The position numbers and the translations under genes were made by a program. From assembly GCA_020444245.1 (NCBI GenBank), contig JAHLLI010000013.1, positions 62,001 to 126,000 on the forward strand: a stretch of 64,000 bases of DNA. The letters run 5' to 3'. The DNA comes from Actinomycetales bacterium (GTDB taxonomy: Bacteria; Actinomycetota; Actinomycetes; Actinomycetales; Cellulomonadaceae). Every line of letters starts with the position of its first letter. Position 1 is the first letter of the stretch. A model generated the notes under the pieces. That model was not told the DNA's origin and made no database searches. It worked only from the letters and a program-made list of their open reading frames with translations. Positions 1-64,000 of the stretch are shown here, piece after piece.

Positions 1-2
1 CC

Positions 3-389
3 GCACTCGACACCGGCGGCTACCCGAGCCCGCAGACGACGCCGCTGCTGGTCGTGCTGTTCGACGTCGACGGGGACCAGCCCGAGCTCCCGGGCGTGCG
101 TCAGGTGTCGGTGGCACCGCACGAGGCGCTCGCGAGCGAGACGTTCCTCGTGGTGCTCCGGGACGCCGAGGCCGTCGCGATGGCCGCGTGGCCCTCGGAC
201 GAGCGCGGACTGGTGGACGTCGCCCTGAGCCAGGACGCCACGGTGGTCCACGAGATCGCGCGGCACCTGATCAGCCGCATCCCGTCGTCCCCGGGCGTGT
301 ACGAGGAGACCGACGCCGAGGAACCCGAACCCGCGGACGACGCCGAACCCGCTCGGTCCGGGTGGCGCCACCGGCTGCGCCGTTCCTGA
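3..389 (+). CDS. Partial hypothetical protein (C-terminal part)
   Basis: The frame is open from the first bases of the window and reads in phase through the GTG at 54, so this is the C-terminal end of a gene that begins upstream; 128 residues are visible. The visible part alternates hydrophobic strands with charged loops (TPLLVVLFDVDGD, ETFLVVLRDAEAVAMAAW), suggesting a small alpha/beta domain. It ends in an acidic stretch rich in Glu, Pro and Asp, then a basic tail (GWRHRLRRS). There is no transmembrane segment. I do not recognise the family. The stop lies 9 bp from the convergent MutS-like gene. Codon use is typical of the window, so I take it as real coding sequence. Confidence 0.6.
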   Translation, partial: ALDTGGYPSPQTTPLLVVLFDVDGDQPELPGVRQVSVAPHEALASETFLVVLRDAEAVAMAAWPSDERGLVDVALSQDATVVHEIARHLISRIPSSPGVYEETDAEEPEPADDAEPARSGWRHRLRRS

Positions 390-398
390 GGCCGCGGG

Positions 399-1892
399 TC
401 AGCCGGCAGGCAGGAGCCGGTCGGCGAGCTCGACCCCGTGGCTGGTCGACTCGGGCCGCCCCGGGCGCAGCCGGAAGGGCTCCGGCGCGCTCGAGGGCGG
501 GTCGGCGCGCAGGTACACCGTCGGGGCGGGCGGCGCGTCGGACCAGCCCAGCGCCAGGTCGGTCAGGTGGGTGACGAGCGCGACTCGCACCCCCGCGTCC
601 AGGAGCGGCTCGAGCACCTGACGGGCGATCTCGGCCCCCTCGCGCTCGTCGGTGCTCGCGAAGGACTCGTTGGCCAGCACGAGGTCCCCGGGGGCGAGGT
701 GGTCGACCAGCGTGGACATCCGCGCCAGCTCCTCTGCGAGCTTGCCTGAGTGCAGGCCTTCGTCCTCGCCGCGCCGGAAGTGGCTGACCACGTGCCGGGC
801 GCGCGGCAGGGCGGCGTGCCGGGCGGCGACCAGCGTGCCCGCCTGGCCCATCAGCTGGGCCTGCCCCAGCGCCCGCAGGAAGGTCGACTTGCCGCCCCGG
901 TTCGCGCCGGTGACCAGGACCAGCCGCGCGTCGCGCGCCTCAAGGTCGTTGCCCACCACGTCGGCGGCCCCGACGAGCGCGAGGGCGACGTCGCGCAGGT
1001 CGCCGACCCGCACCAGCACGGCCTCGCCCCCGACGGCGATGTCCGGCACGCACAGGGGCACGCCCGTGGGCGCGAGCCGTTCGGCGAGCGCCAGGGCGCC
1101 GACGTAGAACGCCAGCTCGGTGCGCAGGGCGCGGCAGAAGTCCAGGACGTGCTCGGCCGCCTCGCCCACCGCGTCCGCGACGGACACCAGGCCCCGGTCC
1201 CTCAGCTCGGCCAGCGCCCGGGCGCCCGCCTCGTCCCGCTCGGGGACGCGGTAGACCAGCTCGCCGGGGTGCGGGGTCGCGAGCCGCGCGATCCAGCTCC
1301 GGTGGTCCTCGGCGGGGAGGACGAGGGCATGCCCCACGCCCTGCAGGCCCGGCCCGAGCCCGGCGCGCATCACCGTCGTCGGGTCGGCGAGCAGCCTCAG
1401 GTGCTCACCCGCGGAGTCGAAGAACGCCTCGTCCAGCTCGGCGGCCAGGGTCGCGGCCAGCGCACCGAGACCGGTGGAGCTCCACCCGTCCCGCTGCTCG
1501 ACGGTCCGGTCGCGCATGTCGCGCAGCACGGGCAGGCACAGCTCGAGAATCTGGCGGGAGCGTCGCAGCCGGTGGGCCGGGGTCCTCAGGAAGCTGCCGT
1601 GCACCCTCCGGGCGGCGTCGAGCAGGGCGCCCAGGTCCGCGTACAGGCCGCGCACCACCCGCGGGGTGCGCAGGCAGTCGGCCAGCACGTCGTGGCGGTG
1701 GCGCACCACCGGGACCGGTGGCGCCGGTGCGAGCAGCACGGCGCGGGCGACGGCACGCACCAGGCGGTCGCCGTCCGCCATCGCGTCCAGCACCGGGTCG
1801 AGCCCGAGGTCGGCCACCAGGTCGGCCGCCCACGGCGGCTCGGTGGCGTCCAGGTCCAGGTCGGCGCCGGGGTCGAGCAGGTGCGGCCTCAC
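399..1892 (-). CDS. MutS-like ATPase, second gene of a tandem pair
   Basis: A 497-residue protein with a C-terminal MutS domain V ATPase. Walker A is GANRGGKST near residue 330, and the Walker B region is LVLANESFAST near residue 400. The usual Asp-Glu pair of Walker B reads Asn-Glu. The N-terminal half is helical and resembles MutS core and lever helices; I see no N-terminal mismatch-recognition domain and no Smr nuclease tail. It is far shorter than MutS (about 850 residues). The GTG start overlaps the stop of the upstream MutS-like gene in a GTGA, so the two are translationally coupled and may form a heterodimer. The open frame continues further upstream, but that part is a shadow of the neighbour. 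A role in DNA structure recognition is inferred from the family only. Confidence 0.85.
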   Translation of the reverse strand: MRPHLLDPGADLDLDATEPPWAADLVADLGLDPVLDAMADGDRLVRAVARAVLLAPAPPVPVVRHRHDVLADCLRTPRVVRGLYADLGALLDAARRVHGSFLRTPAHRLRRSRQILELCLPVLRDMRDRTVEQRDGWSSTGLGALAATLAAELDEAFFDSAGEHLRLLADPTTVMRAGLGPGLQGVGHALVLPAEDHRSWIARLATPHPGELVYRVPERDEAGARALAELRDRGLVSVADAVGEAAEHVLDFCRALRTELAFYVGALALAERLAPTGVPLCVPDIAVGGEAVLVRVGDLRDVALALVGAADVVGNDLEARDARLVLVTGANRGGKSTFLRALGQAQLMGQAGTLVAARHAALPRARHVVSHFRRGEDEGLHSGKLAEELARMSTLVDHLAPGDLVLANESFASTDEREGAEIARQVLEPLLDAGVRVALVTHLTDLALGWSDAPPAPTVYLRADPPSSAPEPFRLRPGRPESTSHGVELADRLLPAG

Positions 1893-3472
1893 CGGTCGCG
1901 CCTCGCGTCGTGGATCCGCTCGAGCACCTGGTCGCGGGTCAGGCCGTACCGCGCGGCCAGGGCGATCGCGTAGGCCCGGCCGTCGGCCGGCGCACGGACC
2001 ACCCGGAAGGTGCGCACCGCCGGGTCGTCGGGGTCGACGGTGCTGGTCATCGAGACCACGGCGGGGTCGAGCCGGGCGAGCTCGTCGAGGAACGTCACGT
2101 ACACGCCCAGCGACCCCGCGGCCAGGACCCGGCGGAGCACGCGCTCGCCCAGGACCGCGGCGTCGCGCGGCGCGGTCGAGCTGAACAGCTCGTTGGCGAT
2201 CACCACGCTGCGCGCGGTGCAGGCGTCCAGGGCCCGCGCGGTGCGCAGCAGGTCGTCCTCGAGGGCGGAGCGCCGGTCGGCGACGTCCTCCTGGCGGCCG
2301 AAGACGGTCCGGACCGTGTCCGGCACCGCCAGCCGGACGCGACCGCCGGGCACCTCGAGGCCGAGCGCCGCGAGGACGTGCAGCTGACCGACCGTCCGGG
2401 CGAGCGTCGTCTTGCCGCCCTGGTTGGGCCCGGTGACCACGACCACGCGCTCCCCCGGGTCCAGCGTGAGGTCGTTGCGGACCACCCGGTCGCCCGCGGC
2501 GACCAGCCGGTCGGCCAGCGCCAGGTCGTACGTGCCGCGCGCGTCCACCCGGCCCGAGGTGTCCAGCACCGGCCGGCACAACGGGAGCCCGGCGGCCCGC
2601 AGCGGCGCGACGAGCGCGCGGTAGGCCAGGAACGACCGCACCTCGTCGTCGAACCGCTCGAGCACGGGGTCCGGCACCAGGTCCGTCGCGGCGAAAGCGG
2701 CCAGACGCCCGAACAGCTCGGGGTGCAGCGCCGCCACCCGGTCGATCACCGCCTCCTCCACGTGGCTGAGCCACGCCGAGCCGCCGACCTCGGCCGGGTG
2801 CGCGTCCGGCTCGCGCTGTCGGAAGCGCTCGAAGGTCTCGGCGATCGGCGCCGTGGCGTCACGCTGCCCGGCGTCCGCGGACACCCCCACCCGGTCGCCG
2901 GCCACCCGGAGCACGTACCGAAGGTCCGCGAGCTCCGCGGTGAGCGCCTCGGCGCGCGCCCGCCGGCCCCGCTCGGCCGGGTCGGCCAGGCGCTGCTCGA
3001 GGTGGGCGCGCACCGCCAGCAGCCCCGCGGAGCCGGGCGCGGCCGCCCTCAGGGCCGCCGCGAGCCGCTCGACGGCCCGGCCGCGCACGGTGACGGCGGC
3101 CAGCACCCACGCGTGCTGCTGCGGCGGGTGGCGGACCTGGGCGGCGAACGCCAGCTGCGAGCGGGACCGGTCGGCGTCCGCGGTGAACCGGATCACGGCG
3201 TCGGCGATCGCAGGCCGTTCGAGATCGGCGGTCACGTCCTGCCGGTGGGTCACGGTGGCCCGGTCGGTGGGGACCCGCCGCCACACGCGAGCCAGCCGGG
3301 CCCGGTCGGACCCCTCGGGAGCGCCGTCCACCAGCGTGGCCAGCCCGAGGTCGTGCCAGGTGTCGTCGTCCAGGTCCCAGGCGAGCTCGGGGCCGCGCGG
3401 CCACAGCAGGCTCGCGGTGCCGTCGTCGGTCGCGGGGTCCCGGGCCGGTGCGCGCTGGTCGGTGAGGGTCAT
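1889..3472 (-). CDS. MutS-like ATPase, first gene of a tandem pair
   Basis: A 527-residue protein with a MutS-type ATPase in its C-terminal third: Walker A GPNQGGKTT near residue 347, and a Walker B region SVVIANELFSST near residue 420, again with Asn-Glu instead of Asp-Glu. The N-terminal 300 residues are helical and Arg/Ala rich, with no recognisable MutS domain I. The paralogue immediately downstream shares the layout and overlaps it by 4 bp. The ATG at 3472 has an AGGAG ribosome site 7 nt upstream, inside a perfect 11-bp-arm palindrome. Actinobacteria generally lack canonical MutS/MutL, so this pair is unlikely to be ordinary mismatch repair. The true substrate cannot be read from sequence. 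Confidence 0.85.
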   Translation of the reverse strand: MTLTDQRAPARDPATDDGTASLLWPRGPELAWDLDDDTWHDLGLATLVDGAPEGSDRARLARVWRRVPTDRATVTHRQDVTADLERPAIADAVIRFTADADRSRSQLAFAAQVRHPPQQHAWVLAAVTVRGRAVERLAAALRAAAPGSAGLLAVRAHLEQRLADPAERGRRARAEALTAELADLRYVLRVAGDRVGVSADAGQRDATAPIAETFERFRQREPDAHPAEVGGSAWLSHVEEAVIDRVAALHPELFGRLAAFAATDLVPDPVLERFDDEVRSFLAYRALVAPLRAAGLPLCRPVLDTSGRVDARGTYDLALADRLVAAGDRVVRNDLTLDPGERVVVVTGPNQGGKTTLARTVGQLHVLAALGLEVPGGRVRLAVPDTVRTVFGRQEDVADRRSALEDDLLRTARALDACTARSVVIANELFSSTAPRDAAVLGERVLRRVLAAGSLGVYVTFLDELARLDPAVVSMTSTVDPDDPAVRTFRVVRAPADGRAYAIALAARYGLTRDQVLERIHDARRDR

Positions 3473-3475
3473 GCA

Positions 3476-3498
3476 GGCTCCTGTCGTCGACAGGAGCC
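3476..3498 (-). promoter_or_regulatory. Palindrome covering the ribosome site of the MutS-like pair
   Basis: GGCTCCTGTCG, one base, then CGACAGGAGCC: perfect 11-bp arms with a one-base centre. On the minus strand the right-hand arm contains the AGGAG ribosome site of the gene starting at 3472. As RNA, the fold would hide the ribosome site; as DNA, it would be a suitable repressor site just downstream of the promoter. Which of these applies cannot be told from sequence. Confidence 0.6.
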
Positions 3499-3562
3499 AT
3501 CAGCCGGGAAGCAGTTCGGGCACCGTGGCCCGGGCGGGTTCCATCGCCTCCCGTCAGCGTAG

Positions 3563-3602
3563 CCGCGGCGGGCCGGCGCGCAACGCGTCCGGCCCGCCGC
3601 GG
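3563..3602 (-). terminator. Hairpin terminator after enolase
   Basis: Perfect 14-bp arms (CCGCGGCGGGCCGG and its complement) around a 12-base loop, starting 27 bp past the enolase stop codon. There is no T-tract after the stem, which is common for actinobacterial terminators. It separates enolase from the MutS-like pair on the same strand. Confidence 0.65.
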
Positions 3603-3628
3603 TCCGGGCGCCGGGCCCGGCGCGATCC

Positions 3629-4897
3629 TCAGCCCAGCCCGTAGGGCAGGTCGGTCGCCGCGTCGATCTCCATGAGGCGGTTGTACTTGGCGACGCGCTC
3701 GCCGCGCGCCGGCGCGCCGGTCTTGAGCTGGCCGCACCCGGTGGCCACCGCGAGGTCGGCGATGAAGGAGTCCTCGGTCTCGCCGGAGCGGTGCGACACC
3801 ATCTGGGTGTAGCCCGCCTCGCGGCACAGCCGCATGGCCTCGAGGGTCTCGGTGACCGAGCCGATCTGGTTGAGCTTGATGAGCGCGGAGTTGCCGACCT
3901 TGCGCTCGATCGCCTCGGCGATGATCGCCGGGTTGGTGACGAAGATGTCGTCGCCGACCAGTTGCGTGGACGCCCCCATCCGCTCGGTGAGCGCGGCCCA
4001 GCCCTCCCAGTCGCCCTCGGCCAGCCCGTCCTCGATGGACCACACCGGGTACTTCTCGACCATCGCGGCGTACCGCTCGGCCATGTCGGCGCTGGACAGC
4101 GCCTCGCCGGCGACGTGGTACGCGCCGTCGCGGTAGAACTCGCTCGCAGCGGGGTCGAGCGCGATCGCGACGCCCGAGCGACCGGTCGGGTAGCCCGCCT
4201 TCTCGATCGCCCGGACGAGCAGCGCGAGCACCTCCTCCGGCTGGGCCACCTCCGGGGCGAAGCCGCCCTCGTCGCCCAGGCCGGTGGCGAGCCCGGCCTC
4301 CGACAGCAGCCCGCGCAGGGCCCGGTACACGTCAGCGCCGGCGCGGACGGCCTCGGTCAGCGTCGGTGCGCCGACCGGCGCGACCATGAACTCCTGGAAG
4401 TCCAGCGCGTTCGCCGCGTGCGCGCCCCCGTTGAGCACGTTGAAGTGCGGCACCGGGAGGCGCGGTGCGACACCGTCGGGCCGCAGGTACTCGTACAGCG
4501 GGGCGCCGCCCGCCGCCGCCCTGGCCACCGCCATCGACACGCCGACGATCGCGTTCGCGCCCAGCCGCGCCTTGTTGGGCGTGCCGTCCGCCTCGACCAT
4601 CGCGGCGTCCAGCTCGGCGAGGGAGGCCCACCGCCTGGACCGTGCGAGGTCGGCGAGCTCGCCGTTGACGTTGCCCACCGCGGTCAGCACGCCCTTGCCG
4701 GCGTAGCGGGCCTTGTCGCCGTCGCGCAGCTCGACGGCCTCACGCGAGCCGGTCGAGGCTCCGGAGGGCACGCCGGCCGTGGCGGTGACGCCGGTGTCGA
4801 GCGTGACGTCGACGCGCAGCGTCGGGTTGCCCCGCGAGTCCAGGATCTCCAGCGCCCGCAGCGCGGTGACGGCGAAGGCCGTGTCCGACACACCCAT
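3629..4897 (-). CDS. eno: Enolase (phosphopyruvate hydratase)
   Basis: A 422-residue glycolytic enzyme converting 2-phosphoglycerate to phosphoenolpyruvate in the cytoplasm, of normal family length. Visible signatures: ILDSRGNPT at the N-terminus, the substrate loop GVPSGASTG, the Mg-binding and catalytic stretches GDEGGF (near residue 203) and SIEDGLAEGDW (near 285), the catalytic Lys in LIKLNQIGSV (near 335), and SHRSGETED with GQLKTGAPARGER near the C-terminus. The ATG at 4897 is chosen because GGAGGAG lies 6 bp upstream; the frame is open for nine more codons but without a better site. It is monocistronic with its own terminator. Enolase is often near cell-division or ppx genes in actinobacteria; here the neighbours are MutS-like genes and an aminotransferase. 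Confidence 0.97.
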   Translation of the reverse strand: MGVSDTAFAVTALRALEILDSRGNPTLRVDVTLDTGVTATAGVPSGASTGSREAVELRDGDKARYAGKGVLTAVGNVNGELADLARSRRWASLAELDAAMVEADGTPNKARLGANAIVGVSMAVARAAAGGAPLYEYLRPDGVAPRLPVPHFNVLNGGAHAANALDFQEFMVAPVGAPTLTEAVRAGADVYRALRGLLSEAGLATGLGDEGGFAPEVAQPEEVLALLVRAIEKAGYPTGRSGVAIALDPAASEFYRDGAYHVAGEALSSADMAERYAAMVEKYPVWSIEDGLAEGDWEGWAALTERMGASTQLVGDDIFVTNPAIIAEAIERKVGNSALIKLNQIGSVTETLEAMRLCREAGYTQMVSHRSGETEDSFIADLAVATGCGQLKTGAPARGERVAKYNRLMEIDAATDLPYGLG

Positions 4898-5162
4898 GAC
4901 AGCTCCTCCCTGACGCCGGCCCACCGTGGGTCGCGCGCATACGACGTCGGTCGGGGCGCCGAGCGGGGAAGGTCACGGCGACCTCCGGCCGCTCGGGCCG
5001 GGACCAGGGACTGTTGGCGGCACCTGCGCCGCGGTTGCGGCGAGCCCCACCGCCGTGACTCGTCCACCGTAGTCCCGGCGGCCGGGCCCGGCAGCGGTGT
5101 TGGCCCCTCAGGAGTGGCAGCCTCGGCAGCACCACCTCCGTGCGGCGCGCGATCATGGGGCG

Positions 5163-6284
5163 GTGAACCCGCGCTGCGAGGAGTTCGAGCTCGACCCCGG
5201 GCTCGTCCACCTCAACCACGCCTCGTTCGGTGTGCCCACCCGTGCCGCGCTGCACCGCGTCGAGGCGCGGCGGCGGGCCATCGAGCGCGACACCGCCACC
5301 GCCCTGGGATCCGCGCTCGTCGCCGGGCTGCGCGAGCAGGCCGATGGCCTCGCGCGCGAGATCGGCGCGGGCGCGGGCTCGACTGCCCTCACGGCCGGCT
5401 CCACCGAGGCGAACGCGGCCCTGGCCACGTCGCTGCCGCTCGCACCGGGCGACCACGTGCTGCTGCTCGACGTGGAGTACCCGTCGGTGATCCGGGCCTG
5501 GGCGGTGGCCTGCGAGCGCGCCGGCGCGACGCTCGACCTCGTCCGGCTCCCCCTGCCCGCGACCCGCGACGGGGCGGTCGCGGCCGTCGGCGCCGCCCAC
5601 CCGGCCACCACCGTCGTCGTGCTCAGCGCGATCACGTCCGCCACCGCGACCGCCCTGCCCGTGGCGGAGGTGGCAGCGCTGTGCCGGGGCCGCGGGGCGG
5701 CGCTCGTGGTCGACGCCGCACACGTCGTGGGCCATGTGCCGCTAGACGTCGCGACGCTCGGCGCCGACGCGGTCTTCGGCTCGGTGCACAAGTGGCTGCC
5801 CGTGCCGCGCCCGGTCGGGTTCCTGTGGCTCGCCCCGCCCCTGCGGCCGGTGGTGCGGCCGGCGGCCGTGTCCCTCACCTGGGACAGCGACGACCTGGTC
5901 GAGCGGTTCGCCTGGCGCGGCACCTGGGACCCGGCACCCGCGCTGGGCCTGTCAGACGCGCTCGCCGAGTGGCGCGGGTGGCGGAGCGCCGGTGAGCTGG
6001 ACGACGCGGCAGCGGTCGCCGCCCACCTCGACGAGGGACTGACCGCGATCGGCCTGCGCCAGACGGCCGAGGCGCGGTTGCGCCCGCCGCGGCTGCGGGC
6101 CTTCCTCGCCGACGGCGTCGACCTCGACGACCTGCGGCGCGCCCTGGACGGCGCCGGCGTCCGGGCCTGGACCGGGCGGGCCCCCGACGGAACGACGACG
6201 CTACGGCTCGCGACCCACGTCTACAGCGAGGCCGCCGAGCTCGAGCCGCTGTCCGCGGCCGTCCGCGCAGCGCTCAGGACGTGA
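5163..6284 (+). CDS. Class V aminotransferase, PLP-dependent
   Basis: A 373-residue fold-type I PLP enzyme of the class V family (cysteine desulfurase, isopenicillin-N epimerase-like and kynureninase relatives). It opens with LDPGLVHLNHASFGVPT, typical of the epimerase-like branch. The PLP lysine is in SVHKWLPVPR near residue 210, with the cofactor-binding Asp and His in VVDAAHVVGHV. There is no cysteine in the region used by cysteine desulfurases, so sulfur transfer is unlikely. The GTG at 5163 is chosen because it begins the conserved MNPRCEEFELDP segment; the frame is open upstream without a good ribosome site, so the start is uncertain. It ends overlapping the convergent hydrolase by 11 bp. 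The substrate is unknown. Confidence 0.85.
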   Translation: MNPRCEEFELDPGLVHLNHASFGVPTRAALHRVEARRRAIERDTATALGSALVAGLREQADGLAREIGAGAGSTALTAGSTEANAALATSLPLAPGDHVLLLDVEYPSVIRAWAVACERAGATLDLVRLPLPATRDGAVAAVGAAHPATTVVVLSAITSATATALPVAEVAALCRGRGAALVVDAAHVVGHVPLDVATLGADAVFGSVHKWLPVPRPVGFLWLAPPLRPVVRPAAVSLTWDSDDLVERFAWRGTWDPAPALGLSDALAEWRGWRSAGELDDAAAVAAHLDEGLTAIGLRQTAEARLRPPRLRAFLADGVDLDDLRRALDGAGVRAWTGRAPDGTTTLRLATHVYSEAAELEPLSAAVRAALRT

Positions 6285-7113
6285 GCCCGAGCCACTCGGC
6301 GATGATCGGACCCGCGACGTCGGCGCCGTAGACCGACCCGTGGTCCACGCCGGACAGGTACGCCGTCGAGACGTCGTGACCGCCGTCCTCGAGCTGCCGG
6401 GCGAACGCCGTGCTCGACGACACCGGGACCGTCGAGTCGCTCTCGCCGTGGACGAGCAGCACCGGCAGGTCGGGGCGCTCGTCCGCGAATGCCGTGGGGT
6501 CGCCGGGTGCCCAGTCGGCCGGGTCGGGAAGGTCCGGGCCGAACAGGTTGGTCGCGATGCCGGCCGCCGCGACCACGTCGTACGGCCCGGCCAGCCCCAC
6601 GACCCGGTCGGCGGCGACGGCGTCGTCCGGGCACCCGTCGGCGAACGTCGTGCCGGTCAGCCCGACGAGGGCCGCCAGCTGCGCGCCCGCCGAGTGGCCG
6701 ACGAGCACGACCTCGCCGACCTCGACCCCGGCGTCGCGGACCAGTGCGACGGTGCGCGCCATGGCGCAGGCCACGTCCTGCGCCGGCGTCGGGAAGTAGG
6801 CCTGCTCGGCGGCGGTCCGGTAGGTCGTCGTGGCCACCACCGCACCGCGTGCCGCCAGCCACTCGGCGAGCGGCACCAGGCCCGTGGGATCGGCGGAAGC
6901 CCACCCGCCGCCGGGGACCAGCACCACGACGGTCGCCGGGGCGTCCGCGGTGTCGAGCCCGTAGAGCTCCGGCTGAGGTGGGGTCCACGGGGCCTGGGGA
7001 GCGGTCGACGTGCCCGCCGTTCCGGGGCCGCTCGCCGGCGCCGGCGCCGCGCAGGCGGCCGACGCCGCCACCCAGGCAGCCAGCACGGCTGCGGCCACGA
7101 ACCGACGGACCAT
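6274..7113 (-). CDS. Alpha/beta hydrolase, secreted lipoprotein
   Basis: A 279-residue protein with a signal peptide (basic MVRRF, hydrophobic core) and a lipobox ASAAC with Cys 21, so it should be anchored on the outer face of the membrane. The mature part is an esterase/lipase-type alpha/beta hydrolase: an oxyanion turn in VLVPGGGWAS, a nucleophile elbow GHSAG near residue 150, and a late Asp and His (GESDSTV, GVDHGSV) completing the triad. This resembles the BD-FAE/hormone-sensitive-lipase-like group acting on small esters. Two ATG codons (7113 and 7122) are possible; the later one gives a better distance to the AGGAG site. It lies downstream of the TetR gene on the same strand, separated by a hairpin. 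Confidence 0.82.
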   Translation of the reverse strand: MVRRFVAAAVLAAWVAASAACAAPAPASGPGTAGTSTAPQAPWTPPQPELYGLDTADAPATVVVLVPGGGWASADPTGLVPLAEWLAARGAVVATTTYRTAAEQAYFPTPAQDVACAMARTVALVRDAGVEVGEVVLVGHSAGAQLAALVGLTGTTFADGCPDDAVAADRVVGLAGPYDVVAAAGIATNLFGPDLPDPADWAPGDPTAFADERPDLPVLLVHGESDSTVPVSSSTAFARQLEDGGHDVSTAYLSGVDHGSVYGADVAGPIIAEWLGLTS

Positions 7114-7174
7114 GCCCCCCATGCTCCTCCCGACGCGTCGTGCGCACGGCAGGTTTCGCGGGTCGCGCGCCCGA

Positions 7175-7191
7175 GGGCACGCCTGGTGCCC
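7175..7191 (-). terminator. Possible terminator after the TetR gene
   Basis: GGGCAC and GTGCCC arms around a 5-base loop, about 27 bp past the TetR stop. An outer pair (GCGGG and CCCGC) could extend the stem. There is no T-tract. Confidence 0.4.
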
Positions 7192-7217
7192 GAACCCGCC
7201 CCGGGAGGGCGGCTCGG

Positions 7218-7817
7218 TCAGGCGGCGGCCAGGCCAGCCAGCAGGCGGTCGAGCGCCGCACCGTGCAGCGACGCGAAGTCGGCGTCGAAACCGCGCAGGT
7301 GGGTCCGTTCGAGCGTCGCCATGCCGTGCACCGTGGCCCAGACCGTGTAGGCGATCGCCTCGGCGTCGAGCGCACCCGTGGCGAGGGCGCCGGTCTCGAT
7401 CGCCGCGCGGACCGCGTCGAGCAGGACGGTGTACGGCGACCCCTCGCCCGGTTCGGCCTCGACCGAGCGCCGGCGGCTGGGCAGCTCGCCCATCGCGATC
7501 CGGAACAGCGTCGGCTGCTCCTCGGCGAAGGCCAGGTAGGCCAGGCCGAGCTCGCGCAGCCGGTCCAGCGGCGGCCCTGCGGGCGCGACCCGTTCCATCC
7601 GCGCGCGCAGGCCGTCCATCGCCTCGGCCCCGAGCGCGTCGACCAGCGCTGCCTTGCCGTCGACGTACCGGTACAGCGCGCCGACCGTGTAGTCGACCCG
7701 CTCGGCCAGCTCTCGCATGGACCAGCCGTCCAGCCCGGACTGCTCGATCAGCTCGAGAGCGGTGTCCAGGATCGCCCGCCGGTTGCGGTCGTGGCGTCGC
7801 TGGCCGGATGCGCTCAT
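7218..7817 (-). CDS. TetR family repressor
   Basis: A 199-residue TetR/AcrR-type regulator. The N-terminal helix-turn-helix spans about residues 14-58 (RRAILDTALELIEQSGLDGWSMRELAERV followed by VGALYRYVDGKAALV). The C-terminal ligand domain, with a WATVHGMATLER segment, resembles the TetR WHG-type ligand domain. GGAGG sits 5 bp before the ATG. The gene is divergent from a membrane protein gene, and the 60-bp gap holds overlapping GTGAA/TTCAC repeats, so it most likely represses itself and its neighbour. The inducer is unknown. Confidence 0.9.
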   Translation of the reverse strand: MSASGQRRHDRNRRAILDTALELIEQSGLDGWSMRELAERVDYTVGALYRYVDGKAALVDALGAEAMDGLRARMERVAPAGPPLDRLRELGLAYLAFAEEQPTLFRIAMGELPSRRRSVEAEPGEGSPYTVLLDAVRAAIETGALATGALDAEAIAYTVWATVHGMATLERTHLRGFDADFASLHGAALDRLLAGLAAA

Positions 7818-7829
7818 CGACCCTCCTTG

Positions 7830-7862
7830 TAAACATCGTTCACTACGTGAATACTGTTCACA
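7830..7862. promoter_or_regulatory. Operator repeats between TetR and membrane protein genes
   Basis: TTCAC-TAC-GTGAA at 7839-7851 followed by GTGAA-TACTG-TTCAC at 7847-7861 forms two interleaved inverted repeats, with a further TGTAAAC-like half upstream. The position between the two divergent starts fits a TetR operator controlling both genes. Confidence 0.6.
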
Positions 7863-7880
7863 CTACCCCAGGAGGTGCCC

Positions 7881-8519
7881 ATGTCCGCTCTCGACACCCT
7901 TGCCGCGGCGATGCGCAGGCTCGCCCACCCGCGCGTGCTCGCCGTGGCCGGCACGGTCTACGTCGCCTTCGCCGCCGCGTTCTTCGCGACATCCCTGCCG
8001 TTCGCGATCCCGCGCGTGACCGAGCTGTGCGGCGCGCCACCGCCCGACCTGCGATTCTTCACGTCCGCCGCAGGCGTCCAGGAGTTCCTGTCGGGCTGCG
8101 GCCCCGCGGGACGCCTGGGCTACCAGCACCTCCAGCAGGCCGACCTGCTGTACCCCGCGGCGTTCGCCCTGGTCGCGGCGAGCGCGCTGGCCATGCTGCT
8201 GGTCCGGGTCACCCGGCCCGGCAGCCGATGGCTCGCCCTGGCGGCGCTGCCCCTGCTCGGCAGCGCGTTCGACTACCTGGAGAACGCGTCCGCCTGGGTC
8301 GCGCTCGCCCGCTTCCCCGGCAGCGCCGGGCCGGCGTCGAGCCTGCTGGGCATGGCGTCGGCCGCGAAGAACGTGGCGAGCTGGGCCGCGATGGCCCTCC
8401 TGGTCGGACTGCTCGTCGCGGTCCCCGTGCTGGTCGGGCGCCGGGCGCTCGCACGTCGCAGGTCGGCCGGCACTCAGAGCGCAGCGAGCGAGGCGAACGT
8501 GCCCGCAAGGCTCGGGTAG
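7881..8519 (+). CDS. Four-helix integral membrane protein, unknown function
   Basis: A 212-residue protein with about four membrane segments: VLAVAGTVYVAFAAAFFATSL near the start, LYPAAFALVAASALAMLLV, WLALAALPLLGSAFDYLENA, and ASWAAMALLVGLLVAVPVLV, followed by a basic tail. The ATG at 7881 has GGAGG 5 bp upstream. It is divergent from a TetR gene that probably controls it, and its 3' end overlaps the convergent FGGY kinase by 46 bp. I do not recognise the family. A role as a small-molecule sensor or transporter partner is only a guess from the TetR pairing. Confidence 0.75.
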   Translation: MSALDTLAAAMRRLAHPRVLAVAGTVYVAFAAAFFATSLPFAIPRVTELCGAPPPDLRFFTSAAGVQEFLSGCGPAGRLGYQHLQQADLLYPAAFALVAASALAMLLVRVTRPGSRWLALAALPLLGSAFDYLENASAWVALARFPGSAGPASSLLGMASAAKNVASWAAMALLVGLLVAVPVLVGRRALARRRSAGTQSAASEANVPARLG

Positions 8520-9967
8520 AGCCCGCGGTAGACCTCGAACAGCCGACCGTAGGTCTCGGCGACCGCGGGGTCGGGCGCCACCATCTGCCCGGGCGGCGGC
8601 GCGGCGGCCACGCGCCCGGGATGCCCGGCGAGCCACGCGTGGGCGAGCAGACCCGCGCCCGCCGCGCTCACCTCGCCGGCGGAGCACACCTCGACCGGTC
8701 GTTGCGTGACCCCCGTGACGATCCCGACCCACAGGTCGCTCCGCGCGCCCCCGCCCACGGCCCGGATGGTCCGCACCTGCTGCCCGGTGGCCCGCTCGAG
8801 GTTCTCCAGGTGCAGGCGCAGCTCGAGCGCGACACCCTCGAGCACCGAGCGGTACGCGTGGGCCCTGGTGTGGCGACCATGCCAGCCGATCGTCGCGCCA
8901 CGGGCGCTGGGGTCCCAGTACGGCGTCTGCGCGGCGTTCCAGTACGGCAGCGTGAGCAGTCCCTCGCTGCCGGGCGGCACCTGCGCCGCGGCGTCCTCGA
9001 ACCAGGCCAGCGACGCTGCGTCATCCAGCGCAGGGTCCCCGAGCTCACGCCGGCACCACCCTGCGAGGTAGGCCGCGGCGTTGAGCACGGTCTCCAGGGT
9101 GAAGCTGTCCGGCGCCATGCCGGCCAGGGTCCGGAACGCCGGGTCGGCCAGGTACGCATCCGCCCGCACGCCCAGCACCATCGAGGTGCCCAGGTTGAGG
9201 TAGGCCGTCCCGGGCTCGTCGGCCCGCAGCGCCAGCCCTGCCGACTGGCCGTCGCCGAGCCCGGCGACCAGCGGCACCGGGCCTGCCAGGCCGAGCTCGG
9301 TGGCCGCGGTCGGCGTGATCGAGCCGATCAGCTCGCCGGTCGGCACCAGCTCGGGCAGCTGCCCGAGGCGCACGCCGGCGAGTCGCGCGAGCTCCGACGA
9401 CCACGTCCCGCTCGCCAGGTCCACCAGCCCCAGGGTGTCGGCTGCTGCCAGCGAGGTCGCCCACCGGCCGGTCAGCCGCCAGGCGAGGTACGCCTGCACG
9501 TCCCCGACCCGGTCGGCCCGTGCCAGCACGTCGGGCTCGTGCCGGGACAGCCACGCGAGCTTGTACAGCGCCGGGGTCGTGTCCGGCGGCTTGCCGGACA
9601 GCCGGTGGACCTCGGCGGTCCCGAGCTCGGCGATCTCCGCCCCCGCGCGACCGTCCACCCACAGGATCGCCGGACGCAGCGGAGCGCCGTCCGACCCCAG
9701 GCACACGAACGACTCGCGCTGGTGGGTCACACACACCGCCCCGACCCGGGAGGCATCGACCTGCTCGACGGCGCCGGCGATGGCGCCGCGCGCCGCGGCC
9801 CACCACTCACCCGCATCCTGCTCGTGCCACGCCGGGTGCGGCTGCGAGGTGGCGAGCGGCCTCGCGGCCTCCCCGTGGGACACCCCCTGCGCATCGAGCA
9901 CGACCGCCTTGGCAGCCGTCGTGGACAGGTCGAGCGCGACCACCAGGTCGCCGGCACCGCTGGTCAT
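8474..9967 (-). CDS. FGGY-family sugar kinase (xylulokinase-like)
   Basis: A 497-residue two-domain kinase of the FGGY family, which phosphorylates ketopentoses, polyols or glycerol with ATP. The N-terminal phosphate-binding segment is LVVALDLSTTAAKAVVLD, the substrate segment is VCVTHQRESF with ILWVDGRAG, and the ATP-site glycines are in RAVGGGARSDLW near residue 400. The length is normal. The ATG at 9967 is preferred (AGGAG 4 bp upstream) over further codons upstream that would run through the palindrome-rich promoter region. It has no isomerase or transporter next to it, so the substrate is open. It is divergent from a diguanylate cyclase. Confidence 0.85.
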   Translation of the reverse strand: MTSGAGDLVVALDLSTTAAKAVVLDAQGVSHGEAARPLATSQPHPAWHEQDAGEWWAAARGAIAGAVEQVDASRVGAVCVTHQRESFVCLGSDGAPLRPAILWVDGRAGAEIAELGTAEVHRLSGKPPDTTPALYKLAWLSRHEPDVLARADRVGDVQAYLAWRLTGRWATSLAAADTLGLVDLASGTWSSELARLAGVRLGQLPELVPTGELIGSITPTAATELGLAGPVPLVAGLGDGQSAGLALRADEPGTAYLNLGTSMVLGVRADAYLADPAFRTLAGMAPDSFTLETVLNAAAYLAGWCRRELGDPALDDAASLAWFEDAAAQVPPGSEGLLTLPYWNAAQTPYWDPSARGATIGWHGRHTRAHAYRSVLEGVALELRLHLENLERATGQQVRTIRAVGGGARSDLWVGIVTGVTQRPVEVCSAGEVSAAGAGLLAHAWLAGHPGRVAAAPPPGQMVAPDPAVAETYGRLFEVYRGLYPSLAGTFASLAAL

Positions 9968-10078
9968 CGCACTCCTCGTCGAGTCATCGAGCATCGTCGG
10001 CCGTCTCGCATGCCCAGCGTGCCATGCGCGCGCCGGCGCGCGCTGGCGAGTCCTCAAACCCGCCCCCGTATCGCCGAT

Positions 10079-10090
10079 ATCATCGATGAT
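10079..10090. promoter_or_regulatory. Palindrome in the kinase/cyclase divergent promoter region
   Basis: ATCATCGATGAT is a perfect 12-bp palindrome (about 8 of 9 per side if extended to GATATC/GATCAC), lying 24 bp before the cyclase start and 112 bp before the kinase start. It may be a regulator site; no cognate regulator lies next to it. Confidence 0.35.
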
Positions 10091-10113
10091 CACCCGCTTC
10101 TTCAGGATGCGAC

Positions 10114-11490
10114 ATGGCCGCGCAAAGACGTGCGACGCGATGGCAGCTCCCGGTGCTCACCGGCAGCGCCACCGCGGACGTCCTGCTGTACAGCGCCGTC
10201 ATCGGCACGGTCGTCGGGCTGGCCTTCCCCTACGTCCTGGTCGCCACCGGGTTCGCCCCGAACGTCGCGATGTCCGGCCGGATCCGGCTGCTGTGCATCG
10301 TCGCAGGGTTGCTCGTCGCGGCCGCCAACGCCCTGCTCGCGCGGCTGGTGATCGGTAGCCGCCTCACCCGTCTCGCGCGCGCCATGCGGACCGTCCGGAC
10401 CTCGATCGAGCACTCGGTGGTCTCGGGCAGCGTCGAGCTGTGCCACGACGGGTGCCACGTCGCCGTGGACTCCGCCGACGCGATCGGTGCCGTCGCCTCC
10501 GACTTCAACGCCCTGGTCGACGCCGTCGGCCGCGCCCATGGCGCGCAGCGGGACCTCGCCGCCGTCGCGCGCGCCGTCACCAGCGGGCTGGACGCCGACG
10601 ACCTGTGCCGCACCGGGCTCGCGGAGCTGCGCGCGCGGTCCGCCGTCACCGGCGCGGCCCTGGTGGTCTCGACCGACGGGGACCGGCGCGTCTTCACCGA
10701 CGGGTCGGTCCCCGCCGAGCTGCTCAACGCCTGCGACGGCTACCTGAACGGCTCGGACGCGGCCCGCCGGGCGGAGGTGGACGTGGCGCGGCTCGGCTGG
10801 TGCTGCACCCCCCTCACCACGCATGAGGCGCCGCTCGGCGTGCTGGTGCTCCCCGACCGCTCGGACGACGCCGGCCGCCGCCGCCTGGTCGAGGTCTTCG
10901 CGGCGACCCTCGCGTTGTCGCTGTCCAACGCCCTCGCCCACGAGCGGCTGGCCGCGCAGTCCAGGGTCGACGAGCTGACCGGCCTGCTGAACCGGCGTGC
11001 CGGGCTGCAGGCGCTCGCCGAGCACCTCGGCCGCGGCCGCGAAGGGCCCGCACGGGTCGCCGTCGCGATGATCGACCTGGACCACTTCAAGACGGTCAAC
11101 GACACCCACGGCCACCTGGTCGGCGACCGGCTCCTCGCCCACGTCGCGTCGATCTGCCGCCGTGCGCTGCGGGCCGACGACGTGCTGCTCCGCTACGGCG
11201 GCGAGGAGTTCGTCGCCGTGCTGCCCGGTCAGGACGCCCGCGCCGCCGGCGCTGCCGCCGAGCGACTCCGGGCGACCGTGGACCGCACACCGTTGCGGCT
11301 GCGGGACGGGACCACCGTGCACGTCACCGTGAGCGTCGGCGTCGCCGTCCCGATCCCCGGAACGGTCAGCGACCCGATCGGCAGCCTCCTGCACGAGGCC
11401 GACGCGGCGCTCTACCGGGCCAAGGCGGCCGGGCGCGACCGCGTCGAGGTCGCGCCGGCCCCCACCGCCGACGTCGTCGACGCGGTCTGA
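10114..11490 (+). CDS. Diguanylate cyclase with membrane anchor and GAF-like domain
   Basis: A 458-residue protein. Two membrane helices lie at about residues 21-46 and 57-79, followed by a HAMP-like linker (RLTRLARAMRTVRTSIE), a GAF-like sensor region at about 145-285, and a C-terminal GGDEF domain from DELTGLLNRRAG onward. The active-site loop is RYGGEEF near residue 363, an active variant, and an RADD motif five residues upstream is a complete inhibitory I-site. It should make cyclic di-GMP from two GTP and be product inhibited. The ATG at 10114 follows AGGA by 7 bp. It is divergent from the FGGY kinase. One of three cyclic di-GMP enzymes in the window. Confidence 0.93.
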   Translation: MAAQRRATRWQLPVLTGSATADVLLYSAVIGTVVGLAFPYVLVATGFAPNVAMSGRIRLLCIVAGLLVAAANALLARLVIGSRLTRLARAMRTVRTSIEHSVVSGSVELCHDGCHVAVDSADAIGAVASDFNALVDAVGRAHGAQRDLAAVARAVTSGLDADDLCRTGLAELRARSAVTGAALVVSTDGDRRVFTDGSVPAELLNACDGYLNGSDAARRAEVDVARLGWCCTPLTTHEAPLGVLVLPDRSDDAGRRRLVEVFAATLALSLSNALAHERLAAQSRVDELTGLLNRRAGLQALAEHLGRGREGPARVAVAMIDLDHFKTVNDTHGHLVGDRLLAHVASICRRALRADDVLLRYGGEEFVAVLPGQDARAAGAAAERLRATVDRTPLRLRDGTTVHVTVSVGVAVPIPGTVSDPIGSLLHEADAALYRAKAAGRDRVEVAPAPTADVVDAV

Positions 11491-11508
11491 GCCGGTCCGG
11501 TAGCCGGA

Positions 11509-12519
11509 TCAGATCTCGGCGGGCGAGCTCTTCACCGTCTCGGCCGGATCGGTGACGACCACGTCGCCGAGCACCTCGTCGATGCGCCGCATGAGCTCGG
11601 CCGGGATCGTCACGCCCGAGGCCTTGACGTTCTCGGCGACCTGCTCCGGGCGCGACGCGCCGATGATCGCGGCCGCGACGTTCTCGTTCTGGAGCACCCA
11701 GGCGATCGCCAGCTGGGCCATCGACAGGCCGAGCTCGTCCGCCACCGGCCGCAGGTCCTGCACGCGGCGCAGCACCTCGGTGTCGGACAGGAACCGACCG
11801 ATCATCTGCGCGCCGCCCTTGTCGTCCGTGGCGCGCGAGCCCGCCGGCGGCGGGGCGTCCGGCAGGTACTTGGCGGTGAGCACGCCCTGGGCGATCGGCG
11901 ACCAGACCACCTGGGACAGCCCGAGCTCCGCGGACGTCGGCACGACCTCGCCCTCGATGACGCGCCACAGCATCGAGTACTGCGGCTGGTTAGACACCAG
12001 GGGTACGTGCAGCTCGTCGGCGAGCGCCTTGCCGGCACGGATCTGGTCGGCGGTCCACTCGCTGACGCCGATGTAGAGCGCCTTGCCCTGGCGGACCACG
12101 TCGGCGAACGCCTGCATGGTCTCCTCCAGCGGCGTCGCGTGGTCGAACCGGTGCGCCTGGTAGAGGTCCACGTAGTCGGTCCGGAGCCGCTCCAGCGACC
12201 CGTCGATGGACTCCAGGATGTGCTTGCGGGACAGGCCGCGGTCGTTGGCGCCCCTGGGGCCGGTGGGCCAGAACACCTTGGTGAAGATCTCCAGGCTCGC
12301 CCGCCGCTCGCCGGCGAGCGCCTCGCCGAGCACGCTCTCCGCGCGGGTGTTGGCGTACACGTCGGCGGTGTCGAACGTGGTGATCCCGGCGTCGAGCGCC
12401 GCGCGGACGCACGCCGTGGCGGTCTCGTTCTCGACCTGCGACCCGTGGGTCAGCCAGTTCCCGTAGGTGATCTCGGTGATCTTCAGGCCCGATCGGCCCA
12501 GACGTCGGTAGGCAACCAT
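11509..12519 (-). CDS. Aldo/keto reductase
   Basis: A 336-residue NADPH-dependent oxidoreductase of the aldo/keto reductase superfamily, closest in layout to the potassium-channel beta-subunit-like group. The catalytic tetrad is visible: Asp and Tyr in TFDTADVYANTRAE, Lys in IFTKVFWP and His in DLYQAHRFD. The NADP-binding end is AAIIGASRPEQVAENVKA. The start ATG at 12519 begins MVAYRRLGRSGLKI, the canonical family opening; an open extension upstream is not conserved-looking. It follows the FmdE-TSUP terminator region and is probably transcribed alone. Its substrate is likely a small aldehyde or ketone, unspecified. Confidence 0.92.
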   Translation of the reverse strand: MVAYRRLGRSGLKITEITYGNWLTHGSQVENETATACVRAALDAGITTFDTADVYANTRAESVLGEALAGERRASLEIFTKVFWPTGPRGANDRGLSRKHILESIDGSLERLRTDYVDLYQAHRFDHATPLEETMQAFADVVRQGKALYIGVSEWTADQIRAGKALADELHVPLVSNQPQYSMLWRVIEGEVVPTSAELGLSQVVWSPIAQGVLTAKYLPDAPPPAGSRATDDKGGAQMIGRFLSDTEVLRRVQDLRPVADELGLSMAQLAIAWVLQNENVAAAIIGASRPEQVAENVKASGVTIPAELMRRIDEVLGDVVVTDPAETVKSSPAEI

Positions 12520-12575
12520 GGCGTCCACCCTAGGCCGCCGATCGGAACGTTTCGACCCGAGCCACACGGCTCCTC

Positions 12576-12597
12576 CCGGCCGTCCGGAGGCGGCCGG
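12576..12597 (-). terminator. Terminator of the ArsR-led cluster
   Basis: CCGGCCG and CGGCCGG arms around an 8-base loop, 25 bp beyond the stop of the FmdE-TSUP fusion and before the aldo/keto reductase start. No T-tract. Confidence 0.5.
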
Positions 12598-12621
12598 CAC
12601 GCACCCGGACGCCCGGGCAGG

Positions 12622-13806
12622 TCAGCCGACGACCAGGTCCCAGGCCATCTTCGCGGCGACGAGCCACAGCACGATCGCGACGAGCCGCTTGAGCTGGCCG
12701 CTCGTGACCCTCGTCACCATCAGCCTCGACCCCACCGACGAGCCGGCCGCAGCGGCGACGACGCTGACGGCGATCAGCCTCCCGTCGAGGTCGCCGAGCG
12801 AGACCCGGCCGGCGAACCCCGACAGCGAGGAGAACACCACCGCGAATGCGGTCGTCCCGGCGGCCTCCTTCGGGTCCAGGCCCATGGTGTTCAGGGACGG
12901 CAGGATGACGTTGCCGCCACCGACGCCGAGCAGCCCGCCGAGGAAACCCGCCCCACCGCCGACCGCGGTCCCGGCGGCGATCCGCGCGACCCGGCCGGGC
13001 TCCCGGGTCGCCTCCGGGCGCCGGTAGAACAGCATCATCGCCCCGGCGAAGACCAGGAACGCCGCGAGCAGCCACAGCAGCACGGCGGTGTCCACGTGCG
13101 GGGCCACGCGGGCGCCGACCGGTGCCGCGACCACCGCCGCGACGGTGAGCGGGATCCCGAGGGCGAGGTTGACCAGCCTGGCCCGCCAGTAGGTGACGGT
13201 GGCGAAGGACAGGCTCACCGCGTTGAGCAGCAGCGCCGTGGACGCGGCGACCGGCAGCGGGATGCCGAGCCAGTAGAGCAACGGCACGAACAGGAACGCC
13301 GCACCGAGCCCGACCATCGCCATCACCCCGGACAGGACGACCGGCTCGACCGTCCCGACGATCAGCACGTCGTCGGCGGGCGCGTCCCACACGAGGTCGA
13401 CCAGCTCCCACTGCTCGGCCTCGGGGATCTCGCTGGCCGGGACCCCGGCGCCGCGCTTGCGCATGAAGGCAGAGTCGCGGACCTGCGGCTGCAGGGCGGG
13501 CTTGTAGGCGACCTTGACGCGCAGGTCGGAGGCGGTGTCGATCAGGGTCAGGGCCAGCGTGCCCTTGCCGGACTTCGCGATGTTGCCCTTGCCGAACGTG
13601 CACCCGTTGGTGACCTGGACACCGTCCGCGAAGCACATCGCCCCGTGGTGGTCGCCGATGTCGACCACGGCGTGCAGCGACTTCCCGCCGCTGGCGCTGA
13701 GCCCCAGGGCATCCAGCGCCGCCTGGGCCACCCGCACCCCGGCGGTGCTGGCCCAGCAACGGTGCCCGTGGAGCGCGAGCAGCCGGTCGAGCAGCTCGGT
13801 ACTCAT
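12622..13806 (-). CDS. FmdE-domain / TSUP (TauE/SafE) transporter fusion
   Basis: A 394-residue fusion. Residues 1-150 are an FmdE-type domain (formylmethanofuran dehydrogenase subunit E family): HGHRC at 13-17, Cys 58 in GAMCFADGVQ, and Cys 69 in NGCTFGKGN, the signature cysteines and glycines of that family. From about residue 150 to the end it is a TSUP/TauE-SafE anion exporter with about seven to eight membrane segments, including the repeated glycine-rich GAGFLGGLLGVGGGNVILPSL. TSUP proteins export sulfite, sulfoacetate, thiosulfate or related anions. The FmdE domain may bind a metal or thiol and sense or feed the channel; this is inference. AAGGAA lies 7 bp before the ATG. Last gene of the ArsR-led cluster. 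Confidence 0.85.
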   Translation of the reverse strand: MSTELLDRLLALHGHRCWASTAGVRVAQAALDALGLSASGGKSLHAVVDIGDHHGAMCFADGVQVTNGCTFGKGNIAKSGKGTLALTLIDTASDLRVKVAYKPALQPQVRDSAFMRKRGAGVPASEIPEAEQWELVDLVWDAPADDVLIVGTVEPVVLSGVMAMVGLGAAFLFVPLLYWLGIPLPVAASTALLLNAVSLSFATVTYWRARLVNLALGIPLTVAAVVAAPVGARVAPHVDTAVLLWLLAAFLVFAGAMMLFYRRPEATREPGRVARIAAGTAVGGGAGFLGGLLGVGGGNVILPSLNTMGLDPKEAAGTTAFAVVFSSLSGFAGRVSLGDLDGRLIAVSVVAAAAGSSVGSRLMVTRVTSGQLKRLVAIVLWLVAAKMAWDLVVG

Positions 13807-13850
13807 GACAGGTTCCTTCCGGTGAGCGAGTGAGGCCTCGGGGTGGCCGG

Positions 13851-14979
13851 TCAGCGCCGCCAGATCTGACCCGAGCGCATCGAGGCGACCGTGCGGGTCG
13901 CCGCGACCGCCCACGCGGTGAGCAGGCCGAGGTACAGCAGGGCCCCGAACGCGTCGACAGCCGGCAGGGACCAGGCGCGAGCCAGGGTGAGGGTGGCCAC
14001 GGTGAACGCGCCCAGCGGGAAGACGAACCCCCACCAGCCGAGGTGGAACGGCACCGGGCCGGTGCGCAGGTAGCGCACGAGCAGCGCGACGACGATCGCC
14101 AGCCACCACAGGCCGAAACCCCCAGATCGCGGTCGCGAAGACCAGGCTCACCGTCGTGACGACGGGGGCGTTGTCGGCGAACACGACCTGCCCGGCCCGT
14201 GCCAGGTTCATCGGCACCAGCGCGCTGACCCCGATCGGGCCGAGCGCGATCCACAGCGACGGCGCCAGCTGGGCCGGCGGCAGCGGATGCAGCACCAGCC
14301 GGTCGTGCAGCATGCCGAGCACCAGCAGGAACAGCATGAAGCCGAGGCCGAGGAACGCGTACCCGGCGAACAGCAGCAGCCGCGCGGCATCGGCGCTCAC
14401 GTGCGGCATCAGCGGGGTCAGGGCCATCGGCACGATCACCGTCACCACCGGCGGGATGAACCACCCGCCGTTGACCGCACCCGCCGGGGCGTCACCGGTG
14501 AACAGCGCGTAGCCGAACGCGACACCGAACAGCAGCGCCAACGTCGTACCCACCACGGCGAGCACCGCGATCACCACGGTGACCGCGCCGGCCGGCATCA
14601 GCCGCTCCCCCAGCGCGGCCGTCATCACCGCGAGCACCAGGATCGCGCCCGGCAAGGTCGCGTGCAGCCCACCCAGCACCGGGTGGCGCAGGTCGGCCAC
14701 ACAGGCACGCGTGTGCCGCGCCCACCGCAGCAGGTAGGCGACGAGCAGCACCGCCCCGATCGCGTACGCGGCGACCGCCAGCACCCCACCCACCGCGTGC
14801 CCGACGGGGGCCAGGGCTGACACCCCGCCCGGGTCGGCGTCGGTGGCCACCGCGAGGATCGCCGTGCCCATCACCGCCGCCAACCACCCCGGGTGCAGGT
14901 CGCGCAGCCGCGACGACGCAGCTCGTGGCTGCGCCTGGTCATCGACGGGTGGACGGCTCAGATCAACGTGCTCGGACAC
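13851..14979 (-). pseudogene. TDT-family (SLAC1/TehA-like) anion transporter, frameshifted
   Basis: A GTG start with GAGG 7 bp upstream opens a ten-helix TDT-type transporter (tellurite-resistance/dicarboxylate and sulfite-efflux family). The first 285 codons carry helices such as HPGWLAAVMGTAILAV and WFIPPVVTVIVPMAL and run in one frame to IWGF. Continuing homology then moves to another frame: GLWWLAIVVALLVRYLRTGPVPFHLGWWGF and two more helices, ending at 13851. Skipping one T of the TTT (AAA on the plus strand at 14116-14118) restores a single frame of about 375 residues. Either a sequencing error or a recent inactivating insertion explains it; the rest shows no decay. Family members export sulfite or other oxyanions, in line with the TSUP neighbours. 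Confidence 0.75.
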
Positions 14980-15067
14980 TGACTGCCTCGACTCTCTGCG
15001 ATGGATGGACCGTTCGATCTCCGCCCGTGCCGACCCGGCACGAACGACGGCGCTCCGGTGGGTGGGG

Positions 15068-15112
15068 GCTCACGGCGTCGCCGCCGTGAGGAGGGCCCGC
15101 TGCTCCGCGGGC
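15068..15112 (-). terminator. Two stem-loops between the TSUP and TDT genes
   Basis: CTCACGGCG-TCGC-CGCCGTGAG at 15068-15089 has perfect 9-bp arms and a 4-base loop. GGCCCGC-TGCTCC-GCGGGCC at 15093-15112 has 7-bp arms. They sit about 45-85 bp after the TSUP stop in a 175-bp gap, and may end or attenuate the first part of the operon, with a separate promoter for the TDT gene downstream. Confidence 0.55.
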
Positions 15113-15154
15113 CTGGGGCACCCGGGCCCCAGAACCTTGAACACCATGGCCGTC

Positions 15155-15907
15155 TCAGCCGGCCACGATCTGGACGACCTTGACCGCGGTCATCACCACG
15201 ATGAGGATCCCGAACGCCCGCTTGAGCGTGGCGCCGGACACGAACCGGCTGGTCAACCGTGCGCCGACGAAGGCTCCGACCGCGCCGACGGTCACCAGGG
15301 CCGCGGCCAGGCCCAGGTCGACATCCGCGGTGCCCAGGTGCGGCACGAGTGCGGTGAACGAGGGCAGCGTGACCGCGACCGCGGTGATCGCGGCAGCGAC
15401 CTTGGGGGCGTAGCCCACCAGGATCAGCGCCGGCATCAGCAGGAAGCCCGGGCCGATGCCGAGCATCCCCGCCAGGACCGCGATCGGCACCGTCAGCCCG
15501 ACCGCGACCCCCAGCTTCGGACTGATGTCGGGGTCTTCGTCGGGGGTCGGACGGAACATCCGCCAGGCCAGGTACACCACCGCCGCCAGGTACAGCGCCC
15601 ACAACCACGCCGGAGGTGTGAACTGGGCCAGCCACGAACCCACAGGGGCACACACCGACGCCACCGCGGCCAGCAGGAGCGCGGGCCGCCACGCGACCAG
15701 GCTGCTGCGAGCGAAGCCGGCCGCCGCGAACATCGCCGTGACCCCGTTGAGGAACAGGCTCAGCGGCTGGACCTGGTGCACCAGGTCCGGCAGGAAGAAC
15801 CCGAGGAAGGGCACCGCGGCGAACGCGACACCCAGCCCGAGCATGCCCGAGGCGAGGGAGAGCAGCAGCAGGCCGACGACGAGCACGACGACGGTCGCGG
15901 TGTCCAT
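15155..15907 (-). CDS. TSUP (TauE/SafE) family transporter
   Basis: A 250-residue membrane protein with about eight helices in two repeats. The family glycine motifs are visible in LASGMLGLGVAFAAVPFL near the start and LAGMLGIGPGFLLMPALILVGY in the second half. Family members export sulfite, sulfonates or related anions; the substrate here is unassigned. ATG at 15907 with GAGG 6 bp upstream. It follows the thioredoxin-like gene by about 60 bp in the ArsR-led cluster and is followed by strong stem-loops. Together with the TDT protein and FmdE-TSUP fusion, it makes three putative anion exporters in one cluster. Confidence 0.9.
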   Translation of the reverse strand: MDTATVVVLVVGLLLLSLASGMLGLGVAFAAVPFLGFFLPDLVHQVQPLSLFLNGVTAMFAAAGFARSSLVAWRPALLLAAVASVCAPVGSWLAQFTPPAWLWALYLAAVVYLAWRMFRPTPDEDPDISPKLGVAVGLTVPIAVLAGMLGIGPGFLLMPALILVGYAPKVAAAITAVAVTLPSFTALVPHLGTADVDLGLAAALVTVGAVGAFVGARLTSRFVSGATLKRAFGILIVVMTAVKVVQIVAG

Positions 15908-15968
15908 GGCAGGTCCTCACACGCAAGGTGTCCGGCGGGGCGCGGCGCGCCGCCGCAGGCGCACCGGG

Positions 15969-16220
15969 TCAGCTCGCCGAGGCCACCAGCGGCGCGAGGA
16001 GCTCGGCGACCTGGCGCCGGGTCGGCACCCGGCCGGAGAGCAGCACCTGGTCGTCGACCACCAGGCCGGGGGTGCGCATGATCCCGTAGGACGCGATGTC
16101 GGCGTACTCGGTGACCTTCTCGAACTCCGCGTCCAGGCCCAGCTCGGCGACGGCCTCGCGGGTCACGCGCTCGAGGTTGACGCAGTTCGCGCAGCCGGAG
16201 CCCAGGATCTTGATGTTCAC
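15969..16220 (-). CDS. Small thioredoxin-fold protein with CANC motif
   Basis: An 83-residue redox protein of the small glutaredoxin/thioredoxin-like family usually annotated as redox-active disulfide protein 2. The active site is GSGCANCVN (Cys 10 and Cys 13) and the cis-proline is in MRTPGLVVDD. The GTG at 16220 begins NIKILGSG, the conserved first strand. It lies 22 bp from the permease gene. The pairing of this protein with a CSC-motif permease and an ArsR regulator is common in bacteria and archaea, where it may reduce or hand over a thiol-bound substrate; that role is inferred. Confidence 0.88.
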   Translation of the reverse strand: MNIKILGSGCANCVNLERVTREAVAELGLDAEFEKVTEYADIASYGIMRTPGLVVDDQVLLSGRVPTRRQVAELLAPLVASAS

Positions 16221-16242
16221 TTCTGCTTCCTTTCGGTGGCGG

Positions 16243-17295
16243 TCACGCCAGGACGGCGTTGAACAGGTAGCCGACGGCGAGGATCCCGGCGGCGACGACG
16301 GCGATGAACGTGGCGATGAGGCGGGGCTTGAGCACCCGGCGCAGCAGGATCATCTCGGGCAGCGAGAGCGCGACGACGGCCATCATGAAGGCCAGCAGGG
16401 TGCCCATCGGCAGGCCCTTGTCGTGCAGCGCCTCGACCAGCGGCAGGATCCCGGCGGCGTTGGAGTACAGCGGCACACCGAGGAGCACCGCGACCGGCAC
16501 GGCGAACGGGTTGCCCGCACCGGCGTACCTGGTGAACAGGTCCTCCGGGGCCCACCCGTGGATCGCCGCGCCGAGCCCGATCCCGACCAGCAGGTACGGC
16601 CAGATCTTGCGCAGGATCGAGACGACCTCCTCGCGGCCCATCTGGAACCGGTCCGCCCAGGTCAGCCCGATCGTGGAGTCGATCACCTGGCCCCGCAGCC
16701 GGGTCTCGAACACGAACGGCTCGACCCAGCGCTCGGCGTGCACCCTGCCCAGCACCATGCCGCCGACGATCGCGACCACCAGGCCGGCTCCGACGTACAG
16801 CAGCGTCGGGCCGATCCCGAACAGGCCGAGCAGCAGGGCGATCGCGACCTCGTTGACCATCGGTGACGCGATGAGGAAGCTCATCGTCACGCCGATCGGC
16901 ACGCCGGCCGCGACGAAGCCGATGAACGCCGGCACCGCCGAGCACGAGCAGAACGGCGTCACGACGCCGAGCCCGGCGGCCATGACGTTGCCGACGCCCT
17001 CGCGCTTGCCGCCCAGCAGGGCGCGGGTGCGCTCGACGGACATGAACGAGCGCAGCACCGTGACCACGAAGATGATCCCGGTGAGCAGGAGGCCGATCTT
17101 CACCGAGTCGTAGAAGAAGAAGTGCACCCCGGAGCCGAGCCGGGAGTCCGGGTCCAGGCCGGCGACGTCGAACACCAGCCAGTCCCACAGGTGCACGTTG
17201 AGCTCGTAGGCCGCGACCCACACCGCGGCGGCCGCGGCCAGTCCGACCCAACGCCTGGTGGCGCTGCCGGCGCCGACCCGCTCGGCAAGGCTCAC
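16243..17295 (-). CDS. Permease of the ArsP/YraQ-type family
   Basis: A 350-residue permease with about eight to nine membrane segments. The signature TPFCSCSAVPAFIGF near residue 115 contains the family CSC motif that, in the ArsP branch, binds trivalent organoarsenicals. A second repeat has GVPLYSNAAGILPLVEAL. The GTG start overlaps the ArsR stop as GTGA, so the two are coupled. The family is broad and many members have unknown cargo, so arsenic is plausible but not proven. Confidence 0.88.
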   Translation of the reverse strand: MSLAERVGAGSATRRWVGLAAAAAVWVAAYELNVHLWDWLVFDVAGLDPDSRLGSGVHFFFYDSVKIGLLLTGIIFVVTVLRSFMSVERTRALLGGKREGVGNVMAAGLGVVTPFCSCSAVPAFIGFVAAGVPIGVTMSFLIASPMVNEVAIALLLGLFGIGPTLLYVGAGLVVAIVGGMVLGRVHAERWVEPFVFETRLRGQVIDSTIGLTWADRFQMGREEVVSILRKIWPYLLVGIGLGAAIHGWAPEDLFTRYAGAGNPFAVPVAVLLGVPLYSNAAGILPLVEALHDKGLPMGTLLAFMMAVVALSLPEMILLRRVLKPRLIATFIAVVAAGILAVGYLFNAVLA

Positions 17296-17627
17296 GAGGC
17301 CGCCGCCCGCCGGATCAGGGCGGCGGTGGGCAGGGCGGCCGCGAGGCGCTCGTGCGCGTCGGGGGCCAGCGTGTAGTCCACCCAGCGCCCGCGCCGGGCC
17401 GTGGTGACCAGGCCCGCGTCGCGCAGGACCTTGAGGTGGTAGCTGAGCAGGTTCGACGCGACCGGCACCAGCGCCCGCAGGTCGCACACGCACCGTGTCC
17501 CGTCGCCGAGCCGGTCGAGCACCGCCCAGCGCACCGGGTCCGAGACCGCGGCGAGCAGCTCGAGGGACGCCTCCTGCGTCGCCGCGCGCCGCTCAGGGCT
17601 CACTTCAAACCTGATTGATTCAGCCAC
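17292..17627 (-). CDS. ArsR family metal/metalloid-responsive repressor
   Basis: A 111-residue winged-helix repressor. The recognition helix segment is NLLSYHLKVLRDAGLV, followed by a wing ARRGRWVDYTL. RCVCDL at residues 45-50 places Cys 46 and Cys 48 in the alpha-3 position used by As(III)/Sb(III)-responsive ArsR proteins and by some Cd/Pb sensors. The start is a GTG at 17627 only 6 bp after a TATAGT -10 box, so the transcript is probably leaderless. It is the first gene of the cluster down to 12622 and overlaps the permease gene by 4 bp. The ligand may be a trivalent metalloid or a thiol-reactive species. Confidence 0.93.
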   Translation of the reverse strand: MAESIRFEVSPERRAATQEASLELLAAVSDPVRWAVLDRLGDGTRCVCDLRALVPVASNLLSYHLKVLRDAGLVTTARRGRWVDYTLAPDAHERLAAALPTAALIRRAAAS

Positions 17628-17633
17628 CCTTGA

Positions 17634-17639
17634 ACTATA
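17634..17639 (-). promoter_or_regulatory. -10 box of the leaderless arsR transcript
   Basis: TATAGT on the minus strand, 6 bases before the GTG start, leaves no room for a ribosome site, so transcription probably starts at the GTG. The -35 region would fall inside the neighbouring inverted repeat at 17662-17671 or just before it. Confidence 0.55.
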
Positions 17640-17671
17640 GGTCCTCGGCGCGCGGACGTGTCGAGGACCTA
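17638..17671. promoter_or_regulatory. Inverted repeat between DUF4386 gene and arsR
   Basis: TAGGTCCTCG and CGAGGACCTA form perfect 10-bp arms around 14 bases. It begins 3 bp after the DUF4386 stop and overlaps the arsR -10 box, so it can act as that gene's terminator, as the ArsR operator, or both. Confidence 0.55.
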
Positions 17672-17673
17672 CG

Positions 17674-18393
17674 TCACGCGGCGACCGGCACCTGCGCAGC
17701 GGCCTCGCCGGCCGGGCGCCCGGCGTCGTCCCGCAGACCCTTCAGCGTCATCCAGAGCCCGAGCGAGAGCTCCCAGACGAAGATCGGCGCGACGGCCAGG
17801 GCCGACCAGGTCGACGTCTGCTCGTTCGCACCGAAGATCGAGGCGGCCACCGCAGTCAGGTGCAGCGGCGCCCCGACGAGCCCCAGCAGTGGGATCGCCC
17901 GCGGGACCAGGCGCGAGGTGTACATCAGCGAGCCGAGCAGGAGGGCGTTGATCCCCGCCATGAGGCCCGGCCCCAGCAGGAAGGTCCAGTCGCGGACGGC
18001 GACCAGCGACTGCGCGACGGCGAGCCGGGCGCCGGCATCGCCGGCCACCCCGTCCCCACCGGCCTGGCGCAGGGTGACGACCGCGAGCAGGCTCACCACC
18101 CCGACCACGATGATCGCCGCCTCCATCAGCCGCGAGGCCACGAACCCGAGCGCCCTGGCCTCGCCGCGCCTGCGGATCACGGGGAACAGCACGACGGCGG
18201 TCCCGATGCAGGCGGCCGCGTTCACCAGGTCGAGCACCGCTCCCCAGGTGACCTCGACGTCCGCACCCGGACCCACCACGTACCCGGGGTCCTCCAGCAC
18301 GGGAGCGAGCAGCAGCAGGGCGGGGATCGACGAGACGAACGTGACCAGGTAGAGCAGGCCGGCGACCAGGCCGGCGCGGCGGTGGGGCTGCAT
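17674..18393 (-). CDS. DUF4386 family membrane protein
   Basis: A 239-residue protein with about six membrane helices matching the DUF4386 layout: an N-terminal RRAGLVAGLLYLVTFVSSIPALLLL, a central VLDLVNAAACIGTAVVLFPVIRR, and a late LLLGSLMYTSRLVPRAIPLLGLVGAPLHL. The ATG at 18393 has GAGGAG 6 bp upstream. It is divergent from a TetR gene with two matching palindromes in the gap, a frequent pairing for this family. Function unknown; expression is probably repressed by that TetR. Confidence 0.85.
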   Translation of the reverse strand: MQPHRRAGLVAGLLYLVTFVSSIPALLLLAPVLEDPGYVVGPGADVEVTWGAVLDLVNAAACIGTAVVLFPVIRRRGEARALGFVASRLMEAAIIVVGVVSLLAVVTLRQAGGDGVAGDAGARLAVAQSLVAVRDWTFLLGPGLMAGINALLLGSLMYTSRLVPRAIPLLGLVGAPLHLTAVAASIFGANEQTSTWSALAVAPIFVWELSLGLWMTLKGLRDDAGRPAGEAAAQVPVAA

Positions 18394-18412
18394 GGCGACT
18401 CCTCGTCCGGAG

Positions 18413-18461
18413 GTGTACGACGTACACCGGAGGCGTCGACGCTAAGGTGTACGATGTACGC
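18413..18461. promoter_or_regulatory. Two TetR operators between DUF4386 and tetR genes
   Basis: GTGTACGACGTACAC at 18413-18427 is a perfect palindrome with a one-base centre. GTGTACGATGTACGC at 18447-18461 matches it at 12 of 15 positions. The two are 34 bp apart, one in front of each divergent gene. Confidence 0.75.
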
Positions 18462-18493
18462 TTGTCAAGGAGTCCCACCGCCGGGAGGCCACG

Positions 18494-19192
18494 ATGCCCG
18501 GGCCGACCGGCCGACGTCCGCGGCTCAACCGCGACCGGGTGCTGCACGCCGCGGTGGCACTCGCCGACGAGGTCGGGCTCGAGGCATTGAGCATGCGCCG
18601 CCTCGCGGCGGAGCTCGACGTGGTCCCCATGGCGTTGTACAAGCACGTCGCGGACAAGGAGGCGCTGCTCGACGGCATGGTCGACGTCGTGGTCGGCGAG
18701 ATCGAGCCACCTGCCCCCGGCGTCGAGTGGCGCGACGCCGTGCGCGGGCGCGTGCTGTCCGCCCGTCGCGCCCTGCTGCGCCACCCCTGGGCGCGGCGAG
18801 CGCTGGAGACCCGCACCACCCGGACGGCGGCGGTGCTCGACCAGATGGACGCGACGGCCGCCGCCTTCCTGACCGGTGGGTTCTCGGCGGAGCTGACCCA
18901 CCACGTCATGCACGCACTCGGCAGCCGGATGTGGGGCTTCACCCAGGAGCTGTTCGACGACCCCGCCGCCCAGGGGCCCGCCGCCCCGCCGGACCCCGCG
19001 ACGATGCGCGCCATGGCCGAGCGGTACCCGCACATCGCCGCGATCGCGCTCACGACGACCCACGAGGACGGCACCGTCGTCGGACGCGGCTGCGACGACC
19101 AGGCGGAGTTCGAGTTCGCGCTCGACCTCATGCTCGACGGCTTCGCCCGGCTGCACGAGCAGGGTTGGCGGCCCCCGCAGCCCGCGGTCTGA
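18494..19192 (+). CDS. TetR family regulator (tetracycline-repressor-like C-terminus)
   Basis: A 232-residue regulator. The helix-turn-helix lies at about residues 12-58 (RDRVLHAAVALADEVGLEALSMRRLAAEL then MALYKHVADKEALLDGM), with the ALYKHV/DKEALLDG pattern typical of the TetR class that carries a TetR_C-type ligand domain. The C-terminal half holds long helices and HHVMHALGSRMWGF. The ATG follows a GGGAGG-like site by several bases. It is divergent from the DUF4386 gene, with two operators between them, so autoregulation and repression of that gene are likely. Confidence 0.9.
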   Translation: MPGPTGRRPRLNRDRVLHAAVALADEVGLEALSMRRLAAELDVVPMALYKHVADKEALLDGMVDVVVGEIEPPAPGVEWRDAVRGRVLSARRALLRHPWARRALETRTTRTAAVLDQMDATAAAFLTGGFSAELTHHVMHALGSRMWGFTQELFDDPAAQGPAAPPDPATMRAMAERYPHIAAIALTTTHEDGTVVGRGCDDQAEFEFALDLMLDGFARLHEQGWRPPQPAV

Positions 19193-19269
19193 GCGACGTC
19201 GCGGGGCGCGCGCGGCCGGGCCGGTCTAGCGTGGTCGGCGCTCCGCGAGCACCCGACCAGGAGAATCCC

Positions 19270-21639
19270 GTGAAGCCCACGTACCGCCTCGACTCCCGCC
19301 CGGTGGCCGACCCGCGTGCCGTCGTGGTCGGCGACCACTACCGGATCACCGTGCTCACCGAAGGGCTGGTGCGCCTCGAGCACTCCCCCGACGGCCGGTT
19401 CGAGGACCGCGCGTCCACGTTCGCGATCAACCGCGCGCTGCCGGTGCCGGAGTTCACCGTGCACGACCGCGGCGACCACCTCGAGGTCGTCACGTCGCGG
19501 TTCCGCCTCACCTACGACAAGGGCCCGTTCACCACCAGCGGCCTGAGCCTGGCGGTCGGCGGCGGGGTGAGCAGCTACCACTCGGTCTGGCGGTACGGCA
19601 CCGAGCCCACCGACCTCGGCGGCACCGCCCGGACCCTGGACGAGGCCGACGGCGCCATCCCGCTCGAGCCCGGCGTGGCGTCCCGCACCGGGTACGCCGT
19701 GATCGACGACTCGACGTCCTTCTGCTTCGACGACGAGGGCTGGGTCGCACCCCGCCCGCCCGGACGCCAGGACCTGTACGTGTTCGCCTACGGCCACGAC
19801 TACCCCGAGGCGGTCCGGGCCCTGTACGCGGTCTCCGGCCCCACGCCCGTCCTGCCGCGCTGGGCGCTGGGCAACTGGTGGAGCCGGTACTACGCCTACA
19901 CCGCGGACGAGTACCTCGCCCTGATGACCCGGTTCCGCGCCGAGGGGCTGCCGTTCTCGGTCGCGGTGATCGACATGGACTGGCACGTGGTCGACGTGGA
20001 CCCGGTCCACGGCAGCGGCTGGACCGGCTACACCTGGAACCGGGACCTGTTCCCCGACCCCGAGTCGTTGCTGGCCTGGCTGCACGAGCAGGGCCTGCGG
20101 GTGACCCTCAACGTCCACCCGGCCGACGGCGTGCGGTCCTACGAGGACGCCTACCCGGCGATGGCCGCGGCGCTGGGCCTCGACCCGTCCAGCGGCGAGC
20201 CGATCTCGTTCGACGTCACCGACCGGGAGTTCCTCACCGCCTACTTCGAGGTGCTGCACCGCGACCTCGAGGCCCAGGGCGTGGACTTCTGGTGGCTGGA
20301 CTGGCAGTCCGGGCCGCACTCCCGGGTCGCCGGCATCGACCCGCTGTGGATGCTCAACCACTTCCACTACCTGGACAACGCGCGCGGCGGCCGCCGGGCG
20401 CTGACCTTCTCGCGCTACGCCGGGCCGGGCAGCCACCGCTACCCCGTCGGGTTCTCCGGCGACACCGTGATCTCCTGGGCGTCGCTCGCCTTCCAGCCGC
20501 ACTTCACCGCGACCGCGAGCAACATCGGCTACGGCTGGTGGAGCCACGACATCGGCGGGCACTTCTTCGGCACGAAGGACGACGAGCTCGCCACCCGGTG
20601 GCTCCAGCTCGGCACGTTCTCCCCCCTGCTGCGCCTGCACTCCGGCTCCAACGAGTTCACCACCAAAGAGCCGTGGTCCTTCGAGCCGGAGGCTGCTGCG
20701 GTGATGACCGCGTTCCTGAGGCTGCGCCACCGACTGGTCCCCTACCTGCACGCCATGAACCACCGGGCCGCGGCGGGCACCCCGCTCGTGCTGCCGATGT
20801 ACCACGGCTGGCCCGAGGTCGAGCAGGCCTACCGGGTACCGAACCAGTACCTGTTCGGCACCGAGCTGATGGTCGCGGCGATCACCGAGCCGGCCGACCG
20901 CCGCACGCGTCTGGGCCGGGTGGCCGCCTGGCTGCCGCCGGGCACCTGGGTGGACCTGCTCACCGACCTGGTCTACGACGGCGACCGCGAGATCCACCTG
21001 CACCGCGACCTGACGGCCGTCCCGGTGCTGGCACCGGCCGGCGCGATCGTGCCGCTGGACGGCGCCGAGATCCCCGGCAACGACCCGGTGAACCCCGAGC
21101 ACCTGGAGGTCCTGGTGGTGGTGGGCGCCGACGGGGCGTTCACGCTCGTCGAGGACGACGGCTCACGCGACGGCACCACGTCCCGCACCCGGTTGGCCTT
21201 CGACCAGGCGTCCGGCACGTTCACCGTCACCCCACCCGACGGACCGACCGACCACCTCCCGGCGACCCGCGCCTGGACGGTCACGTTCCCCGCCGTGGGC
21301 GACGGCAGCCCCAGCGTGACGATCGACGGCTCAGCGGCCGTCGCCGAGGTGCGTCACGAGGGCACCCGCCTGCGGGTCCGCGTCGACGACGTCCCCGTCG
21401 CAGCACCGCTCACCGTGTCTCTGGGGGCCGAGCCCCGGGTGAGCCCCAACGACGTGCACGGCCGGCTGTTCGCCCTGCTGGACCGCGCTCAGATCGAGTA
21501 CGAGCTCAAGAGCAGGGTGCTCGAGGCCGCCACCCGGGACCGGCCGCTCGCCCTACGCGCCGCGGAGGTGATGGCCCTGGAGCTCGAACCCGCCCTGGCG
21601 AGCGCGGTCGCGGAGGTCCTCCTCGCGCAGGCCGGGTAG
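19270..21639 (+). CDS. Glycoside hydrolase family 31 alpha-glycosidase
   Basis: A 789-residue GH31 enzyme, which cleaves alpha-glucosides, alpha-xylosides or related bonds with retention. The N-terminal beta domain is followed by the barrel: WALGNWWSRYYAYT near residue 200, IDMDWH near 237, nucleophile Asp in FWWLDWQSG near 345, acid/base Asp in GFSGDTVISWASL near 398, and GYGWWSHDIGGHFFG. The C-terminal beta domains follow. The GTG at 19270 has AGGAG 7 bp upstream. No signal peptide, so it acts in the cytoplasm on imported oligosaccharides. It stands alone, without a transporter nearby, and I cannot assign alpha-xylosidase versus alpha-glucosidase. Confidence 0.93.
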   Translation: MKPTYRLDSRPVADPRAVVVGDHYRITVLTEGLVRLEHSPDGRFEDRASTFAINRALPVPEFTVHDRGDHLEVVTSRFRLTYDKGPFTTSGLSLAVGGGVSSYHSVWRYGTEPTDLGGTARTLDEADGAIPLEPGVASRTGYAVIDDSTSFCFDDEGWVAPRPPGRQDLYVFAYGHDYPEAVRALYAVSGPTPVLPRWALGNWWSRYYAYTADEYLALMTRFRAEGLPFSVAVIDMDWHVVDVDPVHGSGWTGYTWNRDLFPDPESLLAWLHEQGLRVTLNVHPADGVRSYEDAYPAMAAALGLDPSSGEPISFDVTDREFLTAYFEVLHRDLEAQGVDFWWLDWQSGPHSRVAGIDPLWMLNHFHYLDNARGGRRALTFSRYAGPGSHRYPVGFSGDTVISWASLAFQPHFTATASNIGYGWWSHDIGGHFFGTKDDELATRWLQLGTFSPLLRLHSGSNEFTTKEPWSFEPEAAAVMTAFLRLRHRLVPYLHAMNHRAAAGTPLVLPMYHGWPEVEQAYRVPNQYLFGTELMVAAITEPADRRTRLGRVAAWLPPGTWVDLLTDLVYDGDREIHLHRDLTAVPVLAPAGAIVPLDGAEIPGNDPVNPEHLEVLVVVGADGAFTLVEDDGSRDGTTSRTRLAFDQASGTFTVTPPDGPTDHLPATRAWTVTFPAVGDGSPSVTIDGSAAVAEVRHEGTRLRVRVDDVPVAAPLTVSLGAEPRVSPNDVHGRLFALLDRAQIEYELKSRVLEAATRDRPLALRAAEVMALELEPALASAVAEVLLAQAG

Positions 21640-21661
21640 CGGGCCGACCCCGCGCCGGCGG

Positions 21662-23911
21662 TCAGCCCGCACCACTCGCGGTGGACAGGTGCAGCCCCAG
21701 GTCGGGCTCCGGGCCCGGGCGGGCGAACAGGTAGCCCTGCGCCAGGTCGCACCCGCTCCTGCGGAGCGCCTCGAGGTGGCCGACCTGCTCGACGCCCTCC
21801 CCGATGACCGCGAGACCGAACGCGTGCCCGGCGTCCACGACCAGCCGGACCAGTGCGGCGGAGGCCGGGTCCTCGGCCGCGACCAGGCTCCGGTCGATCT
21901 TGAGGGAGTCCGCCGCCAGGTGCTGGAGCTGCGCGATCGAGGTGTACCCGGTGCCGAAGTCGTCGATGCTGACCGCGACGCCGAGCGCACGCAGCTCGCG
22001 CAGGCGCGCGACCACGGACGGCTGGTCCACGAGCACGGTCTCGGTGATCTCCAGGACGAGGCGCCGGGCGTCCAGGCCAGACCCCGCGAGGGCTGACACG
22101 ACGTCCGACACGACGTCAGGGTCGGCCAGGTGCCGCGCGGACAGGTTCACGGCCACCGCGACACCCGCGCCGGGCCCGCCCCAGGAGGCTGCCCGGGCGG
22201 TCGCCTCCTGCAGCACCCAGCGGTCCAGGTCGCAGATCAAGCACGACATCTCAGCCGTGGGGATGAACTCGTCCGGTGGGACCAGGCCGTGGCCGGGGCG
22301 TTCCCAGCGCAGCAGCGCCTCGACGCACACGACGGCACCGGAGACGACGTCGACGATCGGCTGGTAGTGGACGAGGAACTCGCCACGGTCCAGACCGGCG
22401 CGGATCGCCTGCTCGAGCTCGACCCGGGCACGGTGCTCGCGCCGCAGCTGGTCGTCGAATATCTCGACGCGGCCGCGGCCCCTGGCCTTCGCCCGGTACG
22501 CCGCGGCGTCGGCCTCGTGCAGCAGCACGCCGGCGTCCGCTCCGGGGCCCCGGGCGACGGCCACCCCGATGCTCGCGCCCACGACGACCTCCCGCGTGCC
22601 CACGGCGACGGGCCTGCGCAGCGCCGCGAGCATCCGTTCGGCGAGGTCGACGAGCGACTCCTCGTCGGCAGGCCCCTCGACGAGCACCACGAACTCGTCG
22701 CCGCCCAGCCGGCCGACCGTGTCCCCGGCCCGGGCCCGCTCCCGCATGCGGCGTGCCGCCTCGCGGAGCACCTCGTCGCCGGCCGCGTGCCCGTGCGTGT
22801 CGTTGACCGCCTTGAAGTCGTCGAGGTCGATGAACAGCAGCCCGACCAACGCCCCGGACCGGCCCGCCCGGCTCAGCGCGAGCTCGATGAGCTCCACCGC
22901 GTGCGCCCGGTTGGCCAGCTCGGTCAGCGAGTCGTGAGCCGCCTGGTGGGCCAGGTGGCTGCGGGCGAGGTCGCGCGCCGCGGCGGCCGCCTCGATCTCG
23001 CGAGCGGACAGGTACATCCGCGCGGCGACGAGGCCGAACAGCACGACCGAGCAGCCGGTCACCGGCCATGCGTCGAGCCTGCCGCCCAGCACCAGCTCGA
23101 CCGCGAGCGCTCCCGGCGCGACGAGGACCGCGAGCGTCAGGGCGGCGAGCCGCCGCCCTGTGAGCGCCCGCGGCTCCGCGCCGGGCTCGGCGATCGCCGT
23201 CATCGAGGGGTGCAGCGCAGCCGCGCCCCACAGCACGTAGGAGGCCAGCCAGAGCAGGTCCAGGCCACCGCCGTCGTAGCCCGAGGTCGAGTCCAGCACC
23301 GTGAAGGTGGTGTCGACCACCAGGAGCAGCGCGACGGCGGTCGAGAGCAGCCAGAAGGCAGCACTCCGTGCACCGGGTCCCACCAGGAGCCGGACGAGGA
23401 ACGCCAGCAGGACGATGTCGGCCAGCGGGTACGCCGTCGCGATGAGCCGCGAGACCAGCGCCTCGTCGGTCGCCTCGGCCAGCGGCGCTGCGATCGTCAG
23501 CCACGACAACAGCCCGAGGGCGACGGTGATGAGCGCGCTGTCGACCAGCCCGGCCAGGTCGCGCCCGCGGCGGCGGGCCCTGACCAGGACCGCCAGCCCC
23601 ACCACGATCAGCCCGTAGCCGGCGAGGTAGTACACGTCCGCCAGCGACGGGAACGGCGACACGCCCAGGACGTCCTCGTACCAGGAGTAGACCGTGTCGG
23701 CCACGACCCAGGACAGCTGCCCCGCCGCCATCCAGAGCCAGGCCGCCGCTCGCCTCGGCCGGTGGCGTCGGACCCCGACGACGATCGCCAGCACCGCGGA
23801 CATGCCCACCACGAGGTATGCGACGTCCCGTGGCAGACCCTCCGGCAGCGTGAGGTACCCGGCGATGACGACCACGCCACCCACCAGGTACGCGCGCAAG
23901 ATCCGGTCCAC
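21662..23911 (-). CDS. Membrane-bound GGDEF-EAL cyclic di-GMP protein
   Basis: A 749-residue protein. Residues 1-310 hold about nine to ten membrane helices of unknown sensory type. GGDEF runs from about 325 to 490 with RLGGDEF near 403 and an RAGD I-site five residues upstream. EAL runs from about 500 to 735 with VEALLRW near 529, NLSARHL, ITETVL, DDFGTGYTS and GEGVE. All residues needed for cyclase and phosphodiesterase activity appear present, so it may switch between making and degrading cyclic di-GMP. The GTG start lacks a clear ribosome site. Convergent with GH31. Confidence 0.92.
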   Translation of the reverse strand: MDRILRAYLVGGVVVIAGYLTLPEGLPRDVAYLVVGMSAVLAIVVGVRRHRPRRAAAWLWMAAGQLSWVVADTVYSWYEDVLGVSPFPSLADVYYLAGYGLIVVGLAVLVRARRRGRDLAGLVDSALITVALGLLSWLTIAAPLAEATDEALVSRLIATAYPLADIVLLAFLVRLLVGPGARSAAFWLLSTAVALLLVVDTTFTVLDSTSGYDGGGLDLLWLASYVLWGAAALHPSMTAIAEPGAEPRALTGRRLAALTLAVLVAPGALAVELVLGGRLDAWPVTGCSVVLFGLVAARMYLSAREIEAAAAARDLARSHLAHQAAHDSLTELANRAHAVELIELALSRAGRSGALVGLLFIDLDDFKAVNDTHGHAAGDEVLREAARRMRERARAGDTVGRLGGDEFVVLVEGPADEESLVDLAERMLAALRRPVAVGTREVVVGASIGVAVARGPGADAGVLLHEADAAAYRAKARGRGRVEIFDDQLRREHRARVELEQAIRAGLDRGEFLVHYQPIVDVVSGAVVCVEALLRWERPGHGLVPPDEFIPTAEMSCLICDLDRWVLQEATARAASWGGPGAGVAVAVNLSARHLADPDVVSDVVSALAGSGLDARRLVLEITETVLVDQPSVVARLRELRALGVAVSIDDFGTGYTSIAQLQHLAADSLKIDRSLVAAEDPASAALVRLVVDAGHAFGLAVIGEGVEQVGHLEALRRSGCDLAQGYLFARPGPEPDLGLHLSTASGAG

Positions 23912-23989
23912 ACCGTGACATCGGCCGCCGCTCGGCGGGCGTGAGCGGTGCGCGCGACGTCCCGGAACCGTCGGGAGACCCCGAGCCGG

Positions 23990-24733
23990 CTAGACCTGGC
24001 TCATCCCGCCGTCCACGACCAGCTCGGCGCCCGCGACGAAGCTGGACTCGTCGCTGGCCAGGAACGTCACGGCGGCCGCGATCTCCTCCGGCCGCCCGAT
24101 CCGGCCCACCGGGATCTGCGCCGCGACCTGCGCGATGACGTCGGTGTCGCCGGCGAAGAAGTCCGAGAAGCCCTGCGTGCTCGTCGGACCGGGGCTGACC
24201 GCGTTGGCCCGGATCCGCCGGTCGCGCAGCTCCGCGGTCAGGGTGCGCGCGAGCGACCGGACGGCGGCCTTGGTCGCGTTGTACACTGCGTGCCCGGGGC
24301 CACCGTTGTGCGCCGCGATCGACGCGGTGAGCACGATCGTCCCCCCGTCGCGCATCAGCGGGACCACCGCTCGCGCGGTGAGGAACGCGCCGCGGAAGTT
24401 GAGGTTCGCGACCGCGTCGAACGCCTCCGGCGTCATGTCGACGATCGCCGTCGCGGGCACGTCCCGTCCGGCGTTCACGACGAGCACGTCCACGGGGCTG
24501 CCGATCGCCCGCAGACGCTCGGCGAGCGCATCGAGGTCGGCGACCTCCCCCGCGTCTCCGCGGACCCCGCTGACCCGCGGACCCAGTGCCTTCACCGTCT
24601 CGTCGAGCTCGCCCTGGAAGGGCGACGTCACGACGACGTCGGCACCCTCGGCGACGAACCGCGCCGCCACGGCCCGCCCGATCCCGGCCGTGCCCGCGGT
24701 CACCACCGCGAGCCTGCCCTCCAGCAGCCCCAT
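23990..24733 (-). CDS. Short-chain dehydrogenase/reductase
   Basis: A 247-residue classical SDR. The dinucleotide motif is TAGTAGIGRAVA near residue 13, followed by VNAG, the catalytic Ser in LTASIAAH and the YNATK pair near 155, and a C-terminal SPGPTSTQG. The ATG at 24733 has GGAGG 7 bp upstream and overlaps the stop of a short upstream ORF as TGATG. It is divergent from the LacI gene of the rhamnoside cluster, with two LacI-type sites in the gap, so it may belong to that regulon and oxidise a sugar or sugar lactone precursor; this is inference. Confidence 0.9.
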   Translation of the reverse strand: MGLLEGRLAVVTAGTAGIGRAVAARFVAEGADVVVTSPFQGELDETVKALGPRVSGVRGDAGEVADLDALAERLRAIGSPVDVLVVNAGRDVPATAIVDMTPEAFDAVANLNFRGAFLTARAVVPLMRDGGTIVLTASIAAHNGGPGHAVYNATKAAVRSLARTLTAELRDRRIRANAVSPGPTSTQGFSDFFAGDTDVIAQVAAQIPVGRIGRPEEIAAAVTFLASDESSFVAGAELVVDGGMSQV

Positions 24734-24831
24734 CACGTCTCCTCCGGGTAGTGCACGCCGATCTGCCGGCGCGCCTCGTCCAGCACCTCGAGCACACCGA
24801 CCGCGGCCGGCGGCAGCGCCGGGCTCTCCAC
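24733..24831 (-). CDS. Short ORF translationally coupled to the SDR gene
   Basis: A 32-codon frame from a GTG at 24831, ending EVLDEARRQIGVHYPEET with a stop that overlaps the SDR start (TGATG). The frame stays open back to a TAG at 24895-24897, giving at most 53 codons. The sequence looks like the C-terminal helix of a larger cytoplasmic enzyme, such as an oxidoreductase of the Gfo/Idh type, so it may be a remnant of a deleted gene or a genuine short leader cistron. Codon use fits coding sequence. Low certainty. Confidence 0.35.
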   Translation of the reverse strand: MESPALPPAAVGVLEVLDEARRQIGVHYPEET

Positions 24832-24860
24832 CGGGCCCTCGGCCGGACTGCCTCCGCGCT

Positions 24861-24884
24861 TGAAAGTTCCGTGCGCAAGTTTCG
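24861..24884. promoter_or_regulatory. Two LacI-type half-palindromic sites before lacI-like gene and SDR
   Basis: TGAAAGTTCCG at 24861-24871 and CGCAAGTTTCG at 24874-24884 match the palindrome CGAAAGTTTCG at 9 and 10 of 11 positions. The complement of that exact palindrome occurs at 26113-26123 before the transporter operon. They lie between the divergent SDR and LacI genes. Confidence 0.6.
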
Positions 24885-24953
24885 TGTCGCTATCCTAGGC
24901 ATCGTGGCGGGCGTGGTCAACGGTCGCCGAACGCGTTCGGGAGCGGGTGGGAC

Positions 24954-25961
24954 GTGGCAGACAGGTCCGTCACGATCGCCGAGATCGCCGCGGAGGCCGG
25001 GGTCTCGGTGCCGACGGTGTCCAAGGTGCTCAACGGCCGCAAGGGGGTCTCGCCGGCCACCCGCAGCCACGTCGAGCAGCTGCTCGCCGAGCACGGCTAC
25101 CAGCGCCGGCGCCGTACCGCGCAGCGCACCGGCCTGATCGACTTCGTGATCTCGAGCCTGGACACGCAGTGGGCCGCGGCCCTGCTCCGCGGCGCCCAGC
25201 GCGAGGCGGCCCGACTGGGCGTGGACCTCGTGGTGACCACGACGGACGGCCGCCCGGTGGGCACCCCGGACTGGCTCGACCATCTCGCCGAGCGTGGCTC
25301 GGACGGCGTCGTGCTGATCGTGTCCCGCCTGCTGCCCGCGGCCCGCGAGGAGCTGGCCCGACTGCACATGCCGGTGGTCCTGGTCGACCCGGTCGGCTCC
25401 GGCGACCCGTCGGTGGCGACGGTCGCAGCGACCGACTGGGCGGGGGCCCGCGACGCGACCGACCACCTCATCGCCCTCGGGCACCGGCGGATCGCGATGA
25501 TCACCGGGCCGATCGACCAGTCCTGCCACCTCGATCGCCTCGACGGCTACCGCGCCGCCCTGCAGCGCGCGGGCCTGCCGTTCGACGAGGCACTCGTGCG
25601 GTACGGCGACTCGCTCGTCGGCGGCGGCCTGACCCACGGCCTCGACCTGCTCGCCGCCGACCGACCGCCGACCGCCATCATCAGCGGCTCGGACGAGCAG
25701 GCCTACGGCGTCTACCAGGCTGCCAGGCGCTCCGGGCTGCGGCTGCCGGAGGACCTCTCGGTGGTCGGCTTCGACGACGTCGAGCTGTGCCAGTGGGTCA
25801 CCCCTCAGCTCACCACCGTGCGCCAGCCGCTGGCGGCGATGGCCCGCGAGGCGACCCGCATGGTGGTCGACCTCTCCCGCGACGCCTCGACGCCGGCGCG
25901 CAGGGTGGAGCTCGCCACCTCCGTCGTGGTCCGCGAGTCCACCGCCACCCCCCGCGACTGA
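24954..25961 (+). CDS. LacI family transcriptional regulator of the rhamnoside operon
   Basis: A 335-residue LacI/GalR repressor. The helix-turn-helix at residues 6-28 reads VTIAEIAAEAGVSVPTVSKVLNGRKGVS, with a hinge helix thereafter, and a periplasmic-binding-like sugar domain ending in VVGFDDVELCQWVTPQLTTVRQP. The start is a GTG at 24954. The operator series CGAAAGTTTCG is found before this gene and again before the binding-protein gene at 26252, so it probably represses itself and the transport/rhamnosidase operon until a rhamnose-containing inducer is present. The inducer is inferred from the GH78 gene only. Confidence 0.92.
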   Translation: MADRSVTIAEIAAEAGVSVPTVSKVLNGRKGVSPATRSHVEQLLAEHGYQRRRRTAQRTGLIDFVISSLDTQWAAALLRGAQREAARLGVDLVVTTTDGRPVGTPDWLDHLAERGSDGVVLIVSRLLPAAREELARLHMPVVLVDPVGSGDPSVATVAATDWAGARDATDHLIALGHRRIAMITGPIDQSCHLDRLDGYRAALQRAGLPFDEALVRYGDSLVGGGLTHGLDLLAADRPPTAIISGSDEQAYGVYQAARRSGLRLPEDLSVVGFDDVELCQWVTPQLTTVRQPLAAMAREATRMVVDLSRDASTPARRVELATSVVVRESTATPRD

Positions 25962-26062
25962 CCCTCCCGCGGGCCGGTCCGAGCCCGTCGGCACGACGCC
26001 GCCGCCGGCCGCTGGGGCCCGAGCGCGCCACCGAGGCGAGACCACATCGTTATCGATCGCCC

Positions 26063-26123
26063 TTGCCCCGGGAGAGACGTGCGGCTAGCGTAACGATCGT
26101 CGAAAGTGAAAGCGAAACTTTCG
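26063..26123 (+). promoter_or_regulatory. Promoter and LacI operator of the rhamnoside operon
   Basis: TTGCCC at 26063-26068 and TAGCGT at 26086-26091 are separated by exactly 17 bp, a plausible -35/-10 pair. Just downstream, CGAAAGTG at 26101 and CGAAACTTTCG at 26113-26123 form the operator; the latter is a perfect 5-bp-arm palindrome. Its position after the start point suits a blocking repressor. Confidence 0.6.
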
Positions 26124-26251
26124 CCGATGCCGCTCGACGAGGACGGCACCGAACGCGAGCCGCGCCGGCCCGGACGGGACCAGTCCTCCGCACCACCCGC
26201 GGGTCAGCCGCACGACAGGTCTCGATGACGAGAACAGAGAGGGCTCACCAC

Positions 26252-27646
26252 ATGTCGCTACGAACGAGAGCAGGAAGGACCAGGACCGTCGCGGTCGCCA
26301 CCGCGGCGGCGCTCGGCATGGTCGCACTGGCGGCTTGCGCCGACACCTCCGGGGGCGGCACGTCCGCGTCCTCGGACGGCGGCAGCGCCGAGATGGCGAC
26401 ATCCGGCGAGATCGTCTGGTGGGGGTACACCCCCGGGTCCCCCGTCAACGAGCAGTACATCGCCGCGTTCAACGAGGACTACCCGGACATCAAGGTGACC
26501 TGGAAGCAGACCTCGATCGACGACTACGACGCCGCGATCCGCCCGGCACTGGGCAACAACACCGGCCTGGACGTCTACCAGATGTCCGCGGGCTCGGCGA
26601 ACGGCGGCGTCGCCGTCTTCGGCGGCAGCGCGATCGACCTGACCCCCGCCGTGGAGCAGGCGCTCGGCTCGGACTGGAAGGACAAGCTCTCCTCGACCGG
26701 CGTCGACGCGCTGACGGTGGACGGCCAGCTCAAGGCGCTCGCCGCCGGAGCGGTCTTCTCCGGCACGGTCTGGATCAACCAGGACCTGTTCGACGAGTAC
26801 GGGCTCTCGGCCCCCACCGACTGGGACTCCTGGAAGAACGTCTGCCAGACGTTCGAGGCCAACGGCGTCACCTGCTTCGTGCAGGGCGCGGGCCAGGGCG
26901 CGTTCAACATCGACACCGTCCACGCGATCGCGGACAACGTCTCGCCCGGCACGTTCGTCCAGGCCACCCGCGGCGAGGTGCCGTGGACCGACGCCAGCCT
27001 GGTCGAGGCCTTCACCCTGTGGAAGAAGCTGTTCGACGAGGGCATCATGCAGCCCGGCGCGCTCGGGACCATGCAGTACCCCGAGGCCAACAACGACTTC
27101 ATGTCACAGAAGGCCGCCATGGTCATGATGGGCACCTGGTACTCGCAGTACCTGATCCCGGACGTCATGCGGTCCGCGATGGAGGCCGCCGGCTCGACCG
27201 ACGACCCGTTCACGATGCTCCCGATCGACTTCCCGGACATCGCGGGCACCGGCAACACCGGCAGCCTGTTCGGTGACGTCGACTACGGCCAGGGCGTGAG
27301 CGCGAACTCGGCCAACCAGGGCGCGGCGACCACGTTCGCCGTCTGGCTGGGCACGTCGGAGAAGGGCCAGCAGGTCATCGCCGACAGCCTCAACCTCATC
27401 CCGGCCCTGAAGTCGGTCACCCCGAACTGGGACAACGTCGAGCTCGTCAACGCCGACGCCCAGGCGGAGCCGATGAAGAGCCTGGTCCAGCGGGCCTCCG
27501 CGGTCACCGACGCCCCGCGGTTCGCCACCATCAACGCCGACATGAACCAGGCGCTCATGGACGCGTTGGCCAAGGTCGCAGCCGGTGACGCCACACCGGA
27601 GCAGGCGACCGCCGAGCTGCAGCAGGCGCAGGACAGCGTCGGCTGA
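26252..27646 (+). CDS. ABC transporter sugar-binding lipoprotein (rhamnoside operon)
   Basis: A 464-residue extracellular solute-binding protein of the family-1 sugar type. The signal peptide is followed by lipobox LAAC with Cys 29, then a Ser/Gly-rich linker and the binding domain beginning EIVWWGYTPGSPVNEQYIAAFNEDYPDIKVTW. The ATG at 26252 follows AGAGGG by about 9 bp. It is the first gene of an operon with two permeases, and no ATP-binding subunit is encoded here, so a shared MsiK-type ATPase probably powers it, as is usual in actinobacteria. The cargo is inferred to be a rhamnose-containing oligosaccharide from the downstream GH78. Confidence 0.92.
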   Translation: MSLRTRAGRTRTVAVATAAALGMVALAACADTSGGGTSASSDGGSAEMATSGEIVWWGYTPGSPVNEQYIAAFNEDYPDIKVTWKQTSIDDYDAAIRPALGNNTGLDVYQMSAGSANGGVAVFGGSAIDLTPAVEQALGSDWKDKLSSTGVDALTVDGQLKALAAGAVFSGTVWINQDLFDEYGLSAPTDWDSWKNVCQTFEANGVTCFVQGAGQGAFNIDTVHAIADNVSPGTFVQATRGEVPWTDASLVEAFTLWKKLFDEGIMQPGALGTMQYPEANNDFMSQKAAMVMMGTWYSQYLIPDVMRSAMEAAGSTDDPFTMLPIDFPDIAGTGNTGSLFGDVDYGQGVSANSANQGAATTFAVWLGTSEKGQQVIADSLNLIPALKSVTPNWDNVELVNADAQAEPMKSLVQRASAVTDAPRFATINADMNQALMDALAKVAAGDATPEQATAELQQAQDSVG

Positions 27647-27655
27647 GCGAGGCAG

Positions 27656-27687
27656 GTGGGGCGCAGCCACCGGTGGCTGCGCCCCAC
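27656..27687 (+). terminator. Perfect 32-bp palindrome between binding protein and permease
   Basis: GTGGGGCGCAGCCACC followed at once by its exact complement: 16-bp arms with no spacer. It starts 9 bp after the binding-protein stop and ends 26 bp before the permease start. In RNA it forms a very stable hairpin, which would protect the binding-protein message and partly stop transcription, giving more binding protein than permease. Confidence 0.8.
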
Positions 27688-27712
27688 TCCCCGCCGTGAC
27701 GAAGGGCATCTG

Positions 27713-28654
27713 ATGACGACGAAGTCGACGACGGCCGCCGGGCCGGTCCGCACGCGGCTGTCCCGGGGTCCTTCTCCCAGCACCCGGGGCAGGAACCGCC
27801 TGAACGGTCTGCCGTGGATCCTGCCGGCCTTCATCTTCGTGGCCGGGCTCATCTACTACTCGGTGGGCTACACGGTCTACATCTCGACCCTGGACTGGGA
27901 CGGGCTGTCCCCCACCGCGATCGCGGTCGGGCTGGGCAACTACGCCGACATGCTGGCCGACCCGGTGTTCTGGGCCTCGCTGCGCCACACGGCCGTGTTC
28001 TGGGTGGTCACGTTCGTGGTCCAGACGTTCCTGGGCTTCACGCTCGCCGCGATCATGCACTCGCGGGTCAAGCTCGCCACGCTGCACAAGGTGATCATCT
28101 TCATCCCGACCGTGCTCGCACCAGCGACCATGGCACCCGTCTTCCGGCTGTTCTTCGCCGACGACGGGATGATCAACAACATCCTGCGGGGGGTCGGGCT
28201 CGACTCGCTGGCCCACCCGTGGCTCGCAGACGCGAGCACCGCACTCACCGTGATCATGATGATCACGATCTGGCAGTGGACCGGGCTGTGGTTCATCCTC
28301 TACTACGCCGCGATGAGCCAGATCGAGCCCGAGATCATCGAGGCCGCGCGGCTGGACCGGGCCGGCAACATCCGGACCCTGTGGTCCATCGTCTGGCCGG
28401 CCTGCCGCGGCACCACGGTGTCGCTGGCGATGCTCAGCTTCATCGGCGCGCTCAAGACGTTCGACGTGCCCTACCTGGTGACCACCGGCGGCCCGTACCA
28501 CTCCACGGAGTTCCTGGGCACGTACATCTACCGGCAGGGCATCCGCCAGGCGCACATCGGCTACGCGGCCTCGATCTCGATCGTCCTGCTCGTGCTGGCG
28601 ATCGTGGGCGCCATCATCATCGGCCGCGCCAACCGCAGGAAGGCGGGCGAGTGA
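27713..28654 (+). CDS. ABC transporter permease, MalF type
   Basis: A 313-residue inner-membrane permease with six helices (for instance GLPWILPAFIFVAGLIYYSVGYTVYI and HTAVFWVVTFVVQTFLGFTLAAIM). The cytoplasmic EAA loop is EPEIIEAARLDRAGNIRTLWSIVWP. A basic, Ser/Thr-rich N-terminal tail precedes the first helix. GAAGGG lies 7 bp before the ATG. Its stop overlaps the next permease start as TGATG. With the neighbouring permease it forms the channel for the sugar delivered by the lipoprotein at 26252. Confidence 0.93.
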   Translation: MTTKSTTAAGPVRTRLSRGPSPSTRGRNRLNGLPWILPAFIFVAGLIYYSVGYTVYISTLDWDGLSPTAIAVGLGNYADMLADPVFWASLRHTAVFWVVTFVVQTFLGFTLAAIMHSRVKLATLHKVIIFIPTVLAPATMAPVFRLFFADDGMINNILRGVGLDSLAHPWLADASTALTVIMMITIWQWTGLWFILYYAAMSQIEPEIIEAARLDRAGNIRTLWSIVWPACRGTTVSLAMLSFIGALKTFDVPYLVTTGGPYHSTEFLGTYIYRQGIRQAHIGYAASISIVLLVLAIVGAIIIGRANRRKAGE

Positions 28655-29442
28655 TGTTCGAGGTCCGACACCGCAGCTCGCGGATCCTGCTCCAGCTCCT
28701 GCTGGCCCTGCTGACCCTGCCGTTCCTGCTGCCCCTGGTCGAGATGGTCAAGGGCGCGTTCGCCGGGCTCGGCTTCCAGAACTTCGTCGTCGTGTGGCAG
28801 ACCGGCGTGGTCCCGACGTTCTTCAAGAACTCGATCCTGCTGTCGCTGTCGGTCATCGCCCTGGTGTACGTGGGCGCGATGACCGCTGCGTTCGGCTTCT
28901 CCAAGCTGCGCGTCCGCGGCAAGGAGGTCTACTTCTGGCTGATGATCGTGGCGCTCACGCTGCCCGAGGTCATCCTGCTGTCACCGTTGTTCGTCACGTT
29001 CACCAAGCTGCAGATGTACGACACGCTGTTCGCGGTGATCCTGCCGCTGACGGCGCTGCAGCTGCCGTTCGCGATCCTGCTCGCCCGCAACTTCTACGAC
29101 GGCGTGCCGACCGAGCTGATGGACGCCGGTCGGATCGACGGCGCGAACGTCCCCCAGCTGTTCTGGCACGTGGTGCTGCCGCTGACCAAGCCGATCGCCT
29201 CGGCGATCGTCGTGCTCACGCTGATCAACGCGTGGAACAGCTACCTGCTCCCCCTGGTGTTCCTCCAGGACCGCTCCAACCAGGTGGTGACGCTGCTGCC
29301 CCAGTTCTTCATCGGCCAGTACTCCAACGACCAGACGAAGATCCTGGCCGCCGCGGTGATGACCGCGATCCCCACGATCCTCGCCTACGTCCTCATGCAG
29401 AAGAACTTCGAGCGCGGCCTGTCCGCCGGCGCCCTCAAGTAA
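28654..29442 (+). CDS. ABC transporter permease, MalG type
   Basis: A 262-residue permease, a little shorter than typical MalG (about 280). Six helices are visible, with EAA loop PTELMDAGRIDGANVPQLFWHVVLPL and the typical C-terminal region FERGLSAGALK. The ATG at 28654 overlaps the preceding stop; a GTG one codon earlier is possible. It is followed after 10 bp by the tautomerase gene with GGAG just before it, so all are in one operon. Confidence 0.93.
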   Translation: MFEVRHRSSRILLQLLLALLTLPFLLPLVEMVKGAFAGLGFQNFVVVWQTGVVPTFFKNSILLSLSVIALVYVGAMTAAFGFSKLRVRGKEVYFWLMIVALTLPEVILLSPLFVTFTKLQMYDTLFAVILPLTALQLPFAILLARNFYDGVPTELMDAGRIDGANVPQLFWHVVLPLTKPIASAIVVLTLINAWNSYLLPLVFLQDRSNQVVTLLPQFFIGQYSNDQTKILAAAVMTAIPTILAYVLMQKNFERGLSAGALK

Positions 29443-29452
29443 GGAGACGTCC

Positions 29453-29821
29453 ATGCCCACCGTCCAAGTCGACCTGCGTCGCGAGCTGTTCGCCGAGAAG
29501 GGCACCGCCATCTCGCAGGCGATCCACGAAGGGCTCATCGAGGGCCTCGACATGCAGTCCGACGACCTGTTCCAGGTGTTCCGGCCGCACGACGAGGGCG
29601 AGATCGTGTTCTCTCCCACCTTCGGGGGGGCCGACCGCCGCGACCTGGTGTGGATGAGGATCACGATGGTCCACATGTTCCCGCCGGACGCCAAGCAGCG
29701 GATGTACGCCGCCCTGGTCAAGCACCTGGAGGCGGCCGGCCTGCGTCACGAGGACCTGCTGGTCTCCGTGGTCGAGGTCGGGTTCGACGACTGGTACGCC
29801 GGCGGACCGGTGGGTGAGTGA
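29453..29821 (+). CDS. Tautomerase family protein
   Basis: A 122-residue protein starting Met-Pro, so cleavage of the initiator leaves the N-terminal catalytic Pro of the 4-oxalocrotonate tautomerase superfamily. It has the longer single-chain layout of the tautomerase-2 group: SAEK-type helix (EKGTAISQAIHEGLIEGL), FQVFRPHDEGEIVFSPTFGG and the C-terminal VSVVEVGFDDWYAGG. GGAG lies 7 bp upstream. Its place between a sugar importer and an epimerase suggests a keto-enol or ring-opening step on an imported rhamnoside or its aglycone. This is an unusual context, and the reaction is not known. Confidence 0.9.
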   Translation: MPTVQVDLRRELFAEKGTAISQAIHEGLIEGLDMQSDDLFQVFRPHDEGEIVFSPTFGGADRRDLVWMRITMVHMFPPDAKQRMYAALVKHLEAAGLRHEDLLVSVVEVGFDDWYAGGPVGE

Positions 29822-29822
29822 G

Positions 29823-30857
29823 ATGGCGACGATGAGCGACTACTTCAGCGTGCTGTTCGTCGGTGGCACCGGCGCGATCAGCAACTCGTGCGTCAAGGAG
29901 GCCGTGGCCCAGGGCATGACCGTCACGGTGCTCAACCGCGGCCGGTCCTCGCGGCTGCGCCCCCTGCCCGAGTCCGTCGAGGTGCTGCACGGCGACATCA
30001 CCGACCCGGCGAGCGTCGAGGCGGCGCTCGGCGACCGGCACTTCGACGCCGTGGTGAACTTCCTGTGCTACGGCGCGCAGGACGCCGCGCAGAACGTCGC
30101 GCTGTTCTCCGGGCGCACCGCGCACTACGTGCACATCTCCTCGGCATCGGTGTACCACCGGCCGCTGCCGAAGGGGCCGGTCAGCGAGTCGACCTACGCG
30201 CACAACCCGGAGCACGCCTACATGCGTGACAAGGTCGAGGCGGAGAAAACCTTCCTCGCCGCCTTCGCCGAGCAGGGCTTCCCGGTGACCATCGTCCGGC
30301 CGGCGCACACCTACGACGAGGCGATCGCCCCGCTGGCCGGCGGCTGGGCCGTGATCGACCGGATCGAGCGCGGCGACCCGGTGGTGGTGCACGGCGACGG
30401 CACGTCGCTGTGGACCTACACCCACGCGGCCGACCTGGCCGTCGGGCTGGTCGGGCTGCTGGGGCGGCCGAGCGCGTTCGGCGAGGCGTTCCACATCACC
30501 AGCGACGACGTCCTGAGCTGGAACCAGATCTACCTCGCGATCGGCCACGCGATGGGGGTCGAGCCGAAGATCCTGCACCTCCCGACGGACCTCATCATGC
30601 TGGCCGAGCCGGACTGGTTCTGGTCCGGCCTGCTGGACGGCGACCTGTCGCACAGCGAGGTCTACGACACCACCAAGATCCGCAGCTACGTGCCCGGGTT
30701 CCGCCCGACGCGGTCGTTCGAGCGCGAGATCTACAAGATCCTCGCGTGGCGCAAGGCCCACCCCGACCTCGCCAAGGGCGATCCGGCCGAGGACGCCGTC
30801 TACACCCGGCTGGCCGAGCGGTACGAGCAGGCCAGGGCCGTCTTCGCGGCGCACTGA
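29823..30857 (+). CDS. NAD-dependent epimerase/dehydratase (extended SDR)
   Basis: A 344-residue extended SDR. The nucleotide-binding turn is FVGGTGAISNSCV, and the catalytic pair is YMRDK with an upstream Ser in HISSASVY. The C-terminal half has the extended-SDR substrate region (HGDGTSLWTYTHAADLAVGLVGLLG). It resembles sugar-nucleotide epimerases and CSP41-like proteins. Candidate starts are a GTG at 29814 overlapping the tautomerase stop, ATG 29823 and ATG 29832; I use 29823. Its stop overlaps the GH78 start as TGATG. The substrate is unknown; a free or bound rhamnoside intermediate is possible. Confidence 0.85.
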   Translation: MATMSDYFSVLFVGGTGAISNSCVKEAVAQGMTVTVLNRGRSSRLRPLPESVEVLHGDITDPASVEAALGDRHFDAVVNFLCYGAQDAAQNVALFSGRTAHYVHISSASVYHRPLPKGPVSESTYAHNPEHAYMRDKVEAEKTFLAAFAEQGFPVTIVRPAHTYDEAIAPLAGGWAVIDRIERGDPVVVHGDGTSLWTYTHAADLAVGLVGLLGRPSAFGEAFHITSDDVLSWNQIYLAIGHAMGVEPKILHLPTDLIMLAEPDWFWSGLLDGDLSHSEVYDTTKIRSYVPGFRPTRSFEREIYKILAWRKAHPDLAKGDPAEDAVYTRLAERYEQARAVFAAH

Positions 30858-33484
30858 TGCCGACCGTCACCCGGCTGCGCGCCGAGCACGTCACCGACGG
30901 CCTCGTGGCCGTCGCGACGCCCCGGTTGTCCTGGCAGGTGGTCACCGACCACCCCGGCTGGGTGCAGACCGCGTCCCAGGTGCGGGTGCGCGCGGCCGGT
31001 GACGGCGAGGCGACGGGCCACGGCCTCCCGGCCTGGCGCGAGGCCGCCAGGGTCGAGGGCGACGACCAGGTGCTCGTGGCCTGGCCGTTCGACCCGCTCG
31101 CCTCGCGCGAACGGGTCGACGTGGCCGTGCGCGTCTGGGGCCCGGACGGCGCGAGCGACTGGTCGGCTCCGCTGCGCGTGGAGGCGGGCCTGCTCGCCCG
31201 CGAGGACTGGTCGGCCCGGCTCGTGCAGCCACCGCGCACCGGGGACGACGCCTGCGCCTACCTGCGGCGCGAGTTCGACGCCGAGCAGGTGGTGCGCGCC
31301 CGGCTGTACGCGACCTCCCAGGGCGTCCACGAGTGCCGGCTCAACGGCGTGCCGGTGGGCCCGGACCGCCTCGCCCCGGGCTGGACCAGCTACCGCCACC
31401 GGCTGCGCTACCAGGTGCACGACGTGACGGAGCTGGTGCGCACCGGTGCGAACGCCCTGGCGGTGCGGCTGGCCGACGGCTGGTTCGCCGGGCGGCTCGG
31501 GTGGTGGCGCGGCGGGCTGCGGCACCTGTACGGCGCGCGCACGGGCGTCGTGGTGCAGCTCGAGCTCACCCACGCGGACGGCACGGTGCGCACCGTGACC
31601 AGCGACGGCGCGTGGCGGGCCGGCCATGGCGGCATCACCGCCACGTCGTTCTACGACGGCGAGACGTACGTGGCCGACGACGAGCCGGCCGGCTGGGAGC
31701 TGCCGGGCTTCGACGACGCGGCGTGGGCCGCGGTGGACGTCGCCGAGCTGCCTGACGCCCAGCTCGTCGGCCCCCAGCTCCCGGCGATCCGGGTGGTCGC
31801 CTCGATGCCGGTGCGCGCGTGGCTCACCAGCCCGTCGGGCGTCACGATCGCGGACTTCGGCCAGGTGCTCACCGGGCACGTGCGGCTGCGGCTGCGCGGC
31901 GCACCGGGCAGCGTGGTGACGGTGCGGTTCGCGGAGGTGCTCGACGCGGGTGAGCTCGCGCTGCGACCCCAGCGCACCGCGGCGAACACCGACCGCGTGA
32001 CGCTCGGCTCGTCCGGCGAGCTGGACTGGGAGCCGACGTTCACGTTCCGCTCGTTCCGGTACGCCGCGATCGACGACCCGGGCGTCGTCGTGGTGCGCGA
32101 CGAGGTAGCCGGGCGGATGGTGCGCAACGACCTGGCGCGCACCGGATGGTTCGAGTGCTCGGACCCCGAGCTGGACCGGCTGCACGAGAACGCCGTGTGG
32201 GGCATCGCCGACAACATGCTCGACGTGCCCACCGACTGCATGCTGCGCGACGAGCGTCTCGGCTGGATCGGCGACGCCGCGCACGTCGCGCGGGCCGCGG
32301 CGTACCTGTACGACACGGCGGGCTTCCACGACTCGTGGCTCGAGGACCTGGCCCTCGACCAGCGGCCCAACGGCAGCCCGACGATGGTGGTCCCCGCGAT
32401 CGAGCTCGTGCCGTTCCCCGGCGACTACCCGGTCGCGGCGTTCGGCGACGCCGCGTGCATGGCGCCCGCCGCGGTGTACGAGCGGTTCGGGGACGTGGGC
32501 ATGCTGCGCCGTCAGCTGCCGTCGATGGCGGCCTGGGCGCGGTGCGTGGCGGCGGAGACGCTCGCGGGCTTCCCCACCCCGGGGTTCCAGTTCGGGGACT
32601 GGCTCGACCCGACCGCGCCGCCGGACAACCCCGAGAACGGCCTCACCGAGTACGACGTCGTGATGGCGTTCGGTGCGGTGCGATCCGTGGCGCTCGCGCT
32701 GGAGGCGGCCAGGACCGTGGGCGACGACGCCGTCGAGCGCGAGCTGGCCGCGCTGCACACCGAGCTCCTGGCGTACGTCGACCGGGTGTACGTCACCGGC
32801 GAGGGGCTGGTCGCAGGCGACTCGCAGACCGCCTACGCCCTCGCGCTGCACGTCGGGGCGCTGCCGGCGGCCAAGCGTGCCGCGGCGTTCGAGCGCCTCG
32901 TGCTGCTGCTGCGCCGGCGCGGGATGCTCCAGGCCGGCTACCCCGGCACGTTCGCCCTCATGGACGTGCTGGTCGACGAGGGCCGGGCCGACCTCGCCTA
33001 CCGGCTGCTCGACCACACCGGCGTGCCGTCGTGGCGGTACGCGGTACGGCTGGGCGCGACGACGTTCTGGGAGCGCTGGGACTCGCTGCTCGCCGACGGG
33101 TCGCTCAACCCGGGCGACATGCTCTCCTTCAACCACCCGGTGTTCGCGTCCATCACCGACTGGATGCACCGCGTGATCGGCGGCCTGGCTCCCGCGGCGC
33201 CCGGCTACCGGCGGCTGCGGGTGGCCCCGCTCCCCGGCGGCGGCCTGACCTGGGCGCGGACCGCGCACGAGACGCCGTACGGCCGGGCCGAGGTCGCCTG
33301 GCGGCTGACCGACGAGTTCCGCCTCGACGTGACGGTGCCGGCGGGGGCATCGGCCGACGTGCTCCTGCCCGGCGACGACACGGTGCACACCGTCGGCTCG
33401 GGCGCCCATACCTTCACCTGCCCGGCGGCGCAGGTGCCCCGGGACACCGACACCGGGCCGTGGGGGGCGCACGCGCACGTGTGA
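30857..33484 (+). CDS. Alpha-L-rhamnosidase, GH78
   Basis: An 875-residue GH78 enzyme, which removes terminal alpha-L-rhamnose with inversion. Domains in order: N-terminal beta domains (SWQVVTDHPGWVQTASQVRV), a rhamnosidase N domain (HECRLNGVPVGPDRLAPGWTSY), the (alpha/alpha)6 barrel with DVPTDCMLRDERLGWIGDA near residue 461 holding the general acid Glu, and TTFWERWDS near 738 holding the base, then a C-terminal beta domain. The usual Pro-Gln before RDE is Met-Leu here. No signal peptide, so it acts in the cytoplasm on imported oligosaccharide. Last gene of the LacI-controlled operon. Confidence 0.94.
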   Translation: MPTVTRLRAEHVTDGLVAVATPRLSWQVVTDHPGWVQTASQVRVRAAGDGEATGHGLPAWREAARVEGDDQVLVAWPFDPLASRERVDVAVRVWGPDGASDWSAPLRVEAGLLAREDWSARLVQPPRTGDDACAYLRREFDAEQVVRARLYATSQGVHECRLNGVPVGPDRLAPGWTSYRHRLRYQVHDVTELVRTGANALAVRLADGWFAGRLGWWRGGLRHLYGARTGVVVQLELTHADGTVRTVTSDGAWRAGHGGITATSFYDGETYVADDEPAGWELPGFDDAAWAAVDVAELPDAQLVGPQLPAIRVVASMPVRAWLTSPSGVTIADFGQVLTGHVRLRLRGAPGSVVTVRFAEVLDAGELALRPQRTAANTDRVTLGSSGELDWEPTFTFRSFRYAAIDDPGVVVVRDEVAGRMVRNDLARTGWFECSDPELDRLHENAVWGIADNMLDVPTDCMLRDERLGWIGDAAHVARAAAYLYDTAGFHDSWLEDLALDQRPNGSPTMVVPAIELVPFPGDYPVAAFGDAACMAPAAVYERFGDVGMLRRQLPSMAAWARCVAAETLAGFPTPGFQFGDWLDPTAPPDNPENGLTEYDVVMAFGAVRSVALALEAARTVGDDAVERELAALHTELLAYVDRVYVTGEGLVAGDSQTAYALALHVGALPAAKRAAAFERLVLLLRRRGMLQAGYPGTFALMDVLVDEGRADLAYRLLDHTGVPSWRYAVRLGATTFWERWDSLLADGSLNPGDMLSFNHPVFASITDWMHRVIGGLAPAAPGYRRLRVAPLPGGGLTWARTAHETPYGRAEVAWRLTDEFRLDVTVPAGASADVLLPGDDTVHTVGSGAHTFTCPAAQVPRDTDTGPWGAHAHV

Positions 33485-33518
33485 GCCCGGACCGCGGCGA
33501 GGACTCGCGCCCGGGGTG

Positions 33519-34970
33519 TCAGTCCGCTCCGAACCAGGCCCGCAGGTCGAAGTGCAGGCCGGCCGGCACGCGCTCGTCGGTGGCGCGCACGATCGCGTCG
33601 ACGCCGGCGAAGTCGCGCGGGTCCAGGGTGATGAAGCAGCCCCGGCGTCCGACGATCTCACGCGTCCTGCCGTCGACCCCGACTCCGACGATCTCGTCGA
33701 TGCGGATCGTGTGCACGTCCCCGTCCTCGTCGCGGTACTCCACCACGTCGTCGTCGTAGCCGAGCGCCGCTCCCTTGGGCGCCTTCGAGCGAAGCCGGCG
33801 GCGCAGCGGGGTCGTGGTCATCGCACGGGACGTGGTGCAGCTGAGCCCGTCCGGAAGCGGAGTGTCGACCTCGACACCGCGCGGGACGAGCAGCAGCGCT
33901 CCGGCGGCCGCCTCACGCACCTCGGCCGCGACCGTCGTCAGGTCCACCGCGAGGATCACCGGGCGCGCGTCCGCGAACGACCGCGGGGCGAGACCGCACA
34001 GCAGCCGCTCGGCGTTGTGCTCGAGGTCCGCGAGCTCGTCACCGTCGTCCGCGGCGAGGTCCCACAGCTCCAGCATCTCGTCCCGCTCCTGCTCCGAGAG
34101 CCCGACCTCGGCCCGGTACGCGAGCTCGCGCGCCATCGCCTCCGCCACCTCCTTCGCGCTGCCCGGGGAGATCTGGGCCGCCAGCTGGACGACCACGCTC
34201 CCTGCGCCGGGGAGCCGCATGACCTCGGGGACGATCCCGTAGACGTGGCCCTGGGCGTGCCTGAGCTCCTCCTCCAGGCGCCGCGCCATCGCGCCGGCGA
34301 GCACACCGACCACCGGGCCCTCGGGCATCACGAACGACAGCACCGGATCGGCGACGTCGAACGAGACCACGCCGGGGCGACTGATGTCGGCGAACGTCCG
34401 CGACGGGACGTCCCCATCGGGCAAGGTCAGGTCGAGGCCGTCGGGCATCGGCCCGACCACGGTGAGCACGGCGTTGTCCCGCACGAACCAGCGGCGGGCG
34501 TGGTCGGCGACGACCTGCTCGTCCGTGGCGAGCGGGCCGGACCCCCAGAACATCGCCAGGCCCGGGCCCTCGTGGCCGTAGCGGCACTTGAGCATCGCGT
34601 CGTGCGGCCCGTAGCCGGGGCCACCCGCCTCCGCCCGGAGCACCTTGGCCTCGTGGGAGAGACGGTCGAGCGGGAGCGAACGGATCCCGGCGGCCACCTC
34701 GTTCAGGAAGGTCCCCACCTGCTCGGGTCGGCCGATGGCCCAGAACGCCGTCCTGTGCATCACCACCGTGGCATTGGCCTCGAAGGTCCCACGCGTGGTG
34801 CCGTTCATGATCAGATGCTCGATGGCGTGCGTCACGCCGCGGGTGGCGAAGGTCTCGTCGGCCCAGCCGGCACCCACGTACAGACTCGCCTTGGTCAGCC
34901 CCTGCTTGTCGATGTGGAGGGTCCGGACCCCGCAGGTCTCGCCGATCATGGTGGGCAACGCTTCCGTCAT
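33519..34970 (-). CDS. M16-like zinc metallopeptidase, single domain pair
   Basis: A 483-residue protein with the inverted zinc motif HAIEH at residues 48-52, in the setting GVTHAIEHLIMNGTTRG, and a Glu in HEAKVLRAEAG near 114 placed like the third ligand of M16 (insulinase/pitrilysin) peptidases. A second M16-like half follows (residues 160-370). The C-terminal 100 residues are an extra basic then beta-rich piece (DVHTIRIDEIVGVGVDGRTREIVG). There is no signal peptide and no second M16 gene. The motif is complete, so it may be an active peptidase or a peptide-maturation enzyme. The ATG at 34970 lacks a good ribosome site; ATG 34949 is an alternative. No operon partner is visible. Confidence 0.75.
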   Translation of the reverse strand: MTEALPTMIGETCGVRTLHIDKQGLTKASLYVGAGWADETFATRGVTHAIEHLIMNGTTRGTFEANATVVMHRTAFWAIGRPEQVGTFLNEVAAGIRSLPLDRLSHEAKVLRAEAGGPGYGPHDAMLKCRYGHEGPGLAMFWGSGPLATDEQVVADHARRWFVRDNAVLTVVGPMPDGLDLTLPDGDVPSRTFADISRPGVVSFDVADPVLSFVMPEGPVVGVLAGAMARRLEEELRHAQGHVYGIVPEVMRLPGAGSVVVQLAAQISPGSAKEVAEAMARELAYRAEVGLSEQERDEMLELWDLAADDGDELADLEHNAERLLCGLAPRSFADARPVILAVDLTTVAAEVREAAAGALLLVPRGVEVDTPLPDGLSCTTSRAMTTTPLRRRLRSKAPKGAALGYDDDVVEYRDEDGDVHTIRIDEIVGVGVDGRTREIVGRRGCFITLDPRDFAGVDAIVRATDERVPAGLHFDLRAWFGAD

Positions 34971-35084
34971 GGCGCCCACGGTAGGGGCTGTCGGCGCGCC
35001 GGACGGAGCGCATTCACCCGGAAGCACGCCGATGGCGCATGCGGGTCGCCCGAATCGGCACCCGCGGCCTGGAAGGGTGTGGCC

Positions 35085-36002
35085 ATGGCGGACGTGTGGG
35101 TGGTCGGTTCGGTCAACGAGGACCTCGTGGTGCACGCCGAGCGCGCGCCCGGACCGGGCGAGACGGTGCTCGGCACGGGTCTGTCCCGCGGGCCGGGCGG
35201 CAAGGGGGCCAACCAGGCCGTCGCCGCCGCCCGGGCGGGTGCGCGGACCCGGATCGTCGCAGCGATCGGCGCGGACGACGCCGGGGCCCGTCAGCGGGCC
35301 GCCCTCGAGGCGGCCGGCGTGCTCGGCGACCGCCTGCTCGTCGTGGCCGGCCAGCCCACCGGCACCGCGCTGATCACCGTGGACGGGCGGGGGGAGAACA
35401 CGATCGTCGTGGTCCCGGGGGCGAACGCGACGCTCGACGCACACGGGGTCGTCGCGGCGCTGAAGGGCCTGCGACCCGGGGACGTCGTCCTGGCCCAGGG
35501 CGAGATCGCCCCGGCGGCCATCGAGGCCGCCGCGCAGGCAGCGTCTGCCGTCGGCGCCGTGACGGTGCTCAACCTCGCCCCGGTCGTCCCCGTCGACCTG
35601 AGCCGGGCGAGGGTCGACGTGCTCGTGGTGAACGAGCACGAGGCGGCGCTCCTCGACCCCGGCGACCGACCGGTCGCCGAGCGGGCGGGACGGCTCGCCG
35701 CGACGGGCGGGGGCACCGTCGTGGTCACGCAGGGCGCACAGGGCGCGTTGCTCGCCGACGCGCACGGCGCGCAGCACCTGCCGGCCTACCCGCCCGACCG
35801 GGTGGCGGACACCACTGGCGCGGGCGACGCGTTCTGCGGAGCCATGGCCGCGGCCCTGGCCGACGGGCTCGCGGTGGCCGACGCCGTGCGGTGGGGCATG
35901 GCCGCGGGGTCGTTGGCCGTGCGAGCCGTGGGAGCACAGGGCGCGGACACCGGCCGCGCCGCCATCCGCAGGGTTCTCGGGGACGACGCGGCGATCCGCT
36001 GA
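35085..36002 (+). CDS. PfkB-family sugar kinase (ribokinase-like)
   Basis: A 305-residue PfkB kinase. N-terminal signature GGKGANQAVAAARAGA near residue 38, and the C-terminal ATP/anion-hole motif DTTGAGDAFCGAMAAAL with catalytic Asp near 255. Ribokinase phosphorylates ribose at O5 and this branch fits best by motif, although no rbs genes adjoin it. GGAAGG lies 8 bp before the ATG. It is divergent from the M16-like gene and convergent with the FGGY kinase of the split-transketolase operon, ending 21 bp from it. It could phosphorylate ribose or another sugar released inside the cell. Confidence 0.9.
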   Translation: MADVWVVGSVNEDLVVHAERAPGPGETVLGTGLSRGPGGKGANQAVAAARAGARTRIVAAIGADDAGARQRAALEAAGVLGDRLLVVAGQPTGTALITVDGRGENTIVVVPGANATLDAHGVVAALKGLRPGDVVLAQGEIAPAAIEAAAQAASAVGAVTVLNLAPVVPVDLSRARVDVLVVNEHEAALLDPGDRPVAERAGRLAATGGGTVVVTQGAQGALLADAHGAQHLPAYPPDRVADTTGAGDAFCGAMAAALADGLAVADAVRWGMAAGSLAVRAVGAQGADTGRAAIRRVLGDDAAIR

Positions 36003-36023
36003 GGCGGCCCTGCGCCCCGACGA

Positions 36024-37535
36024 TCAGGCCTCCTGCGGGCCCAGCTCTTCCGCACGTAACGCCTGTCCGCGGGACCTCGCGACCGCGGCCGCCCACGCCT
36101 GTCGGGCCGGCCGCGCGTCGGTGCCGCTCGGCTCGACGAGGTGCCCGGGGTCCTCGGCCCAGGCCCCCGCGCCGATCGAGCGGGCACCGAGCAGTGCCGC
36201 GCCGAGCGCCGACGCCTCGGGAGAGTCGGCGACGCGCACGGGCCGGGCCAGCAGGTCGGCCTGGCGCTGCATGAGCAGCGTGCTGGCCGTCGCGCCGCCG
36301 TCCGCGCGCAGCACGTCGATGCGGGCGGACCCGTCGGCCTCGATCGCCTCGACCACGTCGGCGACCTGGTGGGCGACCGCGTCCAGCGCCGCGCGCGCCA
36401 GGTGCTCGCGGCGCGTGCCACCCGTCACGCCGGTGAGCACACCGGACGCCGACCGGTCCCAGTACGGCGCCCCGAGACCGGAGAACGCCGGCACGAACGA
36501 CACGCCACCGGCGTCGTCGACCTTCTCGGCGAGCGCCGTCAGGTAGGCGCCACCCGACACCCCGGCGGGCGCACCGAGCGTCGCGGCCATCCAGTCCAGC
36601 GCCGAGCCGCTGGCAACGATGTTCCCCTCGCGGGCGTACGTGACGGCGTCGGTCTGCCACGCGACGGTCGTGGCGATCCCGTCCGGCGCGCCCAGGGTCG
36701 CCGTCGGGGTCATCACGGACGAGCCCGTGCCGTAGGTGGCCTTGCCGGTGCCGGGCTCGGTGCAGCCGTGCCGGTACAGCGCGGCGTGCGAGTCGGCGAG
36801 CACGGCCAGCACCGGGACCCCGGGCGGCAGGGCCCCCTCGCCGAGGGTGGTGCCGAACCCGGCCGCCGACGCGCGCACCTGCGGCAGGGTGGCCGCCGGC
36901 ACACCGAACAGGTCGAGCAGCTCGGGGTCCCACCTCAGGGTCGCCAGGTCGAGCAGCAGGGTCCGCGAGGCGTTGCCCACCTCGGTGAGGTGCTCGCCGG
37001 TCAGCCGTCGCACCAGCCACGCGTCGACCGTCCCGAGCGCGACGTCCGACGGGTTCGCGCCGCCGGAGGTCGCGGTCTCGAGCGCCGCGCGCATCTTGGG
37101 TGCGGAGAACATCGGGTCCAGGGACAGGCCGGTCCGGTTCCGCACGAGCTCGCCCGCGCCCGGCCGCGCCTCGGCGAGCGCCGCGCACCGGTCGGCGGTC
37201 CGCGCGTCCTGCCAGCCGAGCACCGGGCCCAGCGGTCGCCCTGTCCGCCTGCTCCAGCAGACCACGGACTCACGCTGGTTCGACACCGTGACCCCGAGGA
37301 GCCAGGCGTCCGGCCGACGGCCCAGGCACTCGTCGACCGCCTCGAGGGTCGCCGACCAGAGCTGCTCGGCGTCCTGCTCCACCCAGCCGGGCGCCGGGAA
37401 CGCGATACCCACCGGCCGGGACGCCGCGGCGAGCAGGTCGCCGGTCTCGGGGTCGACCAGCAGGGCCTTGGTGTTCGTCGTGCCCTGGTCGATCGCCAGG
37501 AGCACGCCGACCCGGCGCCCGACCCCGTCCTTCAT
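36024..37535 (-). CDS. FGGY-family sugar kinase, possible D-apulose kinase
   Basis: A 503-residue FGGY kinase with glycerol-kinase-like opening LLAIDQGTTNTKALLVD, substrate segment VTVSNQRESVV with GWQDART, and ATP-site region RADGGATASTLLMQRQADLLARPVRVAD near 390. The ATG overlaps the upstream transketolase stop (ATGA), so it is the last gene of the operon. Its place after a TIM-barrel isomerase and a split transketolase matches the kinase step of D-apiose catabolism (ketose to ketose phosphate, then transketolase cleavage). Glycerol, xylulose or erythrulose kinase activity cannot be excluded from sequence. Confidence 0.88.
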   Translation of the reverse strand: MKDGVGRRVGVLLAIDQGTTNTKALLVDPETGDLLAAASRPVGIAFPAPGWVEQDAEQLWSATLEAVDECLGRRPDAWLLGVTVSNQRESVVCWSRRTGRPLGPVLGWQDARTADRCAALAEARPGAGELVRNRTGLSLDPMFSAPKMRAALETATSGGANPSDVALGTVDAWLVRRLTGEHLTEVGNASRTLLLDLATLRWDPELLDLFGVPAATLPQVRASAAGFGTTLGEGALPPGVPVLAVLADSHAALYRHGCTEPGTGKATYGTGSSVMTPTATLGAPDGIATTVAWQTDAVTYAREGNIVASGSALDWMAATLGAPAGVSGGAYLTALAEKVDDAGGVSFVPAFSGLGAPYWDRSASGVLTGVTGGTRREHLARAALDAVAHQVADVVEAIEADGSARIDVLRADGGATASTLLMQRQADLLARPVRVADSPEASALGAALLGARSIGAGAWAEDPGHLVEPSGTDARPARQAWAAAVARSRGQALRAEELGPQEA

Positions 37536-38494
37536 CGGCCCAGCAGGTCGCGGGCCGCCGCGGCGATCCCCGCCGCGGTGATCCCGAAGTGCTCCAGCAG
37601 CCACTGCACCGACCCGGTGGGCGCGAACGTGTCAGGCACCCCGACGAACCGCATCGGGGCGGGCTGGCGGGTGACCAGCAGCTCGGCCACCGCCCCGCCG
37701 AGGCCCGAGGTGAGCGCCTCCTCGACCGTCACGATCCCGGCGGTCTCGCGCGCGGCCGCGACCAGGGCGGCCTCGTCGAGCGGCTTGACGGTGGGCATCG
37801 ACAGCACCCGCGCGTCGACCCCCTCGGCGGCCAGCACGTCGGCGGCATCCAGGGCACGCGAGACCGCGATGCCGGTCGCGACCAGGGTGACGTCGGCACC
37901 CTCGCGCAGGGTCACGGCCTTGCCCGGCTCGAACCGGTATCCCTCGGGGACCACGTCGGGCACGCCCATCCGGGCGACCCGGACGAACACCGGTCCGTCG
38001 TGGGCGGCGGCCCAGCGCAGGACCTGCGCGGTCTCGGCCGGGTCGCACGGCGCCGCGACGGTCAGCCCGGGGATGGTCCGCAGCCACGCGAGGTCCTCGA
38101 TCGAGTGGTGCGTCGGGCCGAGCTCGCCGTAGGCCATGCCGGGGCTCTGCCCGACGAGCACCATGTGGTGCTGGGAGTAGGCCGCGTCGACCTTGACCTG
38201 CTCCATGGCGCGCGCGGTGAGGAAGCACGACGCCGCGGAGACGAACGGCACCTTGCCGCCGTTGGCAAGGCCGGCCCCGACCCCGACCATGTCCTGCTCG
38301 GCGATGCCGACGTTGACCAACCGGTCCGGGAACCGCTCGGCGAACGGGCCCAGCTTCGACGAGCCCACCGAGTCGTTGACCACGGCGACCACCCGGTCAT
38401 CGGCCTCGGCCAGCTCCACGAGGGTGGCGACCCAGGCGTCGCGGCAGTCGTGCAGCACCCGCTCCGAGGCGCCTGCGTCGATCGTGGCGGTCAT
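37532..38494 (-). CDS. Transketolase, C-terminal subunit
   Basis: A 320-residue separate subunit carrying the transketolase pyrimidine-binding and C-terminal domains: LVNVGIAEQDMVGVGAGLANGG, with the Glu that activates thiamine diphosphate, then GPTHHSIEDLAWLRTIPGLTV and a transketolase C domain from about 195. It overlaps the N-terminal subunit gene and the kinase gene by 4 bp each. Half-size paired transketolases are used in apulose-4-phosphate cleavage and in the sulfoquinovose transketolase pathway, and also occur as generic enzymes. Specificity here is inferred from neighbours. Confidence 0.92.
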   Translation of the reverse strand: MTATIDAGASERVLHDCRDAWVATLVELAEADDRVVAVVNDSVGSSKLGPFAERFPDRLVNVGIAEQDMVGVGAGLANGGKVPFVSAASCFLTARAMEQVKVDAAYSQHHMVLVGQSPGMAYGELGPTHHSIEDLAWLRTIPGLTVAAPCDPAETAQVLRWAAAHDGPVFVRVARMGVPDVVPEGYRFEPGKAVTLREGADVTLVATGIAVSRALDAADVLAAEGVDARVLSMPTVKPLDEAALVAAARETAGIVTVEEALTSGLGGAVAELLVTRQPAPMRFVGVPDTFAPTGSVQWLLEHFGITAAGIAAAARDLLGR

Positions 38495-39408
38495 CGGTTC
38501 TCCAGCTCGGCGAGCGCCTGGGCCACCTGCTCGGCGGACGGCACCTTGTGGTGCCAGGCGACGTTGTCGGACATGAACGAGATCGGGTGTCCCTTGTCGG
38601 TGTGCGCGATCACCGCCGTGGGCCGGCCGGAGGCGGCCGGCACGTCCGCGAACGCGTCGAGCAGTGCCCCGTGGTCGTGCCCGTCCACCTCGACGACGTC
38701 CATCCCGAAGGCGGCCAGCTTGTCGGCCAGCGGCTCGAGATCGTTGGTGTCCGCGACCCTGGCGCCCTGCTGGAGCCGGTTGCGGTCCACGATCACGCAC
38801 AGGTGGGACAGCCGGTGGTTGCCGGCCGTCATGAGGGCCTCCCAGTTGGAGCCCTCCTGCAGCTCCCCGTCGCCCACCACGACGAACGTCCGGCGGGCCG
38901 ACCCGTCGAGCTTGCCCGCGAACGCGGTGCCGACCGCGATCGGCAGCCCGTGCCCGAGCGGCCCCGTGGACGCCTCGACCGCGGCGATCTTGGTCCGCGC
39001 GGGGTGGCCGTTGAGCTGGGACATCGGCTGCATGAACGTGCCGAGCTGCTCGGGCGGCAGGAAGCCCGCCATCGCCAGCGTCGTGTACAGCGCCGCGGCC
39101 GCATGCCCCTTGGACAGGATGAACCGGTCACGGTCCGGGTCGCCGAGCTGGTCGGGCGACACGTTCATCGCCGCGAGGTACAAGGTGACCAGGATGTCGA
39201 TCACCGAGAACTCGCCGCCGATGTGGCCGAGCCCGGCCGCCCGCACCATCTGGATGTCCCGGCGGCGCACCAGCCGCGCTGCCTCGGTGAGGTGGGCGAC
39301 CACCTGGGCGCGCGGCGCCTCGCCCGGCGCCCGGCCGAGCACGGTGAACGCGTCGTCCGGGACCGCCTCGGGGCGGACGTCCGGGACGAGGTCCTCGTCG
39401 ACCGTCAC
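38491..39408 (-). CDS. Transketolase, N-terminal subunit
   Basis: A 305-residue thiamine-diphosphate-binding subunit. The His residues of the active site are in [15 protein letters not shown] and [10 protein letters not shown], and the cofactor motif is [32 protein letters not shown] near residue 180. The GTG start overlaps the isomerase stop (GTGA). Full transketolases are about 650 residues; here the two halves are separate, coupled genes. Works with the product at 37532. The first 40 residues are a less conserved acidic extension. Confidence 0.92.
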
Positions 39409-40397
39409 TCGCCCTCCCCGATGGTGCCGAACAGCGCGTCCTGGACCACCTTCTGGGCGCCGAGCGCGTCCTGGCGGGCCTGGGCGGCCCGGAGCGCGTC
39501 GACGTCCAGGACGTCCAGGGCGCGGTACACGTGCTTGAGGAACCGGATGGACAGCTTGGCGGTCTCGACGGTGTCCTCCCGGAAGGGGAACTGGTCGAGC
39601 TGCCACACGCCCTCCCAGCCGTTCTCGCGCAGCGTGTAGAAGTACTCGAACAGCTCGACCGGGTGGACGGTGCCGACCATCATGTCGTCGTCCCAGCCGC
39701 GCAGGTTGTCGTTGACGTCCATGCCCCACAGCAACCCGTGGTCGATGAGCAGCTGGGCGGCCGCGGCGGGCGACTCCCCGCCGTACAGGGCGTGCCCGAA
39801 GTCCAGCAGCACGCCGACGTTGTCCACGCCCATCGCCTTGATGCCCAGCGCGGTCTTGGCCGCCGAGTCCCAGAACATCTTGTTGCGCGGCTCGCGCGGC
39901 TTGTACTCGATGACGATCTTGATGTCGCTGTTCGCCTGCGCCACTTCGCGCATGCCGTCCACGGCCAGACGCCACTGCTCGCCGTGGTTGACCTGGAACG
40001 GGTAGTCCCAGCCGTCCTGCCCCGGCCAGACCTTCAGGTAGCGCGCCCCCAGGGCGCGCACGACGTCGGCCGCCTCGTTCAGGAACGCGATCGCCTCGGC
40101 GCGCACCGCCGGGTCGGGGTTGGTGAAGGCACCCTTGGAGTACTTGCGCATGTAGATCTCGGGGGTGACCCCGATGGCCTCGAGGCCGTTCTCGGCCAGC
40201 GCGGCCTTCACCTGGTCGACCGTCACACCGTCGGTGAACGGGTAGTTGACGTCGACGAAGGACAGCTCGCCGACGCTGCCCGCCAGCGCGATCTGCTCCA
40301 GCGTCGTCGTGGGCGGGGCGTAGCCGTCCGTGGCGTAGCGGTCCAGGTAGCTGGCGAAGTGCCACAGGCCGGCACCGAACGGCGGGTAGGTCGTCAT
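39405..40397 (-). CDS. TIM-barrel sugar isomerase, possible D-apiose isomerase
   Basis: A 330-residue xylose-isomerase-like TIM-barrel protein. Metal ligands are expected among the Glu and Asp residues in [39 protein letters not shown] and [15 protein letters not shown]. The size and the C-terminal extension fit sugar isomerases acting on unphosphorylated aldoses rather than endonuclease IV. It is followed without gaps by split transketolase and FGGY kinase genes, the set found in D-apiose pathways (aldose to ketose as first step). L-ribulose-, erythrulose- or inosose-type substrates are alternatives. ATG at 40397 with GGAG upstream. Confidence 0.85.
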
Positions 40398-40430
40398 GGT
40401 GTGTCTCTCCTCACTCGGATGGCCCGACGC

Positions 40431-41321
40431 TCAGCCCTTGACGGCCCCGGCGAACGCGCCCTGGACGAAGTAGCGCTGGAACATCAGGTAGACGATGAGC
40501 ACGGGGACGGCCGACATGATGATGAAGGCGTTGAGCGCCCCGTAGTCGGTCGCGTGCTGGGTGTTGAAGCTCTGCACCGCGAGCGGGATGGTCCAGTTGG
40601 CCTGGCTCTGGAGCAGCGTGGTCGCCATGGCGTACTCGTTCCACGTGGCGACGAAGTCGAGGATGAACAGCGCGGCGAGGGCGGGACGCGCCAGCGGCAG
40701 GCAGATCTGCCAGAAGATCCGGAACGTCGAGGCGCCGTCGATCCGCGCCGACTCCTCGAGCTCGTCCGGGATCGCGCGGAAGAACCCGTAGAGCATGAAG
40801 ATCTGGTACGGGATGCCGAACGCGAGGTACGGCAGGATCAGGCCCCACCGCGAGTCGAGCAGGTTCAGCGAGTACATGGTGTTGAACAGCGGCCCGAGGC
40901 CGATCTGGATCGGCACCATCGAGCCGACCGCGAACAGCGCCAGGACCAGCTTGTGGCGCCGGAACCGCAGCCTGCCCAGGGCGAACGCCGCCGCGGCCGA
41001 GAGCAGCAGGCCCAGCGGCACCTTGATCACCGAGATCATCAGGGAGTTGCCTCCCGTGACCCAGAGGTTCCCGGTGTCCACCGCGTCGGCGTAGTTGCCC
41101 CACTCCCACACGGTCGGCAGGTTCCAGGTGGGCAGCTGCGAGACGTCCGCCTTGGACTTGACCGAGGTGAGGAACATGAAGACGAACGGGGTGGCCCAGA
41201 TCAGCGCGGAGACTGCGAGCGCGATCCACAGCCCGACGCCGGGCCAGTCGCGCGGCTTGCGGCGCCGTGGCGCCGGTGGCACCCGCCGGGCGACGGCGGC
41301 CGGAGCGGCGACGGTGGCCAT
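40431..41321 (-). CDS. ABC transporter permease, MalG type (split-transketolase operon)
   Basis: A 296-residue permease with six helices and EAA loop PDELEESARIDGASTFRIFWQICLPL. A Pro/Arg-rich cytoplasmic tail (RRVPPAPRRRKPRDWP) precedes the first helix. The ATG overlaps the preceding permease stop by one base (TGATG). The C-terminus FVQGAFAGAVKG is typical of the MalG branch. No ATPase gene lies in the operon; a shared MsiK-type subunit is likely. Confidence 0.94.
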   Translation of the reverse strand: MATVAAPAAVARRVPPAPRRRKPRDWPGVGLWIALAVSALIWATPFVFMFLTSVKSKADVSQLPTWNLPTVWEWGNYADAVDTGNLWVTGGNSLMISVIKVPLGLLLSAAAAFALGRLRFRRHKLVLALFAVGSMVPIQIGLGPLFNTMYSLNLLDSRWGLILPYLAFGIPYQIFMLYGFFRAIPDELEESARIDGASTFRIFWQICLPLARPALAALFILDFVATWNEYAMATTLLQSQANWTIPLAVQSFNTQHATDYGALNAFIIMSAVPVLIVYLMFQRYFVQGAFAGAVKG

Positions 41322-42268
41322 CAGTGGTCCTCTCCGCGCAGCGCCCAGGCCAGGTAGGGCACGACGAGCGCGAGCGAGATGATCAGCAGCACGGTCGCGA
41401 CAGCGCTGCCCTGACCGAAGGTGTGGTTCTGGAACGACTGCGTCCACGACCACAGCGCCAGGACCTGCGTGGACTGCGCCGGGCCGCCCCCGGTCATGCC
41501 GACCACCAGGTCGAACACCTTCAGCGAGTTGATGATGGTCAGGATGACCACGACGACGAACGTGGGGCGCAGGGCCGGCAACGTCACGTTGCGGAAGATC
41601 TGCAGGCCGTGCGCGCCGTCGATCCTGGCGGCCTCGACCAGCTCGACGGGCACCTGCTGCAGGCCCGCGAGGAACAGCACCATGTTGAACCCGACCGACT
41701 GCCAGATCGCGGCGACGAACACCGAGTACAGCGCGATCTTGGGGTCACCGAGCCACTGGTGGGTCCAGGACTCCAGCCCGATCGCCTTGAGCCCCTGGTT
41801 CACGGCACCGAGCGTCGGGTTGTAGATCCAGCGCCACATCGCCGCGACCGTGATCGACGCGAACACCGCCGGGAGGTAGAAGACGGACCGGAACAGGTTG
41901 CGGCCCAGCAGCTTGCGGTTCAGCCCCAGCGCGAGCAGCAGGCTGAGCATCATCGGGATGGCCAGTGAGAGCACCACCCAGATGAGCGAGTTCTTGAACG
42001 CGGTCCAGAACACCGGGTCGGCGGTGAACGCGCGGACGTAGTTGCGCAGCCCGACCCACACCTGGGGCTCGGTGCGGAACCCGGACCAGTCGTAGAACGA
42101 CAGCCGGACCGCGTCGATCATCGGGTAGACCAGGAAGTACCCGTACAGCAGCCCGGCCGGAACGAGGTACGGCAGCGCCCGGACGAACGGCGAGCGCTTC
42201 GCCCGGGGCCGGGGCGGGTCCGCGCGTCGCGCGTCGCGCCGGGCGACCGGTGGGGTGGTGGTGGTCAT
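41321..42268 (-). CDS. ABC transporter permease, MalF type (split-transketolase operon)
   Basis: A 315-residue permease with six helices (ALPYLVPAGLLYGYFLVYPMIDAVRLSFYDW at the start) and EAA loop VELVEAARIDGAHGLQIFRNVTLPAL. The ATG at 42268 has GGGAGA 5 bp upstream and is preferred to the longer open frame from 42316, which crosses the hairpin. Pairs with the next gene and with the binding protein at 42332. Confidence 0.94.
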   Translation of the reverse strand: MTTTTPPVARRDARRADPPRPRAKRSPFVRALPYLVPAGLLYGYFLVYPMIDAVRLSFYDWSGFRTEPQVWVGLRNYVRAFTADPVFWTAFKNSLIWVVLSLAIPMMLSLLLALGLNRKLLGRNLFRSVFYLPAVFASITVAAMWRWIYNPTLGAVNQGLKAIGLESWTHQWLGDPKIALYSVFVAAIWQSVGFNMVLFLAGLQQVPVELVEAARIDGAHGLQIFRNVTLPALRPTFVVVVILTIINSLKVFDLVVGMTGGGPAQSTQVLALWSWTQSFQNHTFGQGSAVATVLLIISLALVVPYLAWALRGEDH

Positions 42269-42285
42269 GGGTTCTCCCGCTGGGG

Positions 42286-42324
42286 CCGGGGGCGTGACGG
42301 GCGGGAACACCGCCACGCCCCCGG
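42286..42324 (-). terminator. Hairpin between binding protein and permease genes
   Basis: CCGGGGGCGTG and CACGCCCCCGG form perfect 11-bp arms, with an inner GCGG/CCGC pair. It lies between the binding-protein stop and the permease start, mirroring the palindrome at 27656, and probably raises binding-protein mRNA over permease mRNA. Confidence 0.65.
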
Positions 42325-42331
42325 GGCCGGA

Positions 42332-43621
42332 TCAGCTGTTCGCGTCGATGAACTTCTGGAACTCCGCACCGGCGTCGGCAGGAGCGATGTCACCGGTCAG
42401 GACGGAGTTCTGGATGCGCCAGTACTCGGTCGTCTGGTCCAGGGACAGGTTCTGGTCGTTGTTGATGTACAGACCCGTGGCGGCCTTGAAGATCGGCGGC
42501 CACAGCTCGTGGAGCGGGTTGCCGGTCGCCGGGGCGACGTCGACGTTCGGCGACATGGCGGCCCACGCCCCCACGACCTTCTCCTGCTCGGCGGTCGAGG
42601 TGATGAAGTCCAGGAACTTCGCGGCCTCGTCCGGGTGCTTGGACGTCGCGTTGACGTAGTAGGCCTCGCCGAAACCGTAGAGCCGGCCGGTGCCGGTCGG
42701 GAAGGCGAAGATGCCGATGTCGTCCGGGTTCACGCCGTTGTCGGTGAGGTTGGCGTCGAACCAGGTGCCCTCGAGGGCCATCGCGGCCTGACCGGTGTAG
42801 AAGAGCTGGCTGGAGTCGTCGTTGCTGATCCCCATGAAGCCCTGGTTGATGTACTTCTCGCCCCAGGTCTTCAGCGCCGTGAAGGCGTCGGTGACGCAGG
42901 GCTCGGAGTCCCAGCCCTTCTGAGTCGTGTTGAGCGCGTCGGCGACCGTGGACCCGCACTCGGTCTCGATGAGCGAGTCGAGCAGGCGCATGACGTGCCA
43001 GTTCACCGTGCCGCCGAACTGGATCGGGGTGATCCCGGCGGCCACGAGCTTGTCCGCGTCGGCGACCAGCTCGTCGTAGCTCGTCGGGGTACCGGTGATG
43101 CCGGCCTTGGCGAAGAGCGTCTTGTTGTAGTAGATCGCCTCGCCCTGGAGGGTCCACGGGATGCCGTCGTGCTGGCCGTACTGGGTGATGCCGGCGAGCG
43201 CGGCGTCGCTGAACCGGTCGCTCCAGCCGTACTGGTCGTAGTACTTCGTCAGGTCCAGGCTCATGCCGGCGTTGACCAGCTCGCCGCCGAGGCCCGGGCC
43301 CTCCCAGTACCAGTAGATGTCTGGGCCGGCGTCGGTCCCGGCGACCTGCCGCAGCGCGGTCTTGTGGTCGTCGACGGAGCGCTCCTCGTACTTCACGGTG
43401 ATGTCGGGGTTGGCGGCCTCGAAGTCGGAGACCAGGGTCTCCAGGCCCGCCTTCTGGGAGTCCTCCTGGGTGGGGAGCCAGAGCGTGAGGTCGACCTTCT
43501 CGCCCGAGCTGCCCGATCCGCTCGAGCCGGCGTCGCTGGTGCCGCCCGAGCCGCAGCCGGTGACCAGCGCGAGGGCTGCCGTCGCCGAGATCGCCACAGC
43601 GGCTGACCGTGTGTACCGCAT
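42332..43621 (-). CDS. ABC transporter sugar-binding lipoprotein (split-transketolase operon)
   Basis: A 429-residue extracellular binding protein. The signal peptide ends in LVTGC (Cys 23), followed by a Gly/Ser-rich linker and a family-1 sugar-binding domain (VDLTLWLPTQEDSQKAGLETLVSDFEAANPDITVKY). Many Trp residues line the predicted site (WYWEG, WTLQG, WHVMRL). The ATG at 43621 has GGAGG 5 bp upstream; the ATG at 43633 has none. It comes after the nucleoside-hydrolase-like gene and a small hairpin, and feeds the two permeases downstream. The ligand is inferred to be the pentose or pentoside metabolised by the operon. Confidence 0.92.
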   Translation of the reverse strand: MRYTRSAAVAISATAALALVTGCGSGGTSDAGSSGSGSSGEKVDLTLWLPTQEDSQKAGLETLVSDFEAANPDITVKYEERSVDDHKTALRQVAGTDAGPDIYWYWEGPGLGGELVNAGMSLDLTKYYDQYGWSDRFSDAALAGITQYGQHDGIPWTLQGEAIYYNKTLFAKAGITGTPTSYDELVADADKLVAAGITPIQFGGTVNWHVMRLLDSLIETECGSTVADALNTTQKGWDSEPCVTDAFTALKTWGEKYINQGFMGISNDDSSQLFYTGQAAMALEGTWFDANLTDNGVNPDDIGIFAFPTGTGRLYGFGEAYYVNATSKHPDEAAKFLDFITSTAEQEKVVGAWAAMSPNVDVAPATGNPLHELWPPIFKAATGLYINNDQNLSLDQTTEYWRIQNSVLTGDIAPADAGAEFQKFIDANS

Positions 43622-43639
43622 CCTTGCCTCCATCTCGTC

Positions 43640-43661
43640 GGTCCGGCCACTGCGCCGGACC
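43640..43661 (-). terminator. Small intercistronic hairpin before the binding protein
   Basis: GGTCCGGC-CACTGC-GCCGGACC: perfect 8-bp arms and a 6-base loop, between the nucleoside-hydrolase-like gene and the binding-protein gene. It may tune relative expression. Confidence 0.45.
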
Positions 43662-43697
43662 CGGGTGATGCCGTGTCGGGTGCTCCGACGACGGGTG

Positions 43698-44699
43698 TCA
43701 GCCCTCGCCGCGCCAGCGCGCGAAGGCCTCGAGCTTGCCGAACATGTCCTCGAACATCAGCCGGACGTCGAGCCGGGTGTAGACCCGGATCGGCCGCCCG
43801 CCGACGCCCGGCACGTACGCGCCGGAGCCGTCCAGGCGCGGGCACGCCACCACGACGTGGTCGCTGGAGGACGTGTCGGGCTGGAAGTGGCTCTGCAGGG
43901 CGGTGAGCAGGACCAGCGGGGAGTCGCCGAGCGCGTACGTCTCGCTGAACCCGTGCCCGGCGTCCCACATCCGCCGAGCGACGGACCTGACCGCCTCGAG
44001 CAGGTGGCGACCGAGCGCGCCCCGCGTGCCGACCCTGGCGCGCAGCTCGATGTCCGAGACCAGGCACTGGCGGTACATGTTGCGTGGCACCAGCCACAGC
44101 GGCAGGTCGGAGTCGTCGAACACGACCTGGCCGGCGGTCAGGTCGATGTTCAGGTTGTACTCGGGGTTGTCCACGCCGGGTGGCTCCTCGACCGTCCCGG
44201 GGAGCTCGGGGCCACCGATCCAGACGACGGTCAGCCGCCGGGCGATCGCGGGCTCGAGCAGCCAGGCGCTCGCCGTCTCGGTGAGCCCACCGCCGACGCA
44301 CAGGTACAGGGGCCGCGGATCGTCGCGCATCGCCTCGGCGACGATCGCGCGTGCGGCGGGGCTGTCCTGGGGCGTGGTGCGGTCGACGAGCCCGTGCTCG
44401 GCGCCGGGCCAGACCAGGCCGTCGCCGTCCAGCCCCATCACCGCGAACAGCTCGCGCAGGCGATCAGCGGCGTGTGCGGCGCTCTCGGGTCCCGGGTCGA
44501 ACGGGTCACCGGGGGCGAGGTGGGAGGCGACGATGCCGCGGATCTCCACGGCCGGCGACATCAGGTGGTGGACCACCTGGAAGAGGTCGTCCGGGTCGCC
44601 TGCGAAGTCGTTGTCGACGATGACCCGCACCCCGGCCGGGGCGAGGTCCTCGCCGCCGAGCCACGGGAAGGTCCCCGGCGCCCATGTCGGATGTGCCAC
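43698..44699 (-). CDS. Nucleoside-hydrolase-like protein
   Basis: A 333-residue protein with the metal-binding opening of nucleoside hydrolases, VIVDNDFAGDPDDLFQVVHHL (Asp 29, 31, 37 and 38), spaced two residues wider than the classical DxDPGxDD. Further signs: LYLCVGGGLTETASAWL, VVWIGGPEL, NPEYNLNIDLTAGQVVF and a late SPLVLLTAL. The family hydrolyses N-ribofuranosides. As first gene of a pentose-type operon it could instead cleave an imported pentofuranoside; inference. Three GTG codons are possible; the one at 44699 follows GAGGG by 5-6 bp. No signal peptide, so cytoplasmic. Confidence 0.8.
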   Translation of the reverse strand: MAHPTWAPGTFPWLGGEDLAPAGVRVIVDNDFAGDPDDLFQVVHHLMSPAVEIRGIVASHLAPGDPFDPGPESAAHAADRLRELFAVMGLDGDGLVWPGAEHGLVDRTTPQDSPAARAIVAEAMRDDPRPLYLCVGGGLTETASAWLLEPAIARRLTVVWIGGPELPGTVEEPPGVDNPEYNLNIDLTAGQVVFDDSDLPLWLVPRNMYRQCLVSDIELRARVGTRGALGRHLLEAVRSVARRMWDAGHGFSETYALGDSPLVLLTALQSHFQPDTSSSDHVVVACPRLDGSGAYVPGVGGRPIRVYTRLDVRLMFEDMFGKLEAFARWRGEG

Positions 44700-44721
44700 T
44701 GCCACCCTCACGATCGTTCGA

Positions 44722-44743
44722 ATTTCTATTCGTACATGAATCT
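44722..44743. promoter_or_regulatory. SorC-type element over the -10 box of the split-transketolase operon
   Basis: Pattern ATTTC-n-ATTCGT-nnn-TGAATCT, 22 bp, matching the site at 46928-46949 before the SorC regulator and GH3 at 18 of 22 positions with identical spacing. It covers the minus-strand -10 box TACGAA at 44729-44734. Confidence 0.7.
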
Positions 44744-44757
44744 GCAACGTAGGTTAA
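44729..44757 (-). promoter_or_regulatory. Promoter of the split-transketolase operon
   Basis: On the minus strand TTAACC (44752-44757) and TACGAA (44729-44734) are 17 bp apart. The -35 box lies in the LacI-type palindrome and the -10 box in the SorC-type element. Confidence 0.55.
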
Positions 44758-44765
44758 CGATAACC
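44752..44765. promoter_or_regulatory. LacI-type operator palindrome
   Basis: GGTTAACGATAACC: 5-bp arms GGTTA and TAACC around four bases. It lies 78 bp before the LacI start and covers the -35 box of the divergent operon, so the LacI protein at 44843 is the likely partner. Confidence 0.6.
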
Positions 44766-44842
44766 CATGGCGCCGCGCAAGGGACCCGGCAACGCGCCTT
44801 GGCTACGATTCGGTCACGGTCAGCAAGCAGCGAGGAGGCGCC

Positions 44843-45874
44843 GTGCCCGGCACCAGCCCGACACCGCGGGCCCGCGCGAGCATGGCCGACGTCGGACGGC
44901 TCGCCGAGGTCTCGGCGCAGACCGTCTCGCGCTACTTCTCCGGCCGTGGCTACGTGAGCGACGCGACACGGGCGCGTATCGAGGCCGCGGTCGCCGAGCT
45001 CGACTTCCGGCCCAACCTCAACGCGCGAAGCCTGCGCTCGGGCCGCTCCCACACGATCGGCGTCCTCGCGGTCGGGCCGATCAACTACGGCACCGCCGAG
45101 ATCCTGTCCGGGCTCACCAGCCGCGCCCAGGCCACCTCATACGCGATGGCCATCGCCCAGCTCGACCTCGACATGGCCGATCCGGCGAGCCGGGCGCAGA
45201 TCCGGCGGGCGCTGGACGGTCTGCTGTCCGCGACCGTGGACGGCGTCGTGGTCATGACGCCGTACCTGGGTCTCGAGGACCTGTTGGAGGGCCGCCTGGA
45301 GTCGGTACCGGCCGTGACCGTGTCCGGACGACCGCGCCAGGAGCAGGACTCGGTCACGGTGGACTCCCACGCCGCCGGCGTGCTGGGCACCCGCCACCTG
45401 GTCGACCTGGGCCACACCCGGATCCTGCACCTGGCCGGGCCGACCGACCGGAACGAGGCCAACGACCGCGAGCAGGGCTACCGCGAGGTCCTGGCCGAGG
45501 CCGGGCTCGAACCCCTGCCCCTCGTGCGGGGCGACTGGTCCGCGGCGTCCGGCCACGTCGCGGCGATGGCCGTCGCCCCCGGGACCTTCACGGCGGTCGC
45601 CGCCGGGAACGACCAGATGGCCCTCGGCTTCCTGGCCGGGATGCGCGAGCGCGGTCTCGGGTGCCCCCGCGACTTCTCGATCGTCGGGGTGGACGACATG
45701 CCCGACGCGCGCTACTTCGCGCCCGCCCTGTCCACCGTGGAGATGGACTTCGCCCGGCTCGGCAGGGTCGCGATCGACATGCTTCGCCAACGGATCGACT
45801 CCGGCGAGCACGTGCCGCGCACCCGGCTCGAGCCCAGGCTCGTCGTCCGGGACTCGACCGCGCCACCCGGCTGA
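44843..45874 (+). CDS. LacI family transcriptional regulator
   Basis: A 343-residue LacI/GalR regulator. The helix-turn-helix begins SMADVGRLAEVSAQTVSRYFSGRGYVSDATR at residues 13-43, then the hinge and a sugar-binding domain with VSGRPRQEQDSVTVDSHAAG and SIVGVDDMPDARYFAPALSTVEMDF. The GTG start has GAGGAGG 5 bp upstream. It is divergent from the split-transketolase operon, whose -35 box sits in a LacI-type palindrome, and convergent with a SorC-type regulator gene. It should repress the operon until the sugar or its phosphate is present. Confidence 0.92.
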   Translation: MPGTSPTPRARASMADVGRLAEVSAQTVSRYFSGRGYVSDATRARIEAAVAELDFRPNLNARSLRSGRSHTIGVLAVGPINYGTAEILSGLTSRAQATSYAMAIAQLDLDMADPASRAQIRRALDGLLSATVDGVVVMTPYLGLEDLLEGRLESVPAVTVSGRPRQEQDSVTVDSHAAGVLGTRHLVDLGHTRILHLAGPTDRNEANDREQGYREVLAEAGLEPLPLVRGDWSAASGHVAAMAVAPGTFTAVAAGNDQMALGFLAGMRERGLGCPRDFSIVGVDDMPDARYFAPALSTVEMDFARLGRVAIDMLRQRIDSGEHVPRTRLEPRLVVRDSTAPPG

Positions 45875-45883
45875 CCGGGGCGT

Positions 45884-46873
45884 CTAGCTCTCGCCCTCGA
45901 GCAGGCGCTCGGCCTCCTCTGCGTCCGTGATCAGCACGTTCACCCAGCCACCCAGGAGGGCGGCCCGGATCGCGGAGTGCTTGCGCGCCCCACCGGCGAC
46001 CCCGACCCGTCGCGGGATCTGCAGCAGCTGCTCGTAGGAGATCCCGACCACCCGGGCATCGATGTCGGAGCGCACGGGCTCGCCGGCGGCGTCGAAGAAC
46101 CGCTGGCAGATGTCGCCGACGGCGCCCGCCTCGCGCAGCAGCCGCTGGTCGGACTCCGGCAGCGCGTTGCCGCTCTCCTGGAGCAGCGGCGACGGCTCGA
46201 GCGACCCGATGCCGACCAGGACCATGGTGAGCCTGGCCCACAGATCCATCACCTCGCCGATCGCCGGGTCCGCCATGAGCGCGGCCCGGGCCGACGCGCT
46301 GCCGAGCAGGCCCGGAGCGGGCAGGAACACCGGCGCGGCCCCGGTCGCCGCCGCGAGCTGGCCCAGCAGTCGGGTGGCCTGCATCTGGACACGGTGCTCC
46401 CCTACGCCGCCGACCAGCTGGACCACCGCGTCGGCGACCTGCGAGCGCGCCGCGCGCATGCGCTCCACGGTGGCCAGCAGGGTCGCCGACCAGGACGCGA
46501 TGCCGATCGTGTCCCCGCCGGTCAAGGTGGTCTCCAGGTGCACCGCCGTCGCCGCCCCGAGGGCGGCGACCACGTCACGTTCGGAACCCGAGACGTCGAC
46601 CACCACGGCCTCGCCGAGGCCGTACCGCGCCTCGAGCTCCTCCTCGATGTCGGTGTGCACCCCGGGCGGCAGCGACACGGTGGTGCGCACGACGCCGATC
46701 TCCTCGGCACGCTTGAGCAGGCGGGAGACCCGCGGCTGGGAGATGTGCAGCTCGGCCGCGATCTCGCCCTGACGCATCCCCCGCTCGTGGTAGAGCCGCG
46801 CGACCTTGACCATGAGGCGCAGCAGGTCGTCCGACCGCGCGAATGCGGGCGGGCCCGGCGGTTCAGCGCGCAC
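45884..46873 (-). CDS. SorC family sugar-responsive regulator
   Basis: A 329-residue regulator. The N-terminal helix-turn-helix is RLYHERGMRQGEIAAELHISQPRVSRLLKRAEEIGVV (residues 26-62), with the C-terminal sugar-phosphate-binding domain of the SorC/DeoR-C type (DTIGIASWSATLLATVERM, VVQLVGGVG, ARVVGISYEQLLQIPRRVGVAGGARKHSAIRAALLGG). The start is a GTG at 46873. The 22-bp element in its own promoter recurs over the -10 box of the split-transketolase operon, so it probably senses a phosphorylated intermediate of that pathway and controls the operon, GH3 and itself. Confidence 0.92.
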   Translation of the reverse strand: MRAEPPGPPAFARSDDLLRLMVKVARLYHERGMRQGEIAAELHISQPRVSRLLKRAEEIGVVRTTVSLPPGVHTDIEEELEARYGLGEAVVVDVSGSERDVVAALGAATAVHLETTLTGGDTIGIASWSATLLATVERMRAARSQVADAVVQLVGGVGEHRVQMQATRLLGQLAAATGAAPVFLPAPGLLGSASARAALMADPAIGEVMDLWARLTMVLVGIGSLEPSPLLQESGNALPESDQRLLREAGAVGDICQRFFDAAGEPVRSDIDARVVGISYEQLLQIPRRVGVAGGARKHSAIRAALLGGWVNVLITDAEEAERLLEGES

Positions 46874-46927
46874 GTTCCCTCACCCCTGCTCCCGTGACCG
46901 CGCCGGACGGGGACCGCGCGGGATAGC

Positions 46928-46949
46928 ATTTCGATTCGTTGCTGAATCT
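46928..46949. promoter_or_regulatory. SorC-type element between the SorC gene and GH3
   Basis: Same 22-bp pattern as at 44722-44743 (18 of 22 identical). It contains the inverted pair GATTC-6 bases-GAATC and lies 55 bp before the SorC start and 83 bp before the GH3 start. A TAGCAT -10-like hexamer abuts it on the plus strand. Confidence 0.7.
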
Positions 46950-47031
46950 ATCGGACGAACGGCGTCGCGTCGCGGACTGCGAGCTCCGACCGCGCGACCC
47001 GCCCCGCACCGCCGCGAGAAGGAGTGCGCCC

Positions 47032-49290
47032 ATGGCGTCGCACGAGACCACGACCCCCGTCGCCGACCTCACCCTGGAGGAGAAGGCAGCACTGGTCAGC
47101 GGACGCGACTTCTGGCGGACGGCGCAGCTGGAAGGCCACGGGCTCGGCTCGATCATGCTCACCGACGGCCCCCACGGCCTGCGGAAGCAGGTGGCCGACC
47201 CCGACCGGATCGGCCTGGAAGCAGCGGTCCCTGCGACGTGCTTCCCGACCGCCGCGACGTTGGGTTCGACCTGGGACGTCGACCTGGTGCGCCGGGTCGG
47301 CGAGGCGCTCGGCGCGCAGACCCGCGCGAACCAGGTGTCGGTGCTGCTGGGCCCGGGCGTGAACATCAAGCGGTCGCCGCTGTGCGGACGCAACTTCGAG
47401 TACGTCTCGGAGGACCCGTACCTGTCCGGGCGGATCGGCGCGGGTCTGGTCGCCGGCATCCAGTCGGCCGGTGTGGGGGCCTCGCTCAAGCACTTCGCGG
47501 CCAACAACCAGGAGACCGACCGGATGCGGGTGTCGGCGGAGGTGGACGAGCGCACGCTGCGCGAGATCTACCTGCCGGCCTTCGAGCACGTCGTGACGAC
47601 CACCCAGCCGTGGACCGTGATGTGCTCGTACAACCGGATCAACGGCGTGCACGCCTCACGGGACCCGTGGCTGCTGACCACCGTGCTGCGCGAGGAGTGG
47701 GGCCTCGAGGGCCTGGTGGTCTCCGACTGGGGCGCCGTGGTCGACGCCCCCGACTCGGTCGCCGCCGGCCTGGACCTGGAGATGCCCGGCACCGCCGGCC
47801 GGTCGGCTGCGGCGATCGTCGCGGCGGTCCGCAGCGGCCGGCTGGCCGAGGCGGACCTCGACACCGCCGCCACACGCGTCCTGGCCCTGGTGGCACGCGC
47901 GCAACCGGCGCTCGCCGAGCCCGGGACCGCCGACCTCGACGCGCACCACGTGCTCGCCCGGGAGGCCGCAGCCGCGGGCAGCGTCCTGCTGGCGAACACA
48001 CCCGTGGACGGGGCGCCGCTCCTGCCGCTGGCCCCAGGCGCCCGGCTCGCCGTGGTGGGCGAGCTCGCACGGAGCCCCCGCTACCAGGGCGCCGGCTCGT
48101 CGCAGGTCACGCCGACGCAGGTGGACGACCTGCTCACCGCGCTCGGCGAGCGCCTCGGGGCGCACGTGCCGTTCGCGCCGGGGTACACCGTCGACGGCGG
48201 CGACGCCGACGCCGCGCTGCGCGAGGACGCGGCCCGGGTGGCCTCCGGAGCGGACGTCGTCGTGGTGTTCCTGGGGCTGCCCGCCGCGGCCGAGTCCGAG
48301 GGCTTCGACCGGACCCACCTCGACCTGCCCGCGAACCAGGTCGCCGCCCTGGAGGCGGTGGCCGCCGCGAACCCGCGGGTCGTCGTGGTGCTGGCCAACG
48401 GTGGCGTCGTGACGATGCCGTGGGCGCACCACGCGCCGGCGATCCTGGAGACCTGGCTGGGTGGGCAGGCCGCCGGCTCGGCGATCGCCGACGTGCTGCT
48501 CGGCCTGCGCGAGCCCGGCGGGCGCCTCGCCGAGACCATCCCGCACCGCCTGGTGGACACCCCGTCGTTCGGCGCCTTTCCCGGCGATCCCGGCCGGCCG
48601 GGGACAGTCCGGTACGGCGAGGGCGTGCTGGTCGGGTACCGGTGGTACGACACCCGCGAGATGGATGTGGCGTTCCCGTTCGGCCACGGGCTGGGCTACA
48701 CGAGGTTCGAGTTCGCCTCTCCCACCGCGACGGTCACCGGCGCGGGGCGCGACGTCGAGGTACGGGTGGCCGTGCGGGTCACCAACACCGGCACGCGGAC
48801 GGGCAGCGAGGTCGTCCAGGTGTACGTCGCCGACCCCGAGTCGCAGGTGACGCGCCCCACGCGCGAGCTGAAGGGCTTCGCCAAGGTCCGGCTCGAGCCG
48901 GGCGAGTCCCGGGAGGTCACCGTCACGCTCGGCGCACGGGACCTGTCGTACTGGCACCCGGGCCTGCGCCGCTGGGTGGTCGAGGGCGGCGCATTCCGGA
49001 TCGAGGTCGGGGCCAGCTCGCGCGACCTCCGCGGCAGCGTCGAGGTCCAGGTCGACGGGGAGCCGCTGTGGCTGCCGCTCGACGAGGACTCCACGCTCGG
49101 CGAGTGGCGGGTGCACCCGGTGGGTGGCCCGCTGGTCGAGCGCGCGCTGGCCGCCGGCCCCGCCGTGGACGCGGGCCTGGCCGCCATGATCGACGAGATG
49201 CCGATGCGGCTGCTCGCGTCCTTCGGGATCGGCGGGTTCGACCCGCAGTCCCTGGCGGCGCTCGTGGCCGAGGCGCAGGCGGCTGGCTAG
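47032..49290 (+). CDS. Glycoside hydrolase family 3 beta-glycosidase
   Basis: A 752-residue GH3 enzyme. The TIM-barrel domain holds IMLTDGPHGLRKQ, GRNFEYVSEDPYLSGRIGAG, LKHFAANNQE and the nucleophile Asp in LVVSDWGAVVDA near residue 233. The alpha/beta sandwich follows from about 300 and a C-terminal fibronectin-III-like domain from about 560. No signal peptide, so cytoplasmic. AAGGAG lies 8 bp before the ATG. The shared 22-bp element links it to the split-transketolase operon; it may release the pentose used there. GH3 members include beta-glucosidases, xylosidases and arabinosidases, so substrate is open. Its stop shares CTAG with the convergent GNAT gene. Confidence 0.94.
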   Translation: MASHETTTPVADLTLEEKAALVSGRDFWRTAQLEGHGLGSIMLTDGPHGLRKQVADPDRIGLEAAVPATCFPTAATLGSTWDVDLVRRVGEALGAQTRANQVSVLLGPGVNIKRSPLCGRNFEYVSEDPYLSGRIGAGLVAGIQSAGVGASLKHFAANNQETDRMRVSAEVDERTLREIYLPAFEHVVTTTQPWTVMCSYNRINGVHASRDPWLLTTVLREEWGLEGLVVSDWGAVVDAPDSVAAGLDLEMPGTAGRSAAAIVAAVRSGRLAEADLDTAATRVLALVARAQPALAEPGTADLDAHHVLAREAAAAGSVLLANTPVDGAPLLPLAPGARLAVVGELARSPRYQGAGSSQVTPTQVDDLLTALGERLGAHVPFAPGYTVDGGDADAALREDAARVASGADVVVVFLGLPAAAESEGFDRTHLDLPANQVAALEAVAAANPRVVVVLANGGVVTMPWAHHAPAILETWLGGQAAGSAIADVLLGLREPGGRLAETIPHRLVDTPSFGAFPGDPGRPGTVRYGEGVLVGYRWYDTREMDVAFPFGHGLGYTRFEFASPTATVTGAGRDVEVRVAVRVTNTGTRTGSEVVQVYVADPESQVTRPTRELKGFAKVRLEPGESREVTVTLGARDLSYWHPGLRRWVVEGGAFRIEVGASSRDLRGSVEVQVDGEPLWLPLDEDSTLGEWRVHPVGGPLVERALAAGPAVDAGLAAMIDEMPMRLLASFGIGGFDPQSLAALVAEAQAAG

Positions 49291-50093
49291 GCCGGCTGGA
49301 ACAGCAGGTAGGGCAGCTCGACCGTCGGGACGAACCCGAGCCGGGTGGCCAGCCGGAACGACGCCTCGTTGCCGCGCCGGCACGACCAGACCGGGGTCGT
49401 GCCGCGCGCGAGCAGGTCGTCGATCATCGCCGCGGCCACGGCCGCGCCGAGCCCACGACCGCGGAGCTCCCGCCGGGTCTCGATGCCGATCTCGAGGCCG
49501 TCGCAGTACGGGAACGAGGCGAAGGCCATCGCACCGACCACGCCGTCGCGCCGCGCGCACCAGCCCCCGCCGTGGGCGAGGAACTGCTCGGCGTCGCGCC
49601 AGAAGGCGGACGGCGCGACGCCGGCGTCGAAGGCGAAGTCCTCGCCCCGCGCCGGTTCGAGCACCCACCCCTCACCGACCGCGAACCCCGACCGCTGCCG
49701 CGCGAAGCGCTGTGGGTCGAAGGCGAAGTTGGCCCGCACCTCCTCGGCCACCTCCGCGCCGGGCACGGACCGGCGCAACGCCTCGGCCCACGGCAGCGCG
49801 GCCCAGCGCGGGTCGACCTGGAGCCACTCGGGCTCCGGTGCCGCGATCCGCGTCGCGACGTGCGCCACGACCTCGTCGAAGGCGTCGCCGAGGCGGTCGC
49901 CCCAGATCAGCGACATGCCGTAGTGGTGGCGCGCGTATGCTGCACCGCTGCCGAAGGACGGGGAGGTCCACACCTCGCCGTCGACGACGCCGTCGAGCAC
50001 TGCGCGCACGAAGCCGACGTTGGCGCCGACGGCGGTCAGCGACGCGAGGAGCTGGGAGTCCGCCCGTGCGGCGAGGTCTGCCATGGCGCCCAT
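49287..50093 (-). CDS. GNAT family acetyltransferase
   Basis: A 268-residue protein of the longer GNAT type (as in the zwittermicin-resistance-like group). The N-terminal half is family specific (VWTSPSFGSGAAYARHHYGMSLIWGD); the acetyl-CoA site is ETRRELRGRGLGAAVAAAMIDDLLARG near residue 220, followed by CRRGNEASFRLATRLGF. Two ATG codons (50093 and 50084) lie near each other without a clear ribosome site. The stop codon is within a CTAG shared with GH3. Substrate unknown; amino groups of small molecules or proteins are typical. Confidence 0.85.
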   Translation of the reverse strand: MGAMADLAARADSQLLASLTAVGANVGFVRAVLDGVVDGEVWTSPSFGSGAAYARHHYGMSLIWGDRLGDAFDEVVAHVATRIAAPEPEWLQVDPRWAALPWAEALRRSVPGAEVAEEVRANFAFDPQRFARQRSGFAVGEGWVLEPARGEDFAFDAGVAPSAFWRDAEQFLAHGGGWCARRDGVVGAMAFASFPYCDGLEIGIETRRELRGRGLGAAVAAAMIDDLLARGTTPVWSCRRGNEASFRLATRLGFVPTVELPYLLFQPA

Positions 50094-50150
50094 TCTGGTC
50101 CGGGCGCGTGCCGCGGCACGCATGCCACGACGCCGGAATACCGTGAACCC

Positions 50151-50621
50151 GTGAGCACCCCACCCCCGGCGGACCAGGGCCCGACCCGACCGGGTGCGCC
50201 GCCCCGCGGCCTGACCCCGTTCGTCGTCGTCATCGGGATCGCCGTCCTCGTGGTGACCGTGACGATGCTCGCGCGCCGGGACGGCGGGACACCTGCCCCG
50301 GAGCCGTCCGCCACGACCACGTCGATCGGCCCCGGCCAGGTCCGCGGCCCGGTGGCGATCGACTCGGCGGTCACCGACGGCACCACGCTGTGGCTTCAGG
50401 TGGCCAGCTGCCACGGCGACCCTGGGGTCTCGGTGCTCGAGGAGACCGGCTCCCAGGTGCGGGTGCAGGTCACCTCGACGGTCACCGACCCCGGCGACGC
50501 CTGCCTGGACGACGTCACCGTCGACCTGTCCGCGCCGTTCGGCGACCGCAGGCTGTTCGACCTGCGCGACGGCGCGGACCGGGCGCGCGAGGTACCCGTC
50601 ACGACGGGCCCGATCCCCTAG
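50151..50621 (+). CDS. Small membrane-anchored protein, unknown
   Basis: A 156-residue protein with a Pro-rich cytoplasmic N-terminus, one membrane helix (PFVVVIGIAVLVVTVTMLA, about residues 23-42), a Thr/Pro/Ser linker and an extracytoplasmic beta-rich domain of about 90 residues (TLWLQVASCHGDPGVSVLEETGSQVRVQVTSTV). Two cysteines (SCHGD and DACLDD) could form a disulfide outside. The GTG start at 50151 is divergent from the GNAT gene. It overlaps the end of the convergent nrdG gene by 4 bp. I do not recognise a family. Confidence 0.7.
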   Translation: MSTPPPADQGPTRPGAPPRGLTPFVVVIGIAVLVVTVTMLARRDGGTPAPEPSATTTSIGPGQVRGPVAIDSAVTDGTTLWLQVASCHGDPGVSVLEETGSQVRVQVTSTVTDPGDACLDDVTVDLSAPFGDRRLFDLRDGADRAREVPVTTGPIP

Positions 50622-51334
50622 GTCCCGTCGCGCCCCGAGGCGACATCCGCGAGCGCCAGGGCGTACTCCGGGCGCACCCCGACGGTGCGGACCTCCTGGA
50701 GCACGTGGTCGCGCACCCCCAGGTCCGCGAGCAGACGGCGCAGCCCGGCCACGTCGGCGTCGTCGAGGACTGTCGGGTCCACGGTGGTGCGCACCTGGAC
50801 ATCGACGCCCGAGTCGAGCACGAGTCGCAGCGACTCCAGGGCCGGGCGGGCGCTGTGGGCCGTACCGGTGACCGCGTCGTAGCGCGCCGGCGGCGCCTTG
50901 ACGTCCAGACCGACCCAGTCCACCAGGGGCAACAGCTCGGCCAGCCGCCGCGGGTAGGCGCCGCCGGTGTGCAGCCCGACGCCGAAGCCGGCGGCCCGGA
51001 CCTCCCGCATCGCGTCCGCGAGGGCGCGCTGGCGGGTGGGCTCGCCGCCGGAGAACACCACGCCATCGAGCAGCCCGCGACGGCCGGCGAGCAGGGCGCG
51101 CACGCCCGACCAGGCCACCTGCCCGGGGGCCCGGGGGTCGCAGATCGCGTGGTTGTGGCAGTACCCGCACCGCCACGGGCAGCCCTGGAGGAACAGGGTG
51201 GCGGTCAGCCGGTCCGGCCAGTCGCACGTCGACAGGGGCGCGAGCCCCGCGATCACGAGGTCGTCGGCGGTGGTGCCGGCCGGACGCCCCGCACTCGGGA
51301 CGCCCGGCGGCACCGTCGCCTCAGGCCGAGGCAC
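50618..51334 (-). CDS. nrdG: Anaerobic ribonucleotide reductase activating enzyme
   Basis: A 238-residue radical-SAM protein. The cluster motif CPWRCGYCHN gives Cys 52, 56 and 59, with SAM-binding SGGEPTRQ near 95. It installs the glycyl radical on NrdD using S-adenosylmethionine. It is longer than E. coli NrdG (154 residues), as expected for the group typical of NrdD2-like partners. The GTG start lies 14 bp inside the nrdD stop region, so the two are coupled. Confidence 0.9.
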   Translation of the reverse strand: MPRPEATVPPGVPSAGRPAGTTADDLVIAGLAPLSTCDWPDRLTATLFLQGCPWRCGYCHNHAICDPRAPGQVAWSGVRALLAGRRGLLDGVVFSGGEPTRQRALADAMREVRAAGFGVGLHTGGAYPRRLAELLPLVDWVGLDVKAPPARYDAVTGTAHSARPALESLRLVLDSGVDVQVRTTVDPTVLDDADVAGLRRLLADLGVRDHVLQEVRTVGVRPEYALALADVASGRDGT

Positions 51335-53480
51335 CGGCGAGCGCCTCCGCCGCCGGCCCGCCGTGCGCGCGTGCCTCGAGGTAGGGCACCCGTTCGGCGT
51401 GCTCGCCGCGCTTGCCGACGTTGAACGAGCTCACCGGGCGGTGGTAGCCCATCACCCGCGTCCACACCTCGCAGGCCACGGGGGCCGCGGCCGGGTCGGC
51501 CTGCGCGCACCGGGGGCAGGTCGCGTGCTCGCCCGCGAGGTAACCGTGGCGCGGGCAGATCGAGAACGTCGGGGTCACCGTGAGGTAGGGCAGGCGGTGG
51601 TTCTCGAGCGCACGCCGCACCAGGGCCCGGCAGGCCGCCGCGCTCGACACCCGCTCGGACAGGTACAGGTGCAGCACGGTGCCGCCGGTGTACCGGGTCT
51701 GGAGCTCGTCCTGGCGGGCCAGCGCCTCGAACGGGTCGTCGGTGAACCCGACCGGGAGCTGGGAGGAGTTCGTGTAGTACGGGTTCTCCTCGGTGCCGGC
51801 CTGGAGGATCCCGGGGAACCGGCGCCGGTCCTCCTTGGCGAACCGGTAGGTGGTGCCCTCCGCCGGGGTGGCCTCGAGGTTGTACAGGTGGCCGGTGGCC
51901 TCCTGGAACTCGACCATCCGGGCGCGCACGTGGTCCAGCAGGCGCAGCGCCACGGCGTGGCCGGCGTCGGTGGTGAGGTCGTGCTCGTCGCCGGTGAGGT
52001 TGCGGATCATCTCGTTGATCCCGTTGACCCCGATCGTCGAGAAGTGGTTGTGCAGGCCGCGGCCGAGGTACCGCTTGGTGTACGGGTACAGGCCCTCGTC
52101 GATGAGCCGGCCCACCACCTTGCGCTTGATCTCGAGCGAGTCCCTGGCCAGCGCGAGCAGCCGGTCCAGCTCGGCGAGCAGGCCCGCCTCGTCGCCGCGG
52201 TGCAGGTACCCCAGGCGCGCGCAGTTGATCGTCACCACCCCGATCGACCCGGTCTGCTCGGCCGAGCCGAACAGGCCGTTGCCGCGCTTGAGCAGCTCGC
52301 GCAGGTCCAGCTGGAGCCGGCAGCACATGGACCGCACCTGACCCGGCTCGAGATCGGAGCTGAGGAAGTTCTGGAAGTACGGCAGCCCGTACTTCGCGGT
52401 CATCTCGAACAGCAGCTCGGCGTTGGGCGACTCCCACGGGAAGTCGGGGGTGATGTTGTACGTCGGGATCGGGAACGTGAACACCCGCCCCGACGCGTCC
52501 CCGGTGGTCATGACGTCGATGTAGGCGCGGTTGATGAGGTCCATCTCGGCGCCGAGCTCGCCGTAGGTGAAGTCCTGCTCCACGCCCCCGATGACCGGCG
52601 CCTGGTCGCGCAGGTCGGCCGGGCAGGTCCAGTCGAACGTGAGGTTGGTGAACGGGGTCTGGGTGCCCCAGCGCGAGGGGACGTTGAGGTTGTAGACCAG
52701 CTCCTGGACGCCCTGGCGGACCTCGGCGTAGCCGAGCCCGTCGAGCCGCACGAAGGGCGCCATGTAGGTGTCGAACGAGCTGAACGCCTGCGCCCCGGCC
52801 CATTCGTTCTGCATGGTCCCGAGGAAGTTCACGATCTGCCCGACGGCCGACGAGAAGTGCTTGGGCGGGCCCGCCTCGACCTTCCCCGGGACCCCGTTGA
52901 GGCCCTCGGTCAGCAGGGTCCGCAGCGACCACCCGGCGCAGTAGCCGGCGAGCATGTCGAGGTCGTGGAGGTGCAGCGCGCCGTCCCGGTGCGCGTGGCC
53001 GACCTCGGGCGGGTACACGTGGCTCAGCCAGTAGTTGGCGGTGACCTTGCCCGCGGTGTTGAGGATCAGCCCGCCGAGCGAGTAGCCCTGGTTGGCGTTC
53101 GCGTTGACCCGCCAGTCGCTGCGGTCCAGGTACTCGTTGATCGAGGACTCGACCTCCACGACGGTGCGGGCGTCCTCGCGCAGCCGGGCGTGCTGGGACC
53201 GGTAGGCGATGTAGGCCCTCGCGGTGCCGGTGTGCCCGGCGTCCAGGAGCGCCTGCTCGACCAGGTCCTGCACGTGCTCGACGTGCGGGTAGCTCGCGCC
53301 CTCGGCGGCCAGCCGGGCGAGCACCCGTTCTGCCACCGGCGCTGCGTAGGCCTCGGCGTGCTCGACGTCGGTCGCGCCGGTGGCGAGCCCGGCGCGGGCG
53401 ATCGCCGACGTGATGAGTTCGGCACGCAGCGGCACGGCCGCCCCGTTGCGCTTGATGACCCCGGTGGGGACCTGATCCAT
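51321..53480 (-). CDS. nrdD: Anaerobic ribonucleoside-triphosphate reductase
   Basis: A 719-residue class III reductase making deoxyribonucleoside triphosphates without oxygen. An ATP-cone lies at about residues 5-90 (GVIKRNGAAVPLRAELITSAIARAGL), followed by the ten-stranded barrel (NANQGYSLGGLILNTAGKVTANYWL, SMCCRLQLDLRELL) and the glycyl-radical site RVMGYHRPV near residue 678. A C-terminal zinc site reads CPRHGYLAGEHATCPRC, with His where many relatives have Cys. The ATG at 53480 follows AGGAAGG by 12 bp. Upstream lie NrdR-like boxes in phase, so NrdR probably controls it. Oxygen-free growth or microaerobic niches are implied. Confidence 0.95.
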   Translation of the reverse strand: MDQVPTGVIKRNGAAVPLRAELITSAIARAGLATGATDVEHAEAYAAPVAERVLARLAAEGASYPHVEHVQDLVEQALLDAGHTGTARAYIAYRSQHARLREDARTVVEVESSINEYLDRSDWRVNANANQGYSLGGLILNTAGKVTANYWLSHVYPPEVGHAHRDGALHLHDLDMLAGYCAGWSLRTLLTEGLNGVPGKVEAGPPKHFSSAVGQIVNFLGTMQNEWAGAQAFSSFDTYMAPFVRLDGLGYAEVRQGVQELVYNLNVPSRWGTQTPFTNLTFDWTCPADLRDQAPVIGGVEQDFTYGELGAEMDLINRAYIDVMTTGDASGRVFTFPIPTYNITPDFPWESPNAELLFEMTAKYGLPYFQNFLSSDLEPGQVRSMCCRLQLDLRELLKRGNGLFGSAEQTGSIGVVTINCARLGYLHRGDEAGLLAELDRLLALARDSLEIKRKVVGRLIDEGLYPYTKRYLGRGLHNHFSTIGVNGINEMIRNLTGDEHDLTTDAGHAVALRLLDHVRARMVEFQEATGHLYNLEATPAEGTTYRFAKEDRRRFPGILQAGTEENPYYTNSSQLPVGFTDDPFEALARQDELQTRYTGGTVLHLYLSERVSSAAACRALVRRALENHRLPYLTVTPTFSICPRHGYLAGEHATCPRCAQADPAAAPVACEVWTRVMGYHRPVSSFNVGKRGEHAERVPYLEARAHGGPAAEALAGASA

Positions 53481-53509
53481 GTGATGCGCGTCCTTCCTGC
53501 CGCCCGAGA

Positions 53510-53554
53510 CCCGACATCTAGTAGCCGGAGCGGAGCGCGCTACTAGATGTGGGG
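53510..53554. promoter_or_regulatory. NrdR-like box pair 1 (31 bp apart) / 12-bp inverted repeat
   Basis: Boxes at 53510-53523 (plus) and 53541-53554 (minus) each match the pattern CAC(A/T)A(C/T)AT-n-T(A/T)G(C/T)G at about 11 of 14 positions; their centres are 31 bp apart. The same bases form ACATCTAGTAGC and its exact complement around 13 bases, 34 bp before the nrdD ATG, so an mRNA hairpin is also possible. Confidence 0.6.
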
Positions 53555-53934
53555 ATCGTCGGGCCGTCGAGACCGCACGGCACGGACGAAGGTCCCAGCC
53601 CGGGTGGCCTCCCCGCACGGCGAAGAGACGCAACTCCCGGCGTGTCGCTCCGGGGCGCCGTGTCCACAACATGTGGGACCAGCGACCCGGTGCGTCACTA
53701 CATCTTGCGGTATGGCCGAGGACTCGGGGCGGGCCCTACCACCAGCCCTGCCGCCGGGCCCACGCCAGCAGCAGCCCCGACGTCGCGGGCGCGTCCATGG
53801 CCGGGCGATCGGGGCGACGCGCGCCGCCGCGCGATCGGTCAGGATCGGAGAAGTGCCGCGGGGCCGGACCCACCTAGCCTGAGGGCGACGCGGCACGGCT
53901 CGTGCCCGCGGGACCGCCGAACGGGAGGGCGACC
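53551..53934. other. Intergenic stretch before nrdD without a supported gene
   Basis: The divergent gap between nrdD and the DUF1801 gene. Several open frames exist but are Arg/Pro-rich with poor codon use, so I annotate none. It holds the second NrdR-like box pair and presumably the nrdD promoter; I see no clear -35/-10 pair. Confidence 0.5.
53665..53709. promoter_or_regulatory. NrdR-like box pair 2 (31 bp apart)
   Basis: CACAACATGTGGGA at 53665-53678 and CACTACATCTTGCG at 53696-53709. The second matches the NrdR pattern fully and the first nearly so. Their centres are exactly 31 bp apart, and 124 bp (4 x 31) from pair 1. Confidence 0.65.
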
Positions 53935-54363
53935 ATGGCCGACGACGGCTGGACCGACGAGGAACGCGCCGCGATGAAGGAGCACGCCGCCGAGCTCCGT
54001 GCGGCGGGCAAGAAGGGCGCCAAGAAGGCCGACGAGCTCCAGGCGACGCTCGACAAGATCGCCGCGATGACCCCGCAGGACCGGGTGCTGGCCGAGCACG
54101 TGCACGCGGTCGTGACGGAGCACGCCCCCGGGCTGTCGGCCAAAACGTGGTACGGGATGCCCGCGTACGCGAACGCCGACGGCAAGATCGTGGTCTTCTT
54201 CCAGGACGCCGCCAAGTTCAAGTACCGGTACGCGACCCTCGGCTTCCAGGAGCACGCGAACCTCGACGACGGCGACATGTGGCCGGTCTCGTACGCCCTG
54301 ACGGCGTGGAGCCCGGAGGTCGAGGAGCGGGTCGTGTCCCTCGTGCGGGCCGCCGTGTCCTGA
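53935..54363 (+). CDS. DUF1801-family protein
   Basis: A 142-residue cytoplasmic protein with a charged helical N-terminus (EERAAMKEHAAELRAAGKKGAKKADELQATLDKIAAM), followed by the YdhG/DUF1801-type fold (LSAKTWYGMPAYANADGKIVVFFQDAAKFKYRYATLGF). Family members include a Bacillus frataxin-like iron protein, but that role is not general. GGGAGGG lies 6 bp before the ATG. Length is near normal. Probably transcribed alone, with the nrdD region behind it. Confidence 0.88.
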   Translation: MADDGWTDEERAAMKEHAAELRAAGKKGAKKADELQATLDKIAAMTPQDRVLAEHVHAVVTEHAPGLSAKTWYGMPAYANADGKIVVFFQDAAKFKYRYATLGFQEHANLDDGDMWPVSYALTAWSPEVEERVVSLVRAAVS

Positions 54364-54429
54364 GTCACACACCGTCCGCCGGTGCCCCTCGCGGCTCAAT
54401 GCCAGGGGCAACCTGCCGATACTCCCTCG

Positions 54430-57400
54430 GTGAGACCGACCAGCGGCGACGCGCTGGCGCGCGCCCTGGGCCGCGCCCGCGGCGAACGGCGCTGGGCGGA
54501 CCACGTCGCCATGGCCGCGCTGTTCACCGCCGCGGTGCTGGTGGGCCGCGCAACCCGGATGGACGAGACCGGACTGGCACTGATCTGGCCGGCCGCGGGC
54601 ATCGGCGTGCTGTGGGTGGCCCGGGCGCGCGGCCACCGGCAGTCGGTCGTCGCCACCGGGCTGCTGGCGGTGCTCGCGGGTGTGCTCAACGGCGTGACGG
54701 GGGCCGGCCCCGTGGTCGGCGCCGCTCTCGGCGTCGCGAATGCGCTCCAGGCGGTGGTGTGGTGCCGGGTGACCTGCGCCGTGCAGCGCCGGCTCGGTCG
54801 CGAGCCGCTGCGGATCCGTGGTCCCGCGGACCTGATCGCAGGCGCGTTCGCGGCCCTGGTCGCCTCGGCGCTCGGTGCGCTGGTCGCCGCGGTCGCGCTC
54901 GGCGCCGCCGACCAGGCCTCGTTGGCCCCGGTGATCGGCCAGTGGATCGCGCGGAACTCGATCGGGATCCTCGTCGTGGGCGCCCCGGCACTGGTGCTCG
55001 CCGACCCCGACCGCTCCAGGCTCCGCGCCCGAAGGCCGCGACAGCGGGCCGAGGCTGCCGGCGCCGTGGTGGCCGCGGCGGCCGTGTACGTGGCGTTCTT
55101 CGCCACGGTGAGCTCGCCGGCGGCGGCCTTCCTGCTTCTTCCGGTGGGCATCGTCGTGGCCGAGCGCTACGGCGCCGACACCGGCGGGGTGTACTCGCTG
55201 GTCTCCGGCACTGTGGTCGTGTGGTGCACGCTGCTCGGCCTGGGCCCGCTCGCGGTGCCCAACCCGCACGAGGCGGCGTTCCTCGCCCAGGCCCTGGTGG
55301 GCGTCTCCTGCGCCATCACGCTCTCGCTCGCGCTCCGCAACGACGAGCGACACGCCGCGCGGGCGGCCGCCGAGGAGGCGCAGCGCCAGACCCAGCACCA
55401 GGCCAACCTGCTCAACACCATCGTCGAGACGACCCCGCACGCGATCGTGGTCTACGGCCGGGACGGCTCGACCGTCCACAGCAACGCCGCGGCCCAGCGG
55501 CTGCTGGGCGACGCCCCGGACGACCGATGGGCCCGGAGGTTCGATCAGCTCGCCCCGGACGGCTCGTTGCGCCCGGTCGCCGACTCGCTGCTCGCAGGGG
55601 CCCTCGGCGGCGAGGAGCAGGCGGAGGTCGAGCTCGTCGAGCGCGCCACCGCCGACCCCCGCTACCTCGCCGCCTCGGCCACGTCCGTGCGAGACGTCGA
55701 CGCCGCGACCGGCGGCGGGGCGATCCTCACCGTGCGGGACGTGACCCGGGCACGACGGACCGAGCGGGAGGTCCGCGAGGCGAGGGACCGGCTGTCCAAC
55801 CTCATGGACGCCGCCTCGCTGCAGATCATCATCGGCGCCGACGACACCGGGACGATCACCGTGTTCAACCGCGGTGCGGCACAGATCCTGGGCCACCTCG
55901 CGGACGCGATGATCGGCCGGCCGCTCGCGGACCTGTGGGAGCCTGCGGAGCTTGCGGACCTCGCGCGCGAGATCGACGCGCCGCCCGAGGGCGCGCTGCC
56001 CGAGCTCGCCCGGCGTGGGCTGAGCGCGCCCCGCCGCTGGACGCTGGTTCGCGCGGACGGGACACGTCTGATCGCGGAGATGACGATCTCGGCGACCAGC
56101 GACGGCAGCGGCCTGGTGTGCATCGCGAAGGACGTCAGCGAGCAGGTCGCGGCCGAGGCCCGCCTGGCCGACTCCGAGCAGCGCTTCCGACTCGCCTTCG
56201 GCACCGCACCCATCACCATGCTGATCCTGGACACGGCCGCGCGCAGCGCCGCGATCCTCGAGGCGAACGCGACCGCGACGACGTTCACCGGTCACCCGGC
56301 CGACCGGCTCCGCGAGCACACGCTGCACGACCTCGTGCACCCGGAGGACCGCGGCACGTCCCGGCGCTGGTTCGCCCGCCTCCTGCGCGACTCCGAGGCT
56401 CAGGCACCAGCCGAGCTGCGGTTCGTCGGCGCCGACGGTGAGACGCGCTGGGGCGTCACCTCCGCGCGGCTGGTCGAGTTCGCGCTCCCGGGCGGGAGCC
56501 CGTCCGCGTACGTGCTGTGCATCGTGGAGGACATCACCGCGCGGCGCAGGGCGGAGGCAGCGCTGCTGCGCCAGAGCCTGCACGACCCCCTCACCGGGCT
56601 GCCGAACCGTGCGCTGCTGCGCGACCGGCTGGTCGAGGCGACCGCGACGGGCGGGGTCGCGGGCCTGCTCTTCTGCGATCTCGACGGCTTCAAGGAGGTC
56701 AACGACACCTTCGGCCACCCCGCGGGCGACGCCGCGCTCAAGGCGATCGCGGGTCGGCTCGACATGCGCGTGCGGCCCGTCGACACCCTCGCGCGGGTCG
56801 GTGGCGACGAGTTCGCCGTCGTCTGCCCCGGGATCTCGACGCTCGCCGAGCTGCGGAAGGTCGGGTCCCGCCTGCTCGAGGCCTTCGAGCTCCCGATCGC
56901 GGAAGACGGCGCCGACTCCTTCCCCGTGGGGATGAGCATCGGCATGGTGCTCGTCAGGCCCGGCACGGACATCGAGACCGCCCTGGCTCGCGCCGACGCG
57001 GCGATGTACGAGGCCAAGCGAGCCGGGCGCAACACGATCCGCGCCTATCGCGACCAGGGCGCGAGCGAGGGCACCGCGAGCCTGCTCCGCGACCTTCGCG
57101 CCGCGTTGCGCGACGAGCAGTTCACGCTCCACGCGCAACCGATCGTCGCCCTCGACTCCGGCGCCGTGACCGCCGTGGAGATGCTGCTGCGCTGGCGGCA
57201 CCCCGAGCGGGGCCTCACCGCCCCCGGGGACTTCCTGCCGACCCTCGAGTCGAGCACCCTCATGGTGCCGGTCGGCCGATGGGTACTGCGCGAGGCGTGT
57301 CGCGCCGCAGCCACCTGGCACCGAGCGCACGGCGCGAAGGCTCCCGAGGTCCACGTGAACATCGCCGCCGACCAGCTCGAGCAGCCCGACTTCGTCGAGG

Positions 57401-57858
57401 AGGTGCTCGCCGCGCTCGACGAGAGCGACCTGCCCCCCGGCAAGCTCGTGCTCGAGATCACCGAGACCAAGATGCCGCGCCTCGAGCGCGTCCACCTGCT
57501 CGGGCTCGACGAGCTCCGTCAGCGCGGCGTGCGGCTCGCCATGGACGACGTCGGCACCGGGTACGCCGGGCTCGCGCAGTTCACCGAGCTACCTCTGGAC
57601 CTGGTCAAGCTCGACCAGAGGTTCGTCGCTCAGCTCGGCGACGACCCGCGGTGCGACGCGGTCATGCGCGCCGTGCTCGGCCTGAGCGAGGCCCTCGGGC
57701 TGGAGGCGATCGCCGAGGGCGTCGAGACGCAGGCCCAGGCTGCGATCCTGCGGGCGGCGGGCTACCGCACGGCCCAGGGCTTCCTGTTCGGCAGGCCCGC
57801 GCCGGTGACCGATGCGCTGCCGACCGTGGCACCGCTGGAGACCCGCGCGGCGGGTTGA
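54430..57858 (+). CDS. MASE1-PAS-PAS-PAS-GGDEF-EAL cyclic di-GMP protein
   Basis: A 1142-residue sensor. A MASE1-type membrane region spans about residues 20-310 (WPAAGIGVLWVARARGH, NALQAVVWCRVTC), followed by three PAS-like domains at about 327-443, 453-570 and 583-703, GGDEF at 710-871 (RVGGDEF near 791, with RPVD I-site) and EAL at 881-1133. The EAL motif reads VEMLLRW and the loop is DDVGTGYAG, both slightly divergent, while ITETKM and AEGVET are intact. It likely makes cyclic di-GMP; phosphodiesterase activity may be weak. The GTG at 54430 has CGATACT 6 bp upstream, suggesting a leaderless start; GTG 54382 would add 16 residues. Confidence 0.9.
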   Translation: MRPTSGDALARALGRARGERRWADHVAMAALFTAAVLVGRATRMDETGLALIWPAAGIGVLWVARARGHRQSVVATGLLAVLAGVLNGVTGAGPVVGAALGVANALQAVVWCRVTCAVQRRLGREPLRIRGPADLIAGAFAALVASALGALVAAVALGAADQASLAPVIGQWIARNSIGILVVGAPALVLADPDRSRLRARRPRQRAEAAGAVVAAAAVYVAFFATVSSPAAAFLLLPVGIVVAERYGADTGGVYSLVSGTVVVWCTLLGLGPLAVPNPHEAAFLAQALVGVSCAITLSLALRNDERHAARAAAEEAQRQTQHQANLLNTIVETTPHAIVVYGRDGSTVHSNAAAQRLLGDAPDDRWARRFDQLAPDGSLRPVADSLLAGALGGEEQAEVELVERATADPRYLAASATSVRDVDAATGGGAILTVRDVTRARRTEREVREARDRLSNLMDAASLQIIIGADDTGTITVFNRGAAQILGHLADAMIGRPLADLWEPAELADLAREIDAPPEGALPELARRGLSAPRRWTLVRADGTRLIAEMTISATSDGSGLVCIAKDVSEQVAAEARLADSEQRFRLAFGTAPITMLILDTAARSAAILEANATATTFTGHPADRLREHTLHDLVHPEDRGTSRRWFARLLRDSEAQAPAELRFVGADGETRWGVTSARLVEFALPGGSPSAYVLCIVEDITARRRAEAALLRQSLHDPLTGLPNRALLRDRLVEATATGGVAGLLFCDLDGFKEVNDTFGHPAGDAALKAIAGRLDMRVRPVDTLARVGGDEFAVVCPGISTLAELRKVGSRLLEAFELPIAEDGADSFPVGMSIGMVLVRPGTDIETALARADAAMYEAKRAGRNTIRAYRDQGASEGTASLLRDLRAALRDEQFTLHAQPIVALDSGAVTAVEMLLRWRHPERGLTAPGDFLPTLESSTLMVPVGRWVLREACRAAATWHRAHGAKAPEVHVNIAADQLEQPDFVEEVLAALDESDLPPGKLVLEITETKMPRLERVHLLGLDELRQRGVRLAMDDVGTGYAGLAQFTELPLDLVKLDQRFVAQLGDDPRCDAVMRAVLGLSEALGLEAIAEGVETQAQAAILRAAGYRTAQGFLFGRPAPVTDALPTVAPLETRAAG

Positions 57859-57917
57859 GCGGCGAGTGGGGGCGCGTCAGGCGTGCGGCGCCACCCGGAG
57901 TCGCACAGGAGAGGACC

Positions 57918-58238
57918 ATCCATGACGAGTACGCCTCCTACCTCGACGGGCTCGACGCCACCGGGCTGCACCAGTGGCTCGAGGACGCCGACCTGCCGGG
58001 CGCGGACGCCTTCAGGGCCGGCTCCACGGTCTCGCTACCGGCGCCGGAGTGGGCCACCGCGCTCGGTGAGCTCGAGACTCTCACCGCGAACGGCTCGGAC
58101 CCCGGCCTCCTGACCCCCGAGGCGACCACCGCGAGTCCGGCCCCGGTGCCCGCCCCCGGGCGAGCAACCAAGTGCCTCGGCCGCAACCGGGTGGTCACCG
58201 CCGGTGACGACCCGGATCGCGCCACCGCCGACGCCTGA
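57918..58238 (+). CDS. Short hypothetical protein, start uncertain
   Basis: About 106 residues reading DEYASYLDGLDATGLHQWLEDADLPGADAFRAGS, with codon use clearly typical of this genome. The good ribosome site AGGAG is followed by an ATG at 57922 in the wrong frame by one base; the real frame has only ATC at 57918 or a TTG at 57855 overlapping the previous stop. A one-base deletion after the ATG (ATG-GAC to ATGAC) would explain it. The C-terminal half is Pro/Thr/Ala rich and probably disordered. Family not recognised. Confidence 0.45.
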   Translation: MHDEYASYLDGLDATGLHQWLEDADLPGADAFRAGSTVSLPAPEWATALGELETLTANGSDPGLLTPEATTASPAPVPAPGRATKCLGRNRVVTAGDDPDRATADA

Positions 58239-58244
58239 GGCGGG

Positions 58245-58889
58245 CTACCTCAGCGCTGCGACCGCCGCGTCGAACTCGGCGACGGCGCGTGCAGTCGCCT
58301 CGTGCGTGAACAGGTCCCGCGCCACGGCGACGCCCACGGTGGCGGCGTCGACACCGGCCGCCGCCAGGTCGCCGACGACCTCGACCGACCGGACGCTCGC
58401 AGCCAGGACCCGCGTGCCGGAGCCCTCCAACGCTGCCGTCATCCTGCGGGCCTCGGCGAGCGAGTCGCGCCCGGCGTCGGACATCCGTCCGAGGTACGGG
58501 GCGATCCACCGCGCTCCGGCGGCCTGCGCGAGCACTGCCTGGGTCGTGTCGTAGACCGCCGTGACGAGGGTCGGGACGCCGTCGTCGGACAGCCGGCGCA
58601 CCGCGGTGAGGCCGTCCCTGGTCGCAGCCACCTTCACCACGACCGTGTCGCCCAGCGCGCGCAGCGCACGGGCGTCGTCGAGGATCGCGGCGACGTCGCG
58701 CGCGGTGCGGGCCTGCACGAACACCTCGCCGGTCAGGGTCTGCAGGGTGCGGACCAGGTCGGGGACCTCGTCGAGCCGCACCCCTGCGCGCTGCAGGATC
58801 AGCGGGTTGGTCGTCACCCCGCGGAACAGGCCCGTCGCGAGCAGGGGCTCGAGGTCCGCAAGGGACGCCGAGTCGAGGTAGAGGTCCAT
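58245..58889 (-). CDS. Transaldolase, fructose-6-phosphate aldolase-like
   Basis: A 214-residue small transaldolase of the TalC/FSA group. It opens with MDLYLDSASLADLEPLLATGLFRGVTTNPLIL (Asp and Asn of the active site), and the Schiff-base Lys is in TVVVKVAATRDGLTAVRRL near residue 85. A late GARWIAPYLGRMSDAG holds the phosphate-binding Arg. AGGAG lies 5 bp before the ATG; one base separates it from the FGGY stop. Acting after a SIS isomerase and FGGY kinase, it may cleave a phosphorylated ketose. Confidence 0.92.
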   Translation of the reverse strand: MDLYLDSASLADLEPLLATGLFRGVTTNPLILQRAGVRLDEVPDLVRTLQTLTGEVFVQARTARDVAAILDDARALRALGDTVVVKVAATRDGLTAVRRLSDDGVPTLVTAVYDTTQAVLAQAAGARWIAPYLGRMSDAGRDSLAEARRMTAALEGSGTRVLAASVRSVEVVGDLAAAGVDAATVGVAVARDLFTHEATARAVAEFDAAVAALR

Positions 58890-58890
58890 C

Positions 58891-60372
58891 TCACTCCTCA
58901 TCGGTGGTGCGCTCGGGGGCCTGGAGCGGCTCGGCGAGGGCCTCGTAGGTCGCCCACACCTGCGCCGGCACGGCGGCGCGCGGCTCGGTGACGTCCGTGA
59001 CGCGCGGGGCCCACGCGTCCCGGACGGTCGTGACGTCGGCGCGCGCGAGCACCGCAGCGGCCTGGACCGCCGCGCCGCGAGCGGTCGCCTCGGCCACGGC
59101 CCGGCGCTCGACGGGCCGACCCGTCGCGTCGGCGAGCACCTGGCGGTAGGCCGCCGACCTGGCGCCGCCGCCGGTGACCACGACGGCGCCGCCGGCCGCG
59201 ACCCGGGCTCGCTCGATGGCGCGCAGCCCGCGCACGAGCCCGAGCACGACCCCTTCGACCGCGGCGAGGGCGACCTCCTCCCGGCCGACGTCGCTGCGCA
59301 GGGCCCCGAGGGAACCGCGCGCCCGGGGCCGCTCCGGCGAGCGCTCGCCGTCGAGGTAGGCCACGAGCACGGCGCGGTCGTCACGCAGCGGGGCGGCGAG
59401 GGCGAGGCGGGACAGCTCGCCGTGGTCGACGCCGAGCAGCCGCGCGAAGGTGTCGGTGACCTTGGTCGCGTTCAGGGTGCACACCAGCGGGAGCCACCCG
59501 CCCGCAGCGTCGGCGACCCCGTCGACCCATCCGGTGGTGTCGAACACCGGGGTGGCGCTGGTGGTCATGACCACGCCCGAGGTACCGAGGCTGTAGAGCA
59601 CGTCCCCGGTGCCCAGGCCGATGCCGAGCGCACCGACGTGCTGGTCCCCGCCGCCGGGGCCGACGACGCATTCCGGCCGCAGCCCGAGGTCACGGGCGAG
59701 GGTGCCGACCGCCGGACCGGCCGCCTCGGAGGGCTCGAGCACCTGCGGGAGCGCCGAGGACCAGTCGTGCGACCCCACCATGGCGTCCAGGTGCCCGCCG
59801 ACGAGCCACCGCGACTCGTGAGCGGCGTAGTAGCCGGTGCCCGAGGCCTCGGACCGATCGGTGGTGTAGCGGCCCGTGAGCAGGTGTGTGAGGTAGTCGT
59901 GCGGCAGGAGCACGTGGGCGAGCGCGTCCAGGTGGTGCGGCTCGTGCTCGGCGACCCAGGCGAGCTTGGTGATGGTGAAGGCCGCCGTCGGCACCGAGCC
60001 GACCGCCCGCACCCAACCCTCGACACCCCGCGCGGCGACCAGCCTGGCCGCCTGCACCGCCGAGGTGGTGTCGTTCCAGAGCTTGGCCGGGCGCAGGACG
60101 CGATCGTCCCGATCGAGCATCACCAGCCCGTGCGCCTGGGCACCGACGCTGATCGCGTCGAGGTCCGCCGTCGTGATCCCTGCTTCGGTCACCGCCGCGG
60201 CCAGCGCTACCTCGAGCGCCGCACGCCAGGCGTCCGGGTGCTGCTCGCTCACCGGGGGCGAGGTCGGCGGGTGAGGCGCTCGCCCGGAGCCGAGCACCCG
60301 CCCGGTCTCCGCGTCGTGCAGCGTCACCGTGCACGACTGGGTCGAGGAGTCGACGCCGGCGACGACGCCCAT
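58891..60372 (-). CDS. FGGY-family sugar kinase (xylulokinase-like, ribose-type operon)
   Basis: A 493-residue FGGY kinase closest to xylulokinase by motif: VVAGVDSSTQSCTVTLHDAETG, ISVGAQAHGLVMLD, LWNDTTSAVQAARL, and ATP region VVVTGGGARSAAYRQVLADATGRPV near 415. The ATG overlaps the SIS stop (TGATG). It likely phosphorylates a ketopentose or related sugar brought in by the ABC importer upstream. The SIS and transaldolase neighbours suggest the product is isomerised and cleaved. Confidence 0.9.
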   Translation of the reverse strand: MGVVAGVDSSTQSCTVTLHDAETGRVLGSGRAPHPPTSPPVSEQHPDAWRAALEVALAAAVTEAGITTADLDAISVGAQAHGLVMLDRDDRVLRPAKLWNDTTSAVQAARLVAARGVEGWVRAVGSVPTAAFTITKLAWVAEHEPHHLDALAHVLLPHDYLTHLLTGRYTTDRSEASGTGYYAAHESRWLVGGHLDAMVGSHDWSSALPQVLEPSEAAGPAVGTLARDLGLRPECVVGPGGGDQHVGALGIGLGTGDVLYSLGTSGVVMTTSATPVFDTTGWVDGVADAAGGWLPLVCTLNATKVTDTFARLLGVDHGELSRLALAAPLRDDRAVLVAYLDGERSPERPRARGSLGALRSDVGREEVALAAVEGVVLGLVRGLRAIERARVAAGGAVVVTGGGARSAAYRQVLADATGRPVERRAVAEATARGAAVQAAAVLARADVTTVRDAWAPRVTDVTEPRAAVPAQVWATYEALAEPLQAPERTTDEE

Positions 60373-61013
60373 CACACCTCCCGGTCGGGTCCCAGGGACG
60401 CGAGCGCCTCGGGCAGGCCGTCGATCTGGCCGACGGCCCCGGCCGGATGGGTGAACAGCACCTGGTCCCAGCCGTAGCCTCGCAGTCGCATGAGGACGTA
60501 CGCCAACGCGTCGCCCCAGACCGCGGCCATCAGGGTCGATCCCATCGCGATCACGCCGCCGGGGTCCACCTCGTCGTCCGCGTCGAGCACCACCGAGACG
60601 TCGGCGAGGCGCGCCAGGGTCGACTCGGCGTTGGCGGTCAGCGCGACCACCGGGACGCCGCGCTGCCGGACTCGCGCGGACAGGTCGTTGAGCTCGCCGG
60701 ACTCGCCGCCGCGCGAGATCGTGATGAGCACGTCTCCGGCGACCACCGCCCCCATCGTCCCGTGCAGGGCGTCCATGCCCGGCAGGAAGAGCGACGGCGT
60801 GCCGCACACCGAAAGCAGGTGGGCCATCCGGCGCGCGACGGCGCCGTTGGTGCCCGATCCGGTGACGAAGACCTTGCCGGTGCACGACCGTAGCAACGTG
60901 ACGACCTCGAGGAAGGTGTCGTCGATCCGGTCGGCGACGCCGGTCACGCCGCTGCCTTCCCGCCGGATCGCCTCGCGCGCGGCCGCGAGCACCTCCGAGC
61001 CGGGCTGGTCCAT
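60372..61013 (-). CDS. SIS-domain sugar phosphate isomerase
   Basis: A 213-residue SIS protein: VFVTGSGTNGAVARRMAHLLSVCGTPSLFL near residue 48, and DVLITISRGGESGELND with the sugar-phosphate-binding Ser. It lacks the CBS domains of arabinose-5-phosphate isomerase (KdsD) and resembles 3-hexulose-6-phosphate isomerase or GutQ-like enzymes, which interconvert aldose and ketose phosphates. GAGGAG lies 6 bp before the ATG. It lies between ABC ATPase and kinase in one operon. Confidence 0.9.
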   Translation of the reverse strand: MDQPGSEVLAAAREAIRREGSGVTGVADRIDDTFLEVVTLLRSCTGKVFVTGSGTNGAVARRMAHLLSVCGTPSLFLPGMDALHGTMGAVVAGDVLITISRGGESGELNDLSARVRQRGVPVVALTANAESTLARLADVSVVLDADDEVDPGGVIAMGSTLMAAVWGDALAYVLMRLRGYGWDQVLFTHPAGAVGQIDGLPEALASLGPDREV

Positions 61014-61024
61014 GTCGTCTCCTC

Positions 61025-62557
61025 TCACGCTGCGGCCCAGGCGGACCGTCGAAGCTCGGTGGGGGTGCGCGCCTCGGGTGGCACGAGCTCGCCGGTGCAC
61101 CGGCCGTGGGACATCACGACGATGTCGTCGGCGACCTCGCAGATCTCGTCCTCCTCGGACGAGACGACCACGACCGTGAGGCCCTCGTCCCGGGCCAGCG
61201 CCCGGATGATGCGGTGGATCTCGGCCTTGACGCCCAGGTCCACGCCCTTGGTGGGTTCGTCGAGCAGCAGGACCCGGGGGTGCTGGCTGACCGCACGGGC
61301 CAGCAGCACCTTCTGCTGGTTGCCGCCCGACAGGCCCTGGATCGGGCCGTGCACGTCGCCGCGGATGCGCATCTGGGTGAGCACGGCGTCCGCCGCTGCG
61401 GCCATCACCTTCTTGCGCAGGAACCCGGCGCGCGTGTACCGGCCGAGCACGGGAAGCGCGACGTTGTCCTGCGAGCTCAGCATCGGGACGATCCCGTCGT
61501 GCTTGCGCTCCTCGGTCAGGTAGACCACGCCCTGGCGCGCCGCCGCTCCGGTCGAGCGGGGCCGGTAGGCGTCCTGGTCGAGGCGGATCTCGCCGTGGCC
61601 GACGGGTTGCAGCCCGACCAGGGTGCGCAGGAGCTCGGTGCGCCCCGACCCGACCAGACCGTAGATGCCGAGCACGCGGCCGGGCCGGGCTTCGAGGGTG
61701 ACGTCCTCGATCCCTGCGGCGCCCAGGTGCCGGACACTCAGGTGCCGGCCGGCGCGGGGGGCGTCGGCGGGCTCGGACCCGGTGTCGACCCGTACGGGCG
61801 CAGCGTGGTCGTCCTCGCCGGCGATCGCCGCGACGACCTCCTCACGGCTCACCGCGTCGACCCTGGCGTCGATGCGCACCCGCCCGTCGACCAGGGCGAT
61901 GATGCGCGAGCACACCGCGTAGAGCTCGTCGAGCTTGTGGTCCACGAACACGATGCCCAGGCCGCGCTCGGCGGCCAGGCCCCGCACGGTGTCCAGGAAC
62001 CGCTCGACCTGGGCGCCCTCGAGACTCGTCGTCGGCTCGTCGAGCAGCAGGTAGCGGGCGTTGCGGTGGGTGGCGATCGCCACCTCGAGCAGCTGCCGGG
62101 CGGCGACCGGGTAGTCCCCCAGCCGCCGGTCGACGTCGACGTCCAGGCCGAAGGACGTCGTGAGCTCTCGCGCCTGCCGACGCATCCCGTCCTTGTCGAG
62201 CACGCCGCGGCGCAGACGCTCGTCGCCGAGGAACGCGTTCTGGGCCACGGTGAGGTTCTGCAGGAGTGCGAGCTCCTGGTAGACGGTGGCGATGCCCGCC
62301 GCGATGGCGTCCGACGGACTCTCCAGCTGGTGGCGGCGCCCGTCCACGCTGATGACCCCGGCGTCCGGCTTGGTGGCACCGGAGATCACCTTGAGCAAGG
62401 TCGACTTGCCGGCACCGTTGTGCCCGACCAGTCCGACGATCTCGCCCGGTGCGACGTCGATCGAGACGCCGTGCAGCACCGTGACGCCCGCGTAGCTCTT
62501 GACGACGCCACGCGCGCTCAGGGCCTGCGCGGGCGCCTCGATCGACGTCGCAGCCAT
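61025..62557 (-). CDS. Sugar ABC transporter ATPase, ribose type
   Basis: A 510-residue double ATPase of the RbsA/XylG type. Domain 1 has Walker A GHNGAGKST and Walker B LLLDEPTTSL; domain 2 has the degenerate GLVGSGRTEL of this family, LSGGNQQKV signature and LLLDEPTKGVD. The ATG lies one base after the binding-protein stop. It powers the permease at 63614 with the binding protein at 62559. Confidence 0.94.
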   Translation of the reverse strand: MAATSIEAPAQALSARGVVKSYAGVTVLHGVSIDVAPGEIVGLVGHNGAGKSTLLKVISGATKPDAGVISVDGRRHQLESPSDAIAAGIATVYQELALLQNLTVAQNAFLGDERLRRGVLDKDGMRRQARELTTSFGLDVDVDRRLGDYPVAARQLLEVAIATHRNARYLLLDEPTTSLEGAQVERFLDTVRGLAAERGLGIVFVDHKLDELYAVCSRIIALVDGRVRIDARVDAVSREEVVAAIAGEDDHAAPVRVDTGSEPADAPRAGRHLSVRHLGAAGIEDVTLEARPGRVLGIYGLVGSGRTELLRTLVGLQPVGHGEIRLDQDAYRPRSTGAAARQGVVYLTEERKHDGIVPMLSSQDNVALPVLGRYTRAGFLRKKVMAAAADAVLTQMRIRGDVHGPIQGLSGGNQQKVLLARAVSQHPRVLLLDEPTKGVDLGVKAEIHRIIRALARDEGLTVVVVSSEEDEICEVADDIVVMSHGRCTGELVPPEARTPTELRRSAWAAA

Positions 62558-62558
62558 G

Positions 62559-63584
62559 TCAGCCGACCTCGCCCGGACCGGGCGTCTCGCCGGACACGAA
62601 CTCCTTGAGCGGCTCGAGCAGCTCGGCCTCGGGGGTGCCGCCGTCCAGCCAGGCGCGGATCTCCTCGACGACCTTGGTGCCGTAGACGTACGGCTCCTGG
62701 GCCACGCAGCCGGGATACTGCTCGGTGAGGGTGGTCTCCGCGGCGCAGAACCCGTAGACCTTGACGTCCGAGCCGGGCTCGAGCGCCTGGAGGGCACCGT
62801 AGGCGGCCGGGCCGGTCGACGCCCAGATCACGTTGATGTCCGGATTGCCGGACAGCATCTCGGTGGTCGCCTTCAGGGAGTCGTCGGGCTTCACGTTGCC
62901 GTCCACCGACGCCACGACCTCGGCATTCGGGTTGGCCGAGATGGTGTCCTCGAAGCCCTGGTCACGGATGACCGTCGGGGTCTCGTCGGGCTCGGTGACG
63001 AAGCCGATCTTCAGCTCGGCGTCCTCACCGAGGTCCGCGAGCACCATCTTCGCGCCCTGCACCCCACCGGTGTAGTTGTCCGCGGCGAGGTACTGCACGA
63101 TCGTGGCACTCTGCGCCGTGAGCGCATCGGGGTCGATGCCCACGTTCACGGTGAAGACCGGGATGCCTGCGTCGTTCGCGGCCTTGACGATCGCGGCACC
63201 CGGCTCGGACTTGACCGCGTTGAGAGCCAGCGCGCACGGGTCCTTCTGCAGCATGGTCTGGACCTGCGAGAGCTGGGTCGCGTCGTCGTCGTCGGCGATC
63301 TGGACCTCGACCGTCATGCCGTTCGCGGCGGCGGCCTCCTCGAAGCCCGACTTCATCGCCACGTAGTAGGGGTTGGTCAGGTTCGGCAGCGCGACCGCGA
63401 TGAACGGCTCCTCGGCGTCACAGGCAGCCGGGCGCGGGATCTCGCCGGAGGCGCCGGCCGACGAGCCGTCGCCGGCCGGCGCGGCGCTGCCGGTGCCGGT
63501 GTCGACCGCGCCGGAGCACGCCCCGAGCACGACCGTGGCGGCGAGCGCGGAGGCCACCAGACCGGTGGTCCTGCGTAGCTTCAT
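62559..63584 (-). CDS. Sugar-binding lipoprotein, ribose type
   Basis: A 341-residue RbsB-like binding protein. The signal peptide ends with lipobox LGAC (Cys 23), then a linker, then the two-lobe domain beginning FIAVALPNLTNPYYVAMKSGFEEAAAANGM, typical of the ribose/galactose family, and VIWASTGPAAYGALQALEPG. GGAG lies 6 bp before the ATG. It follows the permease gene by about 30 bp. Confidence 0.93.
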   Translation of the reverse strand: MKLRRTTGLVASALAATVVLGACSGAVDTGTGSAAPAGDGSSAGASGEIPRPAACDAEEPFIAVALPNLTNPYYVAMKSGFEEAAAANGMTVEVQIADDDDATQLSQVQTMLQKDPCALALNAVKSEPGAAIVKAANDAGIPVFTVNVGIDPDALTAQSATIVQYLAADNYTGGVQGAKMVLADLGEDAELKIGFVTEPDETPTVIRDQGFEDTISANPNAEVVASVDGNVKPDDSLKATTEMLSGNPDINVIWASTGPAAYGALQALEPGSDVKVYGFCAAETTLTEQYPGCVAQEPYVYGTKVVEEIRAWLDGGTPEAELLEPLKEFVSGETPGPGEVG

Positions 63585-63613
63585 TGCTTCTCCTCAGGGT
63601 TGTGAGTTCCCAC

Positions 63614-64000
63614 TCACCCGGCGGGGCGGGCGGGGGTCTGGTCCTGCGGCCGGGGTTCTGGCACCCCGGCGGCAGACGTCGTGGCGGTCGCCCCGGGACG
63701 CGAGCCGGAGAACGTCCGGCGCAGCATGCTTCCGAGCGACGCTGACCGGCGGTAGGTGTCGATGATCACGCCGGTGAGGATGATCAGACCGATGACCAGA
63801 GGCTGCCAGTAGCTCTCCACACCGAGCACGTTCATGCCGTTGGAGACCTCGGCGACGAGCACGGCACCGAGCAGGGCGCCGGGCAGGGAGCCGATGCCGC
63901 CGAACAGGCTCACTCCCCCGACCACCGCAGCGGCGATGGAGTAGAAGAGCTCGTTGCCGGACCCGGCAGAGGGATACCCGACCATCAGCCGGCTCGTGAC
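63614..64000 (-). CDS. Ribose-type ABC permease, partial (5' end outside window)
   Basis: The last 128 residues of an RbsC-type permease; the frame is open to the window end. Visible: GNELFYSIAAAVVGGVSLFGGIGSLPGALLGAVLVAEVSNGMNVLGVESYWQPLVIGLIILTGVIID, the highly conserved C-terminal RbsC region, then a basic cytoplasmic tail that is longer than usual. First visible gene of the operon ending at 58245. Confidence 0.92.
   Translation of the reverse strand, partial: VTSRLMVGYPSAGSGNELFYSIAAAVVGGVSLFGGIGSLPGALLGAVLVAEVSNGMNVLGVESYWQPLVIGLIILTGVIIDTYRRSASLGSMLRRTFSGSRPGATATTSAAGVPEPRPQDQTPARPAG

Follow-up and report, generated by a model that had tools for sequence, protein, structure and literature searches.

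A probable transketolase-type operon for D-apiose utilisation and its nucleoside-hydrolase-fold protein, a candidate apiosidase

The window analysed here, a stretch of 64,000 nucleotides, carries eight genes in a single minus-strand run between positions 36024 and 44699 (Table 1). A sequence-only reading had described this run and its overlapping genes, and our analysis confirms the description: all eight genes are open, stand in the order it gave and are tightly packed, with intergenic gaps of 64, 15, -1, 33, -4, -4 and -4 bases from NH onwards. The gene labels are borne out as well, as the Pfam matches fit each of the eight. No ATPase gene lies within the run. Homologues of the divergent regulator REG adjoin NH in three other loci (L084, L146 and L163), and homologues of SORC are found in 47 of 80 isomerase loci. 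Going by the proximity of the GH78 gene alone, a link to rhamnogalacturonan II may exist.

Table 1. Features of the operon and its surroundings in the window.
Feature	Description	Position	Strand	Evidence
NH	Protein of nucleoside-hydrolase fold, proposed to hydrolyse apiosides inside the cell; starts with GTG	43698..44699	-	Pfam IU_nuc_hydro 45.1 bits (cut-off 34.2)
SBP	CUT1-type solute-binding protein, hydrophobic N-terminus	42332..43633	-	SBP_bac_1 141.3 bits
PM1	CUT1-type permease	41321..42316	-	BPD_transp_1 68.6 bits
PM2	CUT1-type permease; ATG start at 41321	40431..41321	-	BPD_transp_1 82.7 bits
ISO	Putative D-apiose isomerase (ApsI type)	39405..40397	-	69% to P. carotovorum L062; Pfam AP_endonuc_2
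TKA	Transketolase N half, AptA-like by linkage	38491..39408	-	Transketolase_N 129.8 bits
TKB	Transketolase C half, AptB-like by linkage	37532..38494	-	Transket_pyr + Transketolase_C
KIN	FGGY kinase, putative apulose-kinase (AplK) type	36024..37535	-	FGGY_N + FGGY_C; 45% to L062; tree
REG	Divergent LacI-family regulator	44843..45874	+	LacI + Peripla_BP_3
SORC	SorC-type sugar-binding regulator	45884..46873	-	PF04198 199.7 bits
PfkB		35085-36002		Pfam, 188 bits
GH78	Separate run from operon	30857-33484	+	

As judged from its catabolic core, the run is very probably an operon for using D-apiose by the transketolase route. ISO does not cluster with xylose enzymes: it shares 69% identity over 328 residues with the isomerase of the P. 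carotovorum DSM 30168 cluster (locus L062), whereas xylose and rhamnose isomerases yield 67-80 bits. Among PDB sequences, 3ktc scores 530 bits and the next best 67 bits; NCBIfam holds no model naming ISO and gives superfamily matches only. KIN, 45% identical to the DSM 30168 kinase, groups in the tree with the Pectobacterium kinases, away from the GlpK, rhamnulokinase-like and XylB-like kinases of its own genome; besides GlpK, eight other FGGY kinases of that genome stand apart. TKA and TKB are 45% and 39% identical to the corresponding halves of L062, but they are non-discriminating by themselves, because the genome encodes a second split transketolase that is as close to them (44% and 41%) as the Pectobacterium pair. 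ISO, KIN, TKA and TKB are adjacent genes in the window, and the same four are adjacent in all seven Pectobacterium loci fetched. The isomerase relationship, the kinase grouping and this shared gene order support the apiose-type operon that the sequence-only reading had suggested.

That reading assigned no role to NH. The window's genome has no other PF01156 match. The predicted structure of NH (pLDDT 78.8) matches 2mas_A with an E value of 7.6e-13 and TM scores of 0.67/0.70, and all 50 Foldseek matches listed for the model are nucleoside or riboside hydrolases. The equivalents of the calcium-binding aspartates D10, D14, D15 and D242 are present in the window NH; across 60 aligned NHs, those of D10, D14, E166 and N168 occur in every sequence and that of D242 in 59. 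At the position of H241, which we take to be the leaving-group histidine of nucleoside hydrolases, if not a universal one, 58 of these sequences have glycine and two a gap, and the window NH has glycine. The histidine is present in 10 of the 14 canonical enzymes compared and missing in four, which counts against the apiosidase reading. The NHs form a clade separate from these 14 enzymes, and no export signal is evident in NH. Nucleoside hydrolases rely on the 5'-OH (PMC12648331). Apiose is without such a 5'-OH at C4, yet NH keeps the E166 equivalent, an observation that counts against the apiosidase reading. The literature searched, with subscription papers mostly outside it, yielded no nucleoside hydrolase used on apiose.

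To follow the genomic linkage of NH, we used 297 genomes of the order, with the isomerase or an ApnL-like protein as markers of the two apiose pathways. NH is present in 30 of the 45 marker-bearing genomes versus 11 of the 252 others; the latter, 11 of all 41 NH genomes, count against the apiosidase reading. The isomerase occurs in 24 genomes, 18 of which also hold NH against 3.3 expected, and the ApnL-like protein in 24, with NH in 15 (3.3 expected). In 23 genomes from 11 genera, NH and a marker lie no more than 20 kb apart: the marker is the isomerase in 14 of them (six genera) and the ApnL-like protein in nine (five genera), with no genome in both groups. Members from the two kinds of loci interleave in the NH tree, and, as far as is known, apiose is the only thing common to both pathways. 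Two further observations count against the apiosidase reading: NH is absent near the isomerase in all 33 enterobacterial loci, and in a phylum-wide sample of 346 genomes, too thin for testing the link, NH and the isomerase occur together only in the window's own genome.

GH140 (PF13204) has no match in the window's genome, operon included. The idea that NH simply replaces GH140 was rejected, as locus L153, from a relative, has both, in a run ordered Apiosidase (214.6 bits), SBP, PM1, PM2, NH, TKA, TKB, KIN, ISO and SorC. Of the 14 linked genomes that have an NH from the clade of the window protein, none shows a strong PF13204 match (>200 bits), versus six of the nine in which the linked NH belongs to the other clade alone. 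This grouping was made after the data had been seen; both clades occur together in four of the 14, and G134, one of the nine, holds an additional, unlinked NH that falls on the same side of the tree as the window NH.

Importer type as a separator of NH loci from others was also dropped. Among the isomerase stretches sampled from the order, none of the 14 linked to NH has a CUT2 binding protein of L008 type, versus four of six NH-less ones (p 0.003), the sixth NH-less stretch, G070, being represented by its presumed equivalent, L086. We do not rely on this difference, because on one side of the isomerase the NH-linked stretches reach less far (994 to 6936 bases for the 13 that were fetched, versus 8332 to 8963 for five NH-less ones), L146 ends with a gene associated with CUT2 (cluster C2x), and the wider set gives p 0.27. 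This set of 47 non-enterobacterial loci from the 80 isomerase loci, which includes L028 of unstated taxon, comprises four loci with NH and CUT2, five with NH without CUT2, 25 with CUT2 without NH and 13 with neither, nine of the last being shorter than 20 kb.

The apiose operon could hold while NH acts on something else in the same plant material, be it a nucleoside, a different ribofuranoside or a different pentofuranoside, a reading to which we give a substantial chance, if one short of even. It draws on the nucleoside hydrolase fold and the retained E166 and N168 equivalents, against which stand the replaced histidine and the position of the NH clade apart from the canonical enzymes; in addition, nine canonical enzymes used as queries gave no ORF match at E 1e-15 among the loci covered at that point. 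The linkage of NH to two apiose routes across 23 genomes and 11 genera also argues against it, whereas in 18 of the 41 NH genomes no marker lies within 20 kb of any NH, which favours it and counts against the apiosidase reading, and some of the unlinked NHs adjoin GH43, GH3 or GH78 genes.

It is improbable that the operon degrades some other aldose or branched sugar, for instance one related to xylose, rhamnose or hamamelose, and that its kinase is of the glycerol-kinase type. ISO is a member of the superfamily of xylose and rhamnose isomerases, with scores of up to 80 bits, but its likeness to the Pectobacterium isomerase is far closer. KIN scores 412 bits against the GlpK model, under the cut-off of 590; the Pectobacterium kinase likewise falls below the GlpK cut-offs, and the genome's own GlpK (733 bits) lies outside the KIN clade. 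In addition, GH140 is present in isomerase loci of relatives, and genomes G013 and G063 have a PF13204 match about 2.2 kb from the isomerase. A transketolase route of the sulfoquinovose type, which presumably resembles the run in its split subunits, is most unlikely: here these share the run with an FGGY kinase and an ApsI-type isomerase, and no sulfo-sugar family appears among the Pfam and NCBIfam matches of the run.

The run as a whole is, with fair probability, best explained by CUT1 import of apiosides, release of apiose by NH and its breakdown through ISO, KIN and the transketolase. The importer would take up small apiose-containing glycosides, and NH, inside the cell, would cleave the apiofuranosyl bond to give free D-apiose. 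Calcium held by the conserved aspartates may chelate the furanose through its cis-2,3-diol, just as nucleoside hydrolases hold ribose. Next, ISO, of the ApsI type, would convert D-apiose to D-apulose, the FGGY kinase would form apulose 4-phosphate, and the two-subunit transketolase would transfer two carbons from it to glyceraldehyde 3-phosphate, with dihydroxyacetone phosphate and xylulose 5-phosphate as the products. The isomerase, kinase and transketolase steps are those of the D-apiose pathway. Gene content, linkage, fold, the conservation of residues and the relationships of ISO and KIN were computed here; every reaction and substrate of the operon we infer. The functions ascribed to ApsI, the kinase, AptAB, ApnL, ApnO and OiaC are our assumption beyond what PMC13001218 and the NCBIfam names provide.

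The catabolic core is an already known pathway. For NH, the sequence evidence leaves a role as apiosidase at about even odds, and we propose only tentatively that its clade may be a new O-glycosidase family, a GH140 analogue freeing D-apiose intracellularly from imported apiosides by the Ca2+/cis-diol chemistry of nucleoside hydrolases and feeding both apiose pathways. To our knowledge, the fold has been known only for splitting nucleosides and ribosides. If the proposal is true, the fold performs glycosidase work on a plant sugar that is rare and branched, and a function is gained for a set of proteins that currently carry the annotation of nucleoside hydrolases. The proposal would also account for the way in which apiose could be freed by bacteria that lack GH140, and provide a tool to remove apiose from flavonoid apiosides and from fragments of pectin.

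Compared with the PF01156 nucleoside hydrolases, NH has the same fold, Ca-site aspartates and E166/N168 equivalents, but it differs in its separate clade, an insertion in the Asp motif, the glycine in place of His241 and, in the rows shown, the absence of asparagine at the place of N160. With GH140 it would share the proposed reaction and does share an operon in L153, although GH140 is of a different Pfam family and absent from the window's genome.

Loci of the oxidative apiose/apionate type, a pathway that we take to consist of ApnL, ApnO and OiaC, carry NH homologues, some together with homologues of the CUT1 importer. Unlike the window, they have no isomerase, and instead contain lactonase-like, PGDH_C, TIM-barrel, RpiB, TIM and DAK genes; the labels OiaC-like and ApnO-like are likewise assumed. 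The one NCBIfam match of the ApnL-like protein is D-apionate lactonase, at 201 bits below the cut-off of 750. The RpiB-like gene best matches an ordinary actinobacterial ribose-5-phosphate isomerase (198 bits, over the cut-off), which counts against this assignment, and reaches 146.5 bits, under the cut-off, for D-erythrulose-4-phosphate isomerase.

Carter et al. are said to have described in 2018 the Pectobacterium D-apiose transketolase pathway, with apsI, a kinase and two transketolase subunits. PMC13001218 takes P. carotovorum WPP14 as its reference for the apsI apiose cluster and as the positive control, which grew on D-apiose. Whereas the window run contains a CUT1-type importer and NH, the importer is of CUT2 type (Peripla_BP_4, BPD_transp_2 and a double ABC_tran) both in Pectobacterium L062 and in L008, the closest relative. 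The Pectobacterium pathway is like the window in its adjacent isomerase, FGGY kinase and half-transketolase genes, with a SorC-type regulator beside them.

Eight minus-strand genes fill the region between the two convergent and divergent neighbours listed in the table, with intergenic gaps of 64, 15, -1, 33, -4, -4 and -4 bases, in a source assembly of 4.41 Mb (99.41% complete). The sequence-only reading had claimed a minus-strand run with a split transketolase and an FGGY kinase; the run is present, and Pfam bears out all eight gene labels. Genes of the same cluster as the nearby GH3 glycosidase also lie near the operon in L008, the closest relative, and in locus L144.

Features of the operon region and of two further loci (window coordinates unless a locus is named)
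Feature	Position	Strand	Remark
Second sugar operon: LacI-like regulator, CUT1-type binding protein, two permeases, tautomerase, NAD-dependent epimerase, GH78 rhamnosidase	24954-33484	+	LacI-like regulator identified by translation only
PfkB-family kinase gene	35085-36002	+	converges on operon end; outside the run
Run, in order: nucleoside-hydrolase-fold protein (NH), CUT1-type binding protein (SBP), two permeases (PM1, PM2), xylose-isomerase-like protein (ISO), transketolase N half (TKA), transketolase C half (TKB), FGGY kinase (KIN)	36024-44699	-	
NH gene	43698-44699	-	
LacI-type regulator	44843-45874		divergent from the run
SorC-type regulator	45884-46873	-	after LacI-type regulator
GH3 glycosidase	46939-49290	+	after SorC-type regulator
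Second split transketolase of the window's genome	L198 (G000:C7:24000-41000), about 6600-8444	-	
ApnL-like gene	L161:7041-8981		

Among PDB sequences, ISO matches 3ktc best (530 bits), an entry named only xylose isomerase that we take to be a Pectobacterium protein; the next match reaches 67 bits. Among the best 80 of 336 relatives from one scan of species genomes, the nearest named one is from Actinotalea (90%), and seven Pectobacterium loci are included (L060, L062, L063, L065, L066, L067 and L072). TKA, TKB, KIN and ISO are consecutive in all seven, with a CUT2-type importer before and a SorC-type regulator after them. According to PMC13001218, P. carotovorum grows on D-apiose, its strain WPP14 carries the reference apiose cluster with the isomerase gene apsI, and the E. 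coli cluster genes are named aplK, aptA and aptB. The identities to L062, from another P. carotovorum strain (DSM 30168) than WPP14, are 69% for ISO, 45% for KIN, 45% for TKA and 39% for TKB. The same paper describes growth of E. coli without apsI on apiose, so the isomerase is not the sole entry route.

With the GlpK model KIN reaches 412 bits, below the cut-off of 590, and the Pectobacterium kinase likewise falls below it (470). In the tree, KIN groups with kinases from isomerase loci, among them those of Pectobacterium, and the true GlpK of the same genome (733 bits) lies outside together with eight other FGGY kinases of that genome. The proposal of a D-apiose-type operon is thus supported by the isomerase identity, the kinase tree and the conserved four-gene row. 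The halves of the second split transketolase are 44% and 41% identical to those of the operon, which are as close to this pair as to the Pectobacterium pair; the apiose assignment of the half-transketolases rests on linkage. TKA is absent from the available stretch in 22 of 33 enterobacterial isomerase loci (L019, L027, L029, L034 and others), some of which end at contig ends, so that the fate of apulose may differ there.

NH is the sole PF01156 match in the window's genome. We searched 297 genomes of the Actinomycetales with NH, ISO and the apionate-lactonase-like (ApnL-like) protein, finding 41, 24 and 24 carriers, respectively. NH occurs with ISO in 18 genomes against 3.3 expected (hypergeometric p 6e-13) and with the ApnL-like protein in 15 against 3.3 (p 6e-9); of the 45 genomes carrying at least one of these two markers, 30 have NH, versus 11 of the 252 others. 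In 14 genomes of 6 genera NH is located within 20 kb of ISO, and in 9 genomes of 5 genera within 20 kb of the ApnL-like gene, the two lists sharing no genome. Since the 20 kb limit was chosen after the distances were known and the sampled genomes are related, the p values are too strong and the genus counts are safer. Of 346 genomes in a phylum sample, seven carry NH (strong in three), five ISO and two the ApnL-like protein; NH and ISO coincide only in the window's genome, NH and the ApnL-like protein in G069 and G038. None of the 33 enterobacterial isomerase loci carries NH, and in the genomes examined NH stands beside apiose genes only in Actinomycetota. Tandem NHs of different clades adjoin a CUT1-type importer in L159, L160 and L163, as if suited to two linkages or substrates.

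The only NCBIfam model matched by the ApnL-like gene of L161 is that for D-apionate lactonase ApnL, at 201 bits against a cut-off of 750; no Pfam family matches. Its neighbours, in varying subsets, are an SDR, a PGDH_C protein, an AP_endonuc_2 barrel, TIM, RpiB and a DAK kinase, a set that presumably resembles the oxidative apiose route via apionate to erythrulose. The RpiB is best matched as actinobacterial ribose-5-phosphate isomerase (198 bits, above cut-off) and scores 146.5 bits, below cut-off, as D-erythrulose-4-phosphate isomerase, and the AP_endonuc_2 protein matched no NCBIfam model; both count against an oxidative-apiose reading of this set. To our knowledge, apiose is the sole compound common to the transketolase and oxidative routes. 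The NH tree has two clades, in which proteins from ISO and ApnL-like loci are interleaved. From its gene context, NH is a strong candidate for an apiosidase.

The fold is that of the nucleoside hydrolases. In a structure model built from eight sequences (mean pLDDT 78.8), all 50 PDB matches listed are nucleoside or riboside hydrolases, the best listed being 2mas_A (E 7.6e-13, TM 0.67/0.70). A profile of the eight NHs has 13 matches among PDB sequences (best 41.9 bits), all of the nucleoside-hydrolase family by name, barring entries named by gene label. Residue numbers and roles follow the Crithidia enzyme. We aligned 60 of the 63 NHs found, leaving out three short ones; L087 and L181 are probably one genome. 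The equivalents of D10, D14, E166 and N168 are present in 60/60 and that of D242 in 59/60. At the H241 position 58 have Gly and two a gap; histidine occupies it in 10 of 14 canonical enzymes, drawn from 48 matches in 39 relatives. The D15 equivalent is kept in 46. All 36 proteins from ISO, oxidative or transketolase stretches are among these, and the 14 losses are confined to the 24 proteins whose stretches show neither pathway. Among NHs lacking this Asp, those of L165, L166, L168, L169 and L170 have GH43 or GH3 genes and no apiose markers nearby, and L169 and L170 additionally have genes of a glucuronate-isomerase-like cluster.

PMC12648331 gives D10 as catalytic in the T. vivax enzyme and also assigns weight to the 5'-OH. 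Apiose is without a 5'-OH-type group at C4, a point against NH as an apiosidase. The diol of apiosyl borate esters has cis geometry. Because apiosyl residues of RG-II form borate esters, as stated in PMC4404806, apiose could by analogy chelate Ca2+ like ribose. Inspection by eye and a simple hydrophobicity count revealed no signal-like stretch at the NH N-terminus (0.8 versus 2.3 for the binding protein of the run).

In L153, from a genome of the order, an apiosidase (PF13204, 214.6 bits) heads a run of SBP, PM1, PM2, NH, TKA, TKB, KIN, ISO and SorC, and in genomes G013 and G063 the isomerase gene has a PF13204 match about 2.2 kb away. These family matches provide an independent pointer to apiose. 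A GH140 search of the window's genome found none. Among 27 further marker genomes (22 with linked NH, 5 with ISO but without NH), 11 have a GH140 match, six above 200 bits and the other five reaching 52-70 bits at best; none of the five without NH has one.

CUT1 importers typically take up oligosaccharides or glycosides, and CUT2 importers monosaccharides. Locus L084 carries both side by side, a CUT2 importer with ISO, TKA and TKB, then LacI, NH, SBP, PM1 and PM2. This layout fits a free-apiose module joined to an apioside module, but importer counts across loci do not decide. The importer argument is weakened, and our judgement of the apiose operon and of NH did not rest on it. The Pectobacterium apiose loci have a CUT2-type importer, whereas the run studied here combines a CUT1-type importer with NH. 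The evidence supports the apiose transketolase pathway as the catabolic core; the pathway itself is known, and its arrangement here is a variant.
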